The notes under the pieces were generated by a model. The model searched no databases and was not told where the DNA came from. It was given only the letters and a program-made list of their open reading frames with translations. Source: Pseudarthrobacter sp. BIM B-2242 (GTDB taxonomy: Bacteria > Actinomycetota > Actinomycetes > Actinomycetales > Micrococcaceae). From it: DNA of 64,000 bases. Of the stretch, positions 1 through 64,000 are shown piece by piece. The position numbers and the translations under genes were made by a program. Within the stretch, counting starts at the first letter, position 1. Each line of letters begins with the position of its first letter. Location: contig NZ_CP061721.1 of assembly GCF_014764445.1 (NCBI RefSeq), positions 992,001-1,056,000 on the forward strand, given 5' to 3'.

Positions 1-630
1 CATGGCTTCAAAGACGAGCTGGGGGTTGTCCACCCCGCGCTCGAGCTTTACATCGACGACGACGAGTTTGTCGAGGCCGCGGCAGACGAGGGACAAATCG
101 AGCTTCGGATCATCAAGCTTCCGCCGGAAGTAGGAATAGTTCTCGATGACGCGGGTTTCCGTGTCGTTGGCCGGCTCCGCTCCCTGTAGGATCGCGATCA
201 ACGCCGGCCTGTCGCTCTGGGACAAGATCAGCTTGAACTGACGTTCACCTTCTTCATCATCATTGAGTAGGTAGCGATTCCGGATCTTTCGCGGAGAGAA
301 ACCGTCCCAGGGCTCCCGCTGACCGTCCGGTAGTGCCTCCAGCCGGTCAACCAGAGCTGCGAGTATCAGGGTTACAGTGGTGACCCGCTGCTGGCCATCG
401 ATGATCAGATCGGGCTCAGCGGAGGTGTTAGTGGCTTGATCCTTTGCGACGTAGACGATAGACCCCGTGAAATGTGACCCAAGTGCCGCAGTCGATCCCG
501 CGCGGAGGATATCTGCCCACAACTGCGCGCACTCCGCTTCGTGCCAAGAGTAAAGGCGCTGGTAGATCGGCACTATGAACTGACTGCTCGCTTTCAGCAG
601 CGTAAGTAGATGCGAGTCAACGGCCTTCAC
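1..630 (-). CDS. DUF262 (GmrSD/ParB-like) protein, 3' end cut by window edge
   Basis: The gene starts at a GTG (630-628) 1 nt after an AAGGAGAAC ribosome binding site and runs off the left edge with about 210 codons visible. The N-terminus contains FIVPIYQRLYSW, followed by LIIDGQQRVTT around residue 77. That motif pair is the signature of the DUF262 domain found in GmrS/GmrD type IV restriction enzymes and related defence proteins. DUF262 belongs to the ParB/Srx fold, and in GmrSD it is the NTP-binding half. Whether this protein also carries the DUF1524 HNH nuclease half cannot be seen. It is divergent from the BREX operon, with about 285 bp between the starts, which suggests a second system in the same defence island. 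Alternatives are a stand-alone DUF262 gene or part of a BREX-linked type IV module. Confidence 0.8.
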   Translation of the reverse strand, partial: MKAVDSHLLTLLKASSQFIVPIYQRLYSWHEAECAQLWADILRAGSTAALGSHFTGSIVYVAKDQATNTSAEPDLIIDGQQRVTTVTLILAALVDRLEALPDGQREPWDGFSPRKIRNRYLLNDDEEGERQFKLILSQSDRPALIAILQGAEPANDTETRVIENYSYFRRKLDDPKLDLSLVCRGLDKLVVVDVKLERGVDNPQLVFEAM

Positions 631-914
631 AGTTCTCCTTCATTTTGTGTTGATCACACCTTATCGTCCAGGTAAGTAGACCGAGCCTTGGGGTCACGGC
701 AAGTATGGGTGGCTGTGCCTGCGGCTAGTCCGAAGGATGCAACGGTCCGGCATATGCTTTGACGGCTCGCGCCCGCCCGCTATCTGCCGGACAACATAAA
801 CGCCATAACCTGCAAGCCCTATAAGCCCCGTCGCTTCCGGCGGGTTGATTCGTCCCGGGAGGCAGCTGCCGCTACAGTTTGAAGTCAGAGTTGTTCGTGA
901 GTAGGAGATCGTCA

Positions 915-1688
915 TTGGGGCCGTTCGATGACCGCGATATTGTCAGTGGCCATGTGCCCGGCGGCACGAACACTAGCCACACGATTGCCATCGGACACCT
1001 GACTTCACTTCTCTCTGCAGTGCCCAAGGCGTCTGGCCTGGCCGATTACGAAATGGCCGCCGTCGAGCACAACGTGCTCGGACGGGCTACAACGGAGGGC
1101 CGCCGGCGGACCTTCCGCTATTTGCGCGAACTGTACCTTCTCGATCCCAACCGCATAATGTTCCGGGCAATGCGTGACCTGTGGGACGAAGATGAGAAGG
1201 CACAGCCTCTCTTAGCTGGTTTGTCGGCCATGGCGCGAGACAGCGTTTTCCGGGCGTCTGCTTCGGGTCTCCTCGCGTTCGATGAGGGAGCGCTCGTGAC
1301 GGCTGAAATGCTCACCGGACTTGTAGAAGCCGCGTTTCCTCATGCATATAACGAAGGTACAGCGGCCAAGATTGGTCGGAACACTGCATCGTCATGGACG
1401 CAGACAGGGCATCTCCACGGCCGGGCTTCAAAAACTCGCCGGCAAGTGGAGCCGCGCCCAGCGGCGCTGGCGTTCGCGCTCCTCCTTGGCCACTTGCAGG
1501 GAGCCCGTGGGCCGTCCCTATACGACACTCAGTGGACAGCGTTCTTCGATGCGGACGTGCGCGAAATCGAGGCCATGGCCGGAGTCGCCGGCCAGCGTGG
1601 GTATATTGAGCTACGATCCGGGGGCGGGATTGTCGAGATCGGGTTCCGGCACCTTCTGAGACCCATGGAGGATCTTGCAAATGAGTGA
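915..1688 (+). CDS. brxA: BREX protein BrxA (DUF1819 family)
   Basis: This is the first gene of the BREX operon. The start chosen is TTG 915, because AGGAG at 903-907 lies 7 nt upstream. An in-frame TTG at 879 would add 12 residues but has no ribosome binding site. The protein is about 257 aa. It is mostly helical, with an LGRATTEGRRRTFRYLRELY-like segment near the N-terminus that fits the DUF1819 winged-helix fold of BrxA, a small DNA-binding BREX component. Identification rests mainly on position: it directly precedes brxB, brxC, pglX, pglZ and brxL in type 1 order. It ends inside the start of brxB (8-bp ATGAGTGA overlap), so the two are translationally coupled. The 285 bp upstream, shared with the divergent DUF262 gene, should hold the operon promoter. 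I could not pick out convincing -35/-10 boxes. Confidence 0.75.
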   Translation: MGPFDDRDIVSGHVPGGTNTSHTIAIGHLTSLLSAVPKASGLADYEMAAVEHNVLGRATTEGRRRTFRYLRELYLLDPNRIMFRAMRDLWDEDEKAQPLLAGLSAMARDSVFRASASGLLAFDEGALVTAEMLTGLVEAAFPHAYNEGTAAKIGRNTASSWTQTGHLHGRASKTRRQVEPRPAALAFALLLGHLQGARGPSLYDTQWTAFFDADVREIEAMAGVAGQRGYIELRSGGGIVEIGFRHLLRPMEDLANE

Positions 1689-2238
1689 CATCGACGCCCT
1701 TGTGGGCGCGTACGAACGATTCGTGGCTCTGCCGTGGTCGCGAAACCTCGCACCTGCACAGCGCGTTTGGATGGTCGTCTACCCTCCGAACGACGAGCGT
1801 CGATTGAGGGCGCGGATCGCAGCGTTTGCTGTTGCCACAGCCAAGGCAAAGAAAACCTGGTCGGTGGCCGATGTGACCAACAGTTTTGGAGACTGGATCG
1901 GGCGAAACCCATACAGGGAAACGTACTTCAAGAGCCCTGACAAGCTGTCGGCTGCTGCGCTTCGGGACTTTGAAAGGGACCTCGTTGTCCAAGTGCGCTC
2001 ATCATTGGATGGTGCCGCCAACGATAGCGACGGGGTAGTCGCCGTCCTCGGCGTGGGATCTTTGTTCCCCTTTACAAAGGTCAGCAAGTTCATCGAAGAT
2101 CTTGCCCCCGAGGCGGCAGGGCGTCTGGTTGTCTTTTTCCCCGGTGAACGCGACGGCTCCAACTACCGACTGCTCGAAGCCAGAGATGGCTGGAATTACC
2201 TCGCCACACCAATCACTGCCACAGAGGACACGTTGTGA
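1681..2238 (+). CDS. brxB: BREX protein BrxB (DUF1788 family)
   Basis: This 185-aa protein starts at ATG 1681, with GGAGG at 1667-1671. A TTG two codons upstream is also possible. DUF1788 proteins are small soluble BREX components always found between brxA and brxC. The biochemical role of BrxB is not well settled. The central segment ending VVAVLGVGSLFPFTKVSKF, and the C-terminal LVVFFPGERDGSNYRLLEA followed by WNYLATPI, fit the family, in which a strand-rich core ends in an FPG-type turn. It overlaps brxA by 8 bp upstream and brxC by 1 bp downstream (TGATG), so expression should be coupled. Family assignment comes from length, the FPGxxxGxxYxLL pattern and the invariant neighbourhood. Confidence 0.8.
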   Translation: MSDIDALVGAYERFVALPWSRNLAPAQRVWMVVYPPNDERRLRARIAAFAVATAKAKKTWSVADVTNSFGDWIGRNPYRETYFKSPDKLSAAALRDFERDLVVQVRSSLDGAANDSDGVVAVLGVGSLFPFTKVSKFIEDLAPEAAGRLVVFFPGERDGSNYRLLEARDGWNYLATPITATEDTL

Positions 2239-5200
2239 TGCTGAACAAAGAGATTTTCGTCGAGGACCCAACCAAGAAGAGCATCCCCAATCTTGGGGTG
2301 GCGAAAGTTGGGGAACCCACTGACGACGCCGGCTGGGCCGTGCTGGAGTACGAGCTGAAGAGCTTCGTTTGCGAGGGCGCATACGCGCAAGGCTTAGACC
2401 GCATCTTATCCTCATACGTAGGGCAGGCAGGATCCTCACAGCCGGCAGCATGGGTCAGCGGGTTCTACGGAAGCGGAAAATCGCATCTGGTGAGGGTTCT
2501 GGAGTACCTTTGGCGAGATCTGGAGCTAGCGGACGGGTCGACGGCGCGAGGGTTGGTCCGCACGCCCCAACCTGTAACTGACGTTTTGCGCGAGCTCAGT
2601 ACTATTGGGAGCCGTAACGGGGGTCTCTGGTCAGCGGCGGGCACTCTCGGTGCGGGAGCCGGTTCTGTGCGCCTCGGGTTTCTGTCAATCATTCTTGGCG
2701 CCGCCGGCCTTCCGACGGACCTGGCGCCGGCCCGCTGTGTGATGTGGCTTCAAGATGAGGGCTTATTTGAAACGGTCCAGGCGGACATCGCAAACCGAGG
2801 ACTGGACTGGGAGATGGTCCTCGAAAATATGTACGTCTCGGAGCTGGGTGAGGCGATCCTGGCTGCGAAGCCGGGGTGGGCAGCCAGCCCCGACATGGCC
2901 AGGGAACAGATCCACAATCAGTTCCCGCAGCCGGAAGATATCTCCCTGTCAGAGACCATCAAGACCGTAGAACATGTGCTTCGCCAGGTGTCGGACACGG
3001 TGGGTAAGCTGCCGTGTGCCCTCGTTGTTCTTGACGAAATGCAGCAGTTCATCAACGAGGACCCAGACCGTGCCCAGCAGGTCCAGTTGCTCGTAGAAGC
3101 GTGCTCAAGCGGTTTTGACGGTCTCCTCATGATTGTTGCCACGGGACAGGCCGCTCTCCAGACTACTGCCGTCCTTCAGAAGCTGATCGACCGTTTCGCC
3201 ATTCAAGTGCAGCTCTCCGACACCGACGTCGACGCCGTTATCCGGGAGGTCGTTTTGCGGAAGCGGCCTGAAAGTGTGCCCGCGCTGGAATTGGTCCTCG
3301 AGAAGCAGGCAGGTGAGATTGACAGGCAGCTGGGCGGTGCTGTCATTGCGCCATCGGCTTCCGACGAAAAATACCTTATCCCTGACTACCCCTTGCTGCC
3401 GTCCCGTCGCCGCTTCTGGGAGCACGTCCTCCGTTCGGTTGACAAGGCGGGCAAGGCGGGCCAGCTCCGTTCCCAGTTGCGTGTTGTGCATGAAGCGAGC
3501 AGAGTTGTGGCGGACTCTCCGGTCGGCACGGTTGTGCCTGCAGACTTCATTTACGATGAGAAGTCTGCTGACATGCTCCAGACTGGCGTGCTGCTTCGTG
3601 AGATCGAGCAGCTCATCAAGGGGGAGCGTTCGCAGGGGCCCGAAGGAGAGCTTCGGAGCCGTGTCCTGGCTCTTGTATTCCTGATTTCGCAGCTCTCCCG
3701 GGAAGGCTTTGCAGACACAGGCGTCCGGGCCACTGAGCAGCACATCGCCGATCTCCTGGTGGATGATCTGTCCGGCGCCGGACCTCGTTTACGTGCCGAA
3801 GTTCCAAAGGTTCTCGAGCAGCTTCATGCCGAATCCAAGCTCCTGAAAGTTGATGAGGAGTACTTCCTGCAGACACAGGCAGGACAGGAATGGGCAAAGG
3901 ACTTCCGTAACCGCAGGGCTTCTTTCCTGAGTGACTCGACCCGCGTTTCACACGCGCGGGACAGCGCCTTCCGAGACGCAATGACGCGAGTTGTCCCCCG
4001 GTCACGGCAACACGGCCTCAGTAAGACCCCACGAAACGTTGAAAATAGTTTCAGCGACGTAGAGCCGAAGGTTGACGTCAGCATTCCGGTCTGGGTCCGC
4101 ACAGGTTGGGATTTGGCAGAAAAACAGTTTACTGACCTGGCTAGCTCGGGAAGCACGGACTCGCCCCTCATCTTTGTTTACCTACCCAAGGTCGACGCAG
4201 ACGCCTTGGCCGGTGCCTTGGCGGACTTGGCAGCAGCAGAGGAAACGTTGGCAACCAGGCCGCGTCCGAATACGGACGAGGGTGTATCCGCCCTCAAAGC
4301 CATGGAGTCCACCCGAGAGATGGCTCGACAGAAGGTAGCCGGGCACGTTTCAGATGTTCTTCGTCAGTCGACCGTTGCACAGTCCGGAGGTAATCGAATT
4401 GCAGAATCGGACCTAAGTAAGGCTCTGGCAACCGCTGCAGATCGATCCATTGACCGTCTTTACCCCAAGTTCCGGGAAGGTGACCATACAGGCTGGGCAA
4501 CTGTATGGGCACGAGCGGTGGAAGGCAACGAAAACTGTTTGGAAGCTGTTAATCACAAGGGGCCAACTGCGTCGCACCCAGTCTGCAAAGCAATACTTTC
4601 CGCTGTCGGGCCTGCGGGAACATCCGGAAACGATCTCCGGAAAAAGTTTGAATCCCCAGAGTACGGCTGGCCGCGCGACGCAGTACATGCGGGCCTCGCG
4701 GCGCTCGTACTGGCTACCGAGCTGAACGCTGAGGAAAACGGTCTCCCGGTCTCCGCGCGACAGCTGAAGCCAAATGCCATCGGTAAGCTGATTTTCCGCC
4801 GCGAAACAAAGGTCGTCCCGCTCGGCGTAAGGCTTGCCGTACAGCAGGTGCTCACTGAGTCCGGAATTGCCGTGGAGAGGAACGAAGAGGCGGCCGCGTG
4901 CGGGTTGCTCTTACAGCGACTTAGTGACCTTGCCGGTGCCGCAGGTGGTGCCCCACCGCTGCCGGCGCCGCCGTCGACGGAGTTTCTGGACCCGCTGAAG
5001 GGTCTGAAGGGAAACGAATTGATTTCATCGGTGCACGACCACCGTGAAGCGATCCGGACTGCCGTAGTGGAATGGCGGACTGCATCAACGCTCAAGCAGG
5101 ACAGGTTAGCCAATTTTTCCAAAGCACAGCGCCTAGTTGCCCATTTGCCCGGTGACGGGGAGCACATAGCGGATCAGTTGCGTTCAGTTCAGGATAACCG

Positions 5201-5672
5201 GCAGCTGCTTCAGTCACCTGATCCCGTCGCGCCCATCATCCTCGCGGCAGCCGAGGTCCTGCGCACTGCGCTGAACGCCCAATTGTCCCGTTACAATCAG
5301 GCCGTTGCGGAGGCGCTAGCGCATTTAGCGGGCGATGACAGTTGGGGTGCCATGAGCGGTGGCCAACAGGAAGAACTTTTATCGAAGTATGAATTGGCGC
5401 TGGTGGTAACGCCTGCGCTAGGAACGGCAGATCAGGTATTGGCTGCTTTGGAAAGCCGCCCCGTGAGCTCGTGGAATGACCGCATAGATGCAGTTGACGC
5501 CCAGCTGGGCCGGTTGCGCGAGGCCGCCGCCAGGCTTTTGGAACCCACCGCATTCAAGATTATTCCGCCCAATGCGACGCTGAAGTCTGAACTTGAGGTC
5601 GAGGAATACATTGATCGACTTCGCAATCAGATGTTGGATGAGCTCCAGCAGCACAAGTCACTCATCGTCTAG
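2238..5672 (+). CDS. brxC: BREX ATPase BrxC
   Basis: BrxC is the large P-loop ATPase of BREX (usually about 1,200 aa; 1,144 aa here). It is needed for phage exclusion and, in studied systems, for methylation as part of the PglX assembly. The start is ATG 2238, overlapping the brxB stop by one base; GTG 2235 is an alternative. Walker A is GFYGSGKSH at residues 75-83. Walker B is ALVVLDEMQQF with D265-E266. A long helical C-terminal half follows, including the coiled-coil-like segment AALADLAAAEETLATR. The stop is 11 nt before pglX, whose ribosome binding site is AGGGAG at 5671-5676. No frameshift or missing catalytic residue was seen. Confidence 0.93.
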   Translation: MLNKEIFVEDPTKKSIPNLGVAKVGEPTDDAGWAVLEYELKSFVCEGAYAQGLDRILSSYVGQAGSSQPAAWVSGFYGSGKSHLVRVLEYLWRDLELADGSTARGLVRTPQPVTDVLRELSTIGSRNGGLWSAAGTLGAGAGSVRLGFLSIILGAAGLPTDLAPARCVMWLQDEGLFETVQADIANRGLDWEMVLENMYVSELGEAILAAKPGWAASPDMAREQIHNQFPQPEDISLSETIKTVEHVLRQVSDTVGKLPCALVVLDEMQQFINEDPDRAQQVQLLVEACSSGFDGLLMIVATGQAALQTTAVLQKLIDRFAIQVQLSDTDVDAVIREVVLRKRPESVPALELVLEKQAGEIDRQLGGAVIAPSASDEKYLIPDYPLLPSRRRFWEHVLRSVDKAGKAGQLRSQLRVVHEASRVVADSPVGTVVPADFIYDEKSADMLQTGVLLREIEQLIKGERSQGPEGELRSRVLALVFLISQLSREGFADTGVRATEQHIADLLVDDLSGAGPRLRAEVPKVLEQLHAESKLLKVDEEYFLQTQAGQEWAKDFRNRRASFLSDSTRVSHARDSAFRDAMTRVVPRSRQHGLSKTPRNVENSFSDVEPKVDVSIPVWVRTGWDLAEKQFTDLASSGSTDSPLIFVYLPKVDADALAGALADLAAAEETLATRPRPNTDEGVSALKAMESTREMARQKVAGHVSDVLRQSTVAQSGGNRIAESDLSKALATAADRSIDRLYPKFREGDHTGWATVWARAVEGNENCLEAVNHKGPTASHPVCKAILSAVGPAGTSGNDLRKKFESPEYGWPRDAVHAGLAALVLATELNAEENGLPVSARQLKPNAIGKLIFRRETKVVPLGVRLAVQQVLTESGIAVERNEEAAACGLLLQRLSDLAGAAGGAPPLPAPPSTEFLDPLKGLKGNELISSVHDHREAIRTAVVEWRTASTLKQDRLANFSKAQRLVAHLPGDGEHIADQLRSVQDNRQLLQSPDPVAPIILAAAEVLRTALNAQLSRYNQAVAEALAHLAGDDSWGAMSGGQQEELLSKYELALVVTPALGTADQVLAALESRPVSSWNDRIDAVDAQLGRLREAAARLLEPTAFKIIPPNATLKSELEVEEYIDRLRNQMLDELQQHKSLIV

Positions 5673-5683
5673 GGAGTAAACAC

Positions 5684-7083
5684 ATGTCGGTGTTGTCGGG
5701 TGTTTTGCGGAAGTTGCTTGAGCGTGCGGTGGTTGATGGTCGGGTGGTGGCTGAGGGTGGTGCTGCTGTTGCGTTGACGCGTTTGGGTGTGGGGTTGCGT
5801 GATGCGCCGGGGCATTTGAGTTTGGAGGAGCGGGCGCTTCGGAATGGTTTGCGGGCGCGGGCGCGTCAGCTGGGGGATCGTTTGGAGCTTTCGGGTGATC
5901 CTGGTGATGTGTGGGTGGCGTCGCCGTTGCTGGTGGGTGAGGTTGCGTATGAGCAGTGGCACCGGTTCCTGTTTGCGCGGTTTCTGGAGGTTAACGCCCT
6001 GTTGCGGCATCCGGAGTTCGGGGTTCCGGTTTCTTTGGAGGATTGCCAGGAGCTGGCCGCGGGTTTGGGGGAACCGGATGGTTGGTCGGTGGCGGCGCGT
6101 TTTGCGGCGGAGATCCTGCCGGGGATTTTCAAGCCGTCGGATCCTGCGGTGAAGGTCGGGCTGGCGCGGGAGGATCTGCTTGCGTTGGAGCGTGCAGTGA
6201 CGGCCCTCCCGGCGGAGGTGTTTACGGCTGAGGATTCGCTGGGGTGGGTGTACCAATTCTGGCAGTCCAAGGCCAAGGAGGCGGTGAACACTTCGGGCCG
6301 CAAGATCGGCGGTGCGGATCTGTCGCCGGTGACGCAGCTGTTCACCGAGGATTACATGGTGCGGTTCCTGCTGGAGAACTCCCTGGGTGCGTGGTGGGCG
6401 GGCCGGTATCCGGAGTCGCCTCTTCTGTCCGCGTTTGATTTCCTGAGGTTTGCGGAGGACGGTACTCCGGCGGCGGGGACGTTTGAGGGCTGGCCGGAGA
6501 CGGTTGCGGAGGTGACGGTGATGGATCCGTGCTGCGGGTCCGGGCATTTCCTGGTCGGGGCGTTCGGGATGTTGTGGCGGATGCGGGCCGAGGAGGAGGG
6601 TCTGTCTCCGGCGGCGGCACAGGACGCGGTGCTGGCTGAGAATCTGTTCGGGCTGGAGCTGGATCCGCGCTGCACTCAGATTGCGATGTTTGCGCTGGCT
6701 TTGGAGGCATGGAAGCAGGGCGGCTTCCGGAAGTTGCCGGTGCCGCAGGTGGCGTGTTCTGGGATTCCAGCGAAGGCGCCGTTGGCGGACTGGACGAAAC
6801 TCGCCGAGGGCGATTACCAGCTTGAGGCTGCGCTGACCCGGCTGCACACGTTGTTCGCGGACGCGGACACCCTGGGTTCGCTCATCGATCCGGTCCGGGC
6901 CTCCGAGCAGGCCGGGCTGGAATCCGTGGAATGGGCGGACATTGCACCGCTGCTGGACAAGGCCCTGACTTCGGAGGCTGCCTCCAGCGGTGATCCTGCG
7001 ACGGAGGTGTTTGGTGAGGCCGCTGCGGGGATCGCCCGCGCCGCCGATTACCTCAGCCGGAAGTACACCCTGGTCGCCACCAA
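5684..7083 (+). repeat. Direct repeat unit 1, 1,400 bp (5' part of pglX copy 1)
   Basis: Bases 5684-7083 match 8872-10271 at a constant offset of 3,188 bp. All stretches I compared were identical, and the translations are identical over 466 residues. The match begins at the A of the start codon, since the upstream bases of the two genes differ. It ends inside the Asn codon of the NPPY motif (AAT versus AAC). Confidence 0.9.
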
Positions 7084-8872
7084 TCCCCCCTACCTAGTGC
7101 GGCAGAGCCAAAACGAACCCTTGCGAGCCCATTGCGCGACCAATTTCCCTGATAGCAAAGAGGATTTGGCGACCACGATGCTGGAACGCATTAACAACAT
7201 GCTTCAGGTGCGGGGATCCTCGGTAGCAGTCAGTCCTCAAAATTGGCTTTTCCTAGGTACATTCGAGAAATTTCGAAAGCTTCTCTTAGGCGGCGTCAAG
7301 TGGAACTTTGACGCCAGGTTAGGTGAAGGAGCGTTCGGGGGTATCAGCGGACACGTAGTAAAGGTACACCTATCCGGTTGGACAACAGAACGTCCCGGAG
7401 GGGACGCCATATTCTCAACGATTGATTGCTCCACCTTTCGGGGCCCCGAGGCCAAGTCCGAGGCCCTTAAAGGCAAACTTGAACCGGTGATGCAGGTCTC
7501 TCAACTAAACAACCCGCAGTCCCGTATAACGTTTAGAGACACGTCGTCTATGCCGCTGCTCGGCGACTATGGTGTATCCCTGAAGGGAATTACAAGCGGC
7601 GACGACCCTCGGTGGCGGAGGGAAATGTGGGAAGTTGATCTCAAGGACGGGCAGTGGACTTTTCTCCAAGGTACGACGAGTTTCGGCCCACCTTATAGCG
7701 GCCGTCAGTCGGTCATGTCCAAGCGCCTTACTGTTGTCCCTACTCCTCCCGGGTCGTACATACGAGGTCACGAATCTTGGGGGCGGAGCGGGGTAGCTAT
7801 AAACCTAATGAACAGCCTGAACGTTGCCCCGTACCAAGGAGACAAGTTCGATACTAATGTCGCCGTCTTCCTTCCGGGCCGCGATGAGGATTTGGGAGCA
7901 GTCTGGGCGTTCCTATCTTCTGCGGATTTTTCGAGAGAAGTCAGGGCGATCGACCCGAAACTAAGCATTCAGCCAGGTACCATCCCCAACGTCCCCTTCG
8001 ATGTTGATTATTGGCGGGGTGTTGCTGCTGTGGAGTTTCCGGAGGGTTTGCCGGAGCCGTTTTCGGATGATGCGACGCAGTGGTTGTTCAGGGGTGTTCC
8101 GGCGGGTGCGCAGCAGCCGTTGCAGGTAGCTGTTGCCCGGCTGCTGGGCTTTTCGTGGCCTGATCAGGAGCCGGATTCCGTTGATGCCCTGGTGGATGGG
8201 GATGGGATTGTGTGTCTGCCGGCTGTGTCCGGTGAGCAGTCGGCGGCGGAGCGGGTGCGTTCCGTGCTGGCGGCCTCGCATGGGGGCCAGTGGTCGAATG
8301 CGCGTCTGGACGAGCTGCTGGTCGAAGCCGGCGGGAAGCCCGGGGATCTGGCCGGGTGGCTGGCTGATGTGTTTTTCAAGGATCACTGCAAGGTCTTTTC
8401 GAACCGCCCGTTTATTTGGCATGTCTGGGACGGGCGCCGGGACGGGTTCTCTGCCTTGGTGAATTATCACAAGCTGGACCGCACGACGCTGGAGAAGCTG
8501 ACGTACCGGTCCCTTGGTTGGTGGATTGACCGGCAGCGGGCTGATGCTGCTGCCGGTGCGGCGGGGGCGGAAGCCCGGCTGGTTGCGGCGATGACGTTGC
8601 AGGAGAAGCTGAAGCTGATCCTCGCTGGCGAGCCACCGTATGACATTTATGTGCGGTGGAAGTCGCTGGCGGAGCAGCCGGTTGGCTGGGACCCGGACCT
8701 GAACGACGGCGTGCGGTTGAACATCCGCCCGTTCGTGGAGGCCGGCGTGCTGCGCTCAAAGTTCACCGTCCACTGGAAGAAGGACCGCGGTACGAATCCC
8801 GACGGCACCGAACGCCACAACGACCTCCACTTGACGAACGAAGAAAAGCGAAAGGCTCGAGGTCTCAGCTGA
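5684..8872 (+). CDS. pglX: BREX adenine-specific DNA methyltransferase PglX, copy 1
   Basis: PglX is the BREX N6-adenine methyltransferase. It marks host DNA at one strand of an asymmetric motif and sets the specificity of the system. The protein is 1,062 aa. SAM-binding motif I is DPCCGSGHF at residues 281-289 and catalytic motif IV is NPPY at 467-470. The segment from about residue 471 to 770 is the presumed target-recognition domain (TRD) and shares no visible similarity with the same segment of the next gene. The rest, from VPFDVDYW to the end, is about 90% identical to copy 2. The first 1,400 bp appear identical to copy 2. The backbone has an unusual G+T-rich coding strand, whereas the TRD uses C- and A-ending codons like the neighbours, so the gene is a compositional mosaic. 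The stop overlaps the next ATG by one base. Confidence 0.93.
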   Translation: MSVLSGVLRKLLERAVVDGRVVAEGGAAVALTRLGVGLRDAPGHLSLEERALRNGLRARARQLGDRLELSGDPGDVWVASPLLVGEVAYEQWHRFLFARFLEVNALLRHPEFGVPVSLEDCQELAAGLGEPDGWSVAARFAAEILPGIFKPSDPAVKVGLAREDLLALERAVTALPAEVFTAEDSLGWVYQFWQSKAKEAVNTSGRKIGGADLSPVTQLFTEDYMVRFLLENSLGAWWAGRYPESPLLSAFDFLRFAEDGTPAAGTFEGWPETVAEVTVMDPCCGSGHFLVGAFGMLWRMRAEEEGLSPAAAQDAVLAENLFGLELDPRCTQIAMFALALEAWKQGGFRKLPVPQVACSGIPAKAPLADWTKLAEGDYQLEAALTRLHTLFADADTLGSLIDPVRASEQAGLESVEWADIAPLLDKALTSEAASSGDPATEVFGEAAAGIARAADYLSRKYTLVATNPPYLVRQSQNEPLRAHCATNFPDSKEDLATTMLERINNMLQVRGSSVAVSPQNWLFLGTFEKFRKLLLGGVKWNFDARLGEGAFGGISGHVVKVHLSGWTTERPGGDAIFSTIDCSTFRGPEAKSEALKGKLEPVMQVSQLNNPQSRITFRDTSSMPLLGDYGVSLKGITSGDDPRWRREMWEVDLKDGQWTFLQGTTSFGPPYSGRQSVMSKRLTVVPTPPGSYIRGHESWGRSGVAINLMNSLNVAPYQGDKFDTNVAVFLPGRDEDLGAVWAFLSSADFSREVRAIDPKLSIQPGTIPNVPFDVDYWRGVAAVEFPEGLPEPFSDDATQWLFRGVPAGAQQPLQVAVARLLGFSWPDQEPDSVDALVDGDGIVCLPAVSGEQSAAERVRSVLAASHGGQWSNARLDELLVEAGGKPGDLAGWLADVFFKDHCKVFSNRPFIWHVWDGRRDGFSALVNYHKLDRTTLEKLTYRSLGWWIDRQRADAAAGAAGAEARLVAAMTLQEKLKLILAGEPPYDIYVRWKSLAEQPVGWDPDLNDGVRLNIRPFVEAGVLRSKFTVHWKKDRGTNPDGTERHNDLHLTNEEKRKARGLS

Positions 8873-10271
8873 TGTCGGTGTTGTCGGGTGTTTTGCGGAA
8901 GTTGCTTGAGCGTGCGGTGGTTGATGGTCGGGTGGTGGCTGAGGGTGGTGCTGCTGTTGCGTTGACGCGTTTGGGTGTGGGGTTGCGTGATGCGCCGGGG
9001 CATTTGAGTTTGGAGGAGCGGGCGCTTCGGAATGGTTTGCGGGCGCGGGCGCGTCAGCTGGGGGATCGTTTGGAGCTTTCGGGTGATCCTGGTGATGTGT
9101 GGGTGGCGTCGCCGTTGCTGGTGGGTGAGGTTGCGTATGAGCAGTGGCACCGGTTCCTGTTTGCGCGGTTTCTGGAGGTTAACGCCCTGTTGCGGCATCC
9201 GGAGTTCGGGGTTCCGGTTTCTTTGGAGGATTGCCAGGAGCTGGCCGCGGGTTTGGGGGAACCGGATGGTTGGTCGGTGGCGGCGCGTTTTGCGGCGGAG
9301 ATCCTGCCGGGGATTTTCAAGCCGTCGGATCCTGCGGTGAAGGTCGGGCTGGCGCGGGAGGATCTGCTTGCGTTGGAGCGTGCAGTGACGGCCCTCCCGG
9401 CGGAGGTGTTTACGGCTGAGGATTCGCTGGGGTGGGTGTACCAATTCTGGCAGTCCAAGGCCAAGGAGGCGGTGAACACTTCGGGCCGCAAGATCGGCGG
9501 TGCGGATCTGTCGCCGGTGACGCAGCTGTTCACCGAGGATTACATGGTGCGGTTCCTGCTGGAGAACTCCCTGGGTGCGTGGTGGGCGGGCCGGTATCCG
9601 GAGTCGCCTCTTCTGTCCGCGTTTGATTTCCTGAGGTTTGCGGAGGACGGTACTCCGGCGGCGGGGACGTTTGAGGGCTGGCCGGAGACGGTTGCGGAGG
9701 TGACGGTGATGGATCCGTGCTGCGGGTCCGGGCATTTCCTGGTCGGGGCGTTCGGGATGTTGTGGCGGATGCGGGCCGAGGAGGAGGGTCTGTCTCCGGC
9801 GGCGGCACAGGACGCGGTGCTGGCTGAGAATCTGTTCGGGCTGGAGCTGGATCCGCGCTGCACTCAGATTGCGATGTTTGCGCTGGCTTTGGAGGCATGG
9901 AAGCAGGGCGGCTTCCGGAAGTTGCCGGTGCCGCAGGTGGCGTGTTCTGGGATTCCAGCGAAGGCGCCGTTGGCGGACTGGACGAAACTCGCCGAGGGCG
10001 ATTACCAGCTTGAGGCTGCGCTGACCCGGCTGCACACGTTGTTCGCGGACGCGGACACCCTGGGTTCGCTCATCGATCCGGTCCGGGCCTCCGAGCAGGC
10101 CGGGCTGGAATCCGTGGAATGGGCGGACATTGCACCGCTGCTGGACAAGGCCCTGACTTCGGAGGCTGCCTCCAGCGGTGATCCTGCGACGGAGGTGTTT
10201 GGTGAGGCCGCTGCGGGGATCGCCCGCGCCGCCGATTACCTCAGCCGGAAGTACACCCTGGTCGCCACCAA
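8872..10271 (+). repeat. Direct repeat unit 2, 1,400 bp (5' part of pglX copy 2)
   Basis: This is the second unit of the pglX direct repeat. Homologous recombination between the units would remove exactly 3,188 bp. It would leave one in-frame pglX carrying the copy 2 TRD behind the strong AGGGAG ribosome binding site of copy 1. Confidence 0.9.
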
Positions 10272-12111
10272 CCCGCCCTACCTCTCCCGGAACAAACAAA
10301 CTCCAACACTTGCCCAGTTCGGGGCGGACAATGCGCCGGCCGCAGCAGCGGATCTAGCAACGATTTTTGTCGATAGAATGACACGGCTTTCCCGTGGAGG
10401 GGCTTTGGTGTGCGTTTCCCCGACCAACTGGTTAACACAAGGCGCGTACAAGGCGTTCCGGACGAGCTTTCTTCCGGTAAACACATTGGCCTTTATCGTT
10501 TGGCTCGGGAGCGGTGCCTTTACTGCCGTGACCGGGCAGCAGGTAAATGTTGTTCTTGTTGTGGTATCTGCACGCCTACGGGTGCGGCAACCGGTGATCG
10601 GTATCGACGCCCGCGAGGGTACCTTGGCCACAAAGATCGTCGCCATGCGGAGCGCGCCGACGATGATTTTGCCTGACGTAAACCCGCAGTCCCCTAGTCC
10701 CTCGAATCCGGATTTACGAGTTGTTCCCCACACGGTGGTAACGCATCTACCACTCATGTCTGAATTTGCCGAAGCGAAAGCGGGCTTATTTGCCGGTGAT
10801 TCCCTCCGCTTCGACCGCAATCTTTGGGAGGTCCCCGAACTCGGGACGTCTTGGGAAAGACTGCAGGGAACGGTGAATGCGTCTGTTGATTACGGAGGCC
10901 GCGCTCGAATTGTCTTGTGGGAAAGGGAAGCTGGCCACATGGCCCGATTGGCCGAGAGTGTCCGGCATCTGAACCACGCCGCGCAAAACTGGCGACGAGG
11001 AAAGCCGTTCTGGGGCCACAAAGGAGTGGCCTTCAGCCTAATGGGTGATCTCCCTTCCACCCTCTACTCTGGGGACCGCTACGACATCAACTGCTGCGCC
11101 GTCGTTCCGAGGACAAAAGAAGATCTGCCTGCTGTTTGGGCCTTTGCGCGCAGTGGCGATTGGGCACGCGCCATTCGCCTTATAGAGGGTTCTTTGAAGG
11201 TTCCGCCCCACACCTTGCTAAAGGTGCCGTTTGATGTGGATCATTGGCGGCGTGTGGCGGAGGAGGAATTTCCGGAGGGTTTGCCGGAGCCGTTTTCGGA
11301 TGATGCGACGCAGTGGTTGTTCAAAGGTGCCCCGGCGGGTGCTCGGCAGCCGTTGCAGGTTGCTGTGGCCCGGCTGCTGGGGTTTTCCTGGCCGGATCAG
11401 GAACCTGACGCCGTCGATCCGCTGGTGGATGGGGACGGGATTGTGTGTCTGCCGGCCGTGTCGGGTGAGCAGTCCGCGGCGGAGCGGGTGCGGGCCGTCC
11501 TGGCCGCCTCGTACGGGGACGACTGGTCGAATGCGCGTTTGGATGAGCTGTTGGTCGAGGCCGGAGGGAAGCCGGGAGACCTGGCGGGGTGGTTGGCAGA
11601 CGTATTCTTCAAAGACCATTGCAAGGTCTTTTCCAACCGTCCCTTTCTCTGGCATGTCTGGGACGGGCGGCGGGACGGCTTCTCGGCGCTGGTGAACTAC
11701 CACAAGCTGGATAGGTCGACGCTGGAGAAGCTGACCTACCGGACACTTGGCTGGTGGATCGACCGGCAGAGGGCCGATGCTGCCGCCGCGGCCGCGGGGG
11801 CAGAAGCCCGCTTGGCGGCGGCCACGACCCTGCAGGAGAAGTTGAAGCTGATCCTCACCGGTGAGCCTCCGTACGACATTTATGTGCGGTGGAAGGCGCT
11901 GGGGGAGCAGCCGGTCGGCTGGGATCCGGATCTGGACGACGGGGTGCGGCTGAACATCCGGCCGTTCGTTGAGGCCGGTGTGCTGCGTTCGAAGTTCACG
12001 GTTCACTGGAAGAAGGACCGCGGCACGAATCCCGACGGCACCGAACGCCACAACGACCTCCACTTCACAACCATCCAGAAGAATGATGCACGAGGAACCC
12101 ACAACTCATGA
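8872..12111 (+). CDS. pglX: BREX adenine-specific DNA methyltransferase PglX, copy 2 (different specificity domain)
   Basis: This second, full-length PglX is 1,079 aa. The ATG at 8872 is chosen because the protein then begins exactly like copy 1 (MSVLSGVLRKLL). The frame stays open upstream to 8656 but that part overlaps copy 1 and is not credible. Motif I (281-289) and NPPY (467-470) are intact and identical to copy 1. After NPPYL the sequences separate completely (SRNKQ versus VRQSQ) for about 300 residues, then realign at VPFDVDHW and stay about 90% identical to near the C-terminus. The natural reading is two enzymes with the same catalytic body and different TRDs. No own ribosome binding site is visible, so translation probably depends on termination of copy 1 (TGATG). 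The stop overlaps pglZ (ATGA). Confidence 0.92.
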   Translation: MSVLSGVLRKLLERAVVDGRVVAEGGAAVALTRLGVGLRDAPGHLSLEERALRNGLRARARQLGDRLELSGDPGDVWVASPLLVGEVAYEQWHRFLFARFLEVNALLRHPEFGVPVSLEDCQELAAGLGEPDGWSVAARFAAEILPGIFKPSDPAVKVGLAREDLLALERAVTALPAEVFTAEDSLGWVYQFWQSKAKEAVNTSGRKIGGADLSPVTQLFTEDYMVRFLLENSLGAWWAGRYPESPLLSAFDFLRFAEDGTPAAGTFEGWPETVAEVTVMDPCCGSGHFLVGAFGMLWRMRAEEEGLSPAAAQDAVLAENLFGLELDPRCTQIAMFALALEAWKQGGFRKLPVPQVACSGIPAKAPLADWTKLAEGDYQLEAALTRLHTLFADADTLGSLIDPVRASEQAGLESVEWADIAPLLDKALTSEAASSGDPATEVFGEAAAGIARAADYLSRKYTLVATNPPYLSRNKQTPTLAQFGADNAPAAAADLATIFVDRMTRLSRGGALVCVSPTNWLTQGAYKAFRTSFLPVNTLAFIVWLGSGAFTAVTGQQVNVVLVVVSARLRVRQPVIGIDAREGTLATKIVAMRSAPTMILPDVNPQSPSPSNPDLRVVPHTVVTHLPLMSEFAEAKAGLFAGDSLRFDRNLWEVPELGTSWERLQGTVNASVDYGGRARIVLWEREAGHMARLAESVRHLNHAAQNWRRGKPFWGHKGVAFSLMGDLPSTLYSGDRYDINCCAVVPRTKEDLPAVWAFARSGDWARAIRLIEGSLKVPPHTLLKVPFDVDHWRRVAEEEFPEGLPEPFSDDATQWLFKGAPAGARQPLQVAVARLLGFSWPDQEPDAVDPLVDGDGIVCLPAVSGEQSAAERVRAVLAASYGDDWSNARLDELLVEAGGKPGDLAGWLADVFFKDHCKVFSNRPFLWHVWDGRRDGFSALVNYHKLDRSTLEKLTYRTLGWWIDRQRADAAAAAAGAEARLAAATTLQEKLKLILTGEPPYDIYVRWKALGEQPVGWDPDLDDGVRLNIRPFVEAGVLRSKFTVHWKKDRGTNPDGTERHNDLHFTTIQKNDARGTHNS

Positions 12112-14396
12112 CAGTGTCCGGTAAATCCGTTTTGGACGCCATTGCAACTTCGCTCCTGGATGCAAGCCGCTACAACAGCGACGACAAAACCAGCCCCGTG
12201 GCCGTTTTGTGGCCAGACCCAGAGCGTCTTTGGGAACCGTTGGTGGCGAAACTCGGTGGGATTCTCAAGACCGCCACACTGGGGGATTTCGATCAATCCA
12301 AGTCGGCCGGACCAGCAATCTGGATTCGCTCATTGCTTGCCAATTTTGATCAGTCGTCTTCGGACACTCCCCTCGTGGTCTATCTCCCAGGCGTTTCCCG
12401 CGGCGACCTTCGGGCAGTTGAAAGCAGTTCGGCAGCCCTTCGACCTCTGGCAGAACTGCAGTTTCGCTCTGTGTGGTGGCTCCAGTCGAACCAGTCGCCA
12501 TGGACTCCAGGTGCTTTCCTTCGAAGCCCCGACGGTCTCAAACTTGACGTTGCCCGAAACGACGAGACAACGAAGAACCTCGCCCTGGTGCTATCTGAAC
12601 TCAGCGACTCGGCAGTTGAAGATCTCCGCAACGTCGGTCGCTTGGACGCGTCCTTCTTCTCCTCCCTATTAGTGGCCGACGAGACCAAGGCACTTCTGAC
12701 CTGGCTCAACGAGCCGGATGCCACAAAGATGGCGCTAAGCGGCAACGAGTGGGCAGCTTTTGTGTCCCGATCCAAGTCGACCTTCGGCGTGGATCCTGAT
12801 GCCGTGGGCGCACTGACTATTGCAGCGAAGCTGGGGCAGAGGCAAGGCCCGTGGAAGAAGGCCTGGGATAGGTTCGCTGAGGCTCCTCACAGCTACCCCA
12901 AGATCCCAGACCAACTGCGTAGGGCGAAACCTTCTGACCAGCTCTTTTCCGATCTCCCCGACTCATGGCCGCAGGACAATGAGGAGGCTGAACGGGAGGT
13001 CGAGGCCGCACTCGTTGCGACGAGCGGAGGTACGCCGGCAGAGGCCCGGTCGCGGGTTTTGGCACTCGAGCAAGAGCACGCTGGCCGAAGGCTGACTGTT
13101 TGGTCGGTGCTCGGGACTGCCCCGCTCGCCGGTGCGCTGGAACACCTCAGCATTGTGGCCCATAAGGCCCACAGTCTTCCGACCGCAGACAGCCCCGCCG
13201 GTTTTGCGAGTTGGTACGCGGAAGAGGGATGGCAGGTCGACGGGGCCGCGGTGGCGGCCCTGGCCTCGGTCACAGACCAGTATTCCCGAGGTGCCGTGGG
13301 GGACGCTCTCCGGGCGATCTATCTGCCATGGCTTGATGACGTGGCTCGAAGCTTCCAGAAGGTTGTTACGCAGCACGGTCAGTTGGCCGATGTTGGGCTG
13401 GATCTCGAGAAGGGCGACTGTGTCGTCTTCGTTGATGGCCTTCGTTACGACGTCGCCGAGTCTGTGCGGCGGGCCCTTGCTGAGCGCGGCGCAAACGCCG
13501 AAATTCGCACCAGATTCGCTGCTTTCCCCAGCATGACAAGCTCGGGCAAACCTGCCGTTGCGCCCCTTGGGCAAAAGCTCGCTGGAGGGAACGAGCTGGC
13601 ACCGAGCGCGGGCGAACGCCCGGTGGACGCGGGGGTGTTGCGCTCTTTGTTAGGGCAGGCGGCGGTGCAAGTACTGCAGCGTGATGAGCTCGGCGACCCG
13701 AAAGGCTACGGCTGGACGGAAACCGGAGACCTGGACGCGACTGGTCACAAACTTGAGCTTAAGCTGGTTGACCGCATACCCCAAGAAGTAGCCGACATCG
13801 CCAGCCGGGTCCGTCAGCTCCTGGACGGGGGATGGGCGCGGGTACAGATCGTGACCGATCACGGATGGTTGCTCATGCCGGGCCAACTCCCCAAAATGGA
13901 ACTCCCGCAACACCTCACGATCGTGCGCAAATCGCGTTGCGCGCGGCTAGCGGATGGGGCCGGGGCGGTGGACCAGCCAACATTTCCCTGGACTTGGGAT
14001 TCCGACGTCCGGATAGCCATTCCGCACGGAATAGCGGCCTTCCAAGCCGGCTGCATCTACGAACACGGTGGTGTGAGCCCTCAGGAAAGTATCACTCCGC
14101 ACATCATTGTCAGCGGGACCACAGCCCAATCTCACGCACGAATTGAAGGAATCAAGTGGGTGGGCCTCAGGTGCCGGATTGACTACGTTGATGCTCCCAT
14201 TGGCGCCGTTCTGGACGTGAGGAAAGAGCCGGGGAACTCGTCGTCGTCCGTTACGACCGCCAAGGTCATTTCTGGTTCGGGTGAAGATCGCTTGCTAGTG
14301 CCTGACGACTCCAAGGAGGGCGAGATGGTTTTCGTCGTCCTGTTGTCCGAACAAGGAGAGATTATGGCCCAAGTGTCGACAAGAGTTGGGGAGTAA
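12108..14396 (+). CDS. pglZ: BREX alkaline-phosphatase-fold protein PglZ
   Basis: PglZ (762 aa; typical 700-850) is the hallmark BREX protein. It carries a metal-dependent alkaline-phosphatase-superfamily domain, and some homologues show nuclease or phosphodiesterase activity. The N-terminal third is variable. The PglZ core starts near residue 435: VFVDGLRYD (D443, D448), then FPSMTSSGKPAV with the nucleophile-region serine/threonine, VTDHGWLLMPG (D584, H585) and YEHGGVSPQESITPH. These fit the metal-ligand blocks of the fold. The start codon overlaps the pglX copy 2 stop (ATGA), and the stop is 3 nt before brxL. In type 1 systems PglZ works with BrxB, BrxC and PglX. Nothing unusual was noted apart from the two methyltransferases it must serve. 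Confidence 0.93.
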   Translation: MTVSGKSVLDAIATSLLDASRYNSDDKTSPVAVLWPDPERLWEPLVAKLGGILKTATLGDFDQSKSAGPAIWIRSLLANFDQSSSDTPLVVYLPGVSRGDLRAVESSSAALRPLAELQFRSVWWLQSNQSPWTPGAFLRSPDGLKLDVARNDETTKNLALVLSELSDSAVEDLRNVGRLDASFFSSLLVADETKALLTWLNEPDATKMALSGNEWAAFVSRSKSTFGVDPDAVGALTIAAKLGQRQGPWKKAWDRFAEAPHSYPKIPDQLRRAKPSDQLFSDLPDSWPQDNEEAEREVEAALVATSGGTPAEARSRVLALEQEHAGRRLTVWSVLGTAPLAGALEHLSIVAHKAHSLPTADSPAGFASWYAEEGWQVDGAAVAALASVTDQYSRGAVGDALRAIYLPWLDDVARSFQKVVTQHGQLADVGLDLEKGDCVVFVDGLRYDVAESVRRALAERGANAEIRTRFAAFPSMTSSGKPAVAPLGQKLAGGNELAPSAGERPVDAGVLRSLLGQAAVQVLQRDELGDPKGYGWTETGDLDATGHKLELKLVDRIPQEVADIASRVRQLLDGGWARVQIVTDHGWLLMPGQLPKMELPQHLTIVRKSRCARLADGAGAVDQPTFPWTWDSDVRIAIPHGIAAFQAGCIYEHGGVSPQESITPHIIVSGTTAQSHARIEGIKWVGLRCRIDYVDAPIGAVLDVRKEPGNSSSSVTTAKVISGSGEDRLLVPDDSKEGEMVFVVLLSEQGEIMAQVSTRVGE

Positions 14397-14399
14397 CCG

Positions 14400-16448
14400 G
14401 TGGCAGAGCTCGACGAACTCGACCGAATTACTGCGGATGCCTATGAGGGCTTTGTCGTGCGCAAAGACTTGGCACAAAAGTTCAAGGGAGCTTATCCGAT
14501 TCCAACTTACGTCGGGGAGTTCCTCCTAGGACGTTTCTGTGCAACAACAGACCCGGTCGAGATCCAGGAAGGTTTGGAAGTCGTCGAGCGGCTGCTTCGA
14601 GACCGGACCGTACGCGCTGGCGAAGAAGAGTTGTTCAAATCACGGGCCCGCGAAAAGGGCACCATAAAGATCATTGATCTCATCCAGGCCAGATTGGATT
14701 CCAAAGCCAACGTTTATCTGGCCACGCTGCCGAGCCTCCAGCTGAGCGATGTCCGGATCGAGGACTCCGTGGTGGCCGCGAACGAGCGCATGCTTACCGG
14801 TGGCTTCTACGCCGAAATTGACTTGGAATACGATGCCGCAATCGCCGGCGAGAGCTCGGGTCGGCCATTCGGAGTGACGAGCCTGCGTCCGATTCAGCTG
14901 TCTACGCGGTCTGCCTTGGATGATCTGGCGGAAAAGCGTGACAAGTTCACCACCGAGCAGTGGAAGCACATGCTGCTGAGAAGCGTCGGTTTTGAACCCG
15001 CCCGATTGACTGAGCGACAGCAAAATGTGCTTCTACTACGGATGGTCCCGTTCGTTGTCCGCAATCACAACATGGTAGAGCTTGGCCCCCGAGGTACTGG
15101 CAAGTCACACCTGTTCCAACAGGTCTCTCCCTACGCCCACCTCATCTCGGGCGGGAAGGCGACCGTGGCGCGGATGTTCGTCAATAACGCCACAGGTCAG
15201 CGTGGACTCGTAGCGCAGCATGACGTGGTTTGCTTCGATGAAGTGTCCGGCGTTTCCTTCGATCAGAAGGACGGCGTGAACATTATGAAGGGCTACATGG
15301 AGTCGGGGGAATTCAGTCGAGGCCGCGAAAGTATCCGCGCCGACGGCTGCATTGTCTTGGTAGGGAACTTCGATGTTGATGTCCAGCACCAACAGCGCGT
15401 CGGGCATCTCCTCTCTCCGCTGCCGCCGGAGATGCGAAACGACACGGCCTTCATGGATCGCATCCATGCTTTTCTACCTGGTTGGGACGTTCCAAAGCTC
15501 GATCCTTCATACTTCACCTCACATTTCGGTCTAGTCAGCGACTTCTTGTCCGAGTGCTGGACGCGACTGAGAACTCAGAGCCGAATGGCGAACATCCAGG
15601 GTCGCCTTCACTACGGCGACGCGCTCAGTGGACGAGACTTGACCGCCGTCAACAAGACGACGGACGGCCTACTGAAGCTCTTGTATCCGAACCACGACGC
15701 AGCTATACCGGACGTCGAACTCGAGTGGGCGGTCAAGCTGGCACTCGAATGCCGGCGCCGTGTGAAGGAGCAGCAGCGCCGCATCGGTGCAGCCGAATTC
15801 CGAAACACTCACTTCAGCTACCGTCTGGGCGAAGATGCTGTCGAGCAATTCGTCTCCACTCCGGAACTCCAAAGCCCTGACACGATCGGCTTAGACCCGT
15901 TGCCGCCCGGACAGATTTGGGCTGTGAGTCCTGGCGGTCCAGACGAGTATGCGGGTCTATACCGGGTTGACGTTACAGAAGCTCCGGGAAGTGGCGTCAA
16001 GATTGTGAACCGGCCAACGCCTCCGGCACTTCGCGAGAGCGTTCAAGTGGCCGAGCAAAACCTCATTGGGCACGCGCGTGAGCTGGTCGGGGACAGAACA
16101 CCCCGTGAACACGAGTTTTCGATTCAGGTGCGGGCCATGGACAATGCCAAATCCGGAGCTGCACTTGGACTGCCAGCCCTATTGGCCCTGTGTAGCTCAC
16201 TACTGCAGAAAAACGTTAGGGGAGGTCTCATCGCAGTGGGCAATCTAACTCTAGGCGGAGGCGTAGAGAATCTGCCGAACGCGGTTGCCTTGGCGGAGCT
16301 GGCGATGGAAAAGGGGGCGGAGACACTTCTACTGCCTGTTTCGGCCCGAAAACAGCTCTTCGATGTGAGCGATGACGTGGCCACGAAGATCTCGTTTCTC
16401 TTTTACTCCGATGCCAAGGACGCCCTGCTCAAGGCGCTGGCCGACTGA
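14400..16448 (+). CDS. brxL: BREX Lon-like AAA+ protein BrxL
   Basis: BrxL (682 aa) defines type 1 and type 4 BREX and is needed for phage exclusion but not for methylation. It starts at GTG 14400, after a GGGGAG site at the end of pglZ. The N-terminal half precedes a AAA+ module with Walker A GPRGTGKSH (229-237) and Walker B DVVCFDE (D280, E281). The C-terminal quarter is Lon-like: MDNAKSGAALGLPALLAL (S585), then NLTLGGGVENLPNAVALAE. In true Lon proteases the dyad is a Ser and a Lys. The Ser position fits, but I see no lysine at the expected GGVKEK-like position (it reads GGVEN), so peptidase activity is doubtful. Structural work on BrxL describes an MCM-like DNA-binding assembly. It is the last gene of the BREX operon, with 195 bp to the next gene. 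Confidence 0.93.
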   Translation: MAELDELDRITADAYEGFVVRKDLAQKFKGAYPIPTYVGEFLLGRFCATTDPVEIQEGLEVVERLLRDRTVRAGEEELFKSRAREKGTIKIIDLIQARLDSKANVYLATLPSLQLSDVRIEDSVVAANERMLTGGFYAEIDLEYDAAIAGESSGRPFGVTSLRPIQLSTRSALDDLAEKRDKFTTEQWKHMLLRSVGFEPARLTERQQNVLLLRMVPFVVRNHNMVELGPRGTGKSHLFQQVSPYAHLISGGKATVARMFVNNATGQRGLVAQHDVVCFDEVSGVSFDQKDGVNIMKGYMESGEFSRGRESIRADGCIVLVGNFDVDVQHQQRVGHLLSPLPPEMRNDTAFMDRIHAFLPGWDVPKLDPSYFTSHFGLVSDFLSECWTRLRTQSRMANIQGRLHYGDALSGRDLTAVNKTTDGLLKLLYPNHDAAIPDVELEWAVKLALECRRRVKEQQRRIGAAEFRNTHFSYRLGEDAVEQFVSTPELQSPDTIGLDPLPPGQIWAVSPGGPDEYAGLYRVDVTEAPGSGVKIVNRPTPPALRESVQVAEQNLIGHARELVGDRTPREHEFSIQVRAMDNAKSGAALGLPALLALCSSLLQKNVRGGLIAVGNLTLGGGVENLPNAVALAELAMEKGAETLLLPVSARKQLFDVSDDVATKISFLFYSDAKDALLKALAD

Positions 16449-16643
16449 GATGGAGTCTCACAGGACTGGCCTGCAACAGGTGTTGATGTTGGTTCTGGAT
16501 CAGAACTTCAGACCGTCGTCGGGCCTATCGAGGTCTTATCCGAGTCGCGATTGAGCTCTGCAGGAACCGCTGGCGAGAATTGTCTGGGTAGTCCATTAGG
16601 ATTGTCCAAAATGAGTCACGAAACACTTTAACAGGGGGAACTT

Positions 16644-18998
16644 TTGACGGCGGAGCTGCAAGATCTGAGGCCTATTCTCGAAGCGGAGAAGGCGATCGAG
16701 CAGGATTATTTCGACCAGGCCAAAGACGCCCTCGATCAGGCAATCGCCTCCAGCGAACTCCTATCATCTGGTAGCACTGCATTTGAGCGCAGAGCCTTAG
16801 CAGCAGCTGCCCAGCGTCGGCAACGACTGGGTGCCGACGAGGCTGTTGCCTTTGGCCGAATAGATCTTGACGACGCTGAGACTCGGTATATCGGCAAAGT
16901 CGCCATCCGAAACGCGGACCGCGACATCTTGGTGTATCAATGGCAGTCCCCGGCGGCCGAGCTCTACAATTTGGCGACTGTGGATGATCCGAAGGGTGTA
17001 GCTCGACGGCGCGTCTATCACGCTCCAGGAAACCGGATCGAGTCCTTCGATGACACGCTTTTCCAGCAGCTGTCGGAGGACTTGGAGCAACTGGAGCAAC
17101 ATTCTTCGTCATCTGACCCCTTGCTGGAAGAGCTTGGCCGTCAACGCGGTACGCATATGCAGGATATCGTCCGCACAATTGAGGCCGCGCAGAGCAAACT
17201 AGTAAGGGCCGACAAGGACCAGCTACTCGTGGTCCAGGGCGGCCCGGGCACTGGCAAAACGGCCGTCGCTCTGCACCGGGTGTCATGGCTTCTATTTAAC
17301 TTTCAGAACGAGCTCGCACCCCAGGACGTCTTGGTAGTCGGTCCAAACCCTACTTTCACCAAATACATTCAGCGGGTCCTTCCGGACCTGGGAGACGAGA
17401 ACGTCGTTCAGCAATCGCTTGACCAGCTGCTGGCTGGGTCTACTGTGGCAAGGGGCTCGGACGACGCACGAACGGCGCGTTTAAAGGGGTCCCAGACTAT
17501 GGCCGGCATCGTGGCCAGGGCTCTGAACCAGAGGGTTAGGGTGCCCTTGGCTGGCCTCAAATTCCGTCTCCGCAACTCAGCGCTGACCTCATCTGTCAGC
17601 AGCTCTGACATTGAAAGCGCGCTGAAGTCGTTACGCCCTGGGACGTTTAATGAGCGTAGGGCCCAACTGCGTTCGGCCCTACTGCAAGTGGCGCGGGCGT
17701 CATCTTCATACCTCGGGTCTTTGGACCCGGAGAGCTTGTATGATCCCACTTCGATAGAAGCAGAAATTGAAAAGGTGTGGCCCCAGTTGTCACCGCATCA
17801 GTTCATTAGGGAACTCTTCGGCTCCAAGGAGCGGCTGAAGTCGGCAGGAGCCAATAGCTCGCAGGTTGAAGCACTTTATCGCCCCGCCCAGGCGCGGATT
17901 GGAGACGAGGCCTGGACCTCCGCCGATCTGGCCGTACTAGACCAAGCGATGCACTCAATCCAGGGTGTCGCTTCTAGATACGGTCACATCGTTGCCGATG
18001 AGGCCCAAGACCTCTCCGTCATGCAGCTGAAAGCGATTAGGCGTCGATCGCGTTCAGGATCCATGACGATCGTTGGGGACATTGCGCAGTCCACCTCTGC
18101 ATACGCTCGACAAAACTGGAGCCAGGTACTCAAGGAACTCGAATCGGAGCTGCCGGCAAATCTTGAGATCCTCGACATGGGCTACCGCGTGCCACGTCAG
18201 ATCTTCGAAGTGGCGACAAAGGTACTTTCTGTGGCTGCACCAGACATCAAAGCTCCTCAGATACTGCGGGATGTTCCCGAACCCCCGCGATGGTTTGTCC
18301 CGGCTCCAAGCGCTTTGGGTGCTTGCGTTGTCGACGCCGTCCAGGACCACAGCGCCAAAGGGCTATTCGTTGGAGTCATCGCCAACAAGAAGATATGGCC
18401 GGAATTGCAGGAGTTGTTTCACGCACGGGGAACGCGATGGAGTGAATCCGCCGACGGCGGTCTTTCTCAAGGAATTAATCTTGTCACGCCAGAGGATTCT
18501 AAAGGCTTGGAATTCGACGCTGTTGTCGTCGTAGATCCGCAGCGTATCCTGAATGAGACCCAAGGTGCTCGGCTACTTTATGTCGCCCTTACGCGGACTG
18601 TGCACTTTCTTGACGTCGTCATACCTGAAGGTAAGGTCCCTGACGTTCTGGCTGAATTCGTTACCGCCGCCACTCCTGAAACGGAAGCCGACACCGGGTC
18701 CGACGCTGACTTTGAAGGCGAGTATGAAGACATCGAAGACGAGATACTCGAGACCGAGGAGGCCACGGATCCGGAAGACGACGGTCAGCCGGACCCCGAG
18801 GTTGAGGGTCCGCCCGAGCCGGTTAAGGGAACTCCATTCTCGACGGGCAGTGGGGCGACTTTGCACAAGGCAAGGGATGAGGCCTACGCCCAGTTGACGG
18901 CTGACGAGATTTTCGCAGACCTCCAACAAACGGCCGGCCCAGCAATTCAGCGGCGTGTGGTGGAGCTGCTAACCGTAAAAATCAAGGGCGCTTCCTAG
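16644..18998 (+). CDS. HelD-like RNA polymerase-associated ATPase/helicase
   Basis: The gene encodes a 784-aa UvrD/Rep-like P-loop protein that best fits HelD. HelD enters the RNA polymerase channels, frees stalled polymerase and, in some actinobacteria (HelR), gives rifamycin tolerance. It starts at TTG 16644 after AGGGGGAA. The N-terminus is a coiled-coil arm, followed by YIGKVAIRN and PAAELYNLATV with GVARRR, a HelD-type module. Walker A is GGPGTGKTA (about 200-208) and motif II is VADEAQDLS (D452, E453). Motifs VI-like LYVALTRTVHFLDVV are near residue 650. An odd feature is a strongly acidic tail (about 675-735, rich in E/D) before the last helix. It lies 195 bp behind brxL on the same strand. 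It may be an accessory gene of the defence island rather than the housekeeping HelD, but this is inference. Confidence 0.82.
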   Translation: MTAELQDLRPILEAEKAIEQDYFDQAKDALDQAIASSELLSSGSTAFERRALAAAAQRRQRLGADEAVAFGRIDLDDAETRYIGKVAIRNADRDILVYQWQSPAAELYNLATVDDPKGVARRRVYHAPGNRIESFDDTLFQQLSEDLEQLEQHSSSSDPLLEELGRQRGTHMQDIVRTIEAAQSKLVRADKDQLLVVQGGPGTGKTAVALHRVSWLLFNFQNELAPQDVLVVGPNPTFTKYIQRVLPDLGDENVVQQSLDQLLAGSTVARGSDDARTARLKGSQTMAGIVARALNQRVRVPLAGLKFRLRNSALTSSVSSSDIESALKSLRPGTFNERRAQLRSALLQVARASSSYLGSLDPESLYDPTSIEAEIEKVWPQLSPHQFIRELFGSKERLKSAGANSSQVEALYRPAQARIGDEAWTSADLAVLDQAMHSIQGVASRYGHIVADEAQDLSVMQLKAIRRRSRSGSMTIVGDIAQSTSAYARQNWSQVLKELESELPANLEILDMGYRVPRQIFEVATKVLSVAAPDIKAPQILRDVPEPPRWFVPAPSALGACVVDAVQDHSAKGLFVGVIANKKIWPELQELFHARGTRWSESADGGLSQGINLVTPEDSKGLEFDAVVVVDPQRILNETQGARLLYVALTRTVHFLDVVIPEGKVPDVLAEFVTAATPETEADTGSDADFEGEYEDIEDEILETEEATDPEDDGQPDPEVEGPPEPVKGTPFSTGSGATLHKARDEAYAQLTADEIFADLQQTAGPAIQRRVVELLTVKIKGAS

Positions 18999-19262
18999 CG
19001 GCCGGAGAAAGCTGCGAATAGGCGACCATGGAGATCGCCCAGCGTGCCCTCCAGCTGGCCGCCCGTGGGCACAAACTATGCATGGACAGGCGATGGCGCG
19101 CTGAGCTGCGCCCGCTCGTTTGCGACTTTGTCCAAGGGACAGCGGTCGTCTGGCGGCCGGCCAACTTTGTGGTACGCACCTATAACTTCCACCGAGGTTG
19201 CCGTCATAGAGCTCAGACTTGGCCAAGTTGCTGCAGGTCGCCGCTGAGGACCAGGGCTGGGT

Positions 19263-19778
19263 TGAGTATTCGCTCTTGAGGGGTCCAGGTGTGGTGCGGT
19301 TTAGCGCCAGGGTCCGATCCCAAAGTTTGCGCTGTTCAGCGCCGGTATTGGTGTGGTTAAGCGCCGCCTGAAAAGCTCCTTCCACCGCGTGAGGGCCACG
19401 TGGTGGAAGGAGTACCGGTAATGGTACGGAAGATTAAGGCGAAGCTCGTCTTGCAGTTGCGCAATAAGGGCCTGTCCGGTAGAGCGATCTCGGTTGCTCA
19501 GGGCATGTCCAGGCACAGCATTCAGGCGGTGATCGATGCTGCGGAGCAGCTCGGGCTCGGTTGAAACGACGTTGCGGAGAAGTCTGAGGGCGAGGTGTAT
19601 CTGGCGCTGTTTCCCGGTCGCGGGGTGCGGGAGAGCGTGTTCGCGCAGCCGGACTGGGTCCAGGTGCACCGTGAGCTGGCCAGGGTGGGGGTGACGTTGA
19701 AGCTGCTGCACCAGGAGTATCTCGACGGGTGCAGTCGGGCCGGGCAAGCGGCGATGAGTTATGACCGGTTCTGCCGGC
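19263..19778 (+). pseudogene. 5' remnant of an IS21-family element (left end and istA N-terminus)
   Basis: The remnant starts with TGAGTATTCGCTCTT, nearly the same terminus as the intact IS21 element at 20342. Its istA begins at ATG 19421 (MVRKIKAKLVLQLRNKGLSG) and aligns with the intact IstA up to YDRFCR. It has an in-frame TGA after about 47 codons (EQLGLG stop), then an open stretch with LARVGVTLKLLHQEYLDGC. At about 19778 the similarity stops and an IS481-like transposase sequence takes over in frame. The element is dead. About 264 bp between the HelD stop and this end (18999-19262) show no gene. Confidence 0.85.
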
Positions 19779-20344
19779 TCGGCACCAGGGTCCCCTCGGG
19801 GGCGACGATCGCCCGGCTGCTCTCAGCGGTCGGGCAGGTTGATGCTGCCCCCAAGAAACGCCCGAAGTCGTCCTGCATTCCCTTTACCCGCGCCACGGCC
19901 ATGGCGTTGTGGCAGCTGGACGCGTTCGAATACAGGCTGGCCACCGGCGCGGTCGTGACGATCTAAAAGCTGCTGGACGACGCGACCCGCTACGACGTGG
20001 GCACCTGGGCGAATGCCCGGCATGAAAACAGCGCCGACGCGCAACGAGTGCTGGAACGAGCCATTGACCAGTACGGGGCACCGCAAGGACTGTTATCGGG
20101 TAACTCCCTGGCGTTCCACCAGCTACGCCTCGGCCGGGTCGGCGCAGTGGAATTTTTCCTGGCCTCACGCGGCACGTTGCCGATCACCGGCCCGCCCGGC
20201 AAGCCGACCACACAAGGGAAGAACGAACGCTCCCACCAAACACTGGTGCGCTTCCTCGACGCACATCGACCGACAAACCTTGAGCAGTTACGGGCGAGAA
20301 TCTGCCGGTATCGGGAGCACTACAACAACCGGCGCCCACACTGA
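19779..20344 (+). pseudogene. IS481-like transposase remnant, 5' part (interrupted)
   Basis: The frame continuing from the istA remnant reads TRATAMALWQLDAFEY, then a stop (TAA at 19963-19965, within ATGAVVTI-stop-KLLDDATRYD), and then an integrase core of the IS481/rve type. That core includes DDATRYDVGTWA, YGAPQGLLSGNSLAF, PTTQGKNERSHQTLVRFLD and REHYNNRRPH. The DDE aspartate around DDATRYD and the glutamate in KNERSHQ are visible. The expected second Asp (usually SDNG) reads SGNS, so the catalytic triad is broken. The frame stops at 20342-20344 only because the IS21 element begins there. The 3' part resumes after 22930. The N-terminal HTH of the IS481 protein is missing. Confidence 0.85.
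20337..20341. repeat. Target site duplication of IS21, left copy (CACAC)
   Basis: These are the five bases directly before the left terminus. The same five bases directly follow the right terminus at 22926-22930. The length fits the 4-8 bp duplications made by IS21 elements. Confidence 0.88.
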
Positions 20345-20506
20345 ATATTCGCTCTTTTGGGGTCCACCCGTCGCGTGTTTGGGGGCCGGTGGCCAGAGCG
20401 CGCAGTAGCGGTCTTGGGAGCCGGGCGGTGGCGTCGTTGGGGGCCACCCCGGCTTAGGCTCCTTCCGTCGTGTGTATAGGGCGCACGGCGGAAGGAGTAA
20501 TCAGTA

Positions 20507-22069
20507 ATGGTACGGAAGATCAGGGCGAAGCTGGTGTTGCAGTTGCGCGCCGAGGGCCTGTCGGGCCGGGCAATCGCAGCGTCGCAGGGAATGTCCCGGA
20601 AGAGCATCACGGCGGTGCTGGAGGCAGCCGACGCGGCCGGGGTGGTGTGGGACGAGATCGCCGACAGCTCTGACAGGGAGGTGTATGCCCGGTTGTTCCC
20701 GGGGCGCGGTGAGCATCAAAGCGTGTTCGCGCAGCCGGACTGGGACCAGGTGCATCGGGAGATGGCCCGGGTCGGGGTGACGCTGAAGCTGCTGCATGGC
20801 GAGTACGCCGATTCATGCGCCGCTGCCGGTGAGCCGGTGATGGGCTATGACCGTTTCTGCAGGACCTACCAGCGGCACGTGCTGGTAACGGGAGTGGCAT
20901 CGAGGGTCGGACACAAGGCCGGGCAAACGGTGGAGGTCGACTGGTCGGGGCCGACAATGCAGTTAACCGATCCGGTCACGGGCAAGGCCAGGACCGTATA
21001 TCTGTTCGTGGCGTGCCTGCCTTTCAGCCGGTACGCGTTCGTCGAACCCGCTCTGGACATGAAGCAAGACACCTGGCTGCGGGCCCACGTGGCGATGTTC
21101 GAGGCCTTCACCGGGTCGGTGCCGCGGATCGTGCCGGACAATCTGAAGACCGGGGTCATCAAGCATCCCCGCGAGGGCGAGGTCGTGCTCAACGACGCCT
21201 ACCGCGAGATGGCGGCGCACTACTCGGCGGCGGTGCTGCCCGGACGTGTCAGGGCGCCGAAGGACAAAGCCAGCGTGGAAAACACGGTCGCCCACGTGGC
21301 TACCTGGGTCATCGCCGGGCTGCGCCAACGGCAATTCACGTCGTTGACGGAGCTCAGGGCCGCCATCATCGAGCGCGTGGCGGCCTACAACGCGGAGCTG
21401 TTCCAGAAGCGGCCCGGGTCCAGGGCCAGTGTGTTCGCAGCCGAGGAACAGCCCCTGCTGACGGGATTGCCGGCGGTTGCCTACGAGATCAGCAGGTGGG
21501 TCTACGGGCGCCGGGTGGGCCGGAACGGGCACGTGGTCTGGGAGCGGAACTACTATTCGGTGCCCTTCGCCCATGTCGGCACCACGGTGGACCTGCGGAT
21601 CACCGATCGGGTAATTCAGGCCTACCGGGGCACCGAACGGCTGACCAGCCACCTGCTGCTGCCCGAGGGCGCGGCCAATGAATACCGCACCAACGACGCC
21701 GACCTGCCCGCCGGCGAGAAGTACCGGCAATGGGATGCGCTCCGGGTGCGGGAGTGGGCCGGACGGATCGGCCCGGCGGCGGTGACCGTGGTCAACCGGA
21801 TCTTCGAGTCCGTCCCGGTCGACGAGCAGGGCCTGGACGCAGCACTGGCCGTGCTGCGGCTCTCCCGGCGCTACTCCGCCGAACGCCTCGAGGCAGCCTG
21901 TCGGCTCGCGTTGGCAGGCCGGGTGCGGTCCCCGCGGTATGCGCACCTGCAGCCGATCCTGGCCACAGAGCAGGACAAGGCCGCCGGTCTCAGACCACCA
22001 CGGGATGAACCCGCCGAACACGGCGGATACGTGCGCGGCGCCGAATACTACGCAGGGGGTGCCAAGTGA
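20507..22069 (+). CDS. istA: IS21-family transposase IstA
   Basis: IstA (520 aa) is the DDE transposase of IS21 elements. It has an N-terminal HTH (VLQLRAEGLSGRAIAASQGM, about 10-30) and a second DNA-binding region. The rve catalytic core begins at VEVDWSGP (D145), continues with PRIVPDNLKTGV (second Asp) and has KDKASVENTVAHV supplying the Glu. The C-terminal part is the Mu-like beta-barrel segment around WERNYYSVPFAHVG. All three acidic positions are present and the frame is uninterrupted, so it is probably active. The start ATG follows GGAAGGAG at 20490-20497. istB overlaps by four bases (GTGA), the usual coupling in this family. Confidence 0.95.
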   Translation: MVRKIRAKLVLQLRAEGLSGRAIAASQGMSRKSITAVLEAADAAGVVWDEIADSSDREVYARLFPGRGEHQSVFAQPDWDQVHREMARVGVTLKLLHGEYADSCAAAGEPVMGYDRFCRTYQRHVLVTGVASRVGHKAGQTVEVDWSGPTMQLTDPVTGKARTVYLFVACLPFSRYAFVEPALDMKQDTWLRAHVAMFEAFTGSVPRIVPDNLKTGVIKHPREGEVVLNDAYREMAAHYSAAVLPGRVRAPKDKASVENTVAHVATWVIAGLRQRQFTSLTELRAAIIERVAAYNAELFQKRPGSRASVFAAEEQPLLTGLPAVAYEISRWVYGRRVGRNGHVVWERNYYSVPFAHVGTTVDLRITDRVIQAYRGTERLTSHLLLPEGAANEYRTNDADLPAGEKYRQWDALRVREWAGRIGPAAVTVVNRIFESVPVDEQGLDAALAVLRLSRRYSAERLEAACRLALAGRVRSPRYAHLQPILATEQDKAAGLRPPRDEPAEHGGYVRGAEYYAGGAK

Positions 22070-22812
22070 GCGGGATCGATCTCGAGACCAAACGCAAGCT
22101 CCGTGAGATGGGCGCCTCCCCGATGCTGGAAGCGCTCGAGGCCCAGGACGAGACGCTCGTGCTCGGCATGGCCTTCGAGGAACGGCTCCGCCTGGTCGTC
22201 GACGAGGCCCACTCCGGGTTCAACCACGCCAAGGTCGAGGGACTGATCCGGCGGGCCGGGCTACGCTACCCGGGCGCGGATCTGCGCCGGCTCGACCTCG
22301 TGGACGAGCGTGGCCTGGATCGGAACGTGATCGCCCAGCTCGGCACGTGTTCGTTCATCGAACGGCAGCAGAACGTCGTGTTTCAGGGATTCACCGGATC
22401 CGGGAAATCCTACCTGGGGTGCGCACTGGCCAAGCAGGCCTGCCAGCACCGGATCCGGGCCCACTACGTCCGCATGCCCGACCTTGAGGAAGCCTGGGCG
22501 CTGGCGAAGGACAAGCCCCAGGGGCAGACTAAATTCCTGAACAAGTACGCGGCCTTCACCCTGCTCGTGATCGACGAATGGCTTCTCGACCACCCCGACG
22601 AGGGCATGCGCAGCATGCTCCTGGAGTTACTGGAGCGCCGGTACGACACGGCATCGACCGTGTTCTGCACCCAGTACGCCAAGAAAGACTGGCACCAACG
22701 GCTCGGCTCCGGGGTCCACGCCGATGCGATCATGGACCGCATCGTGCACAACACCATCTGGGTCGATACCGGCAACCACAACATGCGCCAACACGCCACC
22801 ATGAAGCAGTAA
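22066..22812 (+). CDS. istB: IS21-family helper ATPase IstB
   Basis: IstB (248 aa) is the AAA+ regulator that selects target DNA and stimulates IstA. The start is GTG 22066, overlapping the istA stop. The N-terminal helical IS21-specific domain contains RKLREMGASPMLEALEAQ. Walker A is GFTGSGKSYLG (about 106-116). Walker B is LLVIDEWLL, a form seen in IstB proteins with DEWLL in place of DDF. The arginine-finger region SGVHADAIMDRIVHN is at the end. Length and motifs are complete. Confidence 0.95.
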   Translation: MSGIDLETKRKLREMGASPMLEALEAQDETLVLGMAFEERLRLVVDEAHSGFNHAKVEGLIRRAGLRYPGADLRRLDLVDERGLDRNVIAQLGTCSFIERQQNVVFQGFTGSGKSYLGCALAKQACQHRIRAHYVRMPDLEEAWALAKDKPQGQTKFLNKYAAFTLLVIDEWLLDHPDEGMRSMLLELLERRYDTASTVFCTQYAKKDWHQRLGSGVHADAIMDRIVHNTIWVDTGNHNMRQHATMKQ

Positions 22813-22820
22813 GAAAACGT

Positions 22821-22867
22821 CGGTGGGGGCCGGTGGCCCCCACAACCCCGGCCACCGGCCCCCACCG
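22821..22867 (+). terminator. Strong hairpin after istB
   Basis: An 18-bp perfect inverted repeat (22821-22838 with 22850-22867, starting CGGTGGGGGC) encloses an 11-nt loop 8 nt after the istB stop. There is no T-run, so it may act as a terminator or shield against transcription through the right end. A shorter copy, GGGGGCCGGTGGCC, lies near the left end at 20381-20394. Confidence 0.65.
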
Positions 22868-22925
22868 GCAATATCACTGGCCCCGAAAGGCAATATCGAG
22901 TGGCTTCCAAACCTTCAAATACTCA

Positions 22926-22930
22926 CACAC
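22926..22930. repeat. Target site duplication of IS21, right copy (CACAC)
   Basis: This is the right-hand partner of 20337-20341. The interrupted transposase frame resumes at 22931 with CAA (Q). Confidence 0.88.
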
Positions 22931-23491
22931 CAATCCCTTGACCAAGCCACGCCGGGCAGGGCATGGGAACTGCTGGCGCACACCCCGGCCGCCGAACCGA
23001 TCCCAGTGGCGGTTCTGCAGGGGAAGGCGGCCAGGTATCGGCAGATGCGCACACTCGACGCCCAGCTCCTGGCACGGGCGAAACTCACCATCTCCAAGAC
23101 CGGACGGCTGCTGCCCGACGCGGGGACTGGCGACGTTGCCGAGCAGCAGGCGGCCGATCAAGGCCTGGTGGAAGTCACGGCGGCGAACCGCCAAATCTAT
23201 TACCAGGGGTATCACGTGTCGTTGCCGACCACGTTTTCCGGGCGTGAGTTCTATCGAACTATCAACGACACCGAATACCTGTTCGCCGATCCCACCAGCG
23301 GGGAAGTCGTGTTTTCATTCCTGCTGCCCATGATCGCGTTACAGGTCCGTGGACGGTTCGTTGCCTCACACTCCATCAAGGGCGTGCACATGTCGCACCC
23401 GACCAAGCAGTGGACACGAAAACGCGCCGAGTTTCAGGAGCAACACGCCTTCCGCGAGAACGAACTGCCAGCAGTCTTTAGCCTCAACTAG
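22931..23491 (+). pseudogene. IS481-like transposase remnant, 3' part
   Basis: This is the continuation of the interrupted transposase. QSLDQATPGRAWELL is the typical post-core motif of IS481 enzymes, followed by a C-terminal domain with RTINDTEYLFADPTSG and ending KRAEFQEQHAFRENELPAV. The frame is open to TAG 23489-23491. It joins precisely to the 5' part at 20341 when the IS21 element is removed. The interval 23492-23608 has an imperfect repeat of about 24 bp containing TCCACGA and shows no gene. Confidence 0.8.
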
Positions 23492-23685
23492 ATTCCCTGA
23501 TCTGGGGTGGCGGAGGGCAGGAGGGTAGGAGTGTACGAAGTAGTGAGACTCAGCGTCCACGAAGCCACGAGATCCAGTGTCCACGATGTAGCGAGATTGC
23601 ACACCTGGTTGGGTCCCCATGTAGAAGTCCAGTGTTTGTGTGAGTTTCGTGTCCGAGAATGGACATAGGAGGAAATTCACGAATC

Positions 23686-23964
23686 ATGGCACGCAGACAC
23701 ACCCCTGAGCAGGTCATCGCCAAGGTCCGGCAGGGCCAGAAGATGCTCAATGACGGCCGCCCGATGCTCGAGGTCATCAAGGAACTCCAGATCACCGAGG
23801 CGACCTGGTACCGCTGGCTGAACCAGTACGGGTCCGAGAAGAACGCCGAAGCGTCCAAACGGACCAAGGAGCTGGAGAAGGAGAACGCCCGGCTCAAGCG
23901 GCTGTTGGCGGAGAAAGAACTGGCCATCGACATCCTGAACGAGGTGGCCAAGGGAAAATTCTGA
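23686..23964 (+). CDS. IS3-family transposase OrfA
   Basis: OrfA (92 aa from ATG 23686; AGGAGG lies 13 nt upstream at 23667-23672) is the HTH protein of IS3 elements. It binds the terminal repeats. The HTH is in EVIKELQITEATWYRWLNQYG. It is followed by a leucine-zipper helix rich in Glu, Lys and Leu (ELEKENARLKRLLAEKELAI) used for multimerisation. The frame ends at TGA 23962-23964, just after the slippery sequence that lets a fraction of ribosomes continue into OrfB. Confidence 0.92.
   Translation: MARRHTPEQVIAKVRQGQKMLNDGRPMLEVIKELQITEATWYRWLNQYGSEKNAEASKRTKELEKENARLKRLLAEKELAIDILNEVAKGKF
23952..23958 (+). promoter_or_regulatory. Programmed -1 frameshift site G GGA AAA
   Basis: The zero-frame codons are AAG GGA AAA TTC TGA, so bases 23952-23958 form a canonical X XXY YYZ heptamer two codons before the orfA stop. 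A -1 slip enters the orfB frame, which is open from before 23961, and yields the OrfAB transposase. Confidence 0.8.
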
Positions 23965-24833
23965 GCCCCGAGCCCCGCCGCCGTGCCGTGCGCATGGCGG
24001 TGGAGAAGTTCGGGGCGTCCGAACGCTTCGCCTGCAAGGTTTTGGGGCAGAACCGGTCCGCGTTCCGCAAGAAGAAACCCGACATGGGCTTCGAGGAAGC
24101 CCAGCTCCGCTCGGAGCTACGTGCCATCGCGGTCAAGCACCCGGCGTGGGGCTGGCGGAAGGCCCGCTGGCACCTGCTGGCCCAGCCGGCCTGGGACGGG
24201 GTGGCGCTGAACAGGAAGCGGGTGCGCCGGCTCTGGCGCGACGAAGGCCTGACCTGTAAACCCAGGGCGAGGAAGAAGCGCCGCACCGGGCCCGGCGCCG
24301 GGGAACAGAAACGCCTCACAGCCCAGTACCCGATGCATGTGGTCAGCTTCGACTTCCAGTCCGACGTGACCTCCTGCGGGCGGCATATCCGGTTCTTCAA
24401 CGTCATCGACGAATACACGCGCACGGCGCTGGCGGTCATCCCGCGGAGGTCGTTCAAAGCATCGGATGTGGTCGCGGTGCTGGAGAACATCATCGCCGAA
24501 ACCGGCGCCGCACCGGCCTACCTCAGGTGTGACAACGGCCCCGAATTCACGGCCGCCGCACTGATCGAATGGTGTAATACCGCCGGAGTCGACACCGCGT
24601 TCATCGACCCGGGATCACCCTGGCAGAACGGCTTCATCGAATCCTTCAACGCCCAATTCAGAAGGGAACAACTCTCCGGAGAAATCATGGACACCATGGC
24701 CGAAGCCAAGTATTTGGCCGAGGAATGGAAAGCTATCTACAATCATGAACGGCCCCACGGATCCCTGGACGGCATGACGCCGAAACGCTACTGGGAAACA
24801 TGGACGCAAGAAAACCAATTAGCTACCGCATAG
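23961..24833 (+). CDS. IS3-family transposase OrfB (catalytic part)
   Basis: OrfB (about 290 aa) is the DDE integrase part of the IS3 transposase and is made as a fusion with OrfA. If read alone it could start at GTG 23988 or ATG 23994. The N-terminal HTH_21 region has AIAVKHPAWGWRKARWHLL. The rve core has VVSFDFQSDVT (first Asp), YLRCDNGPEF (second Asp) and SPWQNGFIESFNAQFRRE (Glu). It ends with YNHERPHGSLDGMTPKRY. The triad is complete and the frame is intact, so the element may be mobile. Confidence 0.93.
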   Translation: MSPEPRRRAVRMAVEKFGASERFACKVLGQNRSAFRKKKPDMGFEEAQLRSELRAIAVKHPAWGWRKARWHLLAQPAWDGVALNRKRVRRLWRDEGLTCKPRARKKRRTGPGAGEQKRLTAQYPMHVVSFDFQSDVTSCGRHIRFFNVIDEYTRTALAVIPRRSFKASDVVAVLENIIAETGAAPAYLRCDNGPEFTAAALIEWCNTAGVDTAFIDPGSPWQNGFIESFNAQFRREQLSGEIMDTMAEAKYLAEEWKAIYNHERPHGSLDGMTPKRYWETWTQENQLATA

Positions 24834-25018
24834 ACGCTGGACTGCTAATGGGGGCCCAATCACACCGACACCTCGGAACGCCAGTACCAACTCACGCTAT
24901 CTGCCAGCCTTGGGATTATGTCGGTAGGTATGTGCGCAGCAACGGACCCGATTGGTAAATGGAGCTTCATTCGATAAGGATGTAGAAGTTCGACTTTTGT
25001 ATGGGGGTGGTGGCTGGC

Positions 25019-25699
25019 ATGAGTGATTTGTGGGGGCGCCGGCTGAAAACCGCCGGACTCTTCACTCTCGCAGTTCTCGCGGCGGTTAGCGGACTCTCGA
25101 CCCTTATTTTTGGCTTGGCGCAAGAGGGCACGGCTCGTTTGGCTTTCGCTGGCATCGGCATTGTGGTGCTTGCTCCGACCATCTACTTGCTCGGGATCGT
25201 ATCGGTTGATGTTGTCGTGCGCTTCCGTGATTACCAGAAGTTGCTGGACGCGGTTGGGCAAGCCCGAGATTCCCTCCAGGCAGCCCAGGAGGACCTGGCT
25301 GACGTCCCAGATAAGTTGGCCAAGGAGCGCTTGCGTGGACAGTTGGAGACGTTGGGTGCAGTAACGGCCAATTCCTGCCCGATAATTCCAACGCTAACCA
25401 ACGCAAGAATTGAAGATGGACGGCTTACCTTCTACGCGGATGTGCAGGAGGGGCAAGTTCCAGCGGTAGGATCCAGGTACTTACTGCAATCTGCTCTCGG
25501 CACGCGTCGCGGCATCTTGGCGGTGGCCAAAGCGAAAGACGAAAGTAGTGTAATTCTTGAGGTTCGGGAGCAAGAAGAGGCCGAAGGTCGTTTTTGGGAC
25601 GCTGCAATGGACCGCGCTCACGTCCACGAGGCCTTACCCGAGAACGTGACCCTCGTTCCAGACCCATTACTGCGTGAACTTGAAAAGAAGGTGGAATGA
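25019..25699 (+). CDS. Uncharacterised two-helix membrane protein with coiled coil
   Basis: I do not recognise this 226-aa protein. ATG 25019 is preferred, with G-rich GGGGGTGG upstream; ATG 25001 is possible. Two hydrophobic segments (about 13-35, TAGLFTLAVLAAVSGLSTLI, and 44-66, LAFAGIGIVVLAPTIYLLGI) anchor it in the membrane. A short charged helical stretch (QKLLDAVGQARDSLQAAQEDL) follows, then a soluble strand-rich domain with RIEDGRLTFYADVQEGQVPAVGSRYLLQ. That last part resembles a small barrel and parallels the domain of the next gene, one base downstream. The pair sits alone between an IS3 element and a dead regulator at the edge of the defence island. A role as an effector or sensor module is possible but unproven. 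Confidence 0.6.
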   Translation: MSDLWGRRLKTAGLFTLAVLAAVSGLSTLIFGLAQEGTARLAFAGIGIVVLAPTIYLLGIVSVDVVVRFRDYQKLLDAVGQARDSLQAAQEDLADVPDKLAKERLRGQLETLGAVTANSCPIIPTLTNARIEDGRLTFYADVQEGQVPAVGSRYLLQSALGTRRGILAVAKAKDESSVILEVREQEEAEGRFWDAAMDRAHVHEALPENVTLVPDPLLRELEKKVE

Positions 25700-25700
25700 C

Positions 25701-26069
25701 ATGCCGTCCATCAGGGGCAAGGTCGCTACGGTTCTCGATGAGGATCAAATAGCAATCAACGTCGGAAGCAACGACGGCGTACAGGAAGGCGCGAAAGTTG
25801 TAATCCTTCGAGAGGTAAACATACCCGACCCATCGATAGAAGGTGGTTCGCTAGGTACTGCTTTTGTGAGAAAGGCAAGCCTAAAAGTTGAGATAGTTGA
25901 ACCTCGATTCTCAGTGGCTCGTGTTTCGAAAGTCAATCGTTCACAAAGTCTCTTCATGACTAATATGGAACCGGAGTTCGTCTTCGTTGACGACCCCGCC
26001 CGTGAGGGTAAAGGGCGACTGTTTGTGCAGGCTAACGACCCTATCGAGGTGAGTGTCTCTGGGAATTAG
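25701..26069 (+). CDS. Uncharacterised small beta-rich protein (FlgT-C/MreC-like barrel)
   Basis: This 122-aa soluble protein begins one base after the preceding stop, so the two form a unit. GKVATVLDEDQIAINVGSNDGVQEGAKVVIL follows the pattern of small beta-barrel domains, such as the C-terminal domain of FlgT and the MreC core, in which an NxGSxDGVxxG turn sits between strands. It has no signal peptide or membrane segment. The later VDDPAREGKGRLFVQANDPIEV could be another pair of strands. The function is unknown, and the obvious partner is the upstream membrane protein. About 220 bp after it (26070-26288) hold no gene that I can support. Confidence 0.6.
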   Translation: MPSIRGKVATVLDEDQIAINVGSNDGVQEGAKVVILREVNIPDPSIEGGSLGTAFVRKASLKVEIVEPRFSVARVSKVNRSQSLFMTNMEPEFVFVDDPAREGKGRLFVQANDPIEVSVSGN

Positions 26070-26288
26070 CGCTAGAGCCATCGGATGGGTGAGGACGCCG
26101 TTCTAATGACTGTTGGGTGCGCTTACGCACCGGCGCTTCGCGGTGCAAGGCGATCCAACCAGGCTGTGCACCTGCTCCACTCGCGAAACGCTGTATGTCT
26201 TCGGCACTACGGCCGTTCACTATTGTCCTAATGGATAGTGCCGGTTCCAATCGCGACGATGTTAGAGGCCAGAGACTCGCTCTCCGCG

Positions 26289-26740
26289 TTAGCCGGCCCA
26301 TGGATGCCGCGAAGCCAAGCGAAGCGATGCCGCTGCCAAGAAGACAGTCGGGAGCACGAACACCCGTCTGTCGCGCACATAGTCAACATTCCCGCGCCCG
26401 ACCATGACTTCCTTGAGCCGGGTCTGGGCGTGGGGGGCCTCGCAGATGCCGTGTTCGGCCATGACGGCGGCACTACCCAGGAACACGTCGTCGAAGCCCA
26501 TCCTTTCCCAAGGCCGCCTCGGCCAGCGGCCTCACGAAGCATGGCTCACGCTCGGGATCCGGCCGCCCAAGCAGTCGATCTCGATGCCGTCTTACTCCGC
26601 CGGCTCCTGCACGATGTTGATGCCGGGCGTCGTCACGAAACAATCGATCAAAATCCCGCAGTTCGTGGGCTAGGGCACTCACGGTGGAGCCGGCGTCGAG
26701 CCGGATGTTCTCACCGGGATGGCTGGAACTTCGGGCTCAA
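26289..26740 (-). pseudogene. DeoR-family regulator, decayed C-terminal fragment
   Basis: Read on the minus strand, GENIRLDAGSTVSALAHELRDF (IxLDAGSTV is a DeoR sugar-phosphate-sensor motif) is followed in another frame by VTTPGINIVQEPAE and a stop. Next comes DGIEIDCLGGRIPSVSHAS and a stop, then MGFDDVFLGSAAVMAEHGI with a LKEVMVGRGNVDYV stretch. The order matches the DeoR C-terminal effector domain, but at least two stops and a frame change break it and the HTH is missing. It lies directly behind the GAF regulator gene. Confidence 0.7.
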
Positions 26741-26753
26741 CAGTGGGGCAAGC

Positions 26754-28034
26754 TCAACCCCCGCACGACGCCCGGAACGCCAGGTACCGCGCATCCCCGC
26801 GTCCCACTAGCCGGCCCAGTGCCTCCACGGCCTCAAAATCCGCGGCGCCCGTATCCGTGGACAGCCAGCGGATGAGGAGCCCGGCGTCGCCGCTGGACCG
26901 CACGGCCGATCCAATAGCAAGATCCAGCTGGTCCCGGAGCAGCTGGACCGCGAGGGCACCTGACCGGCTGAGCAGGGGAGCGGAGTACGCTTCGAGCGCC
27001 TGAGCCACTTGCCCTTCGCGCAGCAGCCGCAGGACCCGTCCCGAATCCGAACAGCCGGCCAGGCCCGCAACCAACCGGTACGGGTTCGACTCCACGGCAT
27101 CGCCCAGCATCGAGCGGACCCGGAACATTTCTGTCCGAATGGCTTGCGGCGTACCCGCGTCGCCATACAGCTCGAAGGCGAGCTCCTCGGCGCTCCAGCC
27201 CTGCGAACGTGAATCCAGCAGCGCCAGGATCTCGGCCCGGCGGAGCGTCAGCGGCACCCGGCTGCCGTCCCGGAACACCGCAGCGGGCCTGTCGCCGAGA
27301 AGCTCCAGTGACTCCACTGCGGCAGCCGGCCGGCCCACCACCTGCCGGGACGCGCGAACGGAAGACGGGGCACCCGCGGAGTTCCCGCCGTCGGGCATTC
27401 CCAGCAGCGCCTCCGCCACTCGAACCGCGCACCGCATCATCCGCAGCGTGTCCGCGCTGAGGGTGTCCAGCGGTCCCGAGACGTCGAGCACGCCCAGCAG
27501 TTCACCCGTCAAAGGGTCCGTGATGGGCGCCGCCGTGCAGGCCCACTCGTGGTGCGTGCGGACCAGGTGCTCGGCGGAGAACAGTTGCACCGGCCGGCCG
27601 GTGACCAGCGCCTCGCTGATGGCGTTGGTGCCGATGCCGGCCTCGGACCAGTCCGCCCCCTCAAAGAACTCCAGCCGGTCCGCGCGCCGCAGTACCTGCG
27701 GGCTGCCCACGCGCCACAGGATCTCGCCGTTGGCGTCGGTGAGTACCAGGAGGTGCCGGCCGGAACTGGAATCGTCGGCGAGCAGGTCGTGCAGCGCCGG
27801 CATGACCTGCTGCAGCCGGTGCTCCCGCCGCAGCTCCAGGACGTCGGCAACGTCGTGCAGGTGCCGCGGGCTGTGCTGGTCCGGGCTGATGCCCAGGGCC
27901 ATGGAGCGGCGCCACGAATCCGCCAGGTCGGTGGGGATCTCCGGGCGCGGGACGCCGGAAATGACCAGTTCGTGCGCGCGGCGCAGGGCGCGCGAGTACT
28001 TCGCCGGGTCCGAAAACCTCAGGCCGTAGTCCAA
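26754..28034 (-). CDS. GAF-domain transcriptional regulator (AcoR-like, without sigma54 ATPase module)
   Basis: This is a 426-aa regulator, divergent from the flavin monooxygenase, with about 180 bp between the genes. The N-terminus (RRAHELVISGVPRPEIPTDL, then DSWRRSMALGISPD) and the GAF domain (about 85-215; HLLVLTDANGEILWRVGSP, GADWSEAGIGTNAISEAL, HEWACTAAPITDP) match the effector half of AcoR/GAF activators. The C-terminal part (VPLTLRRAEILALLDSRSQG, WSAEELAFELYGD) looks like a winged-helix domain and not an AAA+ domain, which is usual for actinobacterial members. By position it should control the monooxygenase. The inducer is unknown. Confidence 0.82.
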   Translation of the reverse strand: MDYGLRFSDPAKYSRALRRAHELVISGVPRPEIPTDLADSWRRSMALGISPDQHSPRHLHDVADVLELRREHRLQQVMPALHDLLADDSSSGRHLLVLTDANGEILWRVGSPQVLRRADRLEFFEGADWSEAGIGTNAISEALVTGRPVQLFSAEHLVRTHHEWACTAAPITDPLTGELLGVLDVSGPLDTLSADTLRMMRCAVRVAEALLGMPDGGNSAGAPSSVRASRQVVGRPAAAVESLELLGDRPAAVFRDGSRVPLTLRRAEILALLDSRSQGWSAEELAFELYGDAGTPQAIRTEMFRVRSMLGDAVESNPYRLVAGLAGCSDSGRVLRLLREGQVAQALEAYSAPLLSRSGALAVQLLRDQLDLAIGSAVRSSGDAGLLIRWLSTDTGAADFEAVEALGRLVGRGDARYLAFRASCGG

Positions 28035-28215
28035 ACAGTGTCCTCCTCACCGGCGGCGTCCTTGCCGGCAGTGCCCGTGTAACGCGGTTGAAACCCCCAC
28101 TGCGTTGCAATGGTGATGCAGCTCACGCCCGTCCCAGCATATCGCAGGGGATTCCGGCGGGACGGGGCCGCCGGAACCAACAGACACACGGACCATAAGA
28201 CACAAGGGAGTGGAC

Positions 28216-30006
28216 ATGACCGAGACACCCACCGCAGCCGCGCAGGCCTGGCTGACGGAACTGGATACCGCTCTGCAGCGGCGCGACGCGGACGCCGCCG
28301 TCGAACTTTTCGAGGACGAATGCTACTGGCGCGACTTCGTGGCGTTTACCTGGAACCTGAAGACGCTCGAAGGCAAGGCAGACATCCGGCAGATGCTCGA
28401 GGCCACGCTGGACCACGTGCAGCCTTCTGGTTGGGCGCTCTCCGAGGACGCCACGGGCGACGCCGCCAGCACGGAAGCCTGGATCACCTTCGAAACCGCT
28501 ACCGCCCGCGGCTACGGCCACCTCCGGCTGCGGAACGGCAAATGCTGGACGCTGCTCACCACCATGCAGGAGCTGAAGGGCTTCGAAGAGAAGAAGGGCC
28601 CGCGCCGCGAGAAGAGCGTGGCACACGAGATCATCAAGGGCCGGCGCTCCTGGCTGGAACAGAAGGAGGAGCGCGAGGCGCGGCTCGGCTACGAGGCGCA
28701 GCCCTACACGGTGATCATCGGCGGCGGGCAGGGCGGCATCGGCCTCGCGGCCCGGCTGCGGCGCCTGGGCGTCCCCACCCTCGTCATCGAGAAGAACCAG
28801 AAGCCGGGCGACTCCTGGCGGAACCGCTACAAGTCCCTGCACCTGCACGACCCCGTCTGGTACGACCACATGCCCTACCTGAAGTTCCCCGACGACTGGC
28901 CCGTCTTCGCCGCCAAGGACAAGATCGGCGACTGGCTGGAGCACTACACCCGGATCATGGAGCTGAACTACTGGGGCGGCACCGAGTGCGTGGGCGCCGA
29001 GTACGACGACGGCACCCAGGAATGGGTGGTCAGCGTCGTTCGTGATGGGGTGCCTGTGACGCTGCGCCCCAAGCAGCTGGTCTTCGCCCTGGGCGTCTCC
29101 GGCTACCCGAACATTCCCGCGTTCGACGGCGCGGGCTCCTTCCTGGGGGAGCAGCGCCACTCCTCGCAGCACCCGGGCGGCGGGGACTGGACCGGGAAGA
29201 AGGCCGTGGTGATCGGCTCCAACAACTCCGCGCACGATATCTGCGCAGACCTGTGGGAGCACGGCGCCGACGTCACCATGGTGCAGCGGTCCTCCACCCA
29301 CATCGCCCGGAGCGAATCGCTGATGGATCTGGCACTGGGGGGTCTGTATTCGGAGAAGGCTTTGGCGAACGGGGTCACCACGGAGAAGGCCGACCTGCTG
29401 TTCGCCTCGCTGCCCATGCGGATCCTGCCCGAGGCGCAGGTGCCCGTGTACCAGGCGATGGCTGAGCGGGATGCCGCGTTCTACTCCCAGCTGGAGGCCG
29501 CCGGGTTCGACCTGGACTTCGGCGTGGACGGGTCCGGTCTGTTCGTGAAGTACCTGCGGCGCGGCTCCGGCTACTACATCGACGTCGGCGCCTCGCAGCT
29601 GATCATCGACGGCCGGGTGCAGCTTCGCTCGGGGGAGGTTTCGAAGATCACAGGGAACGCGGTGGTCCTTAGTGATGGCACCGAGCTGGAGGCTGACCTG
29701 ATTGTCTACGCCACCGGCTACGGCTCCATGAACGGCTGGCTGGCGGACCTGGTTTCGCCCGAGGTGGCGGACCGGGTGGGCAAGTGTTGGGGATACGGCT
29801 CAGACACCCCGAAGGACCCGGGCCCCTGGGAAGGGGAGCTGCGCAACATGTGGAAGCCCACCAACGTGCCCAACCTCTGGATCCACGGCGGAAACCTTCA
29901 CCAGAGCCGGCACTACTCCGCGTACCTGGCCCTGCAGCTCAAGGCCCGGATGGAGGGTCTGGAAACGCCGGTGTACGAGCTGCAGGCAACGCACCACCCC
30001 CGCTAA
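28216..30006 (+). CDS. Flavin-containing monooxygenase with N-terminal NTF2-like domain
   Basis: This 596-aa FAD/NADPH monooxygenase has two parts. Residues 1-125 resemble a SnoaL/NTF2-like fold (LDTALQRRDADAAVELFEDE, CYWRDFVAFTWNLKT). Residues 160-590 form an FMO/Baeyer-Villiger-type enzyme with the FAD site VIIGGGQGGIGLAAR (169-174), the fingerprint-like FLGEQRHSSQHPGG and the NADPH site VVIGSNNSAHD. ATG 28216 is chosen because AAGGGAG (28204-28210) lies 5 nt upstream; GTG 28210 is less likely. Such fusions are common in actinobacteria and oxidise ketones, sulfides or amines. The substrate cannot be read from the sequence. The adjacent divergent GAF regulator probably controls it. A palindrome cluster follows the stop. 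Confidence 0.85.
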   Translation: MTETPTAAAQAWLTELDTALQRRDADAAVELFEDECYWRDFVAFTWNLKTLEGKADIRQMLEATLDHVQPSGWALSEDATGDAASTEAWITFETATARGYGHLRLRNGKCWTLLTTMQELKGFEEKKGPRREKSVAHEIIKGRRSWLEQKEEREARLGYEAQPYTVIIGGGQGGIGLAARLRRLGVPTLVIEKNQKPGDSWRNRYKSLHLHDPVWYDHMPYLKFPDDWPVFAAKDKIGDWLEHYTRIMELNYWGGTECVGAEYDDGTQEWVVSVVRDGVPVTLRPKQLVFALGVSGYPNIPAFDGAGSFLGEQRHSSQHPGGGDWTGKKAVVIGSNNSAHDICADLWEHGADVTMVQRSSTHIARSESLMDLALGGLYSEKALANGVTTEKADLLFASLPMRILPEAQVPVYQAMAERDAAFYSQLEAAGFDLDFGVDGSGLFVKYLRRGSGYYIDVGASQLIIDGRVQLRSGEVSKITGNAVVLSDGTELEADLIVYATGYGSMNGWLADLVSPEVADRVGKCWGYGSDTPKDPGPWEGELRNMWKPTNVPNLWIHGGNLHQSRHYSAYLALQLKARMEGLETPVYELQATHHPR

Positions 30007-30014
30007 ACGCCGGT

Positions 30015-30106
30015 TCGGTGGTTGAGCCTGTCGGCCGGTGGTTGAGCCCGTCGAAACCCAGGTTTCGACAAGCTCAACCACCGGGTTTCGACGGGCTCAA
30101 CCACCG
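30015..30106. repeat. REP-like palindrome cluster (four units)
   Basis: Four units of about 24 bp share the core GGTGGTTGAGC. Two point forward (30016 and 30036 regions) and two are inverted (TTTCGACAAGCTCAACCACC, then TTTCGACGGGCTCAACCACC). They can fold into long hairpins between the convergent monooxygenase and GH32 genes. They may act as a bidirectional terminator and look like a dispersed genomic repeat. Confidence 0.85.
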
Positions 30107-30107
30107 A

Positions 30108-31667
30108 TTAGACCGGGCTGCCGAACTCGCGGATCCTCATTCCGGTGAAGTCCGCCGGGCCGCCGTCGGCGTACAACGAGATGCCGGTGTCGCCGTCGGC
30201 GAAATGCACTTGCTGCGAAAGGACCGTGTGCCCGGCGTTCACGAACACTTCGACGCTCTGTGTATCAACGAAGATGCGCAGGTGTACCGATCGCGCGTTG
30301 GCGTCGATAGGCGCGGCGGCACGCGAGTAAGGCGTGAGCGAATAGCCGCTCTGGTCCGAGGGCGCACGGTCGACGTACAGTTCGGCGCCGTACTTGCCAA
30401 CATTCGTGTGGCGCAATCCGTCTGAGGAGCGGCCCACCGATACCCCAACGTTTGCAGCCGCGTCCCATGAGATGTCGAGCTCGAGCTCGTAAGCGCGCCC
30501 GCTCCACGGCAGCACGGAGCTGCCGTTGACGGTGCGGTCAGGAAGCGTGGTGGTCGCGGTGACGTGGCCCGAAAGCGCCTCAACGGGGGAGCTGAGCAGG
30601 CTGTACCAGCCGTTCGGTTGGTGCTCAAGCCGCAGTTCCCGCACGATCGAGTTCTGCCCGTTGTACCCGTCGGATGCATCGGTGGGTACGTCGCGGGCCG
30701 CGTACTTCCAGTTGTTCATCCAGGCGACCGCAAGACGTTTTGTCTCCGGCGCCTCGACCGATGGCCACGTCACAGCGGCGTACCAGTCCCAGCCCCAGTC
30801 GAGCCACTGCGGTGTGAGGTTGTCGGCGATGAACGCCGTGCCGTTCCAGGTGCCCGTCCAATATGCGTAGGTCATCGGCAGGCCGATACTGTAGGCATCC
30901 ATGCTCGCACCGAGCACCCAATGCCGTGTGCCGTCGTCGGCCGTCATGGTGAACAGATCCGGGCACTCGATCCCGCCGAGCGCAGGGTTTGGGTAGTCGA
31001 AATTGGATTTCCACTGCCAATCCCGAAGGTTCGGGGAGGTGTACAAGGCTGCGTAACGTGCCCGTCCGATCACACACACCCATTCGCTGCGTACTTGGTC
31101 CCAGTGGATCTTGGGGTCGCGGAACCACTCCGCGTTTTCGATCTCGGCTGGTGTTGTGGCCGTGCGGCCGTCAGTGTTGACGATCACCGGGTGGGGGAGT
31201 GCGGTGAAGGTGTAGCCGCCGTCGGTGGACCAGTAGAGGTACTGATCCTGATACTTGCGGATCCCGTCTGTCGGCTGCGTGGCGAGTGCGATCACCGCCC
31301 CGGCGCCGAACCCAGCCGTGTTGGCTGTGTCCACGACGGCCGATCCCGACCACACCGGGAAATCGGGCTGCAATGGCATCACCACGCCGTGGTGGGTAAA
31401 GGACACGCCATCGCTGGTGGTCGCGTGATCCCATCCGCCCGGGCCGTTATTCTGCCCGGAGTGCAGGTAGTAGAGCTGGTAGCCGCCATTGGTATAGACG
31501 GGGCGCTGCGGGTCGCAGAGCCAGCCCGAGGGCGGAGTCATGTGATAGACCGCCCGCAGGGATGACTGCGCATGCGCTGCAACGGGTATGGCGCTGCCAG
31601 CGAAAAGGGCAAGAGCCCCAACGCCTGAGCCTTGCAGGACAGCACGTCGTGAGATGCGGTGCGTCAT
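30108..31667 (-). CDS. Tat-exported GH32 beta-fructosidase (levanase/inulinase type)
   Basis: This 519-aa secreted glycoside hydrolase of family 32 should release fructose from levan, inulin or sucrose outside the cell. It has a twin-arginine signal, RISRRAVLQG (R7-R8), a hydrophobic stretch and a likely cleavage site near AHA-QS (about 33). GH32 motifs are WLCDPQRPVY with nucleophile D52 (family form WMNDPNG), FRDP (R183-D184) and ECPD with acid/base E234. The C-terminal 170 residues form the GH32 beta-sandwich (FVDTQSVEVFVNAGHTVLS). It is divergent from a second GH32 gene and transporter operon. Three LacI-type operators lie in the shared intergenic region. The Asn-Gly after the nucleophile is changed (DPQR), which may affect substrate choice. 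Confidence 0.9.
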   Translation of the reverse strand: MTHRISRRAVLQGSGVGALALFAGSAIPVAAHAQSSLRAVYHMTPPSGWLCDPQRPVYTNGGYQLYYLHSGQNNGPGGWDHATTSDGVSFTHHGVVMPLQPDFPVWSGSAVVDTANTAGFGAGAVIALATQPTDGIRKYQDQYLYWSTDGGYTFTALPHPVIVNTDGRTATTPAEIENAEWFRDPKIHWDQVRSEWVCVIGRARYAALYTSPNLRDWQWKSNFDYPNPALGGIECPDLFTMTADDGTRHWVLGASMDAYSIGLPMTYAYWTGTWNGTAFIADNLTPQWLDWGWDWYAAVTWPSVEAPETKRLAVAWMNNWKYAARDVPTDASDGYNGQNSIVRELRLEHQPNGWYSLLSSPVEALSGHVTATTTLPDRTVNGSSVLPWSGRAYELELDISWDAAANVGVSVGRSSDGLRHTNVGKYGAELYVDRAPSDQSGYSLTPYSRAAAPIDANARSVHLRIFVDTQSVEVFVNAGHTVLSQQVHFADGDTGISLYADGGPADFTGMRIREFGSPV

Positions 31668-31894
31668 AAATTGGTTTTCCTCTCAGGGTTTGGCGGGCGC
31701 GTAGGCCAGCCGTGAGTCATCGGCGGTGATGGAGGCGCGCTGGCAAGGAGGAACACTTGCGGGATTCCAGGGGAGCAGTGCCGCGCTTTTCAGGCGAGAG
31801 AACAGGTGATCGTAGCCAGGCCGCGTCGCTCGGCTTCGAGGGGCGCGGTAACTGATCGGCTATGCAGGACGATAGTGGGGCTTGGCGGGATTGG

Positions 31895-31906
31895 TCAAGC
31901 GTTTAA
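31895..31906 (+). promoter_or_regulatory. LacI-type operator 1 (TCAAGCGTTTAA)
   Basis: The core TCAAGCGTTTAA is a near-palindrome with a central CG, the normal form of LacI/GalR-family operators. It is one of three similar sites between the two divergent GH32 genes. The regulator is probably the LacI protein encoded at the end of the operon. Confidence 0.65.
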
Positions 31907-31936
31907 TCACTGAGTGCCAACGAGAAAATAAAATTT

Positions 31937-31952
31937 GCTAAATCGCTTGATC
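31937..31952 (+). promoter_or_regulatory. LacI-type operator 2 (GCTAAATCGCTTGATC)
   Basis: The site matches operator 3 in inverted orientation at 14 of 16 positions (consensus GCTAAANCGNTTGATC, central CG). The two lie 45 bp apart centre to centre, about four helical turns, which would allow looping or cooperative binding. Confidence 0.72.
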
Positions 31953-31981
31953 GGCTGTGTGATCCACGCTACTTTTATCGT

Positions 31982-31997
31982 GATCAAACGCTTTAGC
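31982..31997 (-). promoter_or_regulatory. LacI-type operator 3 (reverse GCTAAAGCGTTTGATC)
   Basis: This is the inverted partner of operator 2. It lies only 20 bp before the start codon of the second GH32 gene, so bound repressor would block transcription or initiation. A possible -10 box, TACTTT, is just upstream at about 31970. Confidence 0.72.
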
Positions 31998-32017
31998 AGA
32001 AATGGACATCAGCGCCG

Positions 32018-33454
32018 ATGAAACGCTCAATCTTTTTCCAGCCCGCCGACGGCTGGGTTGGGGACCTCATCCCCTTCGAGAAGGACGGGGAGTTCTGGCT
32101 CTTCTACCTCCACGAGGTCCGCTCAGACCCGAAGCCGGGAACCTCATGGAATCTCGTCACCACGAAGGACCTCACGCAGTTCGAGGACCAGGGAGTTTCG
32201 CTCCACCACGGAAGCGAGTCCGATCTGGACTTCAACGCTTACACGGGCAGCATCGTGGTCGATGACTCCGGCATTCACCATCTGTTCTACACGGGACAGA
32301 ACCCTCGCAACCTCGGTCCGGACGGCGCACCCCTGCAACTCGTCATGCACGCCACAAGCACCGATGGCATGCAGACCTGGGTGAAACACCCGGAGCTCAC
32401 TTTCGGCGCCCCGGACGGCTATGAGTCCGGAGACTGGCGGGATCCTTTCGTTTTCCGGGACGGCACCGCCGGCCAGTGGCGGATGCTGCTGGCGGCCCGG
32501 CACTCCGCCGGAACCGAACGCCGTCGCGGCGTCATCGCCCAGTGCGTCTCCAGCGACCTGATGACGTGGGAGCACACCGAGCCGTTCTGGGATCCGCGCC
32601 GCTACATCACCCATGAGTGCCCGGACGTCTTCGAGTGGGGCGGCTGGTGGTACATGGTCTACTCGGAGTTCTCCGAATCGTTCACCACCCGGTACCGCAT
32701 GGCAAAGGGCCCCGACGGTCCCTGGAGCGTCCCGGACCGGGACAGCATCGACGGCCGCGCGTTCTACGCGTCAAAGACCGCCGAGCGGGACGGGCGGCGC
32801 TTCTTCTTTGGCTGGATCGCCACCAAGGAAGGAAAGCGCGACGGCGGTCCCTGGCAGTGGGCGGGCACCATGTCCGTCCTGGAGGCACGGCAAAACCCCG
32901 ACGGCACCCTGGGATTCGGCTTCGCGGACGAACTCGTCGACAGCTTCTGGGATGACGTCCCCGTATCCCTGACAGGCGGCCTGCCCACGCGGCTGGAGGT
33001 ACCGGACGGGTATACCGCCGTCGTCTCCGATGAAGAGCTGCCCAGCCAGTTCTACGCCCGGGCAGTACTCAACATCGAAGCCAACACCACCGAATGCGGG
33101 CTGTTGCTGCGTTCAAGCGAAGACGGGGACCAGGCCTACGTTCTGCGCCTGGAACCGAAACGCGGCCGCATGGTGTTCGACCGGTGGCCACGGAGAGTCA
33201 CCGGCGACGCGCAGTGGCACGTCTCCGGGGACATACCGTTCGAGATCGAACTGGAACGTCCCTGCGACCTGACTCCCGGCGAGCACACCCTCGAACTCGT
33301 CGTCGAAGGGGACCTGTGCGTGGCCGTTCTGGACCGGCAGGTTGCCCTTAGTACCAGGATCTACGACTTGCCAGCGGGGCGTATTGGCGTCTTCGCGGGG
33401 GAGGGGTCCGCAATTCTTACCGAACTTCAGATACGCACACGCACAGACAACTAA
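32018..33454 (+). CDS. GH32 family beta-fructosidase, cytoplasmic
   Basis: This 478-aa enzyme lacks a signal peptide and is the first gene of the sugar operon. GH32 landmarks are FFQPADGWVGDLIPF with probable nucleophile D16, WRDPFVF (R141-D142-P143) and HECPDVF with acid/base E200. A C-terminal beta-sandwich follows. The nucleophile block reads GDLIPF instead of NDPNG, a form seen in a divergent GH32/GH68-like subgroup, so its substrate may be a fructosyl disaccharide or another imported fructoside. No good ribosome binding site precedes ATG 32018; operator 3 is there instead. It is co-directional with the ABC transporter, so it probably hydrolyses what the transporter brings in. Confidence 0.87.
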   Translation: MKRSIFFQPADGWVGDLIPFEKDGEFWLFYLHEVRSDPKPGTSWNLVTTKDLTQFEDQGVSLHHGSESDLDFNAYTGSIVVDDSGIHHLFYTGQNPRNLGPDGAPLQLVMHATSTDGMQTWVKHPELTFGAPDGYESGDWRDPFVFRDGTAGQWRMLLAARHSAGTERRRGVIAQCVSSDLMTWEHTEPFWDPRRYITHECPDVFEWGGWWYMVYSEFSESFTTRYRMAKGPDGPWSVPDRDSIDGRAFYASKTAERDGRRFFFGWIATKEGKRDGGPWQWAGTMSVLEARQNPDGTLGFGFADELVDSFWDDVPVSLTGGLPTRLEVPDGYTAVVSDEELPSQFYARAVLNIEANTTECGLLLRSSEDGDQAYVLRLEPKRGRMVFDRWPRRVTGDAQWHVSGDIPFEIELERPCDLTPGEHTLELVVEGDLCVAVLDRQVALSTRIYDLPAGRIGVFAGEGSAILTELQIRTRTDN

Positions 33455-33493
33455 ACATCCACAGTGCTTGCACCCGAATCAAAGGAGATTTTC

Positions 33494-34831
33494 ATGAAGA
33501 ACCTATTCCGCACAGCCGCCGTGGCGGCAGCCGCGGCCATCGCCCTCGCCGGATGCGGCGGCGGAGGCACGGCCAGCGACCCGTCTAACGTCAGTCCCAC
33601 CGGAGAGGTCAAGCCCCGGGAAATCTCGTGGCTGCTGTCCCGGCCGGCCGACGGCGCCGTCATCAACATCATGAAGAAAATCGCGGACGACTACGCCAAG
33701 GACCACCCGGGCTTCTCGCTCAACCTCATCACCACCCCGGACAGGCCTTCCTACATCCAGAAGCTTGAGACCCTGGCTGCCGCGAACAAGCTACCCGAAC
33801 TCTTCGATACCGACGCCACACCCTTCGCCCAGCAGCTGGCCAAACAGGGCAAGATGGTCGACGCCGAAAAGCTGCTCAAGTCGCTGGATGTCTACGACGA
33901 CTACCGGCCCAGCGCACTGGACTACCAGCGCTTCGACGACGGATCCCTGCACATGATCCCCTTCCAGTTCGAGCTGGAGTTCGTCTGGTACAACAAGGCC
34001 CTGTTGCAAAAGGCAGGCGTGTCCGTTCCGAAATCCCTCGACGACATTCCCGCCATGTGCACCGCCCTGCGCGAAGCCGGCATCACGCCCATCGCCCTCG
34101 ACGGCCAGGACCAGTGGCCCCTGGAACGGTATGCCGCCTACCAGCCGTTCCGCGAAGCCGGACCGGACTTCATCCAGAAGCTCAAGAAGGGCGAAGCGAA
34201 GTTCACTGACCCCGCCGGTCAGAAAACCGTGGAGTGGCTGGCATCGCTCGGCAAGGCCAAGTGCTTCCAGGACGGATTCTCCTCACAAGGCTACTCCGAC
34301 GCGCAGAACCAGTTCACGTCCGGGCAGGCAGCGATGTACAACATCGGCACCTGGGAGCTGCCAAGCCTGGCAACTGACAAGCTCAATCCTGCCGTGCGGG
34401 AGGACATCGACTTCTTCACGCTGCCCACCACCGCAGGATCCGCCACGGCGGCAAACGAGTTCGTCTCGCCGTCGGGCATTGGAATGGCGGTCAACGCCAA
34501 GACTTACGACCCGCTTGTCAGCGACTTCCTGAAGTTCGCCCTCACGAAGTACCCCGCCGAGTACGCGGCCACGGGCGCGCTTTCGCCGACGACCAACGTA
34601 GAGACGGCCGTGCCGGCCAACGCCACGCCCCTGTACAAGAAGGCCCTGGAGATGGCCAACGACCTCGGGGACAAACAGGCCATGCCGTGGGACACCCAGC
34701 TCGACCCGACCACCAACGGCCGACTGCAGCAGGAGCTCGTGCTCCTGGTCCAGGGCAACATTACGCCCGAAGAGTTCACCAGCACGATGGACAGCACCAT
34801 CGCGCAAAACGCCCCGAAGTTCTTCAAGTAA
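33494..34831 (+). CDS. ABC sugar transporter, substrate-binding lipoprotein
   Basis: This 445-aa family 1 extracellular solute-binding protein should capture the sugar outside the membrane. ATG 33494 is chosen because AAAGGAG lies 7 nt upstream and gives a proper lipoprotein signal, with a hydrophobic core ending at IALAGC (lipid-modified C21). The mature protein starts with a GGGG linker and then SWLLSRPADGAVINIMKKIADDY, with QFELEFVWYNKALLQKAG typical of carbohydrate-binding members. It follows the GH32 gene by 40 bp and precedes two MalF/MalG-like permeases. No ATPase gene is present, so a shared MsiK-type ATPase is likely. Confidence 0.92.
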   Translation: MKNLFRTAAVAAAAAIALAGCGGGGTASDPSNVSPTGEVKPREISWLLSRPADGAVINIMKKIADDYAKDHPGFSLNLITTPDRPSYIQKLETLAAANKLPELFDTDATPFAQQLAKQGKMVDAEKLLKSLDVYDDYRPSALDYQRFDDGSLHMIPFQFELEFVWYNKALLQKAGVSVPKSLDDIPAMCTALREAGITPIALDGQDQWPLERYAAYQPFREAGPDFIQKLKKGEAKFTDPAGQKTVEWLASLGKAKCFQDGFSSQGYSDAQNQFTSGQAAMYNIGTWELPSLATDKLNPAVREDIDFFTLPTTAGSATAANEFVSPSGIGMAVNAKTYDPLVSDFLKFALTKYPAEYAATGALSPTTNVETAVPANATPLYKKALEMANDLGDKQAMPWDTQLDPTTNGRLQQELVLLVQGNITPEEFTSTMDSTIAQNAPKFFK

Positions 34832-34838
34832 TCACAGC

Positions 34839-34860
34839 GGTGGGGGCTGCGGCCCCCACC
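34839..34860 (+). terminator. Intercistronic hairpin after the binding-protein gene
   Basis: The stem GGTGGGGGC / GCCCCCACC (9 bp) has a TGCG loop and no T-run. It lies between the binding-protein stop and the first permease. Such hairpins stabilise the upstream mRNA or weaken read-through, so that binding protein exceeds permease. Confidence 0.7.
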
Positions 34861-34873
34861 CGAAAGGCCTGCC

Positions 34874-35755
34874 ATGCTTCCCAATAGGTCACGACTCTCT
34901 GTCCTGGTCTTCCTGCTCCCGCCCCTGCTGCTTTACGGTGTCGCGGTGCTGTTCCCCATCATGCAGTCGCTGTTCCTGAGCTTCTTCTCCTGGAACGGCA
35001 TCAGCGACATGGAGTTCGTAGGGCTCGCCAACTATGTACGGATGCTCACCGCTGACGACATTTTCTGGCGCTCCTTCTTCAATGCTCTCGGCTATCTGGC
35101 CATCTGCCTGGTCCTGCAGCTTGGCGGCGCACTGGTGGTGGCCAGCCTCCTGACCTCCATGCGGCGCGGCCGGGACCTGATCAAAACCCTCTACCTCCTG
35201 CCCGCGGTGATTTCCACCGTGGCCATCGCCTTCCTGTTCGTGCGCATCTACTCGATCGAGCCAGTGGGGCTCCTCAACCAGCTCCTGCACTGGATCGGAC
35301 TCGGCGCCCTGGAACGTCCCTGGCTCTCGGACATCAACACCGTCCTTGCCGCGGTGTCGGCCCCGGAAGGCTGGCGGTTCACCGGCCTGTACATGCTCAT
35401 CCTGTACGCGGCGCTGCTGTCCGTCCCGCAGGAGCTTGAGGAAGCCGCCCGCCTCGACGGCGCCTCGCGGTGGCAACTGTTCACCAAGATCCGGTTCCCG
35501 CACATCATGCCCGTCTGGATCACCACCACCATCATGGCAACCACCTACGGCCTGCGCGGGTTCGACATCCCGTACCTCATGACCAACGGCGGCCCCGGAC
35601 AGTCCTCGGAGTTGCTGACCACGTACATGTACAAGACGGCATTCACCAGCACCGACTTCGGATACGCCAGCACTATCGCCGTCTTCATCGTCGTCGAATG
35701 CCTGGTCGCCGTCGGACTCATCCTCTTCATGCTCAAACGAAAGGCGGACGCATGA
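34874..35755 (+). CDS. ABC sugar transporter permease (MalF/UgpA type)
   Basis: This 293-aa inner-membrane permease has six predicted helices, the first at LSVLVFLLPPLLLYGVAVLF. The EAA loop that contacts the ATPase is EEAARLDGASRWQLFTKIRFP (about 194-214), the standard signature. The ribosome binding site CGAAAGGC lies just after the hairpin. The last four bases overlap the next permease (ATGA). The substrate is inferred from the GH32 context to be a fructoside or fructan oligomer. Confidence 0.92.
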   Translation: MLPNRSRLSVLVFLLPPLLLYGVAVLFPIMQSLFLSFFSWNGISDMEFVGLANYVRMLTADDIFWRSFFNALGYLAICLVLQLGGALVVASLLTSMRRGRDLIKTLYLLPAVISTVAIAFLFVRIYSIEPVGLLNQLLHWIGLGALERPWLSDINTVLAAVSAPEGWRFTGLYMLILYAALLSVPQELEEAARLDGASRWQLFTKIRFPHIMPVWITTTIMATTYGLRGFDIPYLMTNGGPGQSSELLTTYMYKTAFTSTDFGYASTIAVFIVVECLVAVGLILFMLKRKADA

Positions 35756-36663
35756 CCGCGCCAGCAGCTCCGGTTACCAGGCCCATGACTGTCTCAGCCC
35801 CACCACCCAGCCAGCCGCCGTCGCGCAGGCGGCCCAAGCCCAGCCTCCACGGCACGTTGTCAAAGGTGATCATCGCCCTCATCGTCATCGTGCAGGTCTA
35901 CCCTCTGGCCTGGCTGTTCATCACCAGCCTGCGCACGGAGCACGACTTCGCCACCGGCGATCCGTTCGCACTCCCGAAGGCGATAACCTTCGAAAACTAC
36001 GCCCGGGCCTTCGAGACCGGCAACCTCGGAATGAACATCCTCAACAGCTTTATCGTCACGATGGGCGCGAACGTCCTGATTGTGCTGCTGGGAATGATGG
36101 CCGCCTACGCGCTCCAGGTCCTGGGCTTCCGGTTCAGCAAGTTCGTCCGGGGCCTGTTCCTCATCGGCATCATCGTGCCCGTCCAGATCGCGCTGGTACC
36201 GCTCTTCATCGACTACGCCACGATCAACCTGCTCGACACCTACCAGTCGATGATCATCCCACTGGCTGGCTTCGCCCTTCCGATGTCGATCTACCTCTTC
36301 TGCTCCTTCTTTGAATACATCCCGCGGGAAACATACGAAGCCGCCTCTCTTGACGGAGCAGGACCCTACCGGATTTTCGGACTCATCACCCTGCCCCTGT
36401 CCTTGAACACCGTGGTGACAGTTGTGCTGGTGAACAGCATCTTCATCTGGAACGACTTCATCTTCGCCAACACCTTCGTCCTCTCGGAGGGGCTGAAGAC
36501 GATCCCGCTGGGCCTGCAGAACTACATCGGGGCCATGGGCAAGACCGACTGGACCGCCACGTTCGCCGCCGTCTGCGTCACCATCACACCCCTGCTGCTG
36601 GTGTTCCTCGTGCTGAACAAAGCCATGATCCAAGGCCTGGAGAGCGGGGCGACGAAGGGATGA
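35752..36663 (+). CDS. ABC sugar transporter permease (MalG/UgpE type)
   Basis: This is the second permease, 303 aa from ATG 35752, which overlaps the previous stop by four bases. A Pro-rich cytoplasmic N-terminus (about 40 residues) precedes six membrane helices. The EAA loop reads YEAASLDGAGPYRIFGLITLP. With its partner it forms the membrane channel. No ATP-binding subunit is encoded nearby. In actinobacteria this is usual for CUT1 importers, which share the MsiK ATPase. Confidence 0.92.
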   Translation: MTAPAAPVTRPMTVSAPPPSQPPSRRRPKPSLHGTLSKVIIALIVIVQVYPLAWLFITSLRTEHDFATGDPFALPKAITFENYARAFETGNLGMNILNSFIVTMGANVLIVLLGMMAAYALQVLGFRFSKFVRGLFLIGIIVPVQIALVPLFIDYATINLLDTYQSMIIPLAGFALPMSIYLFCSFFEYIPRETYEAASLDGAGPYRIFGLITLPLSLNTVVTVVLVNSIFIWNDFIFANTFVLSEGLKTIPLGLQNYIGAMGKTDWTATFAAVCVTITPLLLVFLVLNKAMIQGLESGATKG

Positions 36664-36701
36664 CGGCCACGGCTGATGGATATACTCCTGAAGGAGGACA
36701 G

Positions 36702-37781
36702 ATGATTTCGCAGGCGAAAAATTCAGGCAACGCGGCCACCCCCGACGTCTCTGTCAGGACAGGCCGCGCCCATCCGGTGACCCTCCGCGATGTTGCTGAA
36801 GCAGCCGGGGTGTCCACCGCCACTGTCTCGCTGGTCATCAACAAGAAGAAGAACGCCCGCATTGCGGACGAGACGCGTCAACGCGTCAGTGATGCGATCC
36901 GGCAGCTCGGTTACCGGCCCAACGCGATGGCCAAGAACTTGGTCAGCGGCACCTCACGGTTCATCGGGCTGGTGGCAGACGGCGTGGCCACCACCCCCTT
37001 TGCCGGCCAGATCATCCACGGAGCCCAGGACGAAGCCTGGAAAAACGGGTACGCCCTGCTCATCGCCAACACCGAAGGCAACCGCGACCTCGAAAAGGAC
37101 GCCATCGCCATGATGCTCGAATACAAGGTGCGCGGCATCCTCTACTCGACGTGGTTCCACCGGCCCACAGACATCCCGGAAACACTGCGCGAGGCGGACT
37201 TCGTCCTGGTCAACTGTTTCTCCCCAGAGCCGGGGGCCGCCCGAGCTGTGGTACCGGACGAAGCACAGGGCGGGCAGTCGGCCACCGAAATCCTGCTCCG
37301 CGGCGGGCACGTACGGATCGCATTCATCAACACCACCACCCCCGCCCCAGCCAGGGACGGACGGCTCCAAGGCTACAAGGAAGCACTGGAAGCTGCCGGA
37401 ATTCCCTTCGACCCCCACCTGGTCCTGGAAGCCTATCCGGACCAGGAGGGCGGATACGGCGCAACGGAAGAACTGCTCAAACGCAACGTCACCGCCGTGT
37501 ACTGCTACAACGACCGCATGGCCATGGGCCTTTACGACGGCCTGCGGGAAAACGGGCTGTCCATCCCGGACGACATTGCCGTAGTTGGGTTCGACAACCA
37601 GGAAGTCATCGCCGCCCACCTCCGGCCTCCGCTGTCCACAGTGTCACTGCCACACTACGAACTCGGGGCGGCAGGCGTGCGCATGCTGCTGGGTTTGGAC
37701 GAGGCCCCCACCGACTCCGCAGTGAAGATCATGTGCCCCACTGTTGAACGCGCCTCCGTGGCTGCGCACTCGCCCGCGTAG
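36702..37781 (+). CDS. LacI-family repressor of the fructoside operon
   Basis: This is a 359-aa LacI/GalR regulator. ATG 36702 is preferred because AAGGAGG (36691-36697) lies 4 nt upstream; ATG 36660 overlaps the permease stop and is an alternative. The HTH reads TLRDVAEAAGVSTATVSLVIN (about 27-47), with hinge RPNAMAKNLVSGTS. A periplasmic-binding-protein-like sensor domain follows, with FDNQEVIAAHLRPPLSTV near the end. It is the last gene of the operon and very likely binds the three operators before the first GH32 gene, with a fructose-containing sugar as inducer (inference). Confidence 0.9.
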   Translation: MISQAKNSGNAATPDVSVRTGRAHPVTLRDVAEAAGVSTATVSLVINKKKNARIADETRQRVSDAIRQLGYRPNAMAKNLVSGTSRFIGLVADGVATTPFAGQIIHGAQDEAWKNGYALLIANTEGNRDLEKDAIAMMLEYKVRGILYSTWFHRPTDIPETLREADFVLVNCFSPEPGAARAVVPDEAQGGQSATEILLRGGHVRIAFINTTTPAPARDGRLQGYKEALEAAGIPFDPHLVLEAYPDQEGGYGATEELLKRNVTAVYCYNDRMAMGLYDGLRENGLSIPDDIAVVGFDNQEVIAAHLRPPLSTVSLPHYELGAAGVRMLLGLDEAPTDSAVKIMCPTVERASVAAHSPA

Positions 37782-37808
37782 CATGTAGCCCGCCGTCGTC
37801 CCCTACCA

Positions 37809-37852
37809 AACGCTCTCTCATTTAATGCGGCTTTTCGGCGAACGCTCTCTCA
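37809..37852. repeat. Short direct repeat (AACGCTCTCTCA)
   Basis: AACGCTCTCTCA occurs at 37809-37820 and 37841-37852. Each is followed by a TTTCGGCG segment, so the unit is about 32 bp. The repeat lies between the lacI-type gene and the truncated hydrolase, and overlaps the end of the latter. Confidence 0.6.
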
Positions 37853-38386
37853 CTTGCGCTGGCGTCTTTCGGCGAGCCGCTGCAGCTGCCATTGATGCAC
37901 TTCGGGCAGCCAGTCAAGCGGGGCCGAAGGGCCGACGCGCACGTCGTCGGGAACACCGCCGTCGTACAGTGCTTCCACGTATGCGCGGTCCTGCCTGATT
38001 CGCGCCCGCAACTGCCCAGCCCCGCCCACCGAGCCGTGACCGGGAACGACGGCAACGACGTCGTCGGCCACGCTCTCGAACAGCCGCAGCGCGGCGAGGT
38101 AATCTTCAATCGGATTCGCGGCCTGCAGGTCGAGGAACGGCATCAGGATGTCAGACAGCATGTCGCCGGCGACGAGGACGCCGCACTCCTCGATAAGCAG
38201 CGCCGCATGGCCCGGGGCGTGGGCCTGATGCTCGATGATGCGGACTGTCGGGCCATCCCAAGGAATCTGCGGAGCCTCGGCGGGCAGACCGGTAGTGAGA
38301 CCGAGCAGATCCATCGGGATGTCCTCGGCGTACTCCGGCCGCAGCCCCTCAGCGATGCTGTCCTTCCAGTCCGGGTTCGCCAGCAC
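37850..38386 (-). pseudogene. Truncated metallo-beta-lactamase-fold hydrolase
   Basis: About 178 residues are readable. They carry the C-terminal half of an MBL-fold enzyme: HQAHAPGHAALLIEECGVLVAGDML (metal ligands H and D) and VVAVVPGHGSVGGAG (final His). The N-terminal HxHxDH metal motif, normally about 60-80 residues upstream, is missing. The frame is closed by a TGA about 85 bp before the first possible start. I read it as an N-terminally deleted remnant. A frameshift near 38400-38450 could also explain it. A functional short form is unlikely because half of the metal site is gone. Confidence 0.65.
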
Positions 38387-38519
38387 ATCCCGGATCGAAG
38401 CCGCGCAGCGGGCTGTACCGTACCGGGGCGGGTCGCCGAGGTCCGGGCGCCAGATTCAGCATGAAGTGCCTTCCGTTGGTAGGCTCCCGGGACTGCCCCG
38501 GACGGGACCGCCGCGCCGC

Positions 38520-39245
38520 CTACAGCGTCGCGGGAACTGCGCGTCCCGGGAACAGCGTGGAGTACTGCTTCCGGTACATCCGGCGCCCCACCAGGCGGTA
38601 GGCAAGGCGGACAGGCAGCGGGATTTCCTTGAACAGTTCCTTTTGGTCTGCGGGCGGATTCGTGGCCAGCACCATGCCTAGGTAGCCCACCAGGAACTTC
38701 CTGTCGACCTGGTTGATCCCGTGCTGCCCGACGCTGCTCATTTCCTTTTCAGTCATCACCCTGTCCACGGCGGGCATCACCTCGGTGACCTCCCGGCGCA
38801 AATGCACGTTCAGGACAGCCGACAGGTCTTCGTAACGCTCAGCCAGTTCCTTGCCGGTCTCCGCGTCCGCCGTTGCCATCCACTTCAGGCGGAGCGGCTC
38901 GATGACCTTGAGCCTGTCGGTGACCTGCCTGTGCTGCGCGAGCATCTGCTCAATGTGCAGCGCGCACGCCGGTGCCCGTTCCCCCAGCGGCGGGTACATC
39001 AGCAGGTCCTCGCCCTCGTGGTGGATGTGGAGCACCATGTCGAAATTCCCCAGCACCTCGCCGACGTAGGCAGCGCGGGCGGTGTCGCCCGGCGCGGCGG
39101 AACGGACAAGGCCGGGCGCCTCGCTGTATGCCCAGAGTAAAAAGCGGTGAATGCGCCGCATGCCCGCGGTCCCGGTGCACAGGACCGGCCCCGGCGGCAA
39201 CGGGGCCGCGGTCTCGCCGGGCTGCATGGTGAAGAAGTCGGTCAT
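38520..39245 (-). CDS. Hemerythrin/HHE-domain protein
   Basis: This 241-aa helical protein starts at ATG 39245, with AGGGGC upstream; a GTG at 39263 is possible. The HHE cation-binding pattern is visible in IHRFLLWAYSEAPG, FDMVLHIHHEGEDLLMYPPL, IEQMLAQHRQVTDRL and LSAVLNVHLRREVTEVMP, with His and Glu spaced as in four-helix di-iron proteins. Such proteins bind oxygen, NO or iron and are often linked to redox stress. No partner gene is adjacent. The final 50 residues (VRLAYRLVGRRMYRKQYSTL) are basic and common to actinobacterial members. Confidence 0.8.
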   Translation of the reverse strand: MTDFFTMQPGETAAPLPPGPVLCTGTAGMRRIHRFLLWAYSEAPGLVRSAAPGDTARAAYVGEVLGNFDMVLHIHHEGEDLLMYPPLGERAPACALHIEQMLAQHRQVTDRLKVIEPLRLKWMATADAETGKELAERYEDLSAVLNVHLRREVTEVMPAVDRVMTEKEMSSVGQHGINQVDRKFLVGYLGMVLATNPPADQKELFKEIPLPVRLAYRLVGRRMYRKQYSTLFPGRAVPATL

Positions 39246-39397
39246 TTGCTGGGCCCCTAACACTCGTTACGGCTGACCAGGACCCCTCCCCGGCAGCATC
39301 GTATCGCCCGGCCCTCACGGCGCACAACGGGAGACGGCTTCCGACGGCGGTCGTTCGGCCTGCATGGGGCGGGTGGTCGGGCACCCTTTGCCTTTCC

Positions 39398-40834
39398 TCA
39401 TTTCCTTCCCGGGCAGCTGGTTCGTTTTGGCGTCTCAGACGGACAGTAGTCCGCAATCTGTGCCAGGTATCCGTAGTACTGGGAGCCTGTCGGGCGCAGC
39501 GGGTCGCCTACGAACCCGAAGTCGGCGTTTACCGCGTTATATGCCTCGGTCTGAGTCAGGAATTGGTCCATGACTTCCTTGCCGGAGCCCTTGCAGGCTT
39601 TCTTGCTGATGCAGAGCGCCACAGCACCGGCTACGGCTGGGCTGGCGAAGCTCGTCCCGTGATCGACGGAGTACCCGCCAGGCGCAGTAGAAGCCATGCA
39701 AACCCCTGGAGCGGCTAATGTGTGGCGCTTGTCGGCCGGTTGTGTGGCGAAGTTGGAGAAAAAGGCGGCATGGTCATCGGATTGTCCCGCCGCACTCCAG
39801 TCCACAGATGCGCAGACAGGCGGCGCTGCTAGTCCTCCCGGGCGTCCATCGAAGTCAGCCATGGCCGTTACGGTGAGGACCTCGTCATACGCGGACGGAA
39901 CAGATGCCGCAATGTCGGCGCTCTCGTTACCCGCCGCTACCGTGTAGGTCACGCCGGCCTCAACCGAGCGGCAGATGGCGTGGTGAAAGGGATCGACACC
40001 AGCGCCGCAGTTCCCCAGATCAGTCGCCGGGCCGGTGATGCTCATGTTCGCGACTGAGATGTCGTTACGCGGGTCCTTGTCCTTTTGGGTGGACGTTACC
40101 CAGTCTACAGCGCAGAGGAGGTTTGCTTCTGGAATAGTGCCGGCGTCGTCGACGACCCGGACGGACCAGAGCGGCGTACCTGCAGCTGCCCCGATGATGC
40201 CGATGCTGTTGTTCTTGGCCCCGATGATGCCGGCAACCATTGTTCCGTGCCCGAAGGGGTCGACGGGGGCGACTGTGACTGGTGAACCGGACTGGCAATC
40301 CACACCGCCGCGGACATTGAGATCAGGATGGGTGCCGTCGATGCCGGAATCAATGACGGCGGTGTTCACCCGGACGGAGTTGTGTCCGTCTTCAGCCGTG
40401 GCATCGTCCAGGGTTTGGCCCATCCGCTGCCACCAGAAAGGGGCAAGCTCGGTATTCGGCGCCGGGTCCGGGGGGCGGCGAAACTCGCGACCTGAGGAAA
40501 CGAAATCGACGGTCGGGTCTGTGGCCAGGCTTTTGGCTTCAGGAGCGCTCATGCTTGCCGCATATCCGTTAAGTGCGTTCTTATAAGTCCGCGATGGTGC
40601 GAAGCCGAACTTCTTTCCGTGGGTCGCGGCCACGGTATCTGTGTTCTGAGCCCCGTCCTTCAGTACCACGATGTAGTTTTGCTCTGGCTCGGCGGCTGCT
40701 GCCGGTGCGGCGGTGGCCACGCCACCTCCTGTCACTGCGATCATGGCTGCCACCATAATCATCGCTGGCCTTTTGTAACCTTTCGCCGCTGGCCGTGACC
40801 TTCTAACGAGGGGAAATGGCACATTGCTGAACAT
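39398..40834 (-). CDS. Secreted subtilisin-like serine protease (S8)
   Basis: This is a 478-aa subtilase. An N-terminal signal (hydrophobic core about 25-45, likely cleavage near AAAAEP) is followed by an inhibitor I9 propeptide (YIVVLKDGAQNTDTVAATHG to DPTVDFVSSG, about 54-115). The peptidase domain has catalytic D162 (AVIDSGIDGTHPD), H196 (GHGTMVAGI), oxyanion N303 (AAGNES) and S395 (GTSFASPAVAG). It probably acts outside the cell as a degradative protease. It lies in a tail-to-tail position with small ORFs of no clear meaning. Confidence 0.92.
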   Translation of the reverse strand: MFSNVPFPLVRRSRPAAKGYKRPAMIMVAAMIAVTGGGVATAAPAAAAEPEQNYIVVLKDGAQNTDTVAATHGKKFGFAPSRTYKNALNGYAASMSAPEAKSLATDPTVDFVSSGREFRRPPDPAPNTELAPFWWQRMGQTLDDATAEDGHNSVRVNTAVIDSGIDGTHPDLNVRGGVDCQSGSPVTVAPVDPFGHGTMVAGIIGAKNNSIGIIGAAAGTPLWSVRVVDDAGTIPEANLLCAVDWVTSTQKDKDPRNDISVANMSITGPATDLGNCGAGVDPFHHAICRSVEAGVTYTVAAGNESADIAASVPSAYDEVLTVTAMADFDGRPGGLAAPPVCASVDWSAAGQSDDHAAFFSNFATQPADKRHTLAAPGVCMASTAPGGYSVDHGTSFASPAVAGAVALCISKKACKGSGKEVMDQFLTQTEAYNAVNADFGFVGDPLRPTGSQYYGYLAQIADYCPSETPKRTSCPGRK

Positions 40835-41242
40835 CGTGGCTCCTTGTCTAAGAACCTGTCCAGCACACCAGATAACAAAGTCATCGATCCCACGAGTTCA
40901 AGGTGGCTGTTGTCACAGGCTCTAAACAGGGGCGTTTCCCGTGAACCGGCTGGATTTGAAATTGTGCCGAACGGGCTCGTACTTGCCGCTCCGGTCCGAA
41001 GTCTCAGTACACAGTCGCTTGAACGCGGGATCAAGAGTGGGGTCTACTCATTCTTGGAATGCGGAGGTTAGGTAGTTCTGCATTATTCGCGGCTTCAAGC
41101 CAAAGCTGCAGGGCAAAGTTATTGACCAGCTTCGGCTGCGTGAACTCGTTCAACGCACCCAGCAGTCCACGTGTGGTTGACGTACAGGCCGCCGGGTCAA
41201 AGTCGGCGCCCTGCGGACCCTGTTCTGTTACAGTCAGGCCCC
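40835..41242. other. Intergenic, 408 bp, no gene seen
   Basis: This is the space between the divergent subtilase and racemase-like genes. It contains no convincing reading frame, repeat or RNA. It must hold both promoters, but I could not assign boxes with confidence. Confidence 0.5.
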
Positions 41243-41929
41243 ATGAGCGAACCCCGCCCCGACGGCCCCGGAACTGTCGGCTTCCTCCACACGGCGCAGG
41301 TCCACGTAGAGACGTTCGAGGCGCTGTCCCGGGAGCTCATTCCCGCCGCCCGTACGGTCCACCGGGTGGATCCCGAAGCACTGGAGCTTGCCAGGCACGA
41401 CGGCGCACGGGAGCGCGTGCGCGCCGTCGTCGCCGGGCACCTTTCGGAACTCCGCGAGGCAGGGTGCGAGGTGGTCCTGTGCACCTGCTCAACGCTGGGC
41501 GGGATCGCGGAAGGGCTGTCCGAAGACGGTCTCGACGTGATCCGGATCGACCGGCCGATGCTGCGCCGCGCCGTCACCCTCGGCCCGCGTATTGGCGTTC
41601 TCGCGGCGCTGACAAGCACCGTGGAGCCGACTACACAGGTTCTTGCCGAGGAGGCTGCGGGAGCCGACGTCACCGTGGAGGTCAGCGTCGTCGACGGCGC
41701 GTGGGATGCCTTCCTCAGGGGAGATGCGGAGGACTACCGCTCCCGCGTCACGAAGGCGGCGCGCATGCTCTCAAGCCGCTGCGACGTCGTCGTCCTCGCC
41801 CAGGCGAGCATGGAACCTGCGGCCGCACTACTGACCGGGCTCAGAACCCCTGTCCTGACCAGCCCCCGTTCCGCCGTCGAAGCGGTTGCCGCAGTTATCC
41901 CGTCCCGCCGCCGGGGCGGCTCCGAATAA
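41243..41929 (+). CDS. Aspartate/glutamate racemase-like protein
   Basis: This 228-aa protein starts at ATG 41243. The two halves carry the paired cysteine-region motifs of the Asp/Glu racemase superfamily: EVVLCTCSTLGGIAEGL (about 77-93; Cys in CTCST) and DVVVLAQASMEPAAALL (about 185-200), where the second Cys is replaced by Ala (AQAS). One catalytic cysteine is therefore missing, so true racemisation is doubtful. A related activity (decarboxylase, isomerase or hydantoin-type) is possible. The gene is followed 18 bp later by the DUF2087 gene. Confidence 0.72.
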   Translation: MSEPRPDGPGTVGFLHTAQVHVETFEALSRELIPAARTVHRVDPEALELARHDGARERVRAVVAGHLSELREAGCEVVLCTCSTLGGIAEGLSEDGLDVIRIDRPMLRRAVTLGPRIGVLAALTSTVEPTTQVLAEEAAGADVTVEVSVVDGAWDAFLRGDAEDYRSRVTKAARMLSSRCDVVVLAQASMEPAAALLTGLRTPVLTSPRSAVEAVAAVIPSRRRGGSE

Positions 41930-41947
41930 CAGTTGGAGGTGGAGGCA

Positions 41948-42457
41948 ATGAACGGACCCGCCGGTCACAGCGGACCGCACTGGCGCCGGGTGATGGCGGC
42001 GCTCGCCAACCGGGATGCGCGGACCGCGTACGCGCAGATCGTGCTGAGTGAGGACGTCCTTGCCGACGCGAAGGAGCAACGCCGGGACCGGGCACTCGCC
42101 GTACTGCTGGACGCGGGGCTGGTGGAGCGGACGGGAGGCAACACGTTTCAAGCCTCCGAGACGATCTTCCACAACCTCCTGTCCCAGCAGCCAAAGCGCC
42201 AGCCGAAGACCGGGGTGCACCGCTTCCTGCGCCTTGGCCGGATTGACAGGTACCCGGCCAGCGCGACGGACCGGCGCGAACTCCTGGCGTGGATCGTGGG
42301 CGAAGCCATCCAGCCGGGGGAGGACCTCACCGAGAGGCAGGTCAACGAGCGGCTGCTGAGCTACACGGACGACGTGGTGCTGCTGCGCCGCTACCTTGTG
42401 GACTTTGGGCTGCTGGAGAGGACGGCGTCGGGGTCCTCGTATTCCCGGCCCATTTAG
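41948..42457 (+). CDS. DUF2087-domain regulator-like protein
   Basis: This 169-aa protein starts at ATG 41948, after two GGAGG boxes (41935-41939 and 41941-41945). The N-terminal half looks like a winged helix (AALANRDARTAYAQIVL, RALAVLLDAGLVERTGGNTF). The C-terminal half has the DUF2087 pattern, with FLRLGRIDRYPASATDRRELL, TERQVNERLL and RRYLVDFGLLERTASGSSY. DUF2087 is usually fused to ArsR-like HTH domains. It lies 18 bp behind the racemase-like gene, so the two are probably co-transcribed. It overlaps the end of the HNH gene on the other strand by four bases. Confidence 0.78.
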   Translation: MNGPAGHSGPHWRRVMAALANRDARTAYAQIVLSEDVLADAKEQRRDRALAVLLDAGLVERTGGNTFQASETIFHNLLSQQPKRQPKTGVHRFLRLGRIDRYPASATDRRELLAWIVGEAIQPGEDLTERQVNERLLSYTDDVVLLRRYLVDFGLLERTASGSSYSRPI

Positions 42458-43032
42458 CGCAGCGGCTGCCGTTCGCCGACGCCGACCAAACCGTCGGGCG
42501 CGACGTACTCCCGCCGTCGTCGTTCTATCCGCTCCTGCTGGCCTGGCGAAGGAATCCTGGCGCCCTTGGCCCGGTTGCACCTGGCGCAGGCGGCGACGAA
42601 GTTCTGCAGGCTGGTGGAGCCGCCCTTGGACCACGGGTAGAAGTGGTCTCCGTGTTCAGCGGGCCTTGCACAACGGCGCCGGAACCCTGCCTCCATTTCA
42701 CACAGGCCGGCGGCCCGGGCCATGCCTTCGCGGCGCTGCTGGCGGGTGAAGCGCCTTACCGGATCGCGGCGCCGGACGTCCCGGCCAACTACAACTGCCG
42801 CCAGAATGCCCAGGACGAGCAGGCAGAGTCCAGGGACTACCGCCGCGGCCAGGACGTCGTCGAACATTCCGCGCAAAACCTCGGCAGGGGAGGAGGTATT
42901 CGGTCCAGCCGCCGTGCGTCCTGGATCTGGCATGAGGGACAGGAGCACCGAAAATCCCAACCACAGAATCGTGGCCGAATAGGCGAGGCGCAAGGCATGG
43001 CGGCTCCAATAGATACGTTTTAGTTCCACCAT
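42454..43032 (-). CDS. Membrane-anchored HNH endonuclease-like protein
   Basis: The protein is about 192 aa from ATG 43032; a GTG at 43068 would add 12 residues and overlap the upstream gene. Two hydrophobic helices (ALRLAYSATILWLGFSVLLSL and VVPGLCLLVLGILAAVVVG) precede an HNH zinc finger: CEMEAGF..C..., EHGDHFYPWSKGGSTSLQN, ACARCNRAKGAR. The two CxxC-like pairs and the DHxxPxSxGG-N segment are the standard HNH core. Membrane anchoring of an HNH nuclease is unusual, and the target is unknown. The excalibur-like lipoprotein, also linked to DNA-uptake or nuclease families, is directly upstream on the same strand. Confidence 0.72.
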   Translation of the reverse strand: MVELKRIYWSRHALRLAYSATILWLGFSVLLSLMPDPGRTAAGPNTSSPAEVLRGMFDDVLAAAVVPGLCLLVLGILAAVVVGRDVRRRDPVRRFTRQQRREGMARAAGLCEMEAGFRRRCARPAEHGDHFYPWSKGGSTSLQNFVAACARCNRAKGARIPSPGQQERIERRRREYVAPDGLVGVGERQPLR

Positions 43033-43055
43033 TGAGGTGTCCGCAACGTCGCTGG

Positions 43056-43856
43056 TTACCCTTCGCACCCCACACCGTCCCCGTCGCGGTCCAGACCATA
43101 GATGTCAGAGCCGACGACTCTGACAGGTCCGCTCACGTACGCAGGACCGTTGCCGCTTCCTCCGGCGCAATCGACGTCGGATGCAATGGGCACGCACGCT
43201 CCCGAGTAGTTCGTGTCGCATCCGGCGGGCGCTGCCGGGGCGGCAGGCCGGTCAGGCGCCTGGGCTTGGGCGGCCGCGGCGGCGGCCGCTGCTGCAGCGG
43301 CGGCTTGTTGCTGGCGGGCCGCTTCTGCGGCAACAGCTTCCTGACGGGCCGCCTCCGCAGCGGCCTGCTCTGCGGCTGCCTTTGCAGCAGCATCTTGTGC
43401 TGCCTTGTCCGCGGCAGCCTTTTCTGCTGCGGCTTTCTCGGCTGCCGCCTTCTCGGCCGCGGCTTTCGCCGCCGCTGCTGCCCGCGCCTCCGTTATCCGT
43501 TTCGATTCGGACTGCTCCAGCCACGTCAGTCTTCCGGCATCGGTTTTGGTGCAGATGAAGACCTTCGGCGCGTACTTTTCAGTCGCGTTCTCGGTGAGAC
43601 AGGCGGATGAAGCCGGTGCGGTCGGAGTGGGTGTCGGCGTTGCTGTGGCCGACGCGGACCCGCTGGAAAGGGAAGCGCCGATAGAGGCCGCCGATTGACC
43701 TCCGCAGGCTGTTGCTGACATAAGCACGACGACCGCCAAAGCCCCACCAGCCACCCAGCTTCGGGAACTCCGTGGCCGCGGCGAAGTCCGAACCCCATGG
43801 CCGACCTCAATGTCGCCCGGCTTTCGCGCTTCATTGCGTCGAAAAAGTGTATTCAT
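43056..43856 (-). CDS. Excalibur-like (calcium-binding) lipoprotein with Ala/Lys/Glu repeats
   Basis: This is a 266-aa exported protein. After a basic N-terminus, a hydrophobic segment ends at SATAC (probable lipobox, Cys near 51). A Thr/Pro linker follows. A long low-complexity helix then has KAAAE repeats (about 125-160), changing to AAEAARQ and poly-Ala. The C-terminal 45 residues read DVDCAGGSGNGPAYV and IYGLDRDGDGVGCEG, an excalibur-type motif with a DxDxDG calcium loop and paired Cys. It is likely surface-attached, with the Ala-rich helix as a spacer across the wall. The HNH gene follows on the same strand. Confidence 0.8.
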   Translation of the reverse strand: MNTLFRRNEARKPGDIEVGHGVRTSPRPRSSRSWVAGGALAVVVLMSATACGGQSAASIGASLSSGSASATATPTPTPTAPASSACLTENATEKYAPKVFICTKTDAGRLTWLEQSESKRITEARAAAAAKAAAEKAAAEKAAAEKAAADKAAQDAAAKAAAEQAAAEAARQEAVAAEAARQQQAAAAAAAAAAAAQAQAPDRPAAPAAPAGCDTNYSGACVPIASDVDCAGGSGNGPAYVSGPVRVVGSDIYGLDRDGDGVGCEG

Positions 43857-44081
43857 TTATTGCCCCCAAATGAGTGATGATGCGAAATTGCTCGCTGCGC
43901 TTAACCCCGTACCCTGAAGCAAAAGGCAAGCGATGAGGCGATTCTGACCGTCCTGCGTCAAGGCCGCCGCAAGTTCTTCCCAGCATTGGCGCAAGAAGAC
44001 CGACCGTTTCGGAGCGTGCGACCCCCTCGACACCTTGGAATTGCGGTGCAATACCGAAGCGCCAAGAGTATTTTGAGCTGC

Positions 44082-44723
44082 ATGCACTCCACACCCAGCG
44101 CACCAGGTGCTTCCACGAATGAACAGCCGACCCACGCCTCCGTGAATGCCACTACCGGCAGCGGCGGGCGTTATCCGCGGCTCCTTGGCTGGCTTGAGAG
44201 GGCTAGACCCTTAGGCGCTTTGGCCAAGAAGGTTGACCCCTACGCTTCCCGCTTGACGGCCCGCCCGGGAATGCGCAGCTTCTTCCGCGGAGACGCCACC
44301 GGCATTCCCCTCCATAGCATCCTGACCGACGGCCCTTTCGGCGCCTGGTGGTCGGCGATCTTCCTCGACTTCTCCAACGACGACGGTTCCAGGCAAGCCG
44401 CGAAGCGGCTGGTGGGCCTGGGCGTCATAGCGGCGGTCCCCACAGCTGTGTCCGGCTGGGCGTCGTGGTCGATGAAGGACCGGGCCACCAAGAGCGTGGG
44501 CATCGCTCACGCCGCCGTCAATGCCGCGGCCACCCTTGTGTACCTTGCCTCCTGGGCAGCACGTGAACGCGGCCACCACGAGCTTGGTATTGGCCTGGCC
44601 AGGGCAGGAGCAGTGCTGCTGCTGGCCAGTGGGTTCCTGGGCGGCCATCTGCGCAGCGGACGGCCACGCCGGGTGCCCAAGCTGCCCAGGAACGAAAGCC
44701 CGACGAGCACCGGCACGCCCTGA
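44082..44723 (+). CDS. DUF2231-family membrane protein
   Basis: This 213-aa protein starts at ATG 44082; there is an in-frame upstream extension to 43986 without support. The motif GIPLHSILTDGPFGAWWSAI is the DUF2231 signature (HPLH..LTD.P.G.W). Four hydrophobic segments follow (LVGLGVIAAVPTAVSGWASW, AAVNAAATLVYLAS, LGIGLARAGAVLLLASGFLG). DUF2231 proteins are small membrane proteins, often beside cytochrome or redox genes. No role is assigned here. It is divergent from the excalibur-like gene. Confidence 0.8.
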   Translation: MHSTPSAPGASTNEQPTHASVNATTGSGGRYPRLLGWLERARPLGALAKKVDPYASRLTARPGMRSFFRGDATGIPLHSILTDGPFGAWWSAIFLDFSNDDGSRQAAKRLVGLGVIAAVPTAVSGWASWSMKDRATKSVGIAHAAVNAAATLVYLASWAARERGHHELGIGLARAGAVLLLASGFLGGHLRSGRPRRVPKLPRNESPTSTGTP

Positions 44724-44753
44724 TCCCTGTGCGGACAGGCCGCTGGGCAGTAG

Positions 44754-46082
44754 TCAGAGGTGCCGGTACCCCAGGTACTCGGTGACCTCGACGACGGATC
44801 CGGGCGGAGGAGGCGCGTCCGGTTTCCAGGTCTTGCTGGTGATGCCTCCCGTCATGAAGGTGCCGAGCTGGCCGCCGTCCATCAGAAGCGCACCGTCCGG
44901 CGCCAGCACCCGGAGGCCGGTGATGTCCTCACCCCTGCTGCTAAAGACGAACTGCCCGCCGTCCGCGGTGATCTGCAGTTCGTGGCCGGCTAATTCCGGA
45001 GTGCTGACGGGGCCGGGCTGGAACGGCACGCGGCTGGTGCGAAGGATGTTCTCTGCGAGCACCCGGAAATCGACAACAAGCGAGGTGAGACTGCCCTCGG
45101 CGGCCACGCCCCAGTAGCACGGGTAGTGTCCGTCGCCGTAGCCGCTCGAAACCATGACCGCGTCCACGGCCCCGCCGTCGAGGGCGAACGCGGTGCCCGG
45201 AACTTCCATGAGCAGCCCAATGCGTTCTTGAAATAGCTGCTCGACGCGCTGGGCCTGGCAGTTCACCAGCGCCCCGGCGTCCAAGAGCGCGACGTTTCCG
45301 GCATCGACCCCCACACCGTTCGTGCCGTTGGTGAACTCGGCGGGGTGCCAGCTGGCGGCTGGGGCCTCGGAAAGCCTCAGCCGGACAGCCACCGTCATGT
45401 CGGCCGCCGTCGCGACTTCCACGGAGTACGTCCCAGGAATGATCCGCCGCGCCAACGGGACGAAGTGTGCGTCGACAAAGCCCAGATCCAGGACTGTGAG
45501 CACCCCGGAGGCGGAGGTCAGCTCGCCGACGTGAAGGACGTCGAGCGGCACCGGCTCGCCGAACGGTGCCACCACGCGGCCGGCCGTAAACAACCCCGGG
45601 ATGTTGAGCTCCAGATGGGCTGGCAGCTGGGGCAGGACGGCGTCAGGAGTTGCACCGAGCAGGAGTGCCTCGGCCGCGGCCGGATCGATCAGCGGCTTGC
45701 CGGGCGGGTCGAGAAAGGCCGAGAGCCGGGAGATCCGCCAGCCGTCCTCGCCGCGCAACAGCTGATACTCGTAGTAGTGGGTGGTGCTCCCCGCTGCTTC
45801 CATGACCGAGCGGACCGTCGCCGTATCCTCGTGGAGCTCGACGTCCGTGATTTGTTCGGCGTCCGGGTGGTGCGCCGGACTGGATGACAGGGCACCTTCC
45901 TGGCCGGTGCGCATACCCGGCGTGCCGTGGGTGGCGACCAGGCCGGCCAACTCGGCAGCCCAGGCTTCGAACACCGCAGGGTCGAAACTGAACATGCCCG
46001 GCGACGTGCCTGACCGCTGCCACCCTGTGTGGAAATCGGCCACGAAGGCCTCGATTCTGCCGCGGACCTCTTCCTGAGTCAT
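44754..46082 (-). CDS. NTF2-like plus DUF4241 domain protein
   Basis: This 442-aa cytoplasmic protein starts at ATG 46082. The first 130 residues look like an NTF2-fold immunity-type domain, a helix pair followed by YYEYQLLRGEDGWRISRLSAFLDPPG. The second part (about 190-410) is DUF4241, with GVDAGNVALLDAGAL, VMVSSGYGDGHYPCYWG and LVVDFRVL. NTF2-immunity and DUF4241 families are found as immunity proteins next to polymorphic toxins. No toxin gene is adjacent, so this may be an orphan immunity or regulatory protein. Confidence 0.7.
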   Translation of the reverse strand: MTQEEVRGRIEAFVADFHTGWQRSGTSPGMFSFDPAVFEAWAAELAGLVATHGTPGMRTGQEGALSSSPAHHPDAEQITDVELHEDTATVRSVMEAAGSTTHYYEYQLLRGEDGWRISRLSAFLDPPGKPLIDPAAAEALLLGATPDAVLPQLPAHLELNIPGLFTAGRVVAPFGEPVPLDVLHVGELTSASGVLTVLDLGFVDAHFVPLARRIIPGTYSVEVATAADMTVAVRLRLSEAPAASWHPAEFTNGTNGVGVDAGNVALLDAGALVNCQAQRVEQLFQERIGLLMEVPGTAFALDGGAVDAVMVSSGYGDGHYPCYWGVAAEGSLTSLVVDFRVLAENILRTSRVPFQPGPVSTPELAGHELQITADGGQFVFSSRGEDITGLRVLAPDGALLMDGGQLGTFMTGGITSKTWKPDAPPPPGSVVEVTEYLGYRHL

Positions 46083-46143
46083 GCGACACACCCTACCGCC
46101 CCACGGTGACCTTCTCCCGGAACGGCTGTGGCCAGGTGGCCGA

Positions 46144-47403
46144 CTACCGGACGGCGTTGTAGGCGTTCACGCGCCCATATTTCCAGTAGGTTCCGGTGCC
46201 CGCGATGTTGTCGGCGGTATTTTCGACGTAACCGCGGACATCTGACTGGTCAGCCTCGGGATGTGCGCGCCAGGCAAGGGCGGCCGTGGCGGCGACGATC
46301 GCCGAGGACATGGAGGTGCCGTTGCCGACGTCGTAGCCCTGGGAGCGGCCGTTTTGGGTGCCGAGGTAGAAGGGGTGGTTCGGGAAGGTGGAGTAGACAT
46401 TGGAGCCGGGCGCTGCGAGATCCACCCAGCTGGCCCCGTAGGTCGAGAACGGCGCCTTGGCATCGGTATTGTCGGTTGCGGCGACGGCGATGACGTTCGG
46501 GTAGGCGCCGGGGTAGATCTTGGTCTGGTTGCCGCCGTTGCCTGCTGCCGCAACCAGCACCACCCCCTTGCTCCAGGCGTTGTTGACGGCCGTTTCGAGA
46601 GTCCGTGAGGCGCGGACCCCGAGGCTCATGTTGATGACCTTCGCGCCGTTGGCGACGGACCAGTTGATGGCGTCCACAAGGCCCGAGCTGGACGCAATCC
46701 CGCTGTCGTTGAGCACTTTGCCGTCCAGGATCTTGCACCCCGGGCACACGCCGGCGACGCCCGTAGCGTTGTTGTAGGTGGCGGCAACAGCGCCGGCTAT
46801 GTAGGTGCCGTGGCCGTAGTTATCCTGCCCGGTTGCCGCGCCGCTGAAGTTGGCGCGGGCAACCACCTTCGGTGCGATGTCGGGGTTGTCGGTGGCGACG
46901 CCGGAATCGAGTACGGCAACTCTGATCTCGTTGCCTGTGGTGACGGTCCACGCTTCGACGGCGTCCACGTCGGCATCCGCCTTGCCCGCGGCCACCGCGA
47001 TGGTGCCGGCGGTGTTGGTGAAGGATTGGCCGGTGTTTTCCAGTGCGTACTGGCGCGGGAAAAACGTGTCGTTCGTCGAGGCCGTGACCAGTTCGTCAGG
47101 CTCCGCGTACTCAACGGCCGGGTTCCGGCTCAGGGCGTCGACGAGCTGCAGCTCCTTGCCGGCCGGCACTTTGACGAGGCGGGCGCCGGTGCTGCCGATG
47201 CCGGTGCCTTCGCTGAGGCCATGCTGGCGCAGCACGCCGGCTGAAGCGCCTGCGTCGCGGAATTTCACAATGATCTGGCCGGCCGTGTGCGATGACTGAC
47301 TCGCTGCGCTGCCTGTACTTGCCGAGCTGCCGGGCGCTGCAAAGACAACCACCCCACATGCCATCATCGCCGCCGCAAATCCGGCCATAAGCTTTTTCAT
47401 CAT
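46144..47403 (-). CDS. Secreted subtilisin-like serine protease (S8, thermitase-like)
   Basis: This 419-aa subtilase starts at ATG 47403 or 47400, followed by a lysine-led signal peptide (KKLMAGFAAAMMACGVVVF). A fervidolysin-like pro-region (IIVKFRDAGASAGVLRQHGL to NPAVEYAEPDEL) follows. The catalytic residues are D166 (VAVLDSGV), H198 (GHGTYIAGAVAAT), N289 (AAAGNGGN) and S365 (GTSMSSAIVAA). The usual GTSMASP has lost its Pro. It is the second S8 protease within 8 kb, but the two are not close relatives. Confidence 0.92.
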   Translation of the reverse strand: MMKKLMAGFAAAMMACGVVVFAAPGSSASTGSAASQSSHTAGQIIVKFRDAGASAGVLRQHGLSEGTGIGSTGARLVKVPAGKELQLVDALSRNPAVEYAEPDELVTASTNDTFFPRQYALENTGQSFTNTAGTIAVAAGKADADVDAVEAWTVTTGNEIRVAVLDSGVATDNPDIAPKVVARANFSGAATGQDNYGHGTYIAGAVAATYNNATGVAGVCPGCKILDGKVLNDSGIASSSGLVDAINWSVANGAKVINMSLGVRASRTLETAVNNAWSKGVVLVAAAGNGGNQTKIYPGAYPNVIAVAATDNTDAKAPFSTYGASWVDLAAPGSNVYSTFPNHPFYLGTQNGRSQGYDVGNGTSMSSAIVAATAALAWRAHPEADQSDVRGYVENTADNIAGTGTYWKYGRVNAYNAVR

Positions 47404-47689
47404 AAAACCCCGTTGTTTCAAAATGGTGATGCCCATTGCTGCGTGGCTGGCTTCAACCGGCACGCAGCGCGTACACGGAACCCCATGTTCCGCCGGTTAC
47501 GGGCCGCGGTCAACGCTCCCCGCGGACATCACCGAACATGACGGACGACGGCGGGTGGCCAGTTGAATCGCCGACCTCCCCGCCGCCGTCGTTCGCTCAG
47601 CGAGGAGTGGTGCCGCCGTCGAGAATAACGACGGCGGCACGCAAGCTGGGAGCGCTGTGATTGTGAGGCGCGGGTTCTGCCGATAGTCT

Positions 47690-47716
47690 GGAATGCCCCG
47701 TGACCGGGAGCATTCC
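47690..47716. promoter_or_regulatory. Inverted repeat GGAATGC-N13-GCATTCC upstream of IclR gene
   Basis: GGAATGC (47690-47696) and GCATTCC (47710-47716) are a perfect 7-bp inverted repeat 44 bp before the IclR start, in the 357-bp intergenic stretch 47404-47760. It may be an autoregulatory operator. The rest of that stretch shows no gene. Confidence 0.5.
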
Positions 47717-47760
47717 ATGCGGTCAACGGGCTCCGGTCTCTCCGTGGAAAGGGCAACGGC

Positions 47761-48540
47761 ATGGCCAATTCCCGCAGCGGAGATTCGGTTCTGGGCCGGG
47801 TGGTTCGCGTCCTTGAGGCCTTCGACCGCGACCGGCAGACCATGACCATGTCCAGCCTCGCCATGCGGGCCGGCCTGCCCCGGTCCACTGCGCACCGACT
47901 GGTGGAGGAGCTCATCAGCTACGGCCTGATCCGCCGCTTGGACTCCGGTGACCTGCAGATCGGGTTACGCATGTGGGAAATCGCCACCCGTTCCCAAGCT
48001 GCGATGGATGTCCGCGAAGCCGCGCTGCCGTTTATGGACGACGTTCTCTCGGTGGTCCGGCAGCACACCACGCTGGCTGTGTTGGACAACAGGTCCGCCC
48101 TCTACGTCGAGCGCATGTCAGCGCCGGATTCCGTGCTGGACGCTGCGCGGATCACGGACCGCCTGCCGCTGAATGCCTGCTCGCCCGGCCTGGTACTGCT
48201 GGCCCACTCCCCGGCCGCCTTCCAGGAGAGCTTCCTGTCCGGACGGCTGACAAAGCTTACCGACGAAACCCCAACCGATCCCGGACTCATCCGGCGGCAT
48301 CTCGCCGAGGTCAGGCAGCGGGGATTCGTTGCCCTGCCGGGAATCGGGGTGTCCGAATGGCTGGGCATCGCCGTTCCGGTCTTCGGGCCCGAACGCTCCG
48401 TGGTGGCGGCGCTCAGCGCCATTGTGCCCCGGGACGACGGCGACGTGCAGGTCATCGTGCCGGCCCTCCTGACGGCGGCCCGCGGAATTTCCCGGACCCT
48501 CAGCCCCGTGCGGCAACCCTCCGCCGACAGCGACGGCTGA
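47761..48540 (+). CDS. IclR-family transcriptional regulator 1
   Basis: This 259-aa IclR protein has an HTH at about 11-70 (VLEAFDRDRQTMTMSSLAMR and LPRSTAHRLVEELISYGLI) and a C-terminal effector domain (RQHTTLAVLDNRSALYVERM, PLNACSPGLVLLAHSP, LGIAVPVFGPERSVVAALSAI). It lies upstream of, and co-directional with, the P450/reductase/ferredoxin genes. A 233-bp gap between them holds a palindrome, so it is the likely local regulator. It resembles IclR regulator 2 at 56104 in the MANSxSGxS opening and in several effector motifs, suggesting a duplicated pair. Confidence 0.9.
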   Translation: MANSRSGDSVLGRVVRVLEAFDRDRQTMTMSSLAMRAGLPRSTAHRLVEELISYGLIRRLDSGDLQIGLRMWEIATRSQAAMDVREAALPFMDDVLSVVRQHTTLAVLDNRSALYVERMSAPDSVLDAARITDRLPLNACSPGLVLLAHSPAAFQESFLSGRLTKLTDETPTDPGLIRRHLAEVRQRGFVALPGIGVSEWLGIAVPVFGPERSVVAALSAIVPRDDGDVQVIVPALLTAARGISRTLSPVRQPSADSDG

Positions 48541-48569
48541 GGCCGAACGCAAAAACCGGCTGGCAATTC

Positions 48570-48584
48570 GTCCGTTGAATGGAC
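48570..48584. promoter_or_regulatory. Palindrome GTCCNTTNAANGGAC, putative IclR operator
   Basis: GTCCGTTGAATGGAC is palindromic at 12 of its 15 positions and lies about 190 bp before the P450 start. Its core CCGTTGAATGG resembles the cores CCGATCAATGG and CCGATGAACGG of the two sites near IclR regulator 2. Confidence 0.5.
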
Positions 48585-48773
48585 GCGTTCGCCGTTCCGG
48601 GCGTGGCGCCCCTCACAGTGGAAGGGAGGCATGGGCCGGCGAAACAGCCGGAGATGTTGTCTTATGTGCGGTGCCCTGAAGGACACCCGCCCGGCCCGCC
48701 TCACCTGTTTCCCGGCTCTCGATCACCCTGCCCGGCCAGCGGTGACGAAGTCCCACATGATGAGAGGACCACG

Positions 48774-50039
48774 ATGCTCGCAGCAACGACGCTCGACACG
48801 CCACTTCCCCGAAGTGAGGAGGGCAGCCTTCCCTACTCCCATGAACTGCACTGGCCGGATGGCCTGGAGCCGTTCAAGGTTGTTGACGATGGTTCCCAGG
48901 AGAATCCCTACGCGCATTACACCTGGATGCGGGAGAACACACCCGTACTCCGGTGCTGGTCACCGGTCTCGGATGTCTACTTCATCTCGCGCTACGACGA
49001 CGTCCGTAAGGCCTTCCGGGCACCGAAAATCTTCTCCTCGGAAGTGGTCTCCCCGCCGCCGATGACTTTCCTGACCTTGTTCGATGCACCGAACCACACC
49101 CGTCTGCGCAAGGTTGTTGCCACTGCCTTCACCCCCAAGGCCATCAAACTGTTCGAGGACCGGGTCCGGGAAACGGCACACAAGCTCCTGGACGGGCTCC
49201 TCGCCAAGGGCGGAGGGGAGGTGGTGGAGGACTACGCCATCCAGCTCAGCATGGCCACCATCTCCGCCCTGCTGGATGTCCCGGCGCAGGACTACGAGAA
49301 GATGAAGTTCTGGTCCGACGAGACGTTCTCCTATTTCGGACGCCTCGCCCGGAACGCGCCGGGCACGGGCACCGACAAGGACAGTGCCCACGATTTCTGG
49401 GCCTACCTCAAGGACACCCTGGAGCGCCTCTACGCCGAGGAGAGCCCCTCCATGGGCGGGCACATCGCCCGGATGTGGAAAGACGAAGGCATCCTCACCG
49501 AGCAGGAAGCCAAGGAGCTGTGCTCGTTCGTCTTCATTGCCGGACACGACACCACCACCATCCTGCTGGCGAACGCCTTCCGCATCTTTGCAGGGCAGCC
49601 CGGCCTCCTCGGCCGCATCCGCGAGACTCCGGCCGACGCGGCAAAGTTCGCCGATGAACTGGCCCGCCACAGCGGCGCCGTCCACCGCGCCAGCCGCATC
49701 ACCACCGAAGCCGTGGAAGTGGCCGGAGTGACCATCCCCGCCGGCAGCATCGTGCGCCTGCTCAACGCCTCCGCCAGCCGGGACCTCTTCGACGACGGCG
49801 ACACCTTCGACATGGACCACGACAACAGCAAATCCCTGGGCTTCGGCCACGGCGTGCACAGCTGCCTGGGCCAGCCCCTGGCCCACCTGGAAACCACAGT
49901 CACCGCCGAAGTGCTGGCCCAGCGGCTGGCCTCGGTCACGCTGGACCCGGCACACCCGATTGAGTGGGTCCGCGGCAACAACCTCACCAACGCCGGCCCG
50001 CACCGCATGCACGTCTTCCTGGAGGAGCACAATGACTGA
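48774..50039 (+). CDS. Cytochrome P450 (bacterial class I)
   Basis: This 421-aa soluble P450 starts at ATG 48774, after AGAGGA; the frame stays open upstream but has no signal. Hallmarks are the I-helix FIAGHDTTT (D259-T260, proton delivery), an ELAR..R K-helix form (ExxR) and the heme loop LGFGHGVHSCLGQPLA with axial Cys364. Redox partners are encoded immediately downstream, so the enzyme gets electrons by NAD(P)H, ferredoxin reductase and 2Fe-2S ferredoxin. The substrate is unknown. Neighbouring KstD-like dehydrogenases, SDRs and an MHS permease point to growth on a small cyclic compound. The last eight bases overlap the reductase gene. Confidence 0.92.
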   Translation: MLAATTLDTPLPRSEEGSLPYSHELHWPDGLEPFKVVDDGSQENPYAHYTWMRENTPVLRCWSPVSDVYFISRYDDVRKAFRAPKIFSSEVVSPPPMTFLTLFDAPNHTRLRKVVATAFTPKAIKLFEDRVRETAHKLLDGLLAKGGGEVVEDYAIQLSMATISALLDVPAQDYEKMKFWSDETFSYFGRLARNAPGTGTDKDSAHDFWAYLKDTLERLYAEESPSMGGHIARMWKDEGILTEQEAKELCSFVFIAGHDTTTILLANAFRIFAGQPGLLGRIRETPADAAKFADELARHSGAVHRASRITTEAVEVAGVTIPAGSIVRLLNASASRDLFDDGDTFDMDHDNSKSLGFGHGVHSCLGQPLAHLETTVTAEVLAQRLASVTLDPAHPIEWVRGNNLTNAGPHRMHVFLEEHND

Positions 50040-51309
50040 GCAATCAACAGATCCGATCGTTATTGTCGGCTCCGGCCACGCCGGGGTGGCCGTGGCAGCA
50101 GGTCTGCGGACCGGCGGCTGGGACGGACGCATCGTCCTCATCGACTCCCAGCACGGAATGCCCTACGAGCGGCCTCCGCTGTCCAAGGAACTGCTCACCC
50201 CCGGTGCCGGGGAAAAGACAGCCCTCCTGCGCAAGGAGGACTACTACCAGGCCAGGGGGATCGAGCGCATCACGGGCCACCCGGTCGAATCGATCGACCC
50301 GGAGACCCGCGAAGTGGTCCTGGCAGACGGCAGCCGGCTCCCGTACCACCGGCTGGTGCTCGCCACCGGCTCACGCGCCCGCGAGCTTCCCGTGCCCGGT
50401 GCGGACCTTGACGGGGTGCTCGCCCTCCGGACCTACCAGGACGGGCTGGCCATCCAGCGCGCGCTGGTTCCCGGCGCGAAGGTGGTGGTCATCGGTGCCG
50501 GATTCATCGGCATGGAGGTGGCCGCGGCCGCCGTCAAAAACGGCTGCTCCGTCACGGTGCTTGAGTTCCAGGACCGCGTGATGAAGCGGGTGACCTCCGC
50601 ACCCGTGTCCGCCTTCTTCGAGGGGCTCCACCGGGCCCGGGGCGTCCACCTGGAATTCGGGGCGGCCGTGACCGAACTGCAGGGGGATGGCCGCGTGGAA
50701 CGCGTCCTGACCTCCGACGGTCGGCACTTCGAGGCTGACGTGGTGGTGGCCGGCATTGGTGTATTGCCCAACCAGGAGCTCGCCGAAGCCGCCGGCGTTG
50801 CCTGCCAGGACGGCGTCCTGGTGGACGAATTTTGCCGGACAAACGTCCCTGGCATCTACGCCGCCGGAGACGTCACCCGCTTCACCAGCCCGTTCAGCGG
50901 CGCCAGCCAGCGGCTGGAATCCATCCAGAACGCGAACGCCCAGGCCGAGGCCCTGGTCAGCGACATCCTCGGCAGCCAGCCCAGGACCCCGGAGGTCCCG
51001 TGGTTCTGGACCGTCCAGCACGGTGTCCGCCTGCAGACTGCCGGCGTAATGCACCCGGATGATGAAGTCATTGTGCGCGGGGAGCCGGCCACCGGGAAAT
51101 TCTCCGTGGTGTACCTGCGCGAGGGCCGGCTGGCCTCCGTGGACACCGTGGGTGGACTGACCGATTTCCGCCCGGCCAAGAAACTGATCCCTGCCGGCCT
51201 GCTGCTCGACCCCAGTTTGGTTGAGGACCCGGCCGTGAAGCTTGAAGACGCCGTGACCGGCGAAGATCCCCGTTCGGCCATCCTCGAGACCGCAGCAGCA
51301 CTGGTCTGA
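50032..51309 (+). CDS. NAD(P)H-dependent ferredoxin reductase (FAD)
   Basis: This 425-aa reductase belongs to the putidaredoxin/rhodocoxin reductase type and feeds electrons to the P450. ATG 50032 has GGAGGAG upstream and overlaps the P450 stop. It has an FAD-binding VIVGSGHAGVAVAAGL (about 10-25), ERPPLSKELL, the NAD(P)-binding VVVIGAGFIGMEVAAAA (about 147-163) and GIYAAGDVTRF (FAD ribityl contact). A C-terminal reductase domain (VPWFWTVQHGVRLQTAG) is present; the usual FWSDQ is altered to FWTVQ. Confidence 0.92.
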   Translation: MTEQSTDPIVIVGSGHAGVAVAAGLRTGGWDGRIVLIDSQHGMPYERPPLSKELLTPGAGEKTALLRKEDYYQARGIERITGHPVESIDPETREVVLADGSRLPYHRLVLATGSRARELPVPGADLDGVLALRTYQDGLAIQRALVPGAKVVVIGAGFIGMEVAAAAVKNGCSVTVLEFQDRVMKRVTSAPVSAFFEGLHRARGVHLEFGAAVTELQGDGRVERVLTSDGRHFEADVVVAGIGVLPNQELAEAAGVACQDGVLVDEFCRTNVPGIYAAGDVTRFTSPFSGASQRLESIQNANAQAEALVSDILGSQPRTPEVPWFWTVQHGVRLQTAGVMHPDDEVIVRGEPATGKFSVVYLREGRLASVDTVGGLTDFRPAKKLIPAGLLLDPSLVEDPAVKLEDAVTGEDPRSAILETAAALV

Positions 51310-51342
51310 CAAACCGCACAACTTCCAAGAAAAGAGCACCAG

Positions 51343-51666
51343 ATGAGCACCAACACCCTGACCGTAGTGGACCGCGAAGGCCAGCAGCATGCCGTGGCGT
51401 GGGAGCCGGAGCAAAGCCTGATGGAGGCCCTGCGGGACAACGACCTCCCTGTCCTGGCGTCCTGCGGCGGAACAGCCTCCTGCGCCACCTGCCATGTCTT
51501 CCTGGACGGCGACATCGTCACAAGCCTCGGCGAACGGAGCGAGGACGAGGCCGAGCTGCTGGTGGACGCCGAAGGCTTCAGCGAGGACTGCTCGCGGCTG
51601 TCCTGCCAGGTCACGTTTGAAGACCGGCTGAACGGTATGACCGTCACCCTCGCGCCCGAAGAGTAA
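51343..51666 (+). CDS. [2Fe-2S] ferredoxin (adrenodoxin/rhodocoxin type)
   Basis: This 107-aa ferredoxin carries the cluster ligands C41, C47, C50 and C88 (C-X5-C-X2-C-X37-C), the adrenodoxin/putidaredoxin spacing. ATG 51343 is preceded by AAGAAAAGAG. It completes the P450 electron chain and is the last gene of that operon. A strong bidirectional hairpin follows 14 bp after the stop. Confidence 0.95.
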   Translation: MSTNTLTVVDREGQQHAVAWEPEQSLMEALRDNDLPVLASCGGTASCATCHVFLDGDIVTSLGERSEDEAELLVDAEGFSEDCSRLSCQVTFEDRLNGMTVTLAPEE

Positions 51667-51680
51667 GCCGGAGCAATGAC

Positions 51681-51715
51681 AGTGCCCCCGTCGCCGATCA
51701 GGCGACGGGGGCACT
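51681..51715. terminator. Bidirectional terminator between convergent genes
   Basis: A 15-bp perfect stem, AGTGCCCCCGTCGCC with GGCGACGGGGGCACT, has a 5-nt GATCA loop. It lies between the ferredoxin stop and the stop of the convergent MHS transporter gene. Confidence 0.9.
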
Positions 51716-51734
51716 GCCATTTGCTGTGTGGTGC

Positions 51735-53123
51735 CTACCGGACAGGGTTGTTCACTTCGCGCTCCACCGTTGCGGCGGCATGCTGTTCACGACGCAGCGC
51801 AGTGCCCTCGAGATAGGGTGCGCCCAGCTTCTCGATGGGCGTCCTGTACGTCTCGCGGGAGTAAAAAACACAGACGCCGGCAATGAGCATGCAGACAGTC
51901 GCAAAGACGGCCACGGGGAGCCAGCCCGTTACTCCCGGCGTCAGGAGCATGCTGGCGATCATCGGCGCGAATCCGGCGAGCACCAGGCCCAGCTGGTTGC
52001 CCAGTGCCATGCCCGTGTAGCGCACGGGAGTGGCGAACTGCTCGGCCACGAACGCTGGCCAGACACCGTTGTAGGCCGAGTACAGCACTGTCATATTCAG
52101 GAATGCCGCCAGGAAGACCAGCACGATGTTGCCCGAGGACAATGCCAGAAAATACACAAAAATCGTGGCGGAACAGCCAATCGCGGCTGCCAGCAACAAG
52201 GGCCGGCGACCGATCCGGTCCGCAAGCGTCGCGGTGAACGGCATCACGAGCATCGACAAGCCGATGGCCACGGCGTTGACAGTCAGGATGGAGGAGCGGT
52301 CGAACCCCGCAGTGGAGGTGGCGTAGGCCAGCCCAAAGACAGTAAAAACTGTCTGCATAACCACCATGATGGACATACCCGCCACGCGCGCCACGTCAGG
52401 AGCCTGAAACTTGAGGACCTCCTTGACGGGCATGGGCGTGACCTGTTCCTTCTCCTGTGCCGCCTCGAAGACAGGGGTCTCATCCAGGTGCGTCCGCACC
52501 CAATAAGCCACCGCGAGGACAACGATGGACAGCCAGAACGGGACGCGCCAGCCCCAGCTCATCATGGCCTCCTGGGGGAGGGCAGTCACCGGAATGAACA
52601 CCAGGGTGGCCAGGACCATGCCCGAGGCGTAGCCCATCATGACGAAGCTGGTGAAGAAGGCACGTTTTCCGTCGGGGGAGTGCTCCAGGGTGAGTGTGGA
52701 CGCGCCCGCCGATTCAGCACCGGCGGAGAATCCCTGGGCCAGGCGCCCGGCCACCAGGAGAATCGGGGCCCAGACACCCACCTGCTCATACGTAGGCAGG
52801 CACCCAATACCGAGTGAGGCCAGGCCCATGATGCCCAGCGTGAGCAGCAGGATCTTCTTGCGGCCCAGCTTGTCGCCGAAGTGGCCCATGACCAGCCCGC
52901 CGACCGGTCGCGCCACGTACGCGACGCCGAACGTGGCCAGTGCGCCGATCAGGCCGACGGCGGGGTCGTCCGATGGGAAGAACAGGTGCGGGAAGACCAA
53001 GGCCGCCGCGGTGCCGTAGATGAAGAAGTCGTAGTACTCCAGCGTGCTCCCCAAGAAAGACGCCAGGGCCGCCTTCCGCGGGGTCTTCGGCGGTGCGGTG
53101 CGGGTGTCAGGTGATGTTTCCAT
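51735..53123 (-). CDS. MFS transporter, metabolite:H+ symporter (MHS) family
   Basis: This 462-aa inner-membrane transporter has 12 predicted helices. LGSTLEYYDFFIYGTAAALVF near the N-terminus and the loop GHFGDKLGRKKILLL are MHS landmarks, as in shikimate and alpha-ketoglutarate permeases. SAGAESAGASTLTLEHSPDGKR is also typical. It probably imports an organic acid, perhaps the growth substrate of the adjacent pathway. It lies downstream of Dabb, FAD dehydrogenase and SDR genes on the same strand, probably in one operon. Confidence 0.9.
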   Translation of the reverse strand: METSPDTRTAPPKTPRKAALASFLGSTLEYYDFFIYGTAAALVFPHLFFPSDDPAVGLIGALATFGVAYVARPVGGLVMGHFGDKLGRKKILLLTLGIMGLASLGIGCLPTYEQVGVWAPILLVAGRLAQGFSAGAESAGASTLTLEHSPDGKRAFFTSFVMMGYASGMVLATLVFIPVTALPQEAMMSWGWRVPFWLSIVVLAVAYWVRTHLDETPVFEAAQEKEQVTPMPVKEVLKFQAPDVARVAGMSIMVVMQTVFTVFGLAYATSTAGFDRSSILTVNAVAIGLSMLVMPFTATLADRIGRRPLLLAAAIGCSATIFVYFLALSSGNIVLVFLAAFLNMTVLYSAYNGVWPAFVAEQFATPVRYTGMALGNQLGLVLAGFAPMIASMLLTPGVTGWLPVAVFATVCMLIAGVCVFYSRETYRTPIEKLGAPYLEGTALRREQHAAATVEREVNNPVR

Positions 53124-53134
53124 GGTGAATCTCC

Positions 53135-53464
53135 TTAAGACGGCGGTGTCTTGGCGGAAGCCGGCCGGGGATCCTCAAGGTGGAAGTCCACCGAGAGGAT
53201 GTGCTGGCTGTTGGGGAACGAGTACGCCTTCAGCGGCTCGTGGAGAGGATGCGTGTTGTACACGGCGATGTCCTCGACCGTTTCGAAGTCCGCCACGATG
53301 GCGTAATCGAAGGAACGCTCGGCGCTGAGCACATCCGGTCCGTGCGTCAGATTTAGCATGCCCGGAATATTGCCTCGCATCCTGTTGAGCCCGGCGATCC
53401 AGGTCTGCTTGTCGGCTGGGGGAAAGTCCGGCTTGAATTTGAAAAGGACGGTGTGGCGGATCAT
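53135..53464 (-). CDS. Dabb (stress-responsive alpha/beta barrel) protein
   Basis: This 109-aa protein starts at ATG 53464, one base after the upstream FAD gene stops. MIRHTVLFKFKPDFPP and the YAIVADFETVEDIAVYNTHP segment match the Dabb dimeric ferredoxin-like fold. Members include cyclases and proteins of aromatic or terpenoid catabolism. In this position it may act as an isomerase or lyase in the pathway. The family does not fix a reaction. Confidence 0.85.
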   Translation of the reverse strand: MIRHTVLFKFKPDFPPADKQTWIAGLNRMRGNIPGMLNLTHGPDVLSAERSFDYAIVADFETVEDIAVYNTHPLHEPLKAYSFPNSQHILSVDFHLEDPRPASAKTPPS

Positions 53465-53465
53465 C

Positions 53466-55160
53466 TCAGGCACCGGCCTCCACAAGCTCGGCCACCGGTG
53501 ACGGTGCGGCGTGCTCCAACGAGCTCGGGACATAAGCGGGATCCTGGCCAGCGATGGTCCGTCCGGCGAGGTAGCCCATGGTCATGATGGGGCCCAGCGT
53601 GGCGCCGGCGCCGGGGTAGCCCGCGGCGTAGGCGTTTTCGGTGGTGTTGCCGGCTGCGTAGAGTCCTTCGATGGGGCGGTTGTCGACGTCGAGCACGCGG
53701 GCCAGCCCGTCGGTTGCCACGCCGCCGTTGGTGCCGAAGGCGCCGTTGACCACTTCCATGGCGTAGAAGGGCCCGGTCTGCATTGGACCCAGGGACGGGT
53801 TCGGGTAGGCGTTCTCCGCGTCACCCCAGTATTTGTCGTAGGCGCTCTCACCGCGGCCGAAGTCCGGATCCTCGCCCTTGGCGGCGAAGCCGTTGAACCG
53901 GGCCACGGTCTCCACAAGATTCCGGGCAGGAACGTTGATCTTTTCCGCCAGCTCCTCCAGTGTTGCGGCCTCGGCCAGGTAGGCCGGCGTGGGCTCGCCG
54001 GCGCGGTGGGCCAGGATGCCGTAACGCTCCATGTAGGCGTGGTCCACGATCACGTGGGCAGGGGTGTTGAGGGTCTGGTTCGCGGCGGAGTCCCAGGACT
54101 GCAGGCAACGGGCGAGGTCGTTGTAGTTCTGCGACTCGTTGGCGAAGCGACGGCCGTGGCGGTTCACCATGATGGACCCCGGGCCCTGGCGTTCGAAGCG
54201 CAGCAGGGTGCCGATCGGCTGCCCGTCGCGCGTATCGCCGGTGATGGACATCGGGGCCCACCAAGCCTCGCGCGTGCCGCGGGTCTGCCCGCCGATGCGC
54301 TGGGACATCCGCAGCCCGTCGCCGGTGTTGGAGGGCGGCGAGCACATGGTGTAAAGCCGTGAGGCCAGCATCGAATCGGCCAGTGCCTTGTCCCATTCGA
54401 AACCCCCGGTGGCCAGCACCACGCCGTCGTTCGCGCGGATGATCTCGCCGGTTTCGAGCTCGACGCCGGTCACCCGGCCGCCGTCGGTCACCAGCCGGTG
54501 CCCGCGGGCACCGGTGGCCAGCGCCGCACCGCTCCGGACCAGGCTGGCCAGCAGCATGGACACCAGGGCCTGGCCCTTCGCCACAAAACCGTCCTTCTGG
54601 CGCTGATCCAGCTCCGCCCAGGGGAACTTGGTGAAGGCGCCCCAGGTCTCGTACTCCTGCATGGTGAACGGCGCGCGGCCGTCGGTGCGGACATGGGCGG
54701 TGAGGGAGCCGAGGGCTTCCTTGCTGTTGAAGAGCTCAGGTTCCACGGTGCGGCCGCCGTCCAGTGCGCCGGGCAGGTCCTGGCGGTAATCCGGGAAGTT
54801 GTCCAGGAAAATGAACCGCACGCCGCACTCGTCTTCCACGAACTGCAGCATCTGGTCCCCGTGGTTCAACGCGGCGTCCAGCAGGTCCTCGCGGCCGCGG
54901 CCCCGGGCCACCGCGCGTACATATTCACCGGCCGCTGCCTTGGAGTCGGTGATGCCTGCCTCTCGGGCGTGGTGGTTGTCAGCCACCCAGAGCATGCCAC
55001 CGGAAACAGCCGAGGTGCCGCCCAGCAGGTCGCTCTTTTCCAGGATAATGACAGATTTGCCCGCACGGGCTGCAGTAGCCCCTGCGGTGAGGGCGCCGGC
55101 GCCGGAACCCACGACGACGACGTCGTACGTTTCCGCTGCGGTTCCACTGACGAATTTCAT
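53466..55160 (-). CDS. FAD-dependent dehydrogenase 1 (KstD/fumarate-reductase-like flavoprotein)
   Basis: This 564-aa flavoprotein starts at ATG 55160, after GAAAGGC. The FAD site VVVVGSGAGALTAGATAARAG (about 13-33), GGTSAVSGGMLWVADN and the C-terminal GLYAAGNTTENAYAAGYPGAG place it with 3-ketosteroid delta1-dehydrogenase and fumarate-reductase-type enzymes. These oxidise or reduce C-C bonds next to a carbonyl. With the SDR upstream it could dehydrogenate a cyclic ketone. It is a paralogue of FAD dehydrogenase 2 at 57019, on the other strand. Confidence 0.87.
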   Translation of the reverse strand: MKFVSGTAAETYDVVVVGSGAGALTAGATAARAGKSVIILEKSDLLGGTSAVSGGMLWVADNHHAREAGITDSKAAAGEYVRAVARGRGREDLLDAALNHGDQMLQFVEDECGVRFIFLDNFPDYRQDLPGALDGGRTVEPELFNSKEALGSLTAHVRTDGRAPFTMQEYETWGAFTKFPWAELDQRQKDGFVAKGQALVSMLLASLVRSGAALATGARGHRLVTDGGRVTGVELETGEIIRANDGVVLATGGFEWDKALADSMLASRLYTMCSPPSNTGDGLRMSQRIGGQTRGTREAWWAPMSITGDTRDGQPIGTLLRFERQGPGSIMVNRHGRRFANESQNYNDLARCLQSWDSAANQTLNTPAHVIVDHAYMERYGILAHRAGEPTPAYLAEAATLEELAEKINVPARNLVETVARFNGFAAKGEDPDFGRGESAYDKYWGDAENAYPNPSLGPMQTGPFYAMEVVNGAFGTNGGVATDGLARVLDVDNRPIEGLYAAGNTTENAYAAGYPGAGATLGPIMTMGYLAGRTIAGQDPAYVPSSLEHAAPSPVAELVEAGA

Positions 55161-55235
55161 GGTGATGCCTTTCGGGAGATGTTTGGTGCCGCCGCGCGCC
55201 ATGGGACGGTGCGGCGGGAGGAGCGGGAGCGTGGC

Positions 55236-55997
55236 TCAGACCGCGGTGTAACCGCCGTCGATCACGAGCTCCGAACCCGTGGTGAAGCGGGATTCGTCCG
55301 AGGCCAGGTATAGGACGCCGTAGGCGATTTCCTCGGGTTCACCCTGCCGGGGAAGCGGGTTGGAGCCGAGCAGCTGCTTGTAGTACGCCTCCGGGCCAAC
55401 CGTGGACTGTTCCGCGGAGCGGCGGCTCATCCGGGTGTTCATGGAGCCGGGGTGGATGGAGTTGACCCGGATGCCGTGGGCTCCGTAGGCGGCGGCATCG
55501 GACTTGCTCAGCAGCCGGACGGCGCCCTTGGTGGCGTGGTAGAGCGGGACAGAGCTGCCACCGGTGAGGCCATGGATCGAGGAGAAGTTGATGATGCTCC
55601 CGGCGCCCTTGGCAATCATGCCCGGGACCACGTGCTTGGTCATCAGCCAGACGCCCTTGACGTTGACGTTGAAGATGGTGTCGAAGTCCGTGCCGGAGGC
55701 GGTGTGGGACGGCCCGGCCGGTCCGATGATGCCGGCGGCGTTGACCAGGATGTCCGGCGCGCCGATGTCCGCGGTGACGCGCCGGATTGCCTCGGCAACG
55801 CTGTCCTCGCTGGTGACGTCAACGTCGTACTCGCGGACGTTGTGATGGTCGACGGCGGCCGGCGCCCCTGCCATGTCCAGGCTGGCAACCTGGGCGCCGT
55901 GTTCGGCGAGCAGCGCCGCCGTGGCGCTGCCGAGATCCCCCCGGCCGCCGGTGATGACCGCCGTCTTGCCGGCGACCCGGCCGTGCGTGATGTTCAT
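55236..55997 (-). CDS. Short-chain dehydrogenase/reductase 1
   Basis: This is a 253-aa classical SDR. The cofactor site is AVITGGRGDLGSATA (TGGxGDxG), with LVNAAGIIG (NAG motif), catalytic Ser in INFSSIHG and YHATKGAVRLL (Tyr and Lys), ending SELVIDGGYTAV. An Asp-containing SLDMAG after the second strand suggests NAD(H). It leads the minus-strand operon with the FAD dehydrogenase, Dabb and MHS genes. A 20-bp palindrome lies 79 bp upstream of its start. Confidence 0.9.
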   Translation of the reverse strand: MNITHGRVAGKTAVITGGRGDLGSATAALLAEHGAQVASLDMAGAPAAVDHHNVREYDVDVTSEDSVAEAIRRVTADIGAPDILVNAAGIIGPAGPSHTASGTDFDTIFNVNVKGVWLMTKHVVPGMIAKGAGSIINFSSIHGLTGGSSVPLYHATKGAVRLLSKSDAAAYGAHGIRVNSIHPGSMNTRMSRRSAEQSTVGPEAYYKQLLGSNPLPRQGEPEEIAYGVLYLASDESRFTTGSELVIDGGYTAV

Positions 55998-56075
55998 GTT
56001 CCGCTCCTTGTCAATCCGCAGCCTCGTCGCTGCGCCTTAGCTACGGTGACAGGGATGCTGTGAGCGGAACCACAA

Positions 56076-56095
56076 GATTGCCGATGAACGGTAAT
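56076..56095. promoter_or_regulatory. Putative IclR operator A (GATTGCCGATGAACGGTAAT)
   Basis: This near-palindrome (ATTGCCG..CGGTAAT) matches 17 of 20 bases with the site at 56903-56922. It lies upstream of SDR 1 and is probably bound by IclR regulator 2, encoded between the two sites. Confidence 0.7.
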
Positions 56096-56103
56096 CCCGG
56101 CCC

Positions 56104-56889
56104 TTATTGGCTTTGCCGGACGGTCCCCTTGAGTTCTCCGCGCCAGCCCAGGGCGCGCGACACCCCGCGGGCTCCGGCCATCAGCACGGGCACCCGGGCG
56201 GAAGTGTTCTCCTCGGTCCGCGGCACAATCACGCTCAGGGCTGCCACCGCCGTGTTGTCAGGCCCGAAGACCGGCACGGCAATGCCGGTGGTCTCGGGAA
56301 CAATGACGCCGGGCATGGCGGCGAAGCCCCGCTGACGGATATCGGCCAGGTGGCGCCGCAGCAACGCGGGCTCCGTGAGCGTGGTGTCGGTGTACTTGGT
56401 CAGGGGCCTGGCGAGGATCTTGTCCTGGTAGGCGGCCGGGGAGTGGGCCAGCAGGATCAGCCCCGACGACGTGGCGTGCAGGGGGAGCCGGCCGGCGATT
56501 TTGGAAATGTCCACCACCGTGGAGTGGGTGCCGATGCGTTCGATGTAGAGGACCTCATCCGAATCCAGGATGCCCAGGGTGGTGGCGTACTGCACCACGG
56601 ACTGGACGTCCTCCATAAACGGCAGCGCGGCCTCCCTCAGGCCCACCATCTTGGAGCCGCGGGACGCCAGTTCCCACATTTTGGTTCCGATGTGCACGGC
56701 GCCGCCCTGTTCGCGCTCCAGGAGGCGCTCGTGCAGCAGTTCGTTGACCAGCCTGTAGGTGGTGGTGACCGGGAGTCCAGTCCGGCGGCTCAGCTCGGCC
56801 ACGGTCATGGTCTGGTGGCGGTCATCGAAGGCGCTCACCACCCTGACGAATCGGGCGATCATCGACTCGCCGGATGCGGAATTTGCCAT
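56104..56889 (-). CDS. IclR-family transcriptional regulator 2
   Basis: This 261-aa IclR protein has an HTH in VVSAFDDRHQTMTVAELSRR and LPVTTTYRLVNELLHERLL. Its effector domain has QYATTLGILDSDEVLYIERI, PLHATSSGLILLAHSPAAYQD and TGIAVPVFGPDNTAVAALSVI. It is divergent from FAD dehydrogenase 2 and lies between the two FAD/SDR units. Both flanks carry the same 20-bp palindrome, so it likely controls both units. It is similar to IclR regulator 1. Confidence 0.9.
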   Translation of the reverse strand: MANSASGESMIARFVRVVSAFDDRHQTMTVAELSRRTGLPVTTTYRLVNELLHERLLEREQGGAVHIGTKMWELASRGSKMVGLREAALPFMEDVQSVVQYATTLGILDSDEVLYIERIGTHSTVVDISKIAGRLPLHATSSGLILLAHSPAAYQDKILARPLTKYTDTTLTEPALLRRHLADIRQRGFAAMPGVIVPETTGIAVPVFGPDNTAVAALSVIVPRTEENTSARVPVLMAGARGVSRALGWRGELKGTVRQSQ

Positions 56890-56902
56890 CGAACCTCCTT
56901 GT

Positions 56903-56922
56903 GATTCCCGATCAATGGTAAT
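56903..56922. promoter_or_regulatory. Putative IclR operator B (GATTCCCGATCAATGGTAAT)
   Basis: The site is in the 129-bp divergent region between IclR regulator 2 and FAD dehydrogenase 2, 14 bp from the regulator start. It matches operator A at 17 of 20 positions. Confidence 0.7.
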
Positions 56923-57018
56923 GGCGGTCGTGGTGGTTCCTCATTCCCGTTCTACTGGGGGCTGGCATTCCCCCCGGCTGCCGCACCGATGCGCAGCCAC
57001 TGAACGGAGCAAGAAACC

Positions 57019-58743
57019 ATGAGTAAGATTGTTGTGTGTGATGTCCTGGTGATCGGGTCCGGTGTGGCCGGCATGGCTGCAGCGTTGAAGGCGGCATCGC
57101 AGGGGCTGAGCGTGATTGTTGCCGAGAAGGAGCAGTACTTCGGCGGCACCACCGCGATTTCGGCCGGCTGGGCCTGGGTCCCGGGCAACAAGCAGGGCGT
57201 GGCCCAGGGCGACACCCGCGAGGAAGCGGAAACCTACCTGAAGAACCTCGCGCCGGACACGTTCAATGAGGCCGGTGTCCGCAGCTTCCTGGACACCGTG
57301 CCCGAAGCCCTCGCATTCTTCGAGGACGAGACGGACGTGAAGTTCACGTACCCGGAAAAGTCCCCGGACTACAAGATGGACCTGCCCGGGGCCAAGCTCT
57401 CGGGCCGGGCCATCCTGCCCCAGGACGTTGATGCACGCGTCCTCGGTGACAAACGCATGCTGATGCAGCCCTACATGAGCTCCTACACGGTTTTCGGGTA
57501 TATGCCGCAGGTGGGCCCGGACATCAACGAGTTCTTCCACGTCAACCAGTCGGTCAAGTCCTTCGTTTATGTGGCGAAGAAGCTGCTCCGGACCTGGGCG
57601 GACGCCGCCCGGTACAAGCGCCCCGTGCTCCGGTCCAACGGCAACGCGCTGATGACCCGCATGGTCAAGAGCGCCGATGATCTGGGAATCCGGCTCTGGA
57701 ACTCCTCACCCGCGCTTTCGCTGACACGGGACGACGCCGGCACCGTCACGGGGGCAGTCATCGGGGGCCAGCATGCTGCCACCGTGACCGCAAAGCTGGG
57801 GGTCATCCTGGCCGCCGGCGGATTCTCCGGCAACAAGGAACTGCGCCGGCAGTACTTCCCGCACGATGCCGAGGGCGACGACCACTTCACGCCCACCGTG
57901 GGCCACGGCGGCGACGCCGCCACCCTGGCGCTCAGCGCCGGCGGACACATCGACAACTCGGTGTTCAGCGTGGGCTCCTGGGCTCCGGTAACGGTCTTCA
58001 AGTACCTCAACGGCAAGCAGCGCCTCTTCCCGCACCTCCGGGCCATCGGGCTGCCGGGGCTGATCGCCGTGGACCGCCACGGCAAACGCTTCGGCAACGA
58101 GGCCCTCAGCTACCACGACTTCGGCGGCGCCATGATCGGGCACAACCAGGACGAAGACAAGACGTTTGGCTATGTGATCGGTGACGCCAAGACCATGCAC
58201 AAGTACGGCATCGGCTACGCCAAGCCCTGGCCCATGCCGCGCGGCTACTTCTACAAGACCGGCTACCTGGTCAAGGGGGCAACGCTGGAGGAACTGGCCG
58301 GCAAACTCGGCATTGACGCCGAAGGTTTGAAAGCCACCGTGGCTGAGTTCAATCCGGCCGCCGAACGCGGCGAGGACCCTGCATTCGGCCGGGGCTCCAC
58401 CCTGTACAACAACTTCCGCGGCGACATGGACCACAAGCCCAACCCCAACCTGGCCATCGTGGGCAAGGGGCCGTACTACGCGGCAAAGATCCAGATGGGT
58501 GATCTTGGCACCTTCGCCGGCATTGGCGTCAACGGGTCCTCCGAGGTTGAAACCGCGGAGGGGACCGCCATTCCGGGGCTGATCGCCGTGGGTTCAGCAG
58601 CCGTCAGCGTGTTCGGCGGCGGCTACCCGGGCTACGGCTCCCACATCGGTCCCGCCCTTGTTTTCGGGTACCGGGCCGGCCGGGACGTTGCCAAACTTGC
58701 CGCCGGGCGCGGCCGGCGTTCCGAGCTGGCGGACCGTGCATAA
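57019..58743 (+). CDS. FAD-dependent dehydrogenase 2 (KstD/fumarate-reductase-like flavoprotein)
   Basis: This 574-aa flavoprotein belongs to the same family as FAD dehydrogenase 1: VLVIGSGVAGMAAALKAASQG (FAD, about 9-29), GGTTAISAGWAWVPGN and a C-terminal GTAIPGLIAVGSAAVSVFGGGYPGYGS. It starts at ATG 57019, with a weak GGAGCAAGAA upstream. The next gene, an SDR, overlaps its last eight bases. The FAD+SDR pairing thus repeats that on the minus strand. The two probably act on successive or alternative intermediates of one ring-degradation pathway. Confidence 0.87.
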   Translation: MSKIVVCDVLVIGSGVAGMAAALKAASQGLSVIVAEKEQYFGGTTAISAGWAWVPGNKQGVAQGDTREEAETYLKNLAPDTFNEAGVRSFLDTVPEALAFFEDETDVKFTYPEKSPDYKMDLPGAKLSGRAILPQDVDARVLGDKRMLMQPYMSSYTVFGYMPQVGPDINEFFHVNQSVKSFVYVAKKLLRTWADAARYKRPVLRSNGNALMTRMVKSADDLGIRLWNSSPALSLTRDDAGTVTGAVIGGQHAATVTAKLGVILAAGGFSGNKELRRQYFPHDAEGDDHFTPTVGHGGDAATLALSAGGHIDNSVFSVGSWAPVTVFKYLNGKQRLFPHLRAIGLPGLIAVDRHGKRFGNEALSYHDFGGAMIGHNQDEDKTFGYVIGDAKTMHKYGIGYAKPWPMPRGYFYKTGYLVKGATLEELAGKLGIDAEGLKATVAEFNPAAERGEDPAFGRGSTLYNNFRGDMDHKPNPNLAIVGKGPYYAAKIQMGDLGTFAGIGVNGSSEVETAEGTAIPGLIAVGSAAVSVFGGGYPGYGSHIGPALVFGYRAGRDVAKLAAGRGRRSELADRA

Positions 58744-59497
58744 CGCAGGATCCGCGGTGGTCACGGGCGGTGGCTCCGGGATCGGGGAAGCCATCGCCCT
58801 CAAGCTGGGGGAAGCAGGATACGCGGTGACCATCGGTGACATCGGCGATGCGGCTGCCGAGGTTGCCGCGAAGATCATTGCCGGTGGCGGAGAGGCCCAG
58901 TTCGTCCATACGGATGTGACCGACGAAGACTCGGTGCGCGGCCTGATGGAGGCGGCGGCCACCGCCTATGGCGGCCTGGACGTCCTGGTGGCCAATGCCG
59001 GGATTCCGGAGGTGAAGGCTGCCGTTCACGAACTGGACCTGTCCAAGTGGCAGCGTGTCATTGACGTTAACCTCACGGGCGTGGCCCTCTGCAACAAATG
59101 GGCTGTGGCCACCATCCTCGAAAACCGGCGGCAGGGCGCAGAACCGCGATCGGCCTCGGTGATCAACATGGCTTCGATTTTGGCCCATGTGGGCCAGTCA
59201 CACAGCAACGCCTACTCCGCCGCGAAGGCCGCCGTGGCCAACTTCACCCGCTCAGCAGCCTTGACTTACGCCACGGACGGTATCCGGTTCAATGCGGTCT
59301 CGCCTGGCTATGTGGACACGCCTTTGCTGGGCCGGCTGCCGGAGGAGACGCGCTCCCAGATGGTCTCGAGGCAGCCGATCGGCCGGTTGCTTCGGCCGGA
59401 GGAGATCGCCAATGTTGTCCTGTTCCTCGCGGGGGATGGATCGTCGGCCATGACGGGATCCATCGTCACCGTGGACGGCGGATACACCGCTGCCTAA
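58736..59497 (+). CDS. Short-chain dehydrogenase/reductase 2
   Basis: This 253-aa classical SDR starts at GTG 58736, the first start that gives a normal N-terminus (VHNAGSAVVTGGGSGIGEA); it overlaps the flavoprotein stop by eight bases. Motifs are TGGGSGIG, LVANAGIP, INMASIL (Ser region), YSAAKAAVANF (Tyr-Lys) and GSIVTVDGGYTAA. TIGDIGDAA after the second strand suggests NAD(H). It is translationally coupled to FAD dehydrogenase 2. Confidence 0.9.
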   Translation: MHNAGSAVVTGGGSGIGEAIALKLGEAGYAVTIGDIGDAAAEVAAKIIAGGGEAQFVHTDVTDEDSVRGLMEAAATAYGGLDVLVANAGIPEVKAAVHELDLSKWQRVIDVNLTGVALCNKWAVATILENRRQGAEPRSASVINMASILAHVGQSHSNAYSAAKAAVANFTRSAALTYATDGIRFNAVSPGYVDTPLLGRLPEETRSQMVSRQPIGRLLRPEEIANVVLFLAGDGSSAMTGSIVTVDGGYTAA

Positions 59498-59513
59498 CGG
59501 CGCTCGCTGACAA

Positions 59514-59554
59514 ACCGCGACGGCCGCACCCGGGCCGGGTGCCGCCGTCGCGGT
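59514..59554 (+). terminator. Terminator after SDR 2
   Basis: ACCGCGACGG pairs with CCGTCGCGGT, with an inner GCACCCGG / CCGGGTGC stem, followed by CTTTGT. It lies 17 bp after the stop and faces the convergent phosphatase gene. Confidence 0.8.
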
Positions 59555-59594
59555 CTTTGTGGGGAGACCAGATCATCCGGGCGTTTCGCCGGGT

Positions 59595-61172
59595 CTACCT
59601 CGCCTGCAGCCCCGGCACTCCGTCCCGAATCTCAAACGACGCCTTCGTCGCAACGGGGGATCCCGGCGTCGTGACGTAGTCCAACACGCGGAAGTCCGCG
59701 GTCATCGCATCCTTCGTGATGCGGGTGTTCACGTAGCCGCGGTTGTCGTTGTAGAACTTCAGGTGCGGGTTCCAGGCCATGACCGGATCCACGGTGGAGC
59801 CCGAGCCGTTGCCGGTGGACGTGACGGAGGTGCAGACAAGTTCTGAGCCGACCACGGGGGAGGCGGGGTCCCGGTAGTCGACTTTGAGGTCGTTGGCCCA
59901 GTTGCGGTGGACGTCGCCGGTGAGGACCACGGCGTTGCGGACGTTCGCGTCCACCCAGCCCTGGGTGATGCGGCGGCGTGAGGACGCGTAGCCGTCCCAG
60001 CCGTCCATGGAGACGTCGTCGATCTCCGGGGCGGCGTTGCGGTCCTTCTCGGCGAAGAAGACCTGCTGGCCCAGGATGTCCCAGCGCTGGGTGGAGTTTT
60101 TGAAGCCGTCCAGCAGCCATTTCTCCTGCTCGGCGCCGGTGATGGTGCGGTCCTCGGCCAGGTGCTCGGTGACGTTCTTCTTCCAGCCGTCGCCCGCGAG
60201 CTGGTCGTCGCGGTACTGCCGGGTGTCCATCATGTGGAAATTGGCCAGCTGGCCCCACTGGATGGTCCGGTAGATCTTCATGTCGAACCCCGCCGGCACT
60301 GACGAAGCGCGCAGCGGCATGTTCTCGTAGTACGCCTGGAACGCGGCGGCCCGGCGCATGCGGAACCGCTCGGTGGTGTCGTTCAGCTGCTTGGCATCCC
60401 TGTTTTCCGGGATCTCGTCCGCCCAGTTGTTGTCCACTTCGTGGTCATCCCACACCACCAGCCACGGTGCGATCGCGTGCGCCGCCTGCAGGTCGGCGTC
60501 GGACTTGTACTGCGCGTGCCGCTGCCGGTAACCCTGCAGCAGGCTGGTTTCGGGGCCCTGGTGGTCCCGCAGCTTGCCGCTGTTGGCCACGTTCCTGCCC
60601 TCGTACATGTAGTCGCCCAGGTGCAGCACCAGATCCGGGTGGTCCTGGGCCAGCCGCGAGTAGGCGGTGAAGTAGCCCTGCTCGTAGTGCGCGCAGCTGG
60701 CGAACGCCATGGCCAGGGCCGCCGGGGTCTCATGCGGTGCCGGGCTGGTGAGGGTGCGGCCCACTGCGCTGACGTGCTTGCCCGTGCGGAAGCGGTAGAA
60801 GTACTCGCGCCCCGGGCGGAGGCCCTTCAGTTCCACGTGCACCGAGTGCGCGGTTTCGATCCGGGCCTGCTCGACGCCGCGGGCTACTACGGTGCGCATG
60901 CTTGCGTCTTCAGCCACTTCCCACGCCACCGCCACGTTGCGGGACGGCATGCCGCCCAGGCCGTCCCCGGCCACGGGGTCCAGCGCCAGTCGGGTCCAGA
61001 TCACGAAGCCGTCCGGCCACGGCTCGCCGGAGGCGATGCCCAGCAGGAACGGATCGGTGCGGAGGCCGGCGTCGTCCGCAGTTGAAACGGCGACGGCGGC
61101 ACCCGGCAAAGCGGCGACGAGCCCGGCCCCGAGGCCGGCGGAAAGGAGGGATCTGCGTGAAATGTTGTCCAT
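59595..61172 (-). CDS. phoD: PhoD-family alkaline phosphatase/phosphodiesterase, Tat-exported
   Basis: This 525-aa secreted phosphatase starts at ATG 61172, which puts the Tat motif NISRRSLLSAG at the N-terminus. A PhoD N-terminal Ig-like domain (FLLGIASGEPWPDGFVIWTRL) is followed by the metallophosphatase core: FASCAHYEQG (metal Cys), LHLGDYMYEG (Asp), VVWDDHEVDNNWA (Asp, His), HMMDTRQYRDD and VLTGDVHRNWA. PhoD enzymes use Ca and Fe and release phosphate from diesters or teichoic acids. No Pho-box-like repeat was recognised upstream. Confidence 0.92.
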   Translation of the reverse strand: MDNISRRSLLSAGLGAGLVAALPGAAVAVSTADDAGLRTDPFLLGIASGEPWPDGFVIWTRLALDPVAGDGLGGMPSRNVAVAWEVAEDASMRTVVARGVEQARIETAHSVHVELKGLRPGREYFYRFRTGKHVSAVGRTLTSPAPHETPAALAMAFASCAHYEQGYFTAYSRLAQDHPDLVLHLGDYMYEGRNVANSGKLRDHQGPETSLLQGYRQRHAQYKSDADLQAAHAIAPWLVVWDDHEVDNNWADEIPENRDAKQLNDTTERFRMRRAAAFQAYYENMPLRASSVPAGFDMKIYRTIQWGQLANFHMMDTRQYRDDQLAGDGWKKNVTEHLAEDRTITGAEQEKWLLDGFKNSTQRWDILGQQVFFAEKDRNAAPEIDDVSMDGWDGYASSRRRITQGWVDANVRNAVVLTGDVHRNWANDLKVDYRDPASPVVGSELVCTSVTSTGNGSGSTVDPVMAWNPHLKFYNDNRGYVNTRITKDAMTADFRVLDYVTTPGSPVATKASFEIRDGVPGLQAR

Positions 61173-61266
61173 GCGTTCGAACGTAGACACGCCGACTGGA
61201 CTGCTTGTGAGGCACGTGTGAATGCCCGGTTAACTGCGTGACAAGCTCAGTTGATTTGGGTAGGGC

Positions 61267-61632
61267 CTACGTGCGGGAGGCCAGCCTGTCGAACTGCTCC
61301 TGCCAGATGGCCAGCTCCTCGTCCACGTAGCGCCGGTGGGTAGGAGTCCATTTCGGCCAGATCTCCGCCGAGGCCTGGGCCTGTGCCGGCCGCGGGCGGT
61401 CTCGGACCGGAGGTGCTGCGTGCGGCGGGGCATGGACGGGGGCGCGGCGCTGGACAGGGGCGGGGGCGCCCCGGACGGCGGCGCCCTTCCTCTTCGTCTG
61501 GCCGGGCCGCTCCAGCACGCCCATGATCCCGAGCGCCAGCTGGCACACGGCCCAGACGATGCCGCTGAGAACCAGCACGGCAAAAAGGAAGGCAATCCAG
61601 AGCAGGAGTCCGATGGCTGGGAAGACCAACAT
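61267..61632 (-). CDS. Small membrane protein, uncharacterised
   Basis: This 121-aa protein starts at ATG 61632. Two hydrophobic stretches, LVFPAIGLLLWIAFLFAVLV and a shorter GIVWAVCQLALGIMG, precede a basic, Pro/Arg-rich linker (about 55-85) and a C-terminal helix HRRYVDEELAIWQEQFDRL. I do not recognise the family. High-GC coding bias and a sensible topology support it being a real gene. Confidence 0.6.
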   Translation of the reverse strand: MLVFPAIGLLLWIAFLFAVLVLSGIVWAVCQLALGIMGVLERPGQTKRKGAAVRGAPAPVQRRAPVHAPPHAAPPVRDRPRPAQAQASAEIWPKWTPTHRRYVDEELAIWQEQFDRLASRT

Positions 61633-61729
61633 GGTCCATTTTATCTTCCCGAGCCGCGATTGGGTCAGGTCAATTTCCGCGAACCCGGGGACTGCGCCGG
61701 CAGTCCCGGGACCTTGCCCTGCCGAGCTG

Positions 61730-62614
61730 TCAGGCGCGTTCCACCGGCAGCCACAGCTCGGTGGTTGCAGTGCTGAAGTCCGCGGCGCGCTCCAGGATAG
61801 CCACAACCGACGGGCCGGGCCTCAGCCGCCACGGGTTGGACGGGAACCAGTCAGCGGCCGTCGCCGCCCACGTGGCCTGGAGGGCCGCCGGGTAGGGGCC
61901 GGCGGTGCGGAACACCGCCCAGGCACCGGCCGGCACCTCGATGACGTCAAGGTCCCCGGGCACCGGCGTTCCTTCGCTGACGGCGACTCCGTGCAGGTAG
62001 GTCAGCTCGCTGCCCTCCGTATAGTCAGGGTCGACGTCGGCGCTCACCTGAAGCAGCCCCGCCGGTTCGGTGTTGCTCAGTGCCTTGAGGCGAGCGTGCT
62101 CCGCTTCGGGCAGCGAGGCGATATGTGCCTGGATATGCGGATTCACGCCGTGGTAAATGAGCGGCACGCGGGCCGCGTGGCCCACGAGCCGGAAGGCCGG
62201 TTGGTCTGCAATGCGGGTATCCATGGTGGTTTTCCCTTCTATGGTCAGGCGGAACCTGAGCTGCGGTTGCGTGCGAAGGGGGCCGCCGTCCCGGCGGGCG
62301 TCGCCGGGGCTGATGCCGTGCACCGCCCGGAAAGCCCTGGCGAATGCCTCGGTGGAGCCATAGCCGAAGCGCACCGCAGTCCCCAACAGGTCGCCACCCC
62401 CGATGACATCGGCGGCGGCGACGGTCATGCGGCGCCGCCGGATGTACTCGGACAGCGGCATGCCGGCCAGTGACGAGAACATCCGGCGAACGTGATACTC
62501 CGTTGTGCCGAGTTCGCCCGTCAGTCCGGCGACGTCAATCTCCCCGGTGAGGTGCTCCTCGATAAAATCGATGACCCGGTTCAGCACTGCAATCACGGCT
62601 TCCTCCTTCTGCAT
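61730..62614 (-). CDS. AraC-type regulator with GyrI-like effector domain
   Basis: This 294-aa regulator starts at ATG 62614, with GGAGGAAG inside the first codons and no strong site before it. The N-terminal AraC double HTH (VIDFIEEHLTGEIDVAGLTG, MFSSLAGMPLSEYIRRRRM, AVRFGYGSTEAFARAFRAVH) occupies residues 1-110. The C-terminal GyrI/SoxS-type small-molecule domain (about 130-294) contains VIEVPAGAWAVFRTAGPYP and the final ELWLPVERA, as in the Rob/BmrR group. It is divergent from the zinc dehydrogenase and may regulate it or respond to a toxic amphiphile. Confidence 0.88.
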   Translation of the reverse strand: MQKEEAVIAVLNRVIDFIEEHLTGEIDVAGLTGELGTTEYHVRRMFSSLAGMPLSEYIRRRRMTVAAADVIGGGDLLGTAVRFGYGSTEAFARAFRAVHGISPGDARRDGGPLRTQPQLRFRLTIEGKTTMDTRIADQPAFRLVGHAARVPLIYHGVNPHIQAHIASLPEAEHARLKALSNTEPAGLLQVSADVDPDYTEGSELTYLHGVAVSEGTPVPGDLDVIEVPAGAWAVFRTAGPYPAALQATWAATAADWFPSNPWRLRPGPSVVAILERAADFSTATTELWLPVERA

Positions 62615-62830
62615 CAAGCCTGCTGCACCGACACAAGCCCGCACCCAACTATTGCGGTCCGATTCGGTCGCGGTCGGTTCCGGCGCGGGGAAGCGCCCGG
62701 GACGGCACCGACCAAAGGTCCCTACCGAACTTCCGGAGCCGGTGCGAGGATGTTCGGATGCGGGCCGGCCGCCGCTGAGGGCCCGGACCCCTTCGAGGCA
62801 ATGTATGTTCACCCACTGGAAGGATCCATC

Positions 62831-63886
62831 ATGAAGGCAGCACGTTTCCATGGCCGCGGGGACGTCCGGATCGAGGACATCCCGGAGCCGGATCTCCGCG
62901 CCGAGACCGTCAAGATCGACGTCGCCTGGTGCGGCATCTGCGGAACCGACCTGCACGAGTACCTCGAGGGTCCCATCTTCGTCCCCGCACCGGGACATCC
63001 GCACCCGCTTTCGGGGGAGGAGGCTCCGGTGACGCTGGGACACGAATTTTCCGGAACCATTTCTGAAGTCGGCGATGGGGTGAGCGGCCTCGCGAAGGGG
63101 GACAACGTCGTCGTCGAACCCTATTTTGTCTGCGACGAATGCGAGTCCTGCCGGTCGGGCAACTACCACCTCTGCCGCAAGCTGGGCTTCATCGGTTTGG
63201 CAGGCGGCGGGGGAGGCCTGAGCGAGAAGATCGTGGTGGACGCCCGGTGGGTCCACCCCATCGGGGACATCCCGCTGGATGAGGCGGCCCTGATCGAGCC
63301 GCTGTCCGTGGCGCACCACGCCGTGGCCCGGAGCGGCGCGAAGGCCGGCGACGTTGCCCTGGTGGGCGGGTCCGGGCCCATCGGGCTGCTCACCGCCGCC
63401 GTCCTCAAAGGCATGGGCGTGACCACCATCATCAGCGAGCTGACCACGGCGCGGAAGGAGAAAGCCATCTCCAGCGGGGTGGCCGACCACGTGCTTGACC
63501 CCACCCAGGAGGACGTTCCGGCCCGGGTGCTGGAACTCACCGGCGGCACCGGCGCGGACGTCGCGTTTGAATGCGCGGGGGTGAACGCGGTGCTGGACAC
63601 AATGCTCGACGCCGTCCGGCCGGGGGCCGTTGTTGTCAACGTCTCCATCTGGAGTGCTCCGGCCACCGTGGACATGCAGAAGCTGGTGCTGAAGGAGATC
63701 GACCTCCGCGGCACCATCGCCTACGTCCGCGACCACCCGGCCGTGATCAAAATGGTGCAGGAGGGCAAAGTGGACCTGAAGCCGTTCATCACCGGCAGGA
63801 TCGCCTTGGACGACCTGGTGGAGCAGGGCTTCGACACCCTGATCAACCACAAGGACACCGCCGTGAAGGTGCTGGTTCATCCCTAG
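62831..63886 (+). CDS. Zinc-dependent alcohol dehydrogenase, 2,3-butanediol dehydrogenase-like
   Basis: This is a 351-aa medium-chain dehydrogenase, with ATG 62831 after GAAGGATCC. Catalytic zinc ligands are C37 (GICGTDLHEYLEGPIF), H71-E72 (GHEFSG) and a later Glu (ALIEPLSVA). Structural zinc cysteines are C101, C104, C107 and C115. The coenzyme site is VALVGGSGPIGLLTA, with an acidic SELT after the second strand favouring NAD. The HEYxEGP block is typical of 2,3-butanediol/acetoin dehydrogenases. Confidence 0.88.
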   Translation: MKAARFHGRGDVRIEDIPEPDLRAETVKIDVAWCGICGTDLHEYLEGPIFVPAPGHPHPLSGEEAPVTLGHEFSGTISEVGDGVSGLAKGDNVVVEPYFVCDECESCRSGNYHLCRKLGFIGLAGGGGGLSEKIVVDARWVHPIGDIPLDEAALIEPLSVAHHAVARSGAKAGDVALVGGSGPIGLLTAAVLKGMGVTTIISELTTARKEKAISSGVADHVLDPTQEDVPARVLELTGGTGADVAFECAGVNAVLDTMLDAVRPGAVVVNVSIWSAPATVDMQKLVLKEIDLRGTIAYVRDHPAVIKMVQEGKVDLKPFITGRIALDDLVEQGFDTLINHKDTAVKVLVHP

Positions 63887-63978
63887 CCGCCGCGCCGGGT
63901 TCGCCGCCGCGCCGGGCTCGCCGAAGTGATAGCGCACTGGCCCTGTTCAGCGGGCCCGGCGTCAACCAAGATTGCCGA

Positions 63979-64000
63979 ATGAGAAAACTTCTTACAGCGG
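63979..64000 (+). CDS. Possible start of next gene, cut by window edge
   Basis: ATG at 63979 opens MRKLLTA and runs off the window after seven codons. There is no clear ribosome binding site. It is recorded only because a signal-peptide-like start is plausible. Confidence 0.2.

What the first reader, a model, noticed from the sequence alone, without database searches (positions are those of the whole stretch)
5684..12111. Tandem pglX genes with one shared catalytic body and two unrelated specificity domains in a type 1 BREX operon
Seen: two full-length, in-frame pglX genes share an apparently identical first 1,400 bp and carry intact DPxxGSGH and NPPY motifs. About 300 unrelated residues follow in each, then C-terminal parts about 90% identical in protein. 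Known: PglX sets BREX methylation and self/non-self specificity, and duplicated or rearranged pglX genes have been reported in some BREX loci. Inference: this host may methylate two motifs at once, or hold a reserve specificity. One PglZ/BrxC/BrxL set would have to serve two methyltransferases, which raises the question of whether one unmethylated motif alone triggers defence.
Basis: partly seen in the sequence, partly recalled or inferred. Interest (0 to 1): 0.88.

Follow-up and report, generated by a model that had tools for sequence, protein, structure and literature searches.

The report
Two-specificity BREX operon with twin pglX
A bacterium carries a phage-defence operon with two complete DNA-marking enzymes that share one body but have different DNA-reading parts, so a single defence machine may guard against phages at two different DNA words.

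Summary
A complete type 1 BREX operon (brxA-B-C, pglX1, pglX2, pglZ, brxL) carries two full-length, overlapping, co-directional pglX genes. Their first 1,400 bp are identical; the middle ~300 residues are 29% and the C-parts 92% identical. One BrxC and one PglZ were found in the genome.

New here: (1) the swapped middle is a defined cassette, from just after the catalytic NPPY motif to the end of the TRD. It includes the loop aligned to the base-6 reader of E. coli BrxX, so it probably holds the whole specificity. (2) Exchange of this cassette is common in this PglX subfamily: 128 of 135 pairs with alike backbones have middles below 50% identity. (3) One more intact twin operon exists in a Bacteroidetes MAG, and a likely third in a metagenome. 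(4) N-parts were recently homogenised; C-parts are older (dS 0.67). No switch element was found.

Best reading: two active methyltransferases sharing one BREX machine. That both methylate at once is untested. Duplicated pglX is on record, and L. paracasei Zhang has a two-methyltransferase BREX, so this is a new variant of a known kind.

The parts
879..1688 (+). brxA
   Evidence: PADLOC BrxA, E 1.3e-69; start codon as listed by the ORF listing (TTG), not verified
1675..2238 (+). brxB
   Evidence: PADLOC BrxB 4.2e-65, Pfam BrxB
2235..5672 (+). brxC, only match in the genome
   Evidence: PADLOC BrxC E 0, 1216.9 bits; single match in G000
5684..8872 (+). pglX1 (1062 aa)
   Evidence: PADLOC PglX 1242 bits; AF2 model best matches BrxX/PglX in PDB
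8872..12111 (+). pglX2 (1079 aa); start codon overlaps the pglX1 stop (TGATG)
   Evidence: PADLOC PglX 1227 bits; AF2 model best matches BrxX/PglX in PDB
5684..7083 (+). exact direct repeat, copy 1: NTD plus first half of MTase domain
8872..10271 (+). exact direct repeat, copy 2
6524..6547 (+). DPCCGSGH (SAM-binding motif) of PglX1
   Evidence: translation
9712..9735 (+). DPCCGSGH of PglX2
   Evidence: translation
7082..7093 (+). NPPY catalytic motif of PglX1 (residues 467-470)
10270..10281 (+). NPPY catalytic motif of PglX2 (residues 467-470)
7097..7990 (+). exchangeable specificity cassette 1 (residues 472-769): post-NPPY MTase half, hinge, TRD
   Evidence: only DNA match in the genome
10285..11223 (+). 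exchangeable specificity cassette 2 (residues 472-784)
   Evidence: no second copy in the window, rest of genome not searched with it
7319..7363 (+). PglX1 loop aligned to E. coli BrxX 587-601 (reads base pair 6): LGEGAFGGISGHVVK
   Evidence: alignment, residues; function of the loop from PMC11842806 section 9
10504..10548 (+). PglX2 loop aligned to E. coli BrxX 587-601: LGSGAFTAVTGQQVN
   Evidence: alignment, residues
10966..10992 (+). HLNHAAQNW element in the TRD of PglX2; absent from PglX1
7991..8872 (+). conserved C-part of pglX1
   Evidence: 86% DNA identity to the pglX2 C-part over 840 nt, dS 0.67, dN 0.042
11224..12111 (+). conserved C-part of pglX2
12108..14396 (+). pglZ, only match in the genome
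   Evidence: PADLOC PglZ 813 bits; single match in G000
14400..16448 (+). brxL
   Evidence: PADLOC BrxL 939 bits

Best explanation
A type 1 BREX operon that encodes two complete methyltransferase/specificity factors served by one BrxA-BrxB-BrxC-PglZ-BrxL set. PglX1 and PglX2 have the same NTD and front half of the MTase domain and nearly the same CTD, the parts expected to dock to BrxB/C/Z. Each has its own specificity cassette (post-NPPY MTase half with the base-6 loop, plus TRD), so each should mark a different asymmetric 6-bp motif with N6-methyladenine, and each should sense its own motif when unmethylated. A phage would then have to lose both motifs to escape. The pair arose by exchange of the cassette through homologous recombination in the conserved flanks plus duplication, and the 5' parts were recently made identical by gene conversion. 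Shown: architecture, sequence divergence, recurrence of the cassette exchange, one BrxC and one PglZ match. Inferred: different motifs, simultaneous expression, shared complex, defence at either motif, gene conversion as the cause of the 5' identity.
For: Intact overlapping ORFs in one operon. PADLOC assigns 7 of 7 genes. One BrxC and one PglZ match in the genome. Middle 29% identical against N 100% and C 92%. In 201 PglX proteins collected without the search for PglX2-like middles, 128 of 135 pairs with N >=85% and C >=75% have middles <50% identical; the four Arthrobacter-like backbones (X1, X2, P0002, P0003) carry four different middles. Breakpoints lie at residues 463-476, around NPPYL, in 113 of 159 pairs and at residues 760-795 in 146 of 159 (my sums). 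The base-6 loop of E. coli BrxX (587-601, PMC11842806 section 9) falls inside the cassette and differs between X1 and X2. Nearly identical middles also sit on differing backbones, e.g. P0174/P0176 N 0.70, M 0.94, C 0.59. An intact twin operon of the same gene order exists in L035, and P0012/P0028 show N 1.00, M 0.27, C 0.92. dN/dS of the C-parts is 0.06 over 840 nt or 0.09 with the tail; 10 and 8 derived residues in X1 and X2 against P0002/P0003. Both models fit BrxX/PglX best.
Against: No expression or methylome data. In L. paracasei Zhang only one of two BREX methyltransferases accounts for 6mA (PMC10164179 passage), so a second PglX can be silent or regulatory. Low dN/dS may reflect history before the two genes met. 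Twin operons are rare: 1 intact among 80 related genome loci, of which 59 had at least 3.3 kb on both sides, and 0 of 19 viral-contig loci, several of them cut. At the residue aligned to E598, which touches base pair 6 in E. coli, 64 of 135 backbone pairs do not differ. The TRD itself was not aligned to E. coli BrxX by sequence (matches end near residue 605 of 9ewz), and parts of the PglX1 TRD model are below pLDDT 50.
Confidence: 0.62

Rival explanations
1. One PglX is active and the other is a silent or regulatory paralogue or a reservoir of a second specificity; recombination between the 1,400-bp repeats or the 3' parts changes which specificity is kept.
For: L. paracasei Zhang precedent (PMC10164179 passage). 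Direct repeats of 1,400 bp at 100% and 848 bp at 86% can recombine. Recent homogenisation suggests that the copies do recombine. Duplicated, distinct hsdS genes that switch specificity are known in type I RM (PMC7394358 abstract and discussion).
Against: Both copies are full length, in one operon, with start/stop overlap; storage copies of hsdS are usually truncated (recalled). Direct repeats give deletion, not reversible inversion (established knowledge). No inverted repeat of 30 bp or more in 3000-16000, no repeat tract in the two genes and no site-specific recombinase among the neighbours tested, which are only part of the surroundings.
Confidence: 0.25
2. Transient duplication: a freshly made tandem that will collapse to one pglX, without selected dual function.
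For: Twin operons are rare. Exact 5' identity makes deletion easy.
Against: The C-parts are old (dS 0.67) and L035 has a twin with N dS 1.09 and C dS 0.99, so such pairs are not always fresh copies; the divergence could, however, predate their meeting.
Confidence: 0.1
3. Assembly artefact that chained two alleles of a mixed culture.
For: An exact 1,400-bp repeat is the kind of place where assemblers err; reads were not available.
Against: The junction TGATG joins the two frames cleanly; middles and 3' parts are unique; complete genome in 2 contigs; an independent intact twin exists (L035).
Confidence: 0.03

Closest known systems
Type 1 BREX with single pglX (E. coli HS, Salmonella, Acinetobacter, E. 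fergusonii)
   Same: All six gene families in the canonical order; PglX with NTD, MTase domain, TRD, CTD; models match 9ewz and 8c45 best
   Different: Two pglX instead of one
BREX of Lacticaseibacillus paracasei (casei) Zhang, with a second methyltransferase
   Same: Two BREX methyltransferase genes in one system (PMC10164179 passages; Hui 2019 and 2022 seen only as references in other papers)
   Different: There only pglX accounts for 6mA. In L. [quoted passage not shown] Here both are full length and adjacent, with no integrase between them.
Duplicated or phase-variable pglX of Goldfarb et al. 2015
   Same: Duplications of pglX in BREX clusters are mentioned (via PMC11842806 discussion; original not held)
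   Different: No description of a shared body with two TRDs was seen in the passages read
Type I RM loci with duplicated, distinct hsdS (Atack et al. 2020, PMC7394358)
   Same: Works alike: one machine, several specificity modules, recombination in conserved flanks (abstract and discussion)
   Different: hsdS is a separate subunit and those loci switch by inverted repeats; here specificity is fused to the MTase, repeats are direct and both genes look active
Type IIL RM enzymes (MmeI)
   Same: MTase and TRD homologous (PMC11842806 discussion); MmeI among the structural matches
   Different: PglX has no nuclease domain and, in E. coli, needs BrxB/C/Z for methylation

Membership tests
Type 1 BREX | brxA, brxB, brxC, pglX, pglZ, brxL in one cluster | tested here: met
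   PADLOC, 7 of 7 genes
Type 1 BREX | single pglX | tested here: not met
   two pglX; usual but not defining, since duplications are on record
Type 1 BREX | host DNA carries N6mA at position 5 of an asymmetric 6-bp motif | not testable with these tools
   no methylome
PglX/BrxX | DPxxGSGH and NPPY motifs | tested here: met
   by my count on the alignment the Tyr of NPPY aligns with E. coli Y511, named
PglX/BrxX | overall fold like 9ewz/8c45 | tested here: met
   Foldseek best hits E 5.4e-41 and 5.9e-40, TM-scores by query 0.57-0.72 for the BrxX/PglX entries
Phase-variable pglX | invertible repeats, recombinase or repeat tract | tested here: not met
   0 inverted repeats of 30 bp or more in 3000-16000; one run of 6 C in pglX1 is the longest homopolymer, no SSR; IS21 and IS3 transposases but no site-specific recombinase among the neighbours tested
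L. paracasei-type second methyltransferase | second methyltransferase not needed for methylation | not testable with these tools
   needs deletion and methylome

The most novel reading that the evidence does not exclude
Heterospecific site pairing. BREX marks only one strand, and it has been proposed that self/non-self discrimination might need two BrxBCXZ complexes on oppositely oriented sites (PMC11842806 discussion). With two PglX on identical docking parts, a PglX1 complex could pair with a PglX2 complex, so that a motif-1 site facing a motif-2 site triggers defence. Twin pglX would then enlarge the set of productive site pairs rather than merely add a second system, and it would explain why N- and C-parts stay alike while the cassettes differ.
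Probability: 0.15. Interest if true: 0.88.

Novelty: new variant of a known kind. Interest (0 to 1): 0.62.

Why it matters
How BREX decides between methylating and attacking is open (PMC11842806 discussion). A natural operon with two specificities on one machine lets that be tested: are both motifs marked, does one unmethylated motif suffice, can two different sites cooperate? The cassette boundary found here (NPPY to end of TRD, taking the base-6 loop along) suggests that nature swaps the whole specificity unit and not the TRD alone. The authors of PMC11842806 report that three hybrids carrying only another system's loop lost defence.

Tried and rejected
Rejected: inverted-repeat or recombinase switch, phase-variable tract, other copies of cassette 1 in the genome (cassette 2 was searched in the window only). 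Idea that twins always pair a HLNHAAQNW-class TRD with another class: the window pair, P0012/P0028 and P0043/P0199 fit, but P0199 came only from a search with that class as query, and L035 and L014 do not fit, so it is not claimed.

Not counted as intact twins: L014 (second copy begins inside a PglZ start, next to an N), L019 (only a duplicated pglX 3' end), L068 (one gene in two ORFs). Genome surveys were poor in yield: 3 of 149 genomes with a match at E <= 1e-50, one of them the window's own and the other two partial or distant matches; 5 of 394, G000 among them; 5 of 395, G530 among them. The plasmid search gave 7 of 72,556 records with one place each.

P0012/P0028 and P0043/P0199 are placed on one contig each only because the listed contig lengths agree (31730; 19203); the DNA was not seen.

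Limits of the pair counts: they are not independent (104 distinct proteins in the 159 pairs). The proteins come from capped lists (best 120 of 7,992; best 80 of 557 loci). Of 245 listed proteins other than the window's own, those shorter than 950 aa were dropped (232 kept), and locus ORFs shorter than 900 aa. In one search I further dropped L062 (same protein as P0023) and the broken L014 copy. The breakpoint fit allowed residues 380-599 and 680-859 only; 6 of 159 fell on the lower limit. That 133 of 135 pairs differ in the base-6 loop is not independent of the low identity of the whole middle.

Full report
OBSERVATION. The window holds brxA 879-1688, brxB 1675-2238, brxC 2235-5672, pglX1 5684-8872, pglX2 8872-12111, pglZ 12108-14396 and brxL 14400-16448, all on the + strand and all named by PADLOC. 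pglX1 ends and pglX2 begins in TGATG; pglX2 and pglZ overlap as ATGA. Bases 5684-7083 and 8872-10271 are identical. The genome (G000, 4.78 Mb, 2 contigs, rated 100% complete) has two PglX matches, one PglZ match and one BrxC match. Close PglX relatives point to an Arthrobacter-like host: P0003 is from Arthrobacter globiformis, 76% identical overall. Among 149 genomes drawn as relatives, the window's own included, only two others had a match at E <= 1e-50, one a C-terminal piece with a stop and one a distant match of residues 162-570, so the system is probably acquired.

ANATOMY. PglX1 and PglX2 are 100% identical up to NPPYL, 29% over the middle and 92% over the C-part. Over 840 nt of the C-parts, 44% of synonymous sites differ (dS 0.67) with dN 0.042, ratio 0.06; with the tail included the ratio is 0.09. 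The N-parts have no difference over about 365 synonymous sites. The C-parts are therefore old and the N-parts were recently homogenised. GC3 is 0.59 and 0.61 in the two middles, 0.76-0.79 in the pglX backbone parts and 0.65-0.66 in brxC, pglZ and brxL, so it is the backbone rather than the middles that stands out from the operon. No inverted repeat of 30 bp or more, no repeat tract and, among the neighbours tested, no site-specific recombinase was found. AlphaFold models have mean pLDDT 81.6 and 84.0, with stretches below 50 in the PglX1 TRD, and both match E. coli BrxX and Salmonella PglX best.

THE EXCHANGED UNIT. Across 316 aligned PglX sequences, 189 pairs share N >=85% and C >=75%; 159 of them have middles below 50% and 25 at or above 80%. 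Part of that set was collected with the two middles as queries, so I repeated the count without those proteins: 201 sequences, 135 pairs, 128 below 50%, 5 between 50 and 80%, 2 at or above 80%. The five largest of 17 backbone clusters, with 17, 8, 8, 7 and 6 members, hold 14, 8, 8, 7 and 6 different middles; in two of the two-member clusters the middle is shared. The fitted 5' boundary is at residues 463-476 in 113 of 159 pairs and the 3' boundary at 760-795 in 146 of 159 (sums). Conversely, nearly the same middle occurs on differing backbones (P0174/P0176: 0.70, 0.94, 0.59; P0174/P0175: 0.80, 0.98, 0.60). In E. coli BrxX the TRD reads base pairs 1-4, and MTase loop 587-601 reads base pair 6 (PMC11842806 section 9). 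That loop aligns with PglX1 546-560 and PglX2 545-559, inside the cassette. The residue aligned to E598 is H in PglX1 and Q in PglX2; across the 135 pairs it differs in 71 and is the same in 64, and the loops as wholes differ in 133. This offers a reason why the cassette starts at NPPY and not at the TRD: it takes the base-6 reader along. That reason is inference from alignment.

OTHER TWINS. The 80 best loci of a scan of one genome for each of 84,980 species include L035 (Bacteroidetes MAG), with the same operon and two intact pglX between brxC and pglZ. Its N-parts are 82% and C-parts 80% identical in DNA, with dS 1.09 and 0.99 and dN/dS 0.07 and 0.10. L014 is ambiguous, L019 carries a duplicated pglX 3' end, and L068 is one split gene. 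59 of the 80 had at least 3.3 kb on both sides. Of 19 loci from viral contigs none had an intact twin.

MECHANISM. Published work, as read in PMC11842806 (sections 9 and 14), shows that BrxX both marks and senses the motif and works in a BrxBCXZ complex. The conserved NTD, front MTase half and CTD of both PglX should dock to the one BrxB/C/Z set, and the cassettes should give two motifs. I hold two active specificities to be most likely (0.62), a silent or reserve copy next (0.25). The L. paracasei Zhang case, where only one of two methyltransferases accounts for methylation (PMC10164179 passage), is the strongest warning.

NOVELTY. Duplication of pglX is on record (PMC11842806 discussion; the original was not held). 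I did not see a twin pglX with shared body and two TRDs, or the NPPY-to-TRD cassette, described in seven library searches (listings) or in the passages and sections read; subscription papers are mostly not held. Filed as a new variant of a known kind.

Noticed in passing
window 1-630 (- strand), continuing upstream (L092:16531-18630): A GmrSD-family type IV restriction gene (GmrSD_N, GmrSD_C, DUF5655) lies divergent to brxA; further upstream a DUF3427/PLD helicase and a SIR2_2 gene: a defence island.
   Followed up: partly
window 16644-18998, 20507-22812, 23988-24833: A UvrD-like helicase gene follows brxL, then an IS21 pair (istA/istB-like) and an IS3-like transposase (the names IS3 and istA are mine from the Pfam domains).
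   Followed up: no
window 10966-10992; P0002, P0028, P0121-P0217: A highly conserved HLNHAAQNW element marks one TRD class found on backbones of several phyla by source name; it is rare in this backbone set (2 of 119 proteins, 2 of 82 locus ORFs). Its role is unknown.
   Followed up: partly
L019:13331-15784: In a Chloroflexi MAG, AriA/AriB-like (PARIS) genes sit between pglX and pglZ, followed by an ORF holding a duplicated PglZ start and PglX end: repeats of the pglX-pglZ junction may be an insertion site for other defence genes.
   Followed up: partly
L003 (same genus) and L087/L091 (same class): A pglX 3' fragment with a stop in one congener, and a pglX split into two ORFs near model position 570 in another genome.
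   Followed up: no
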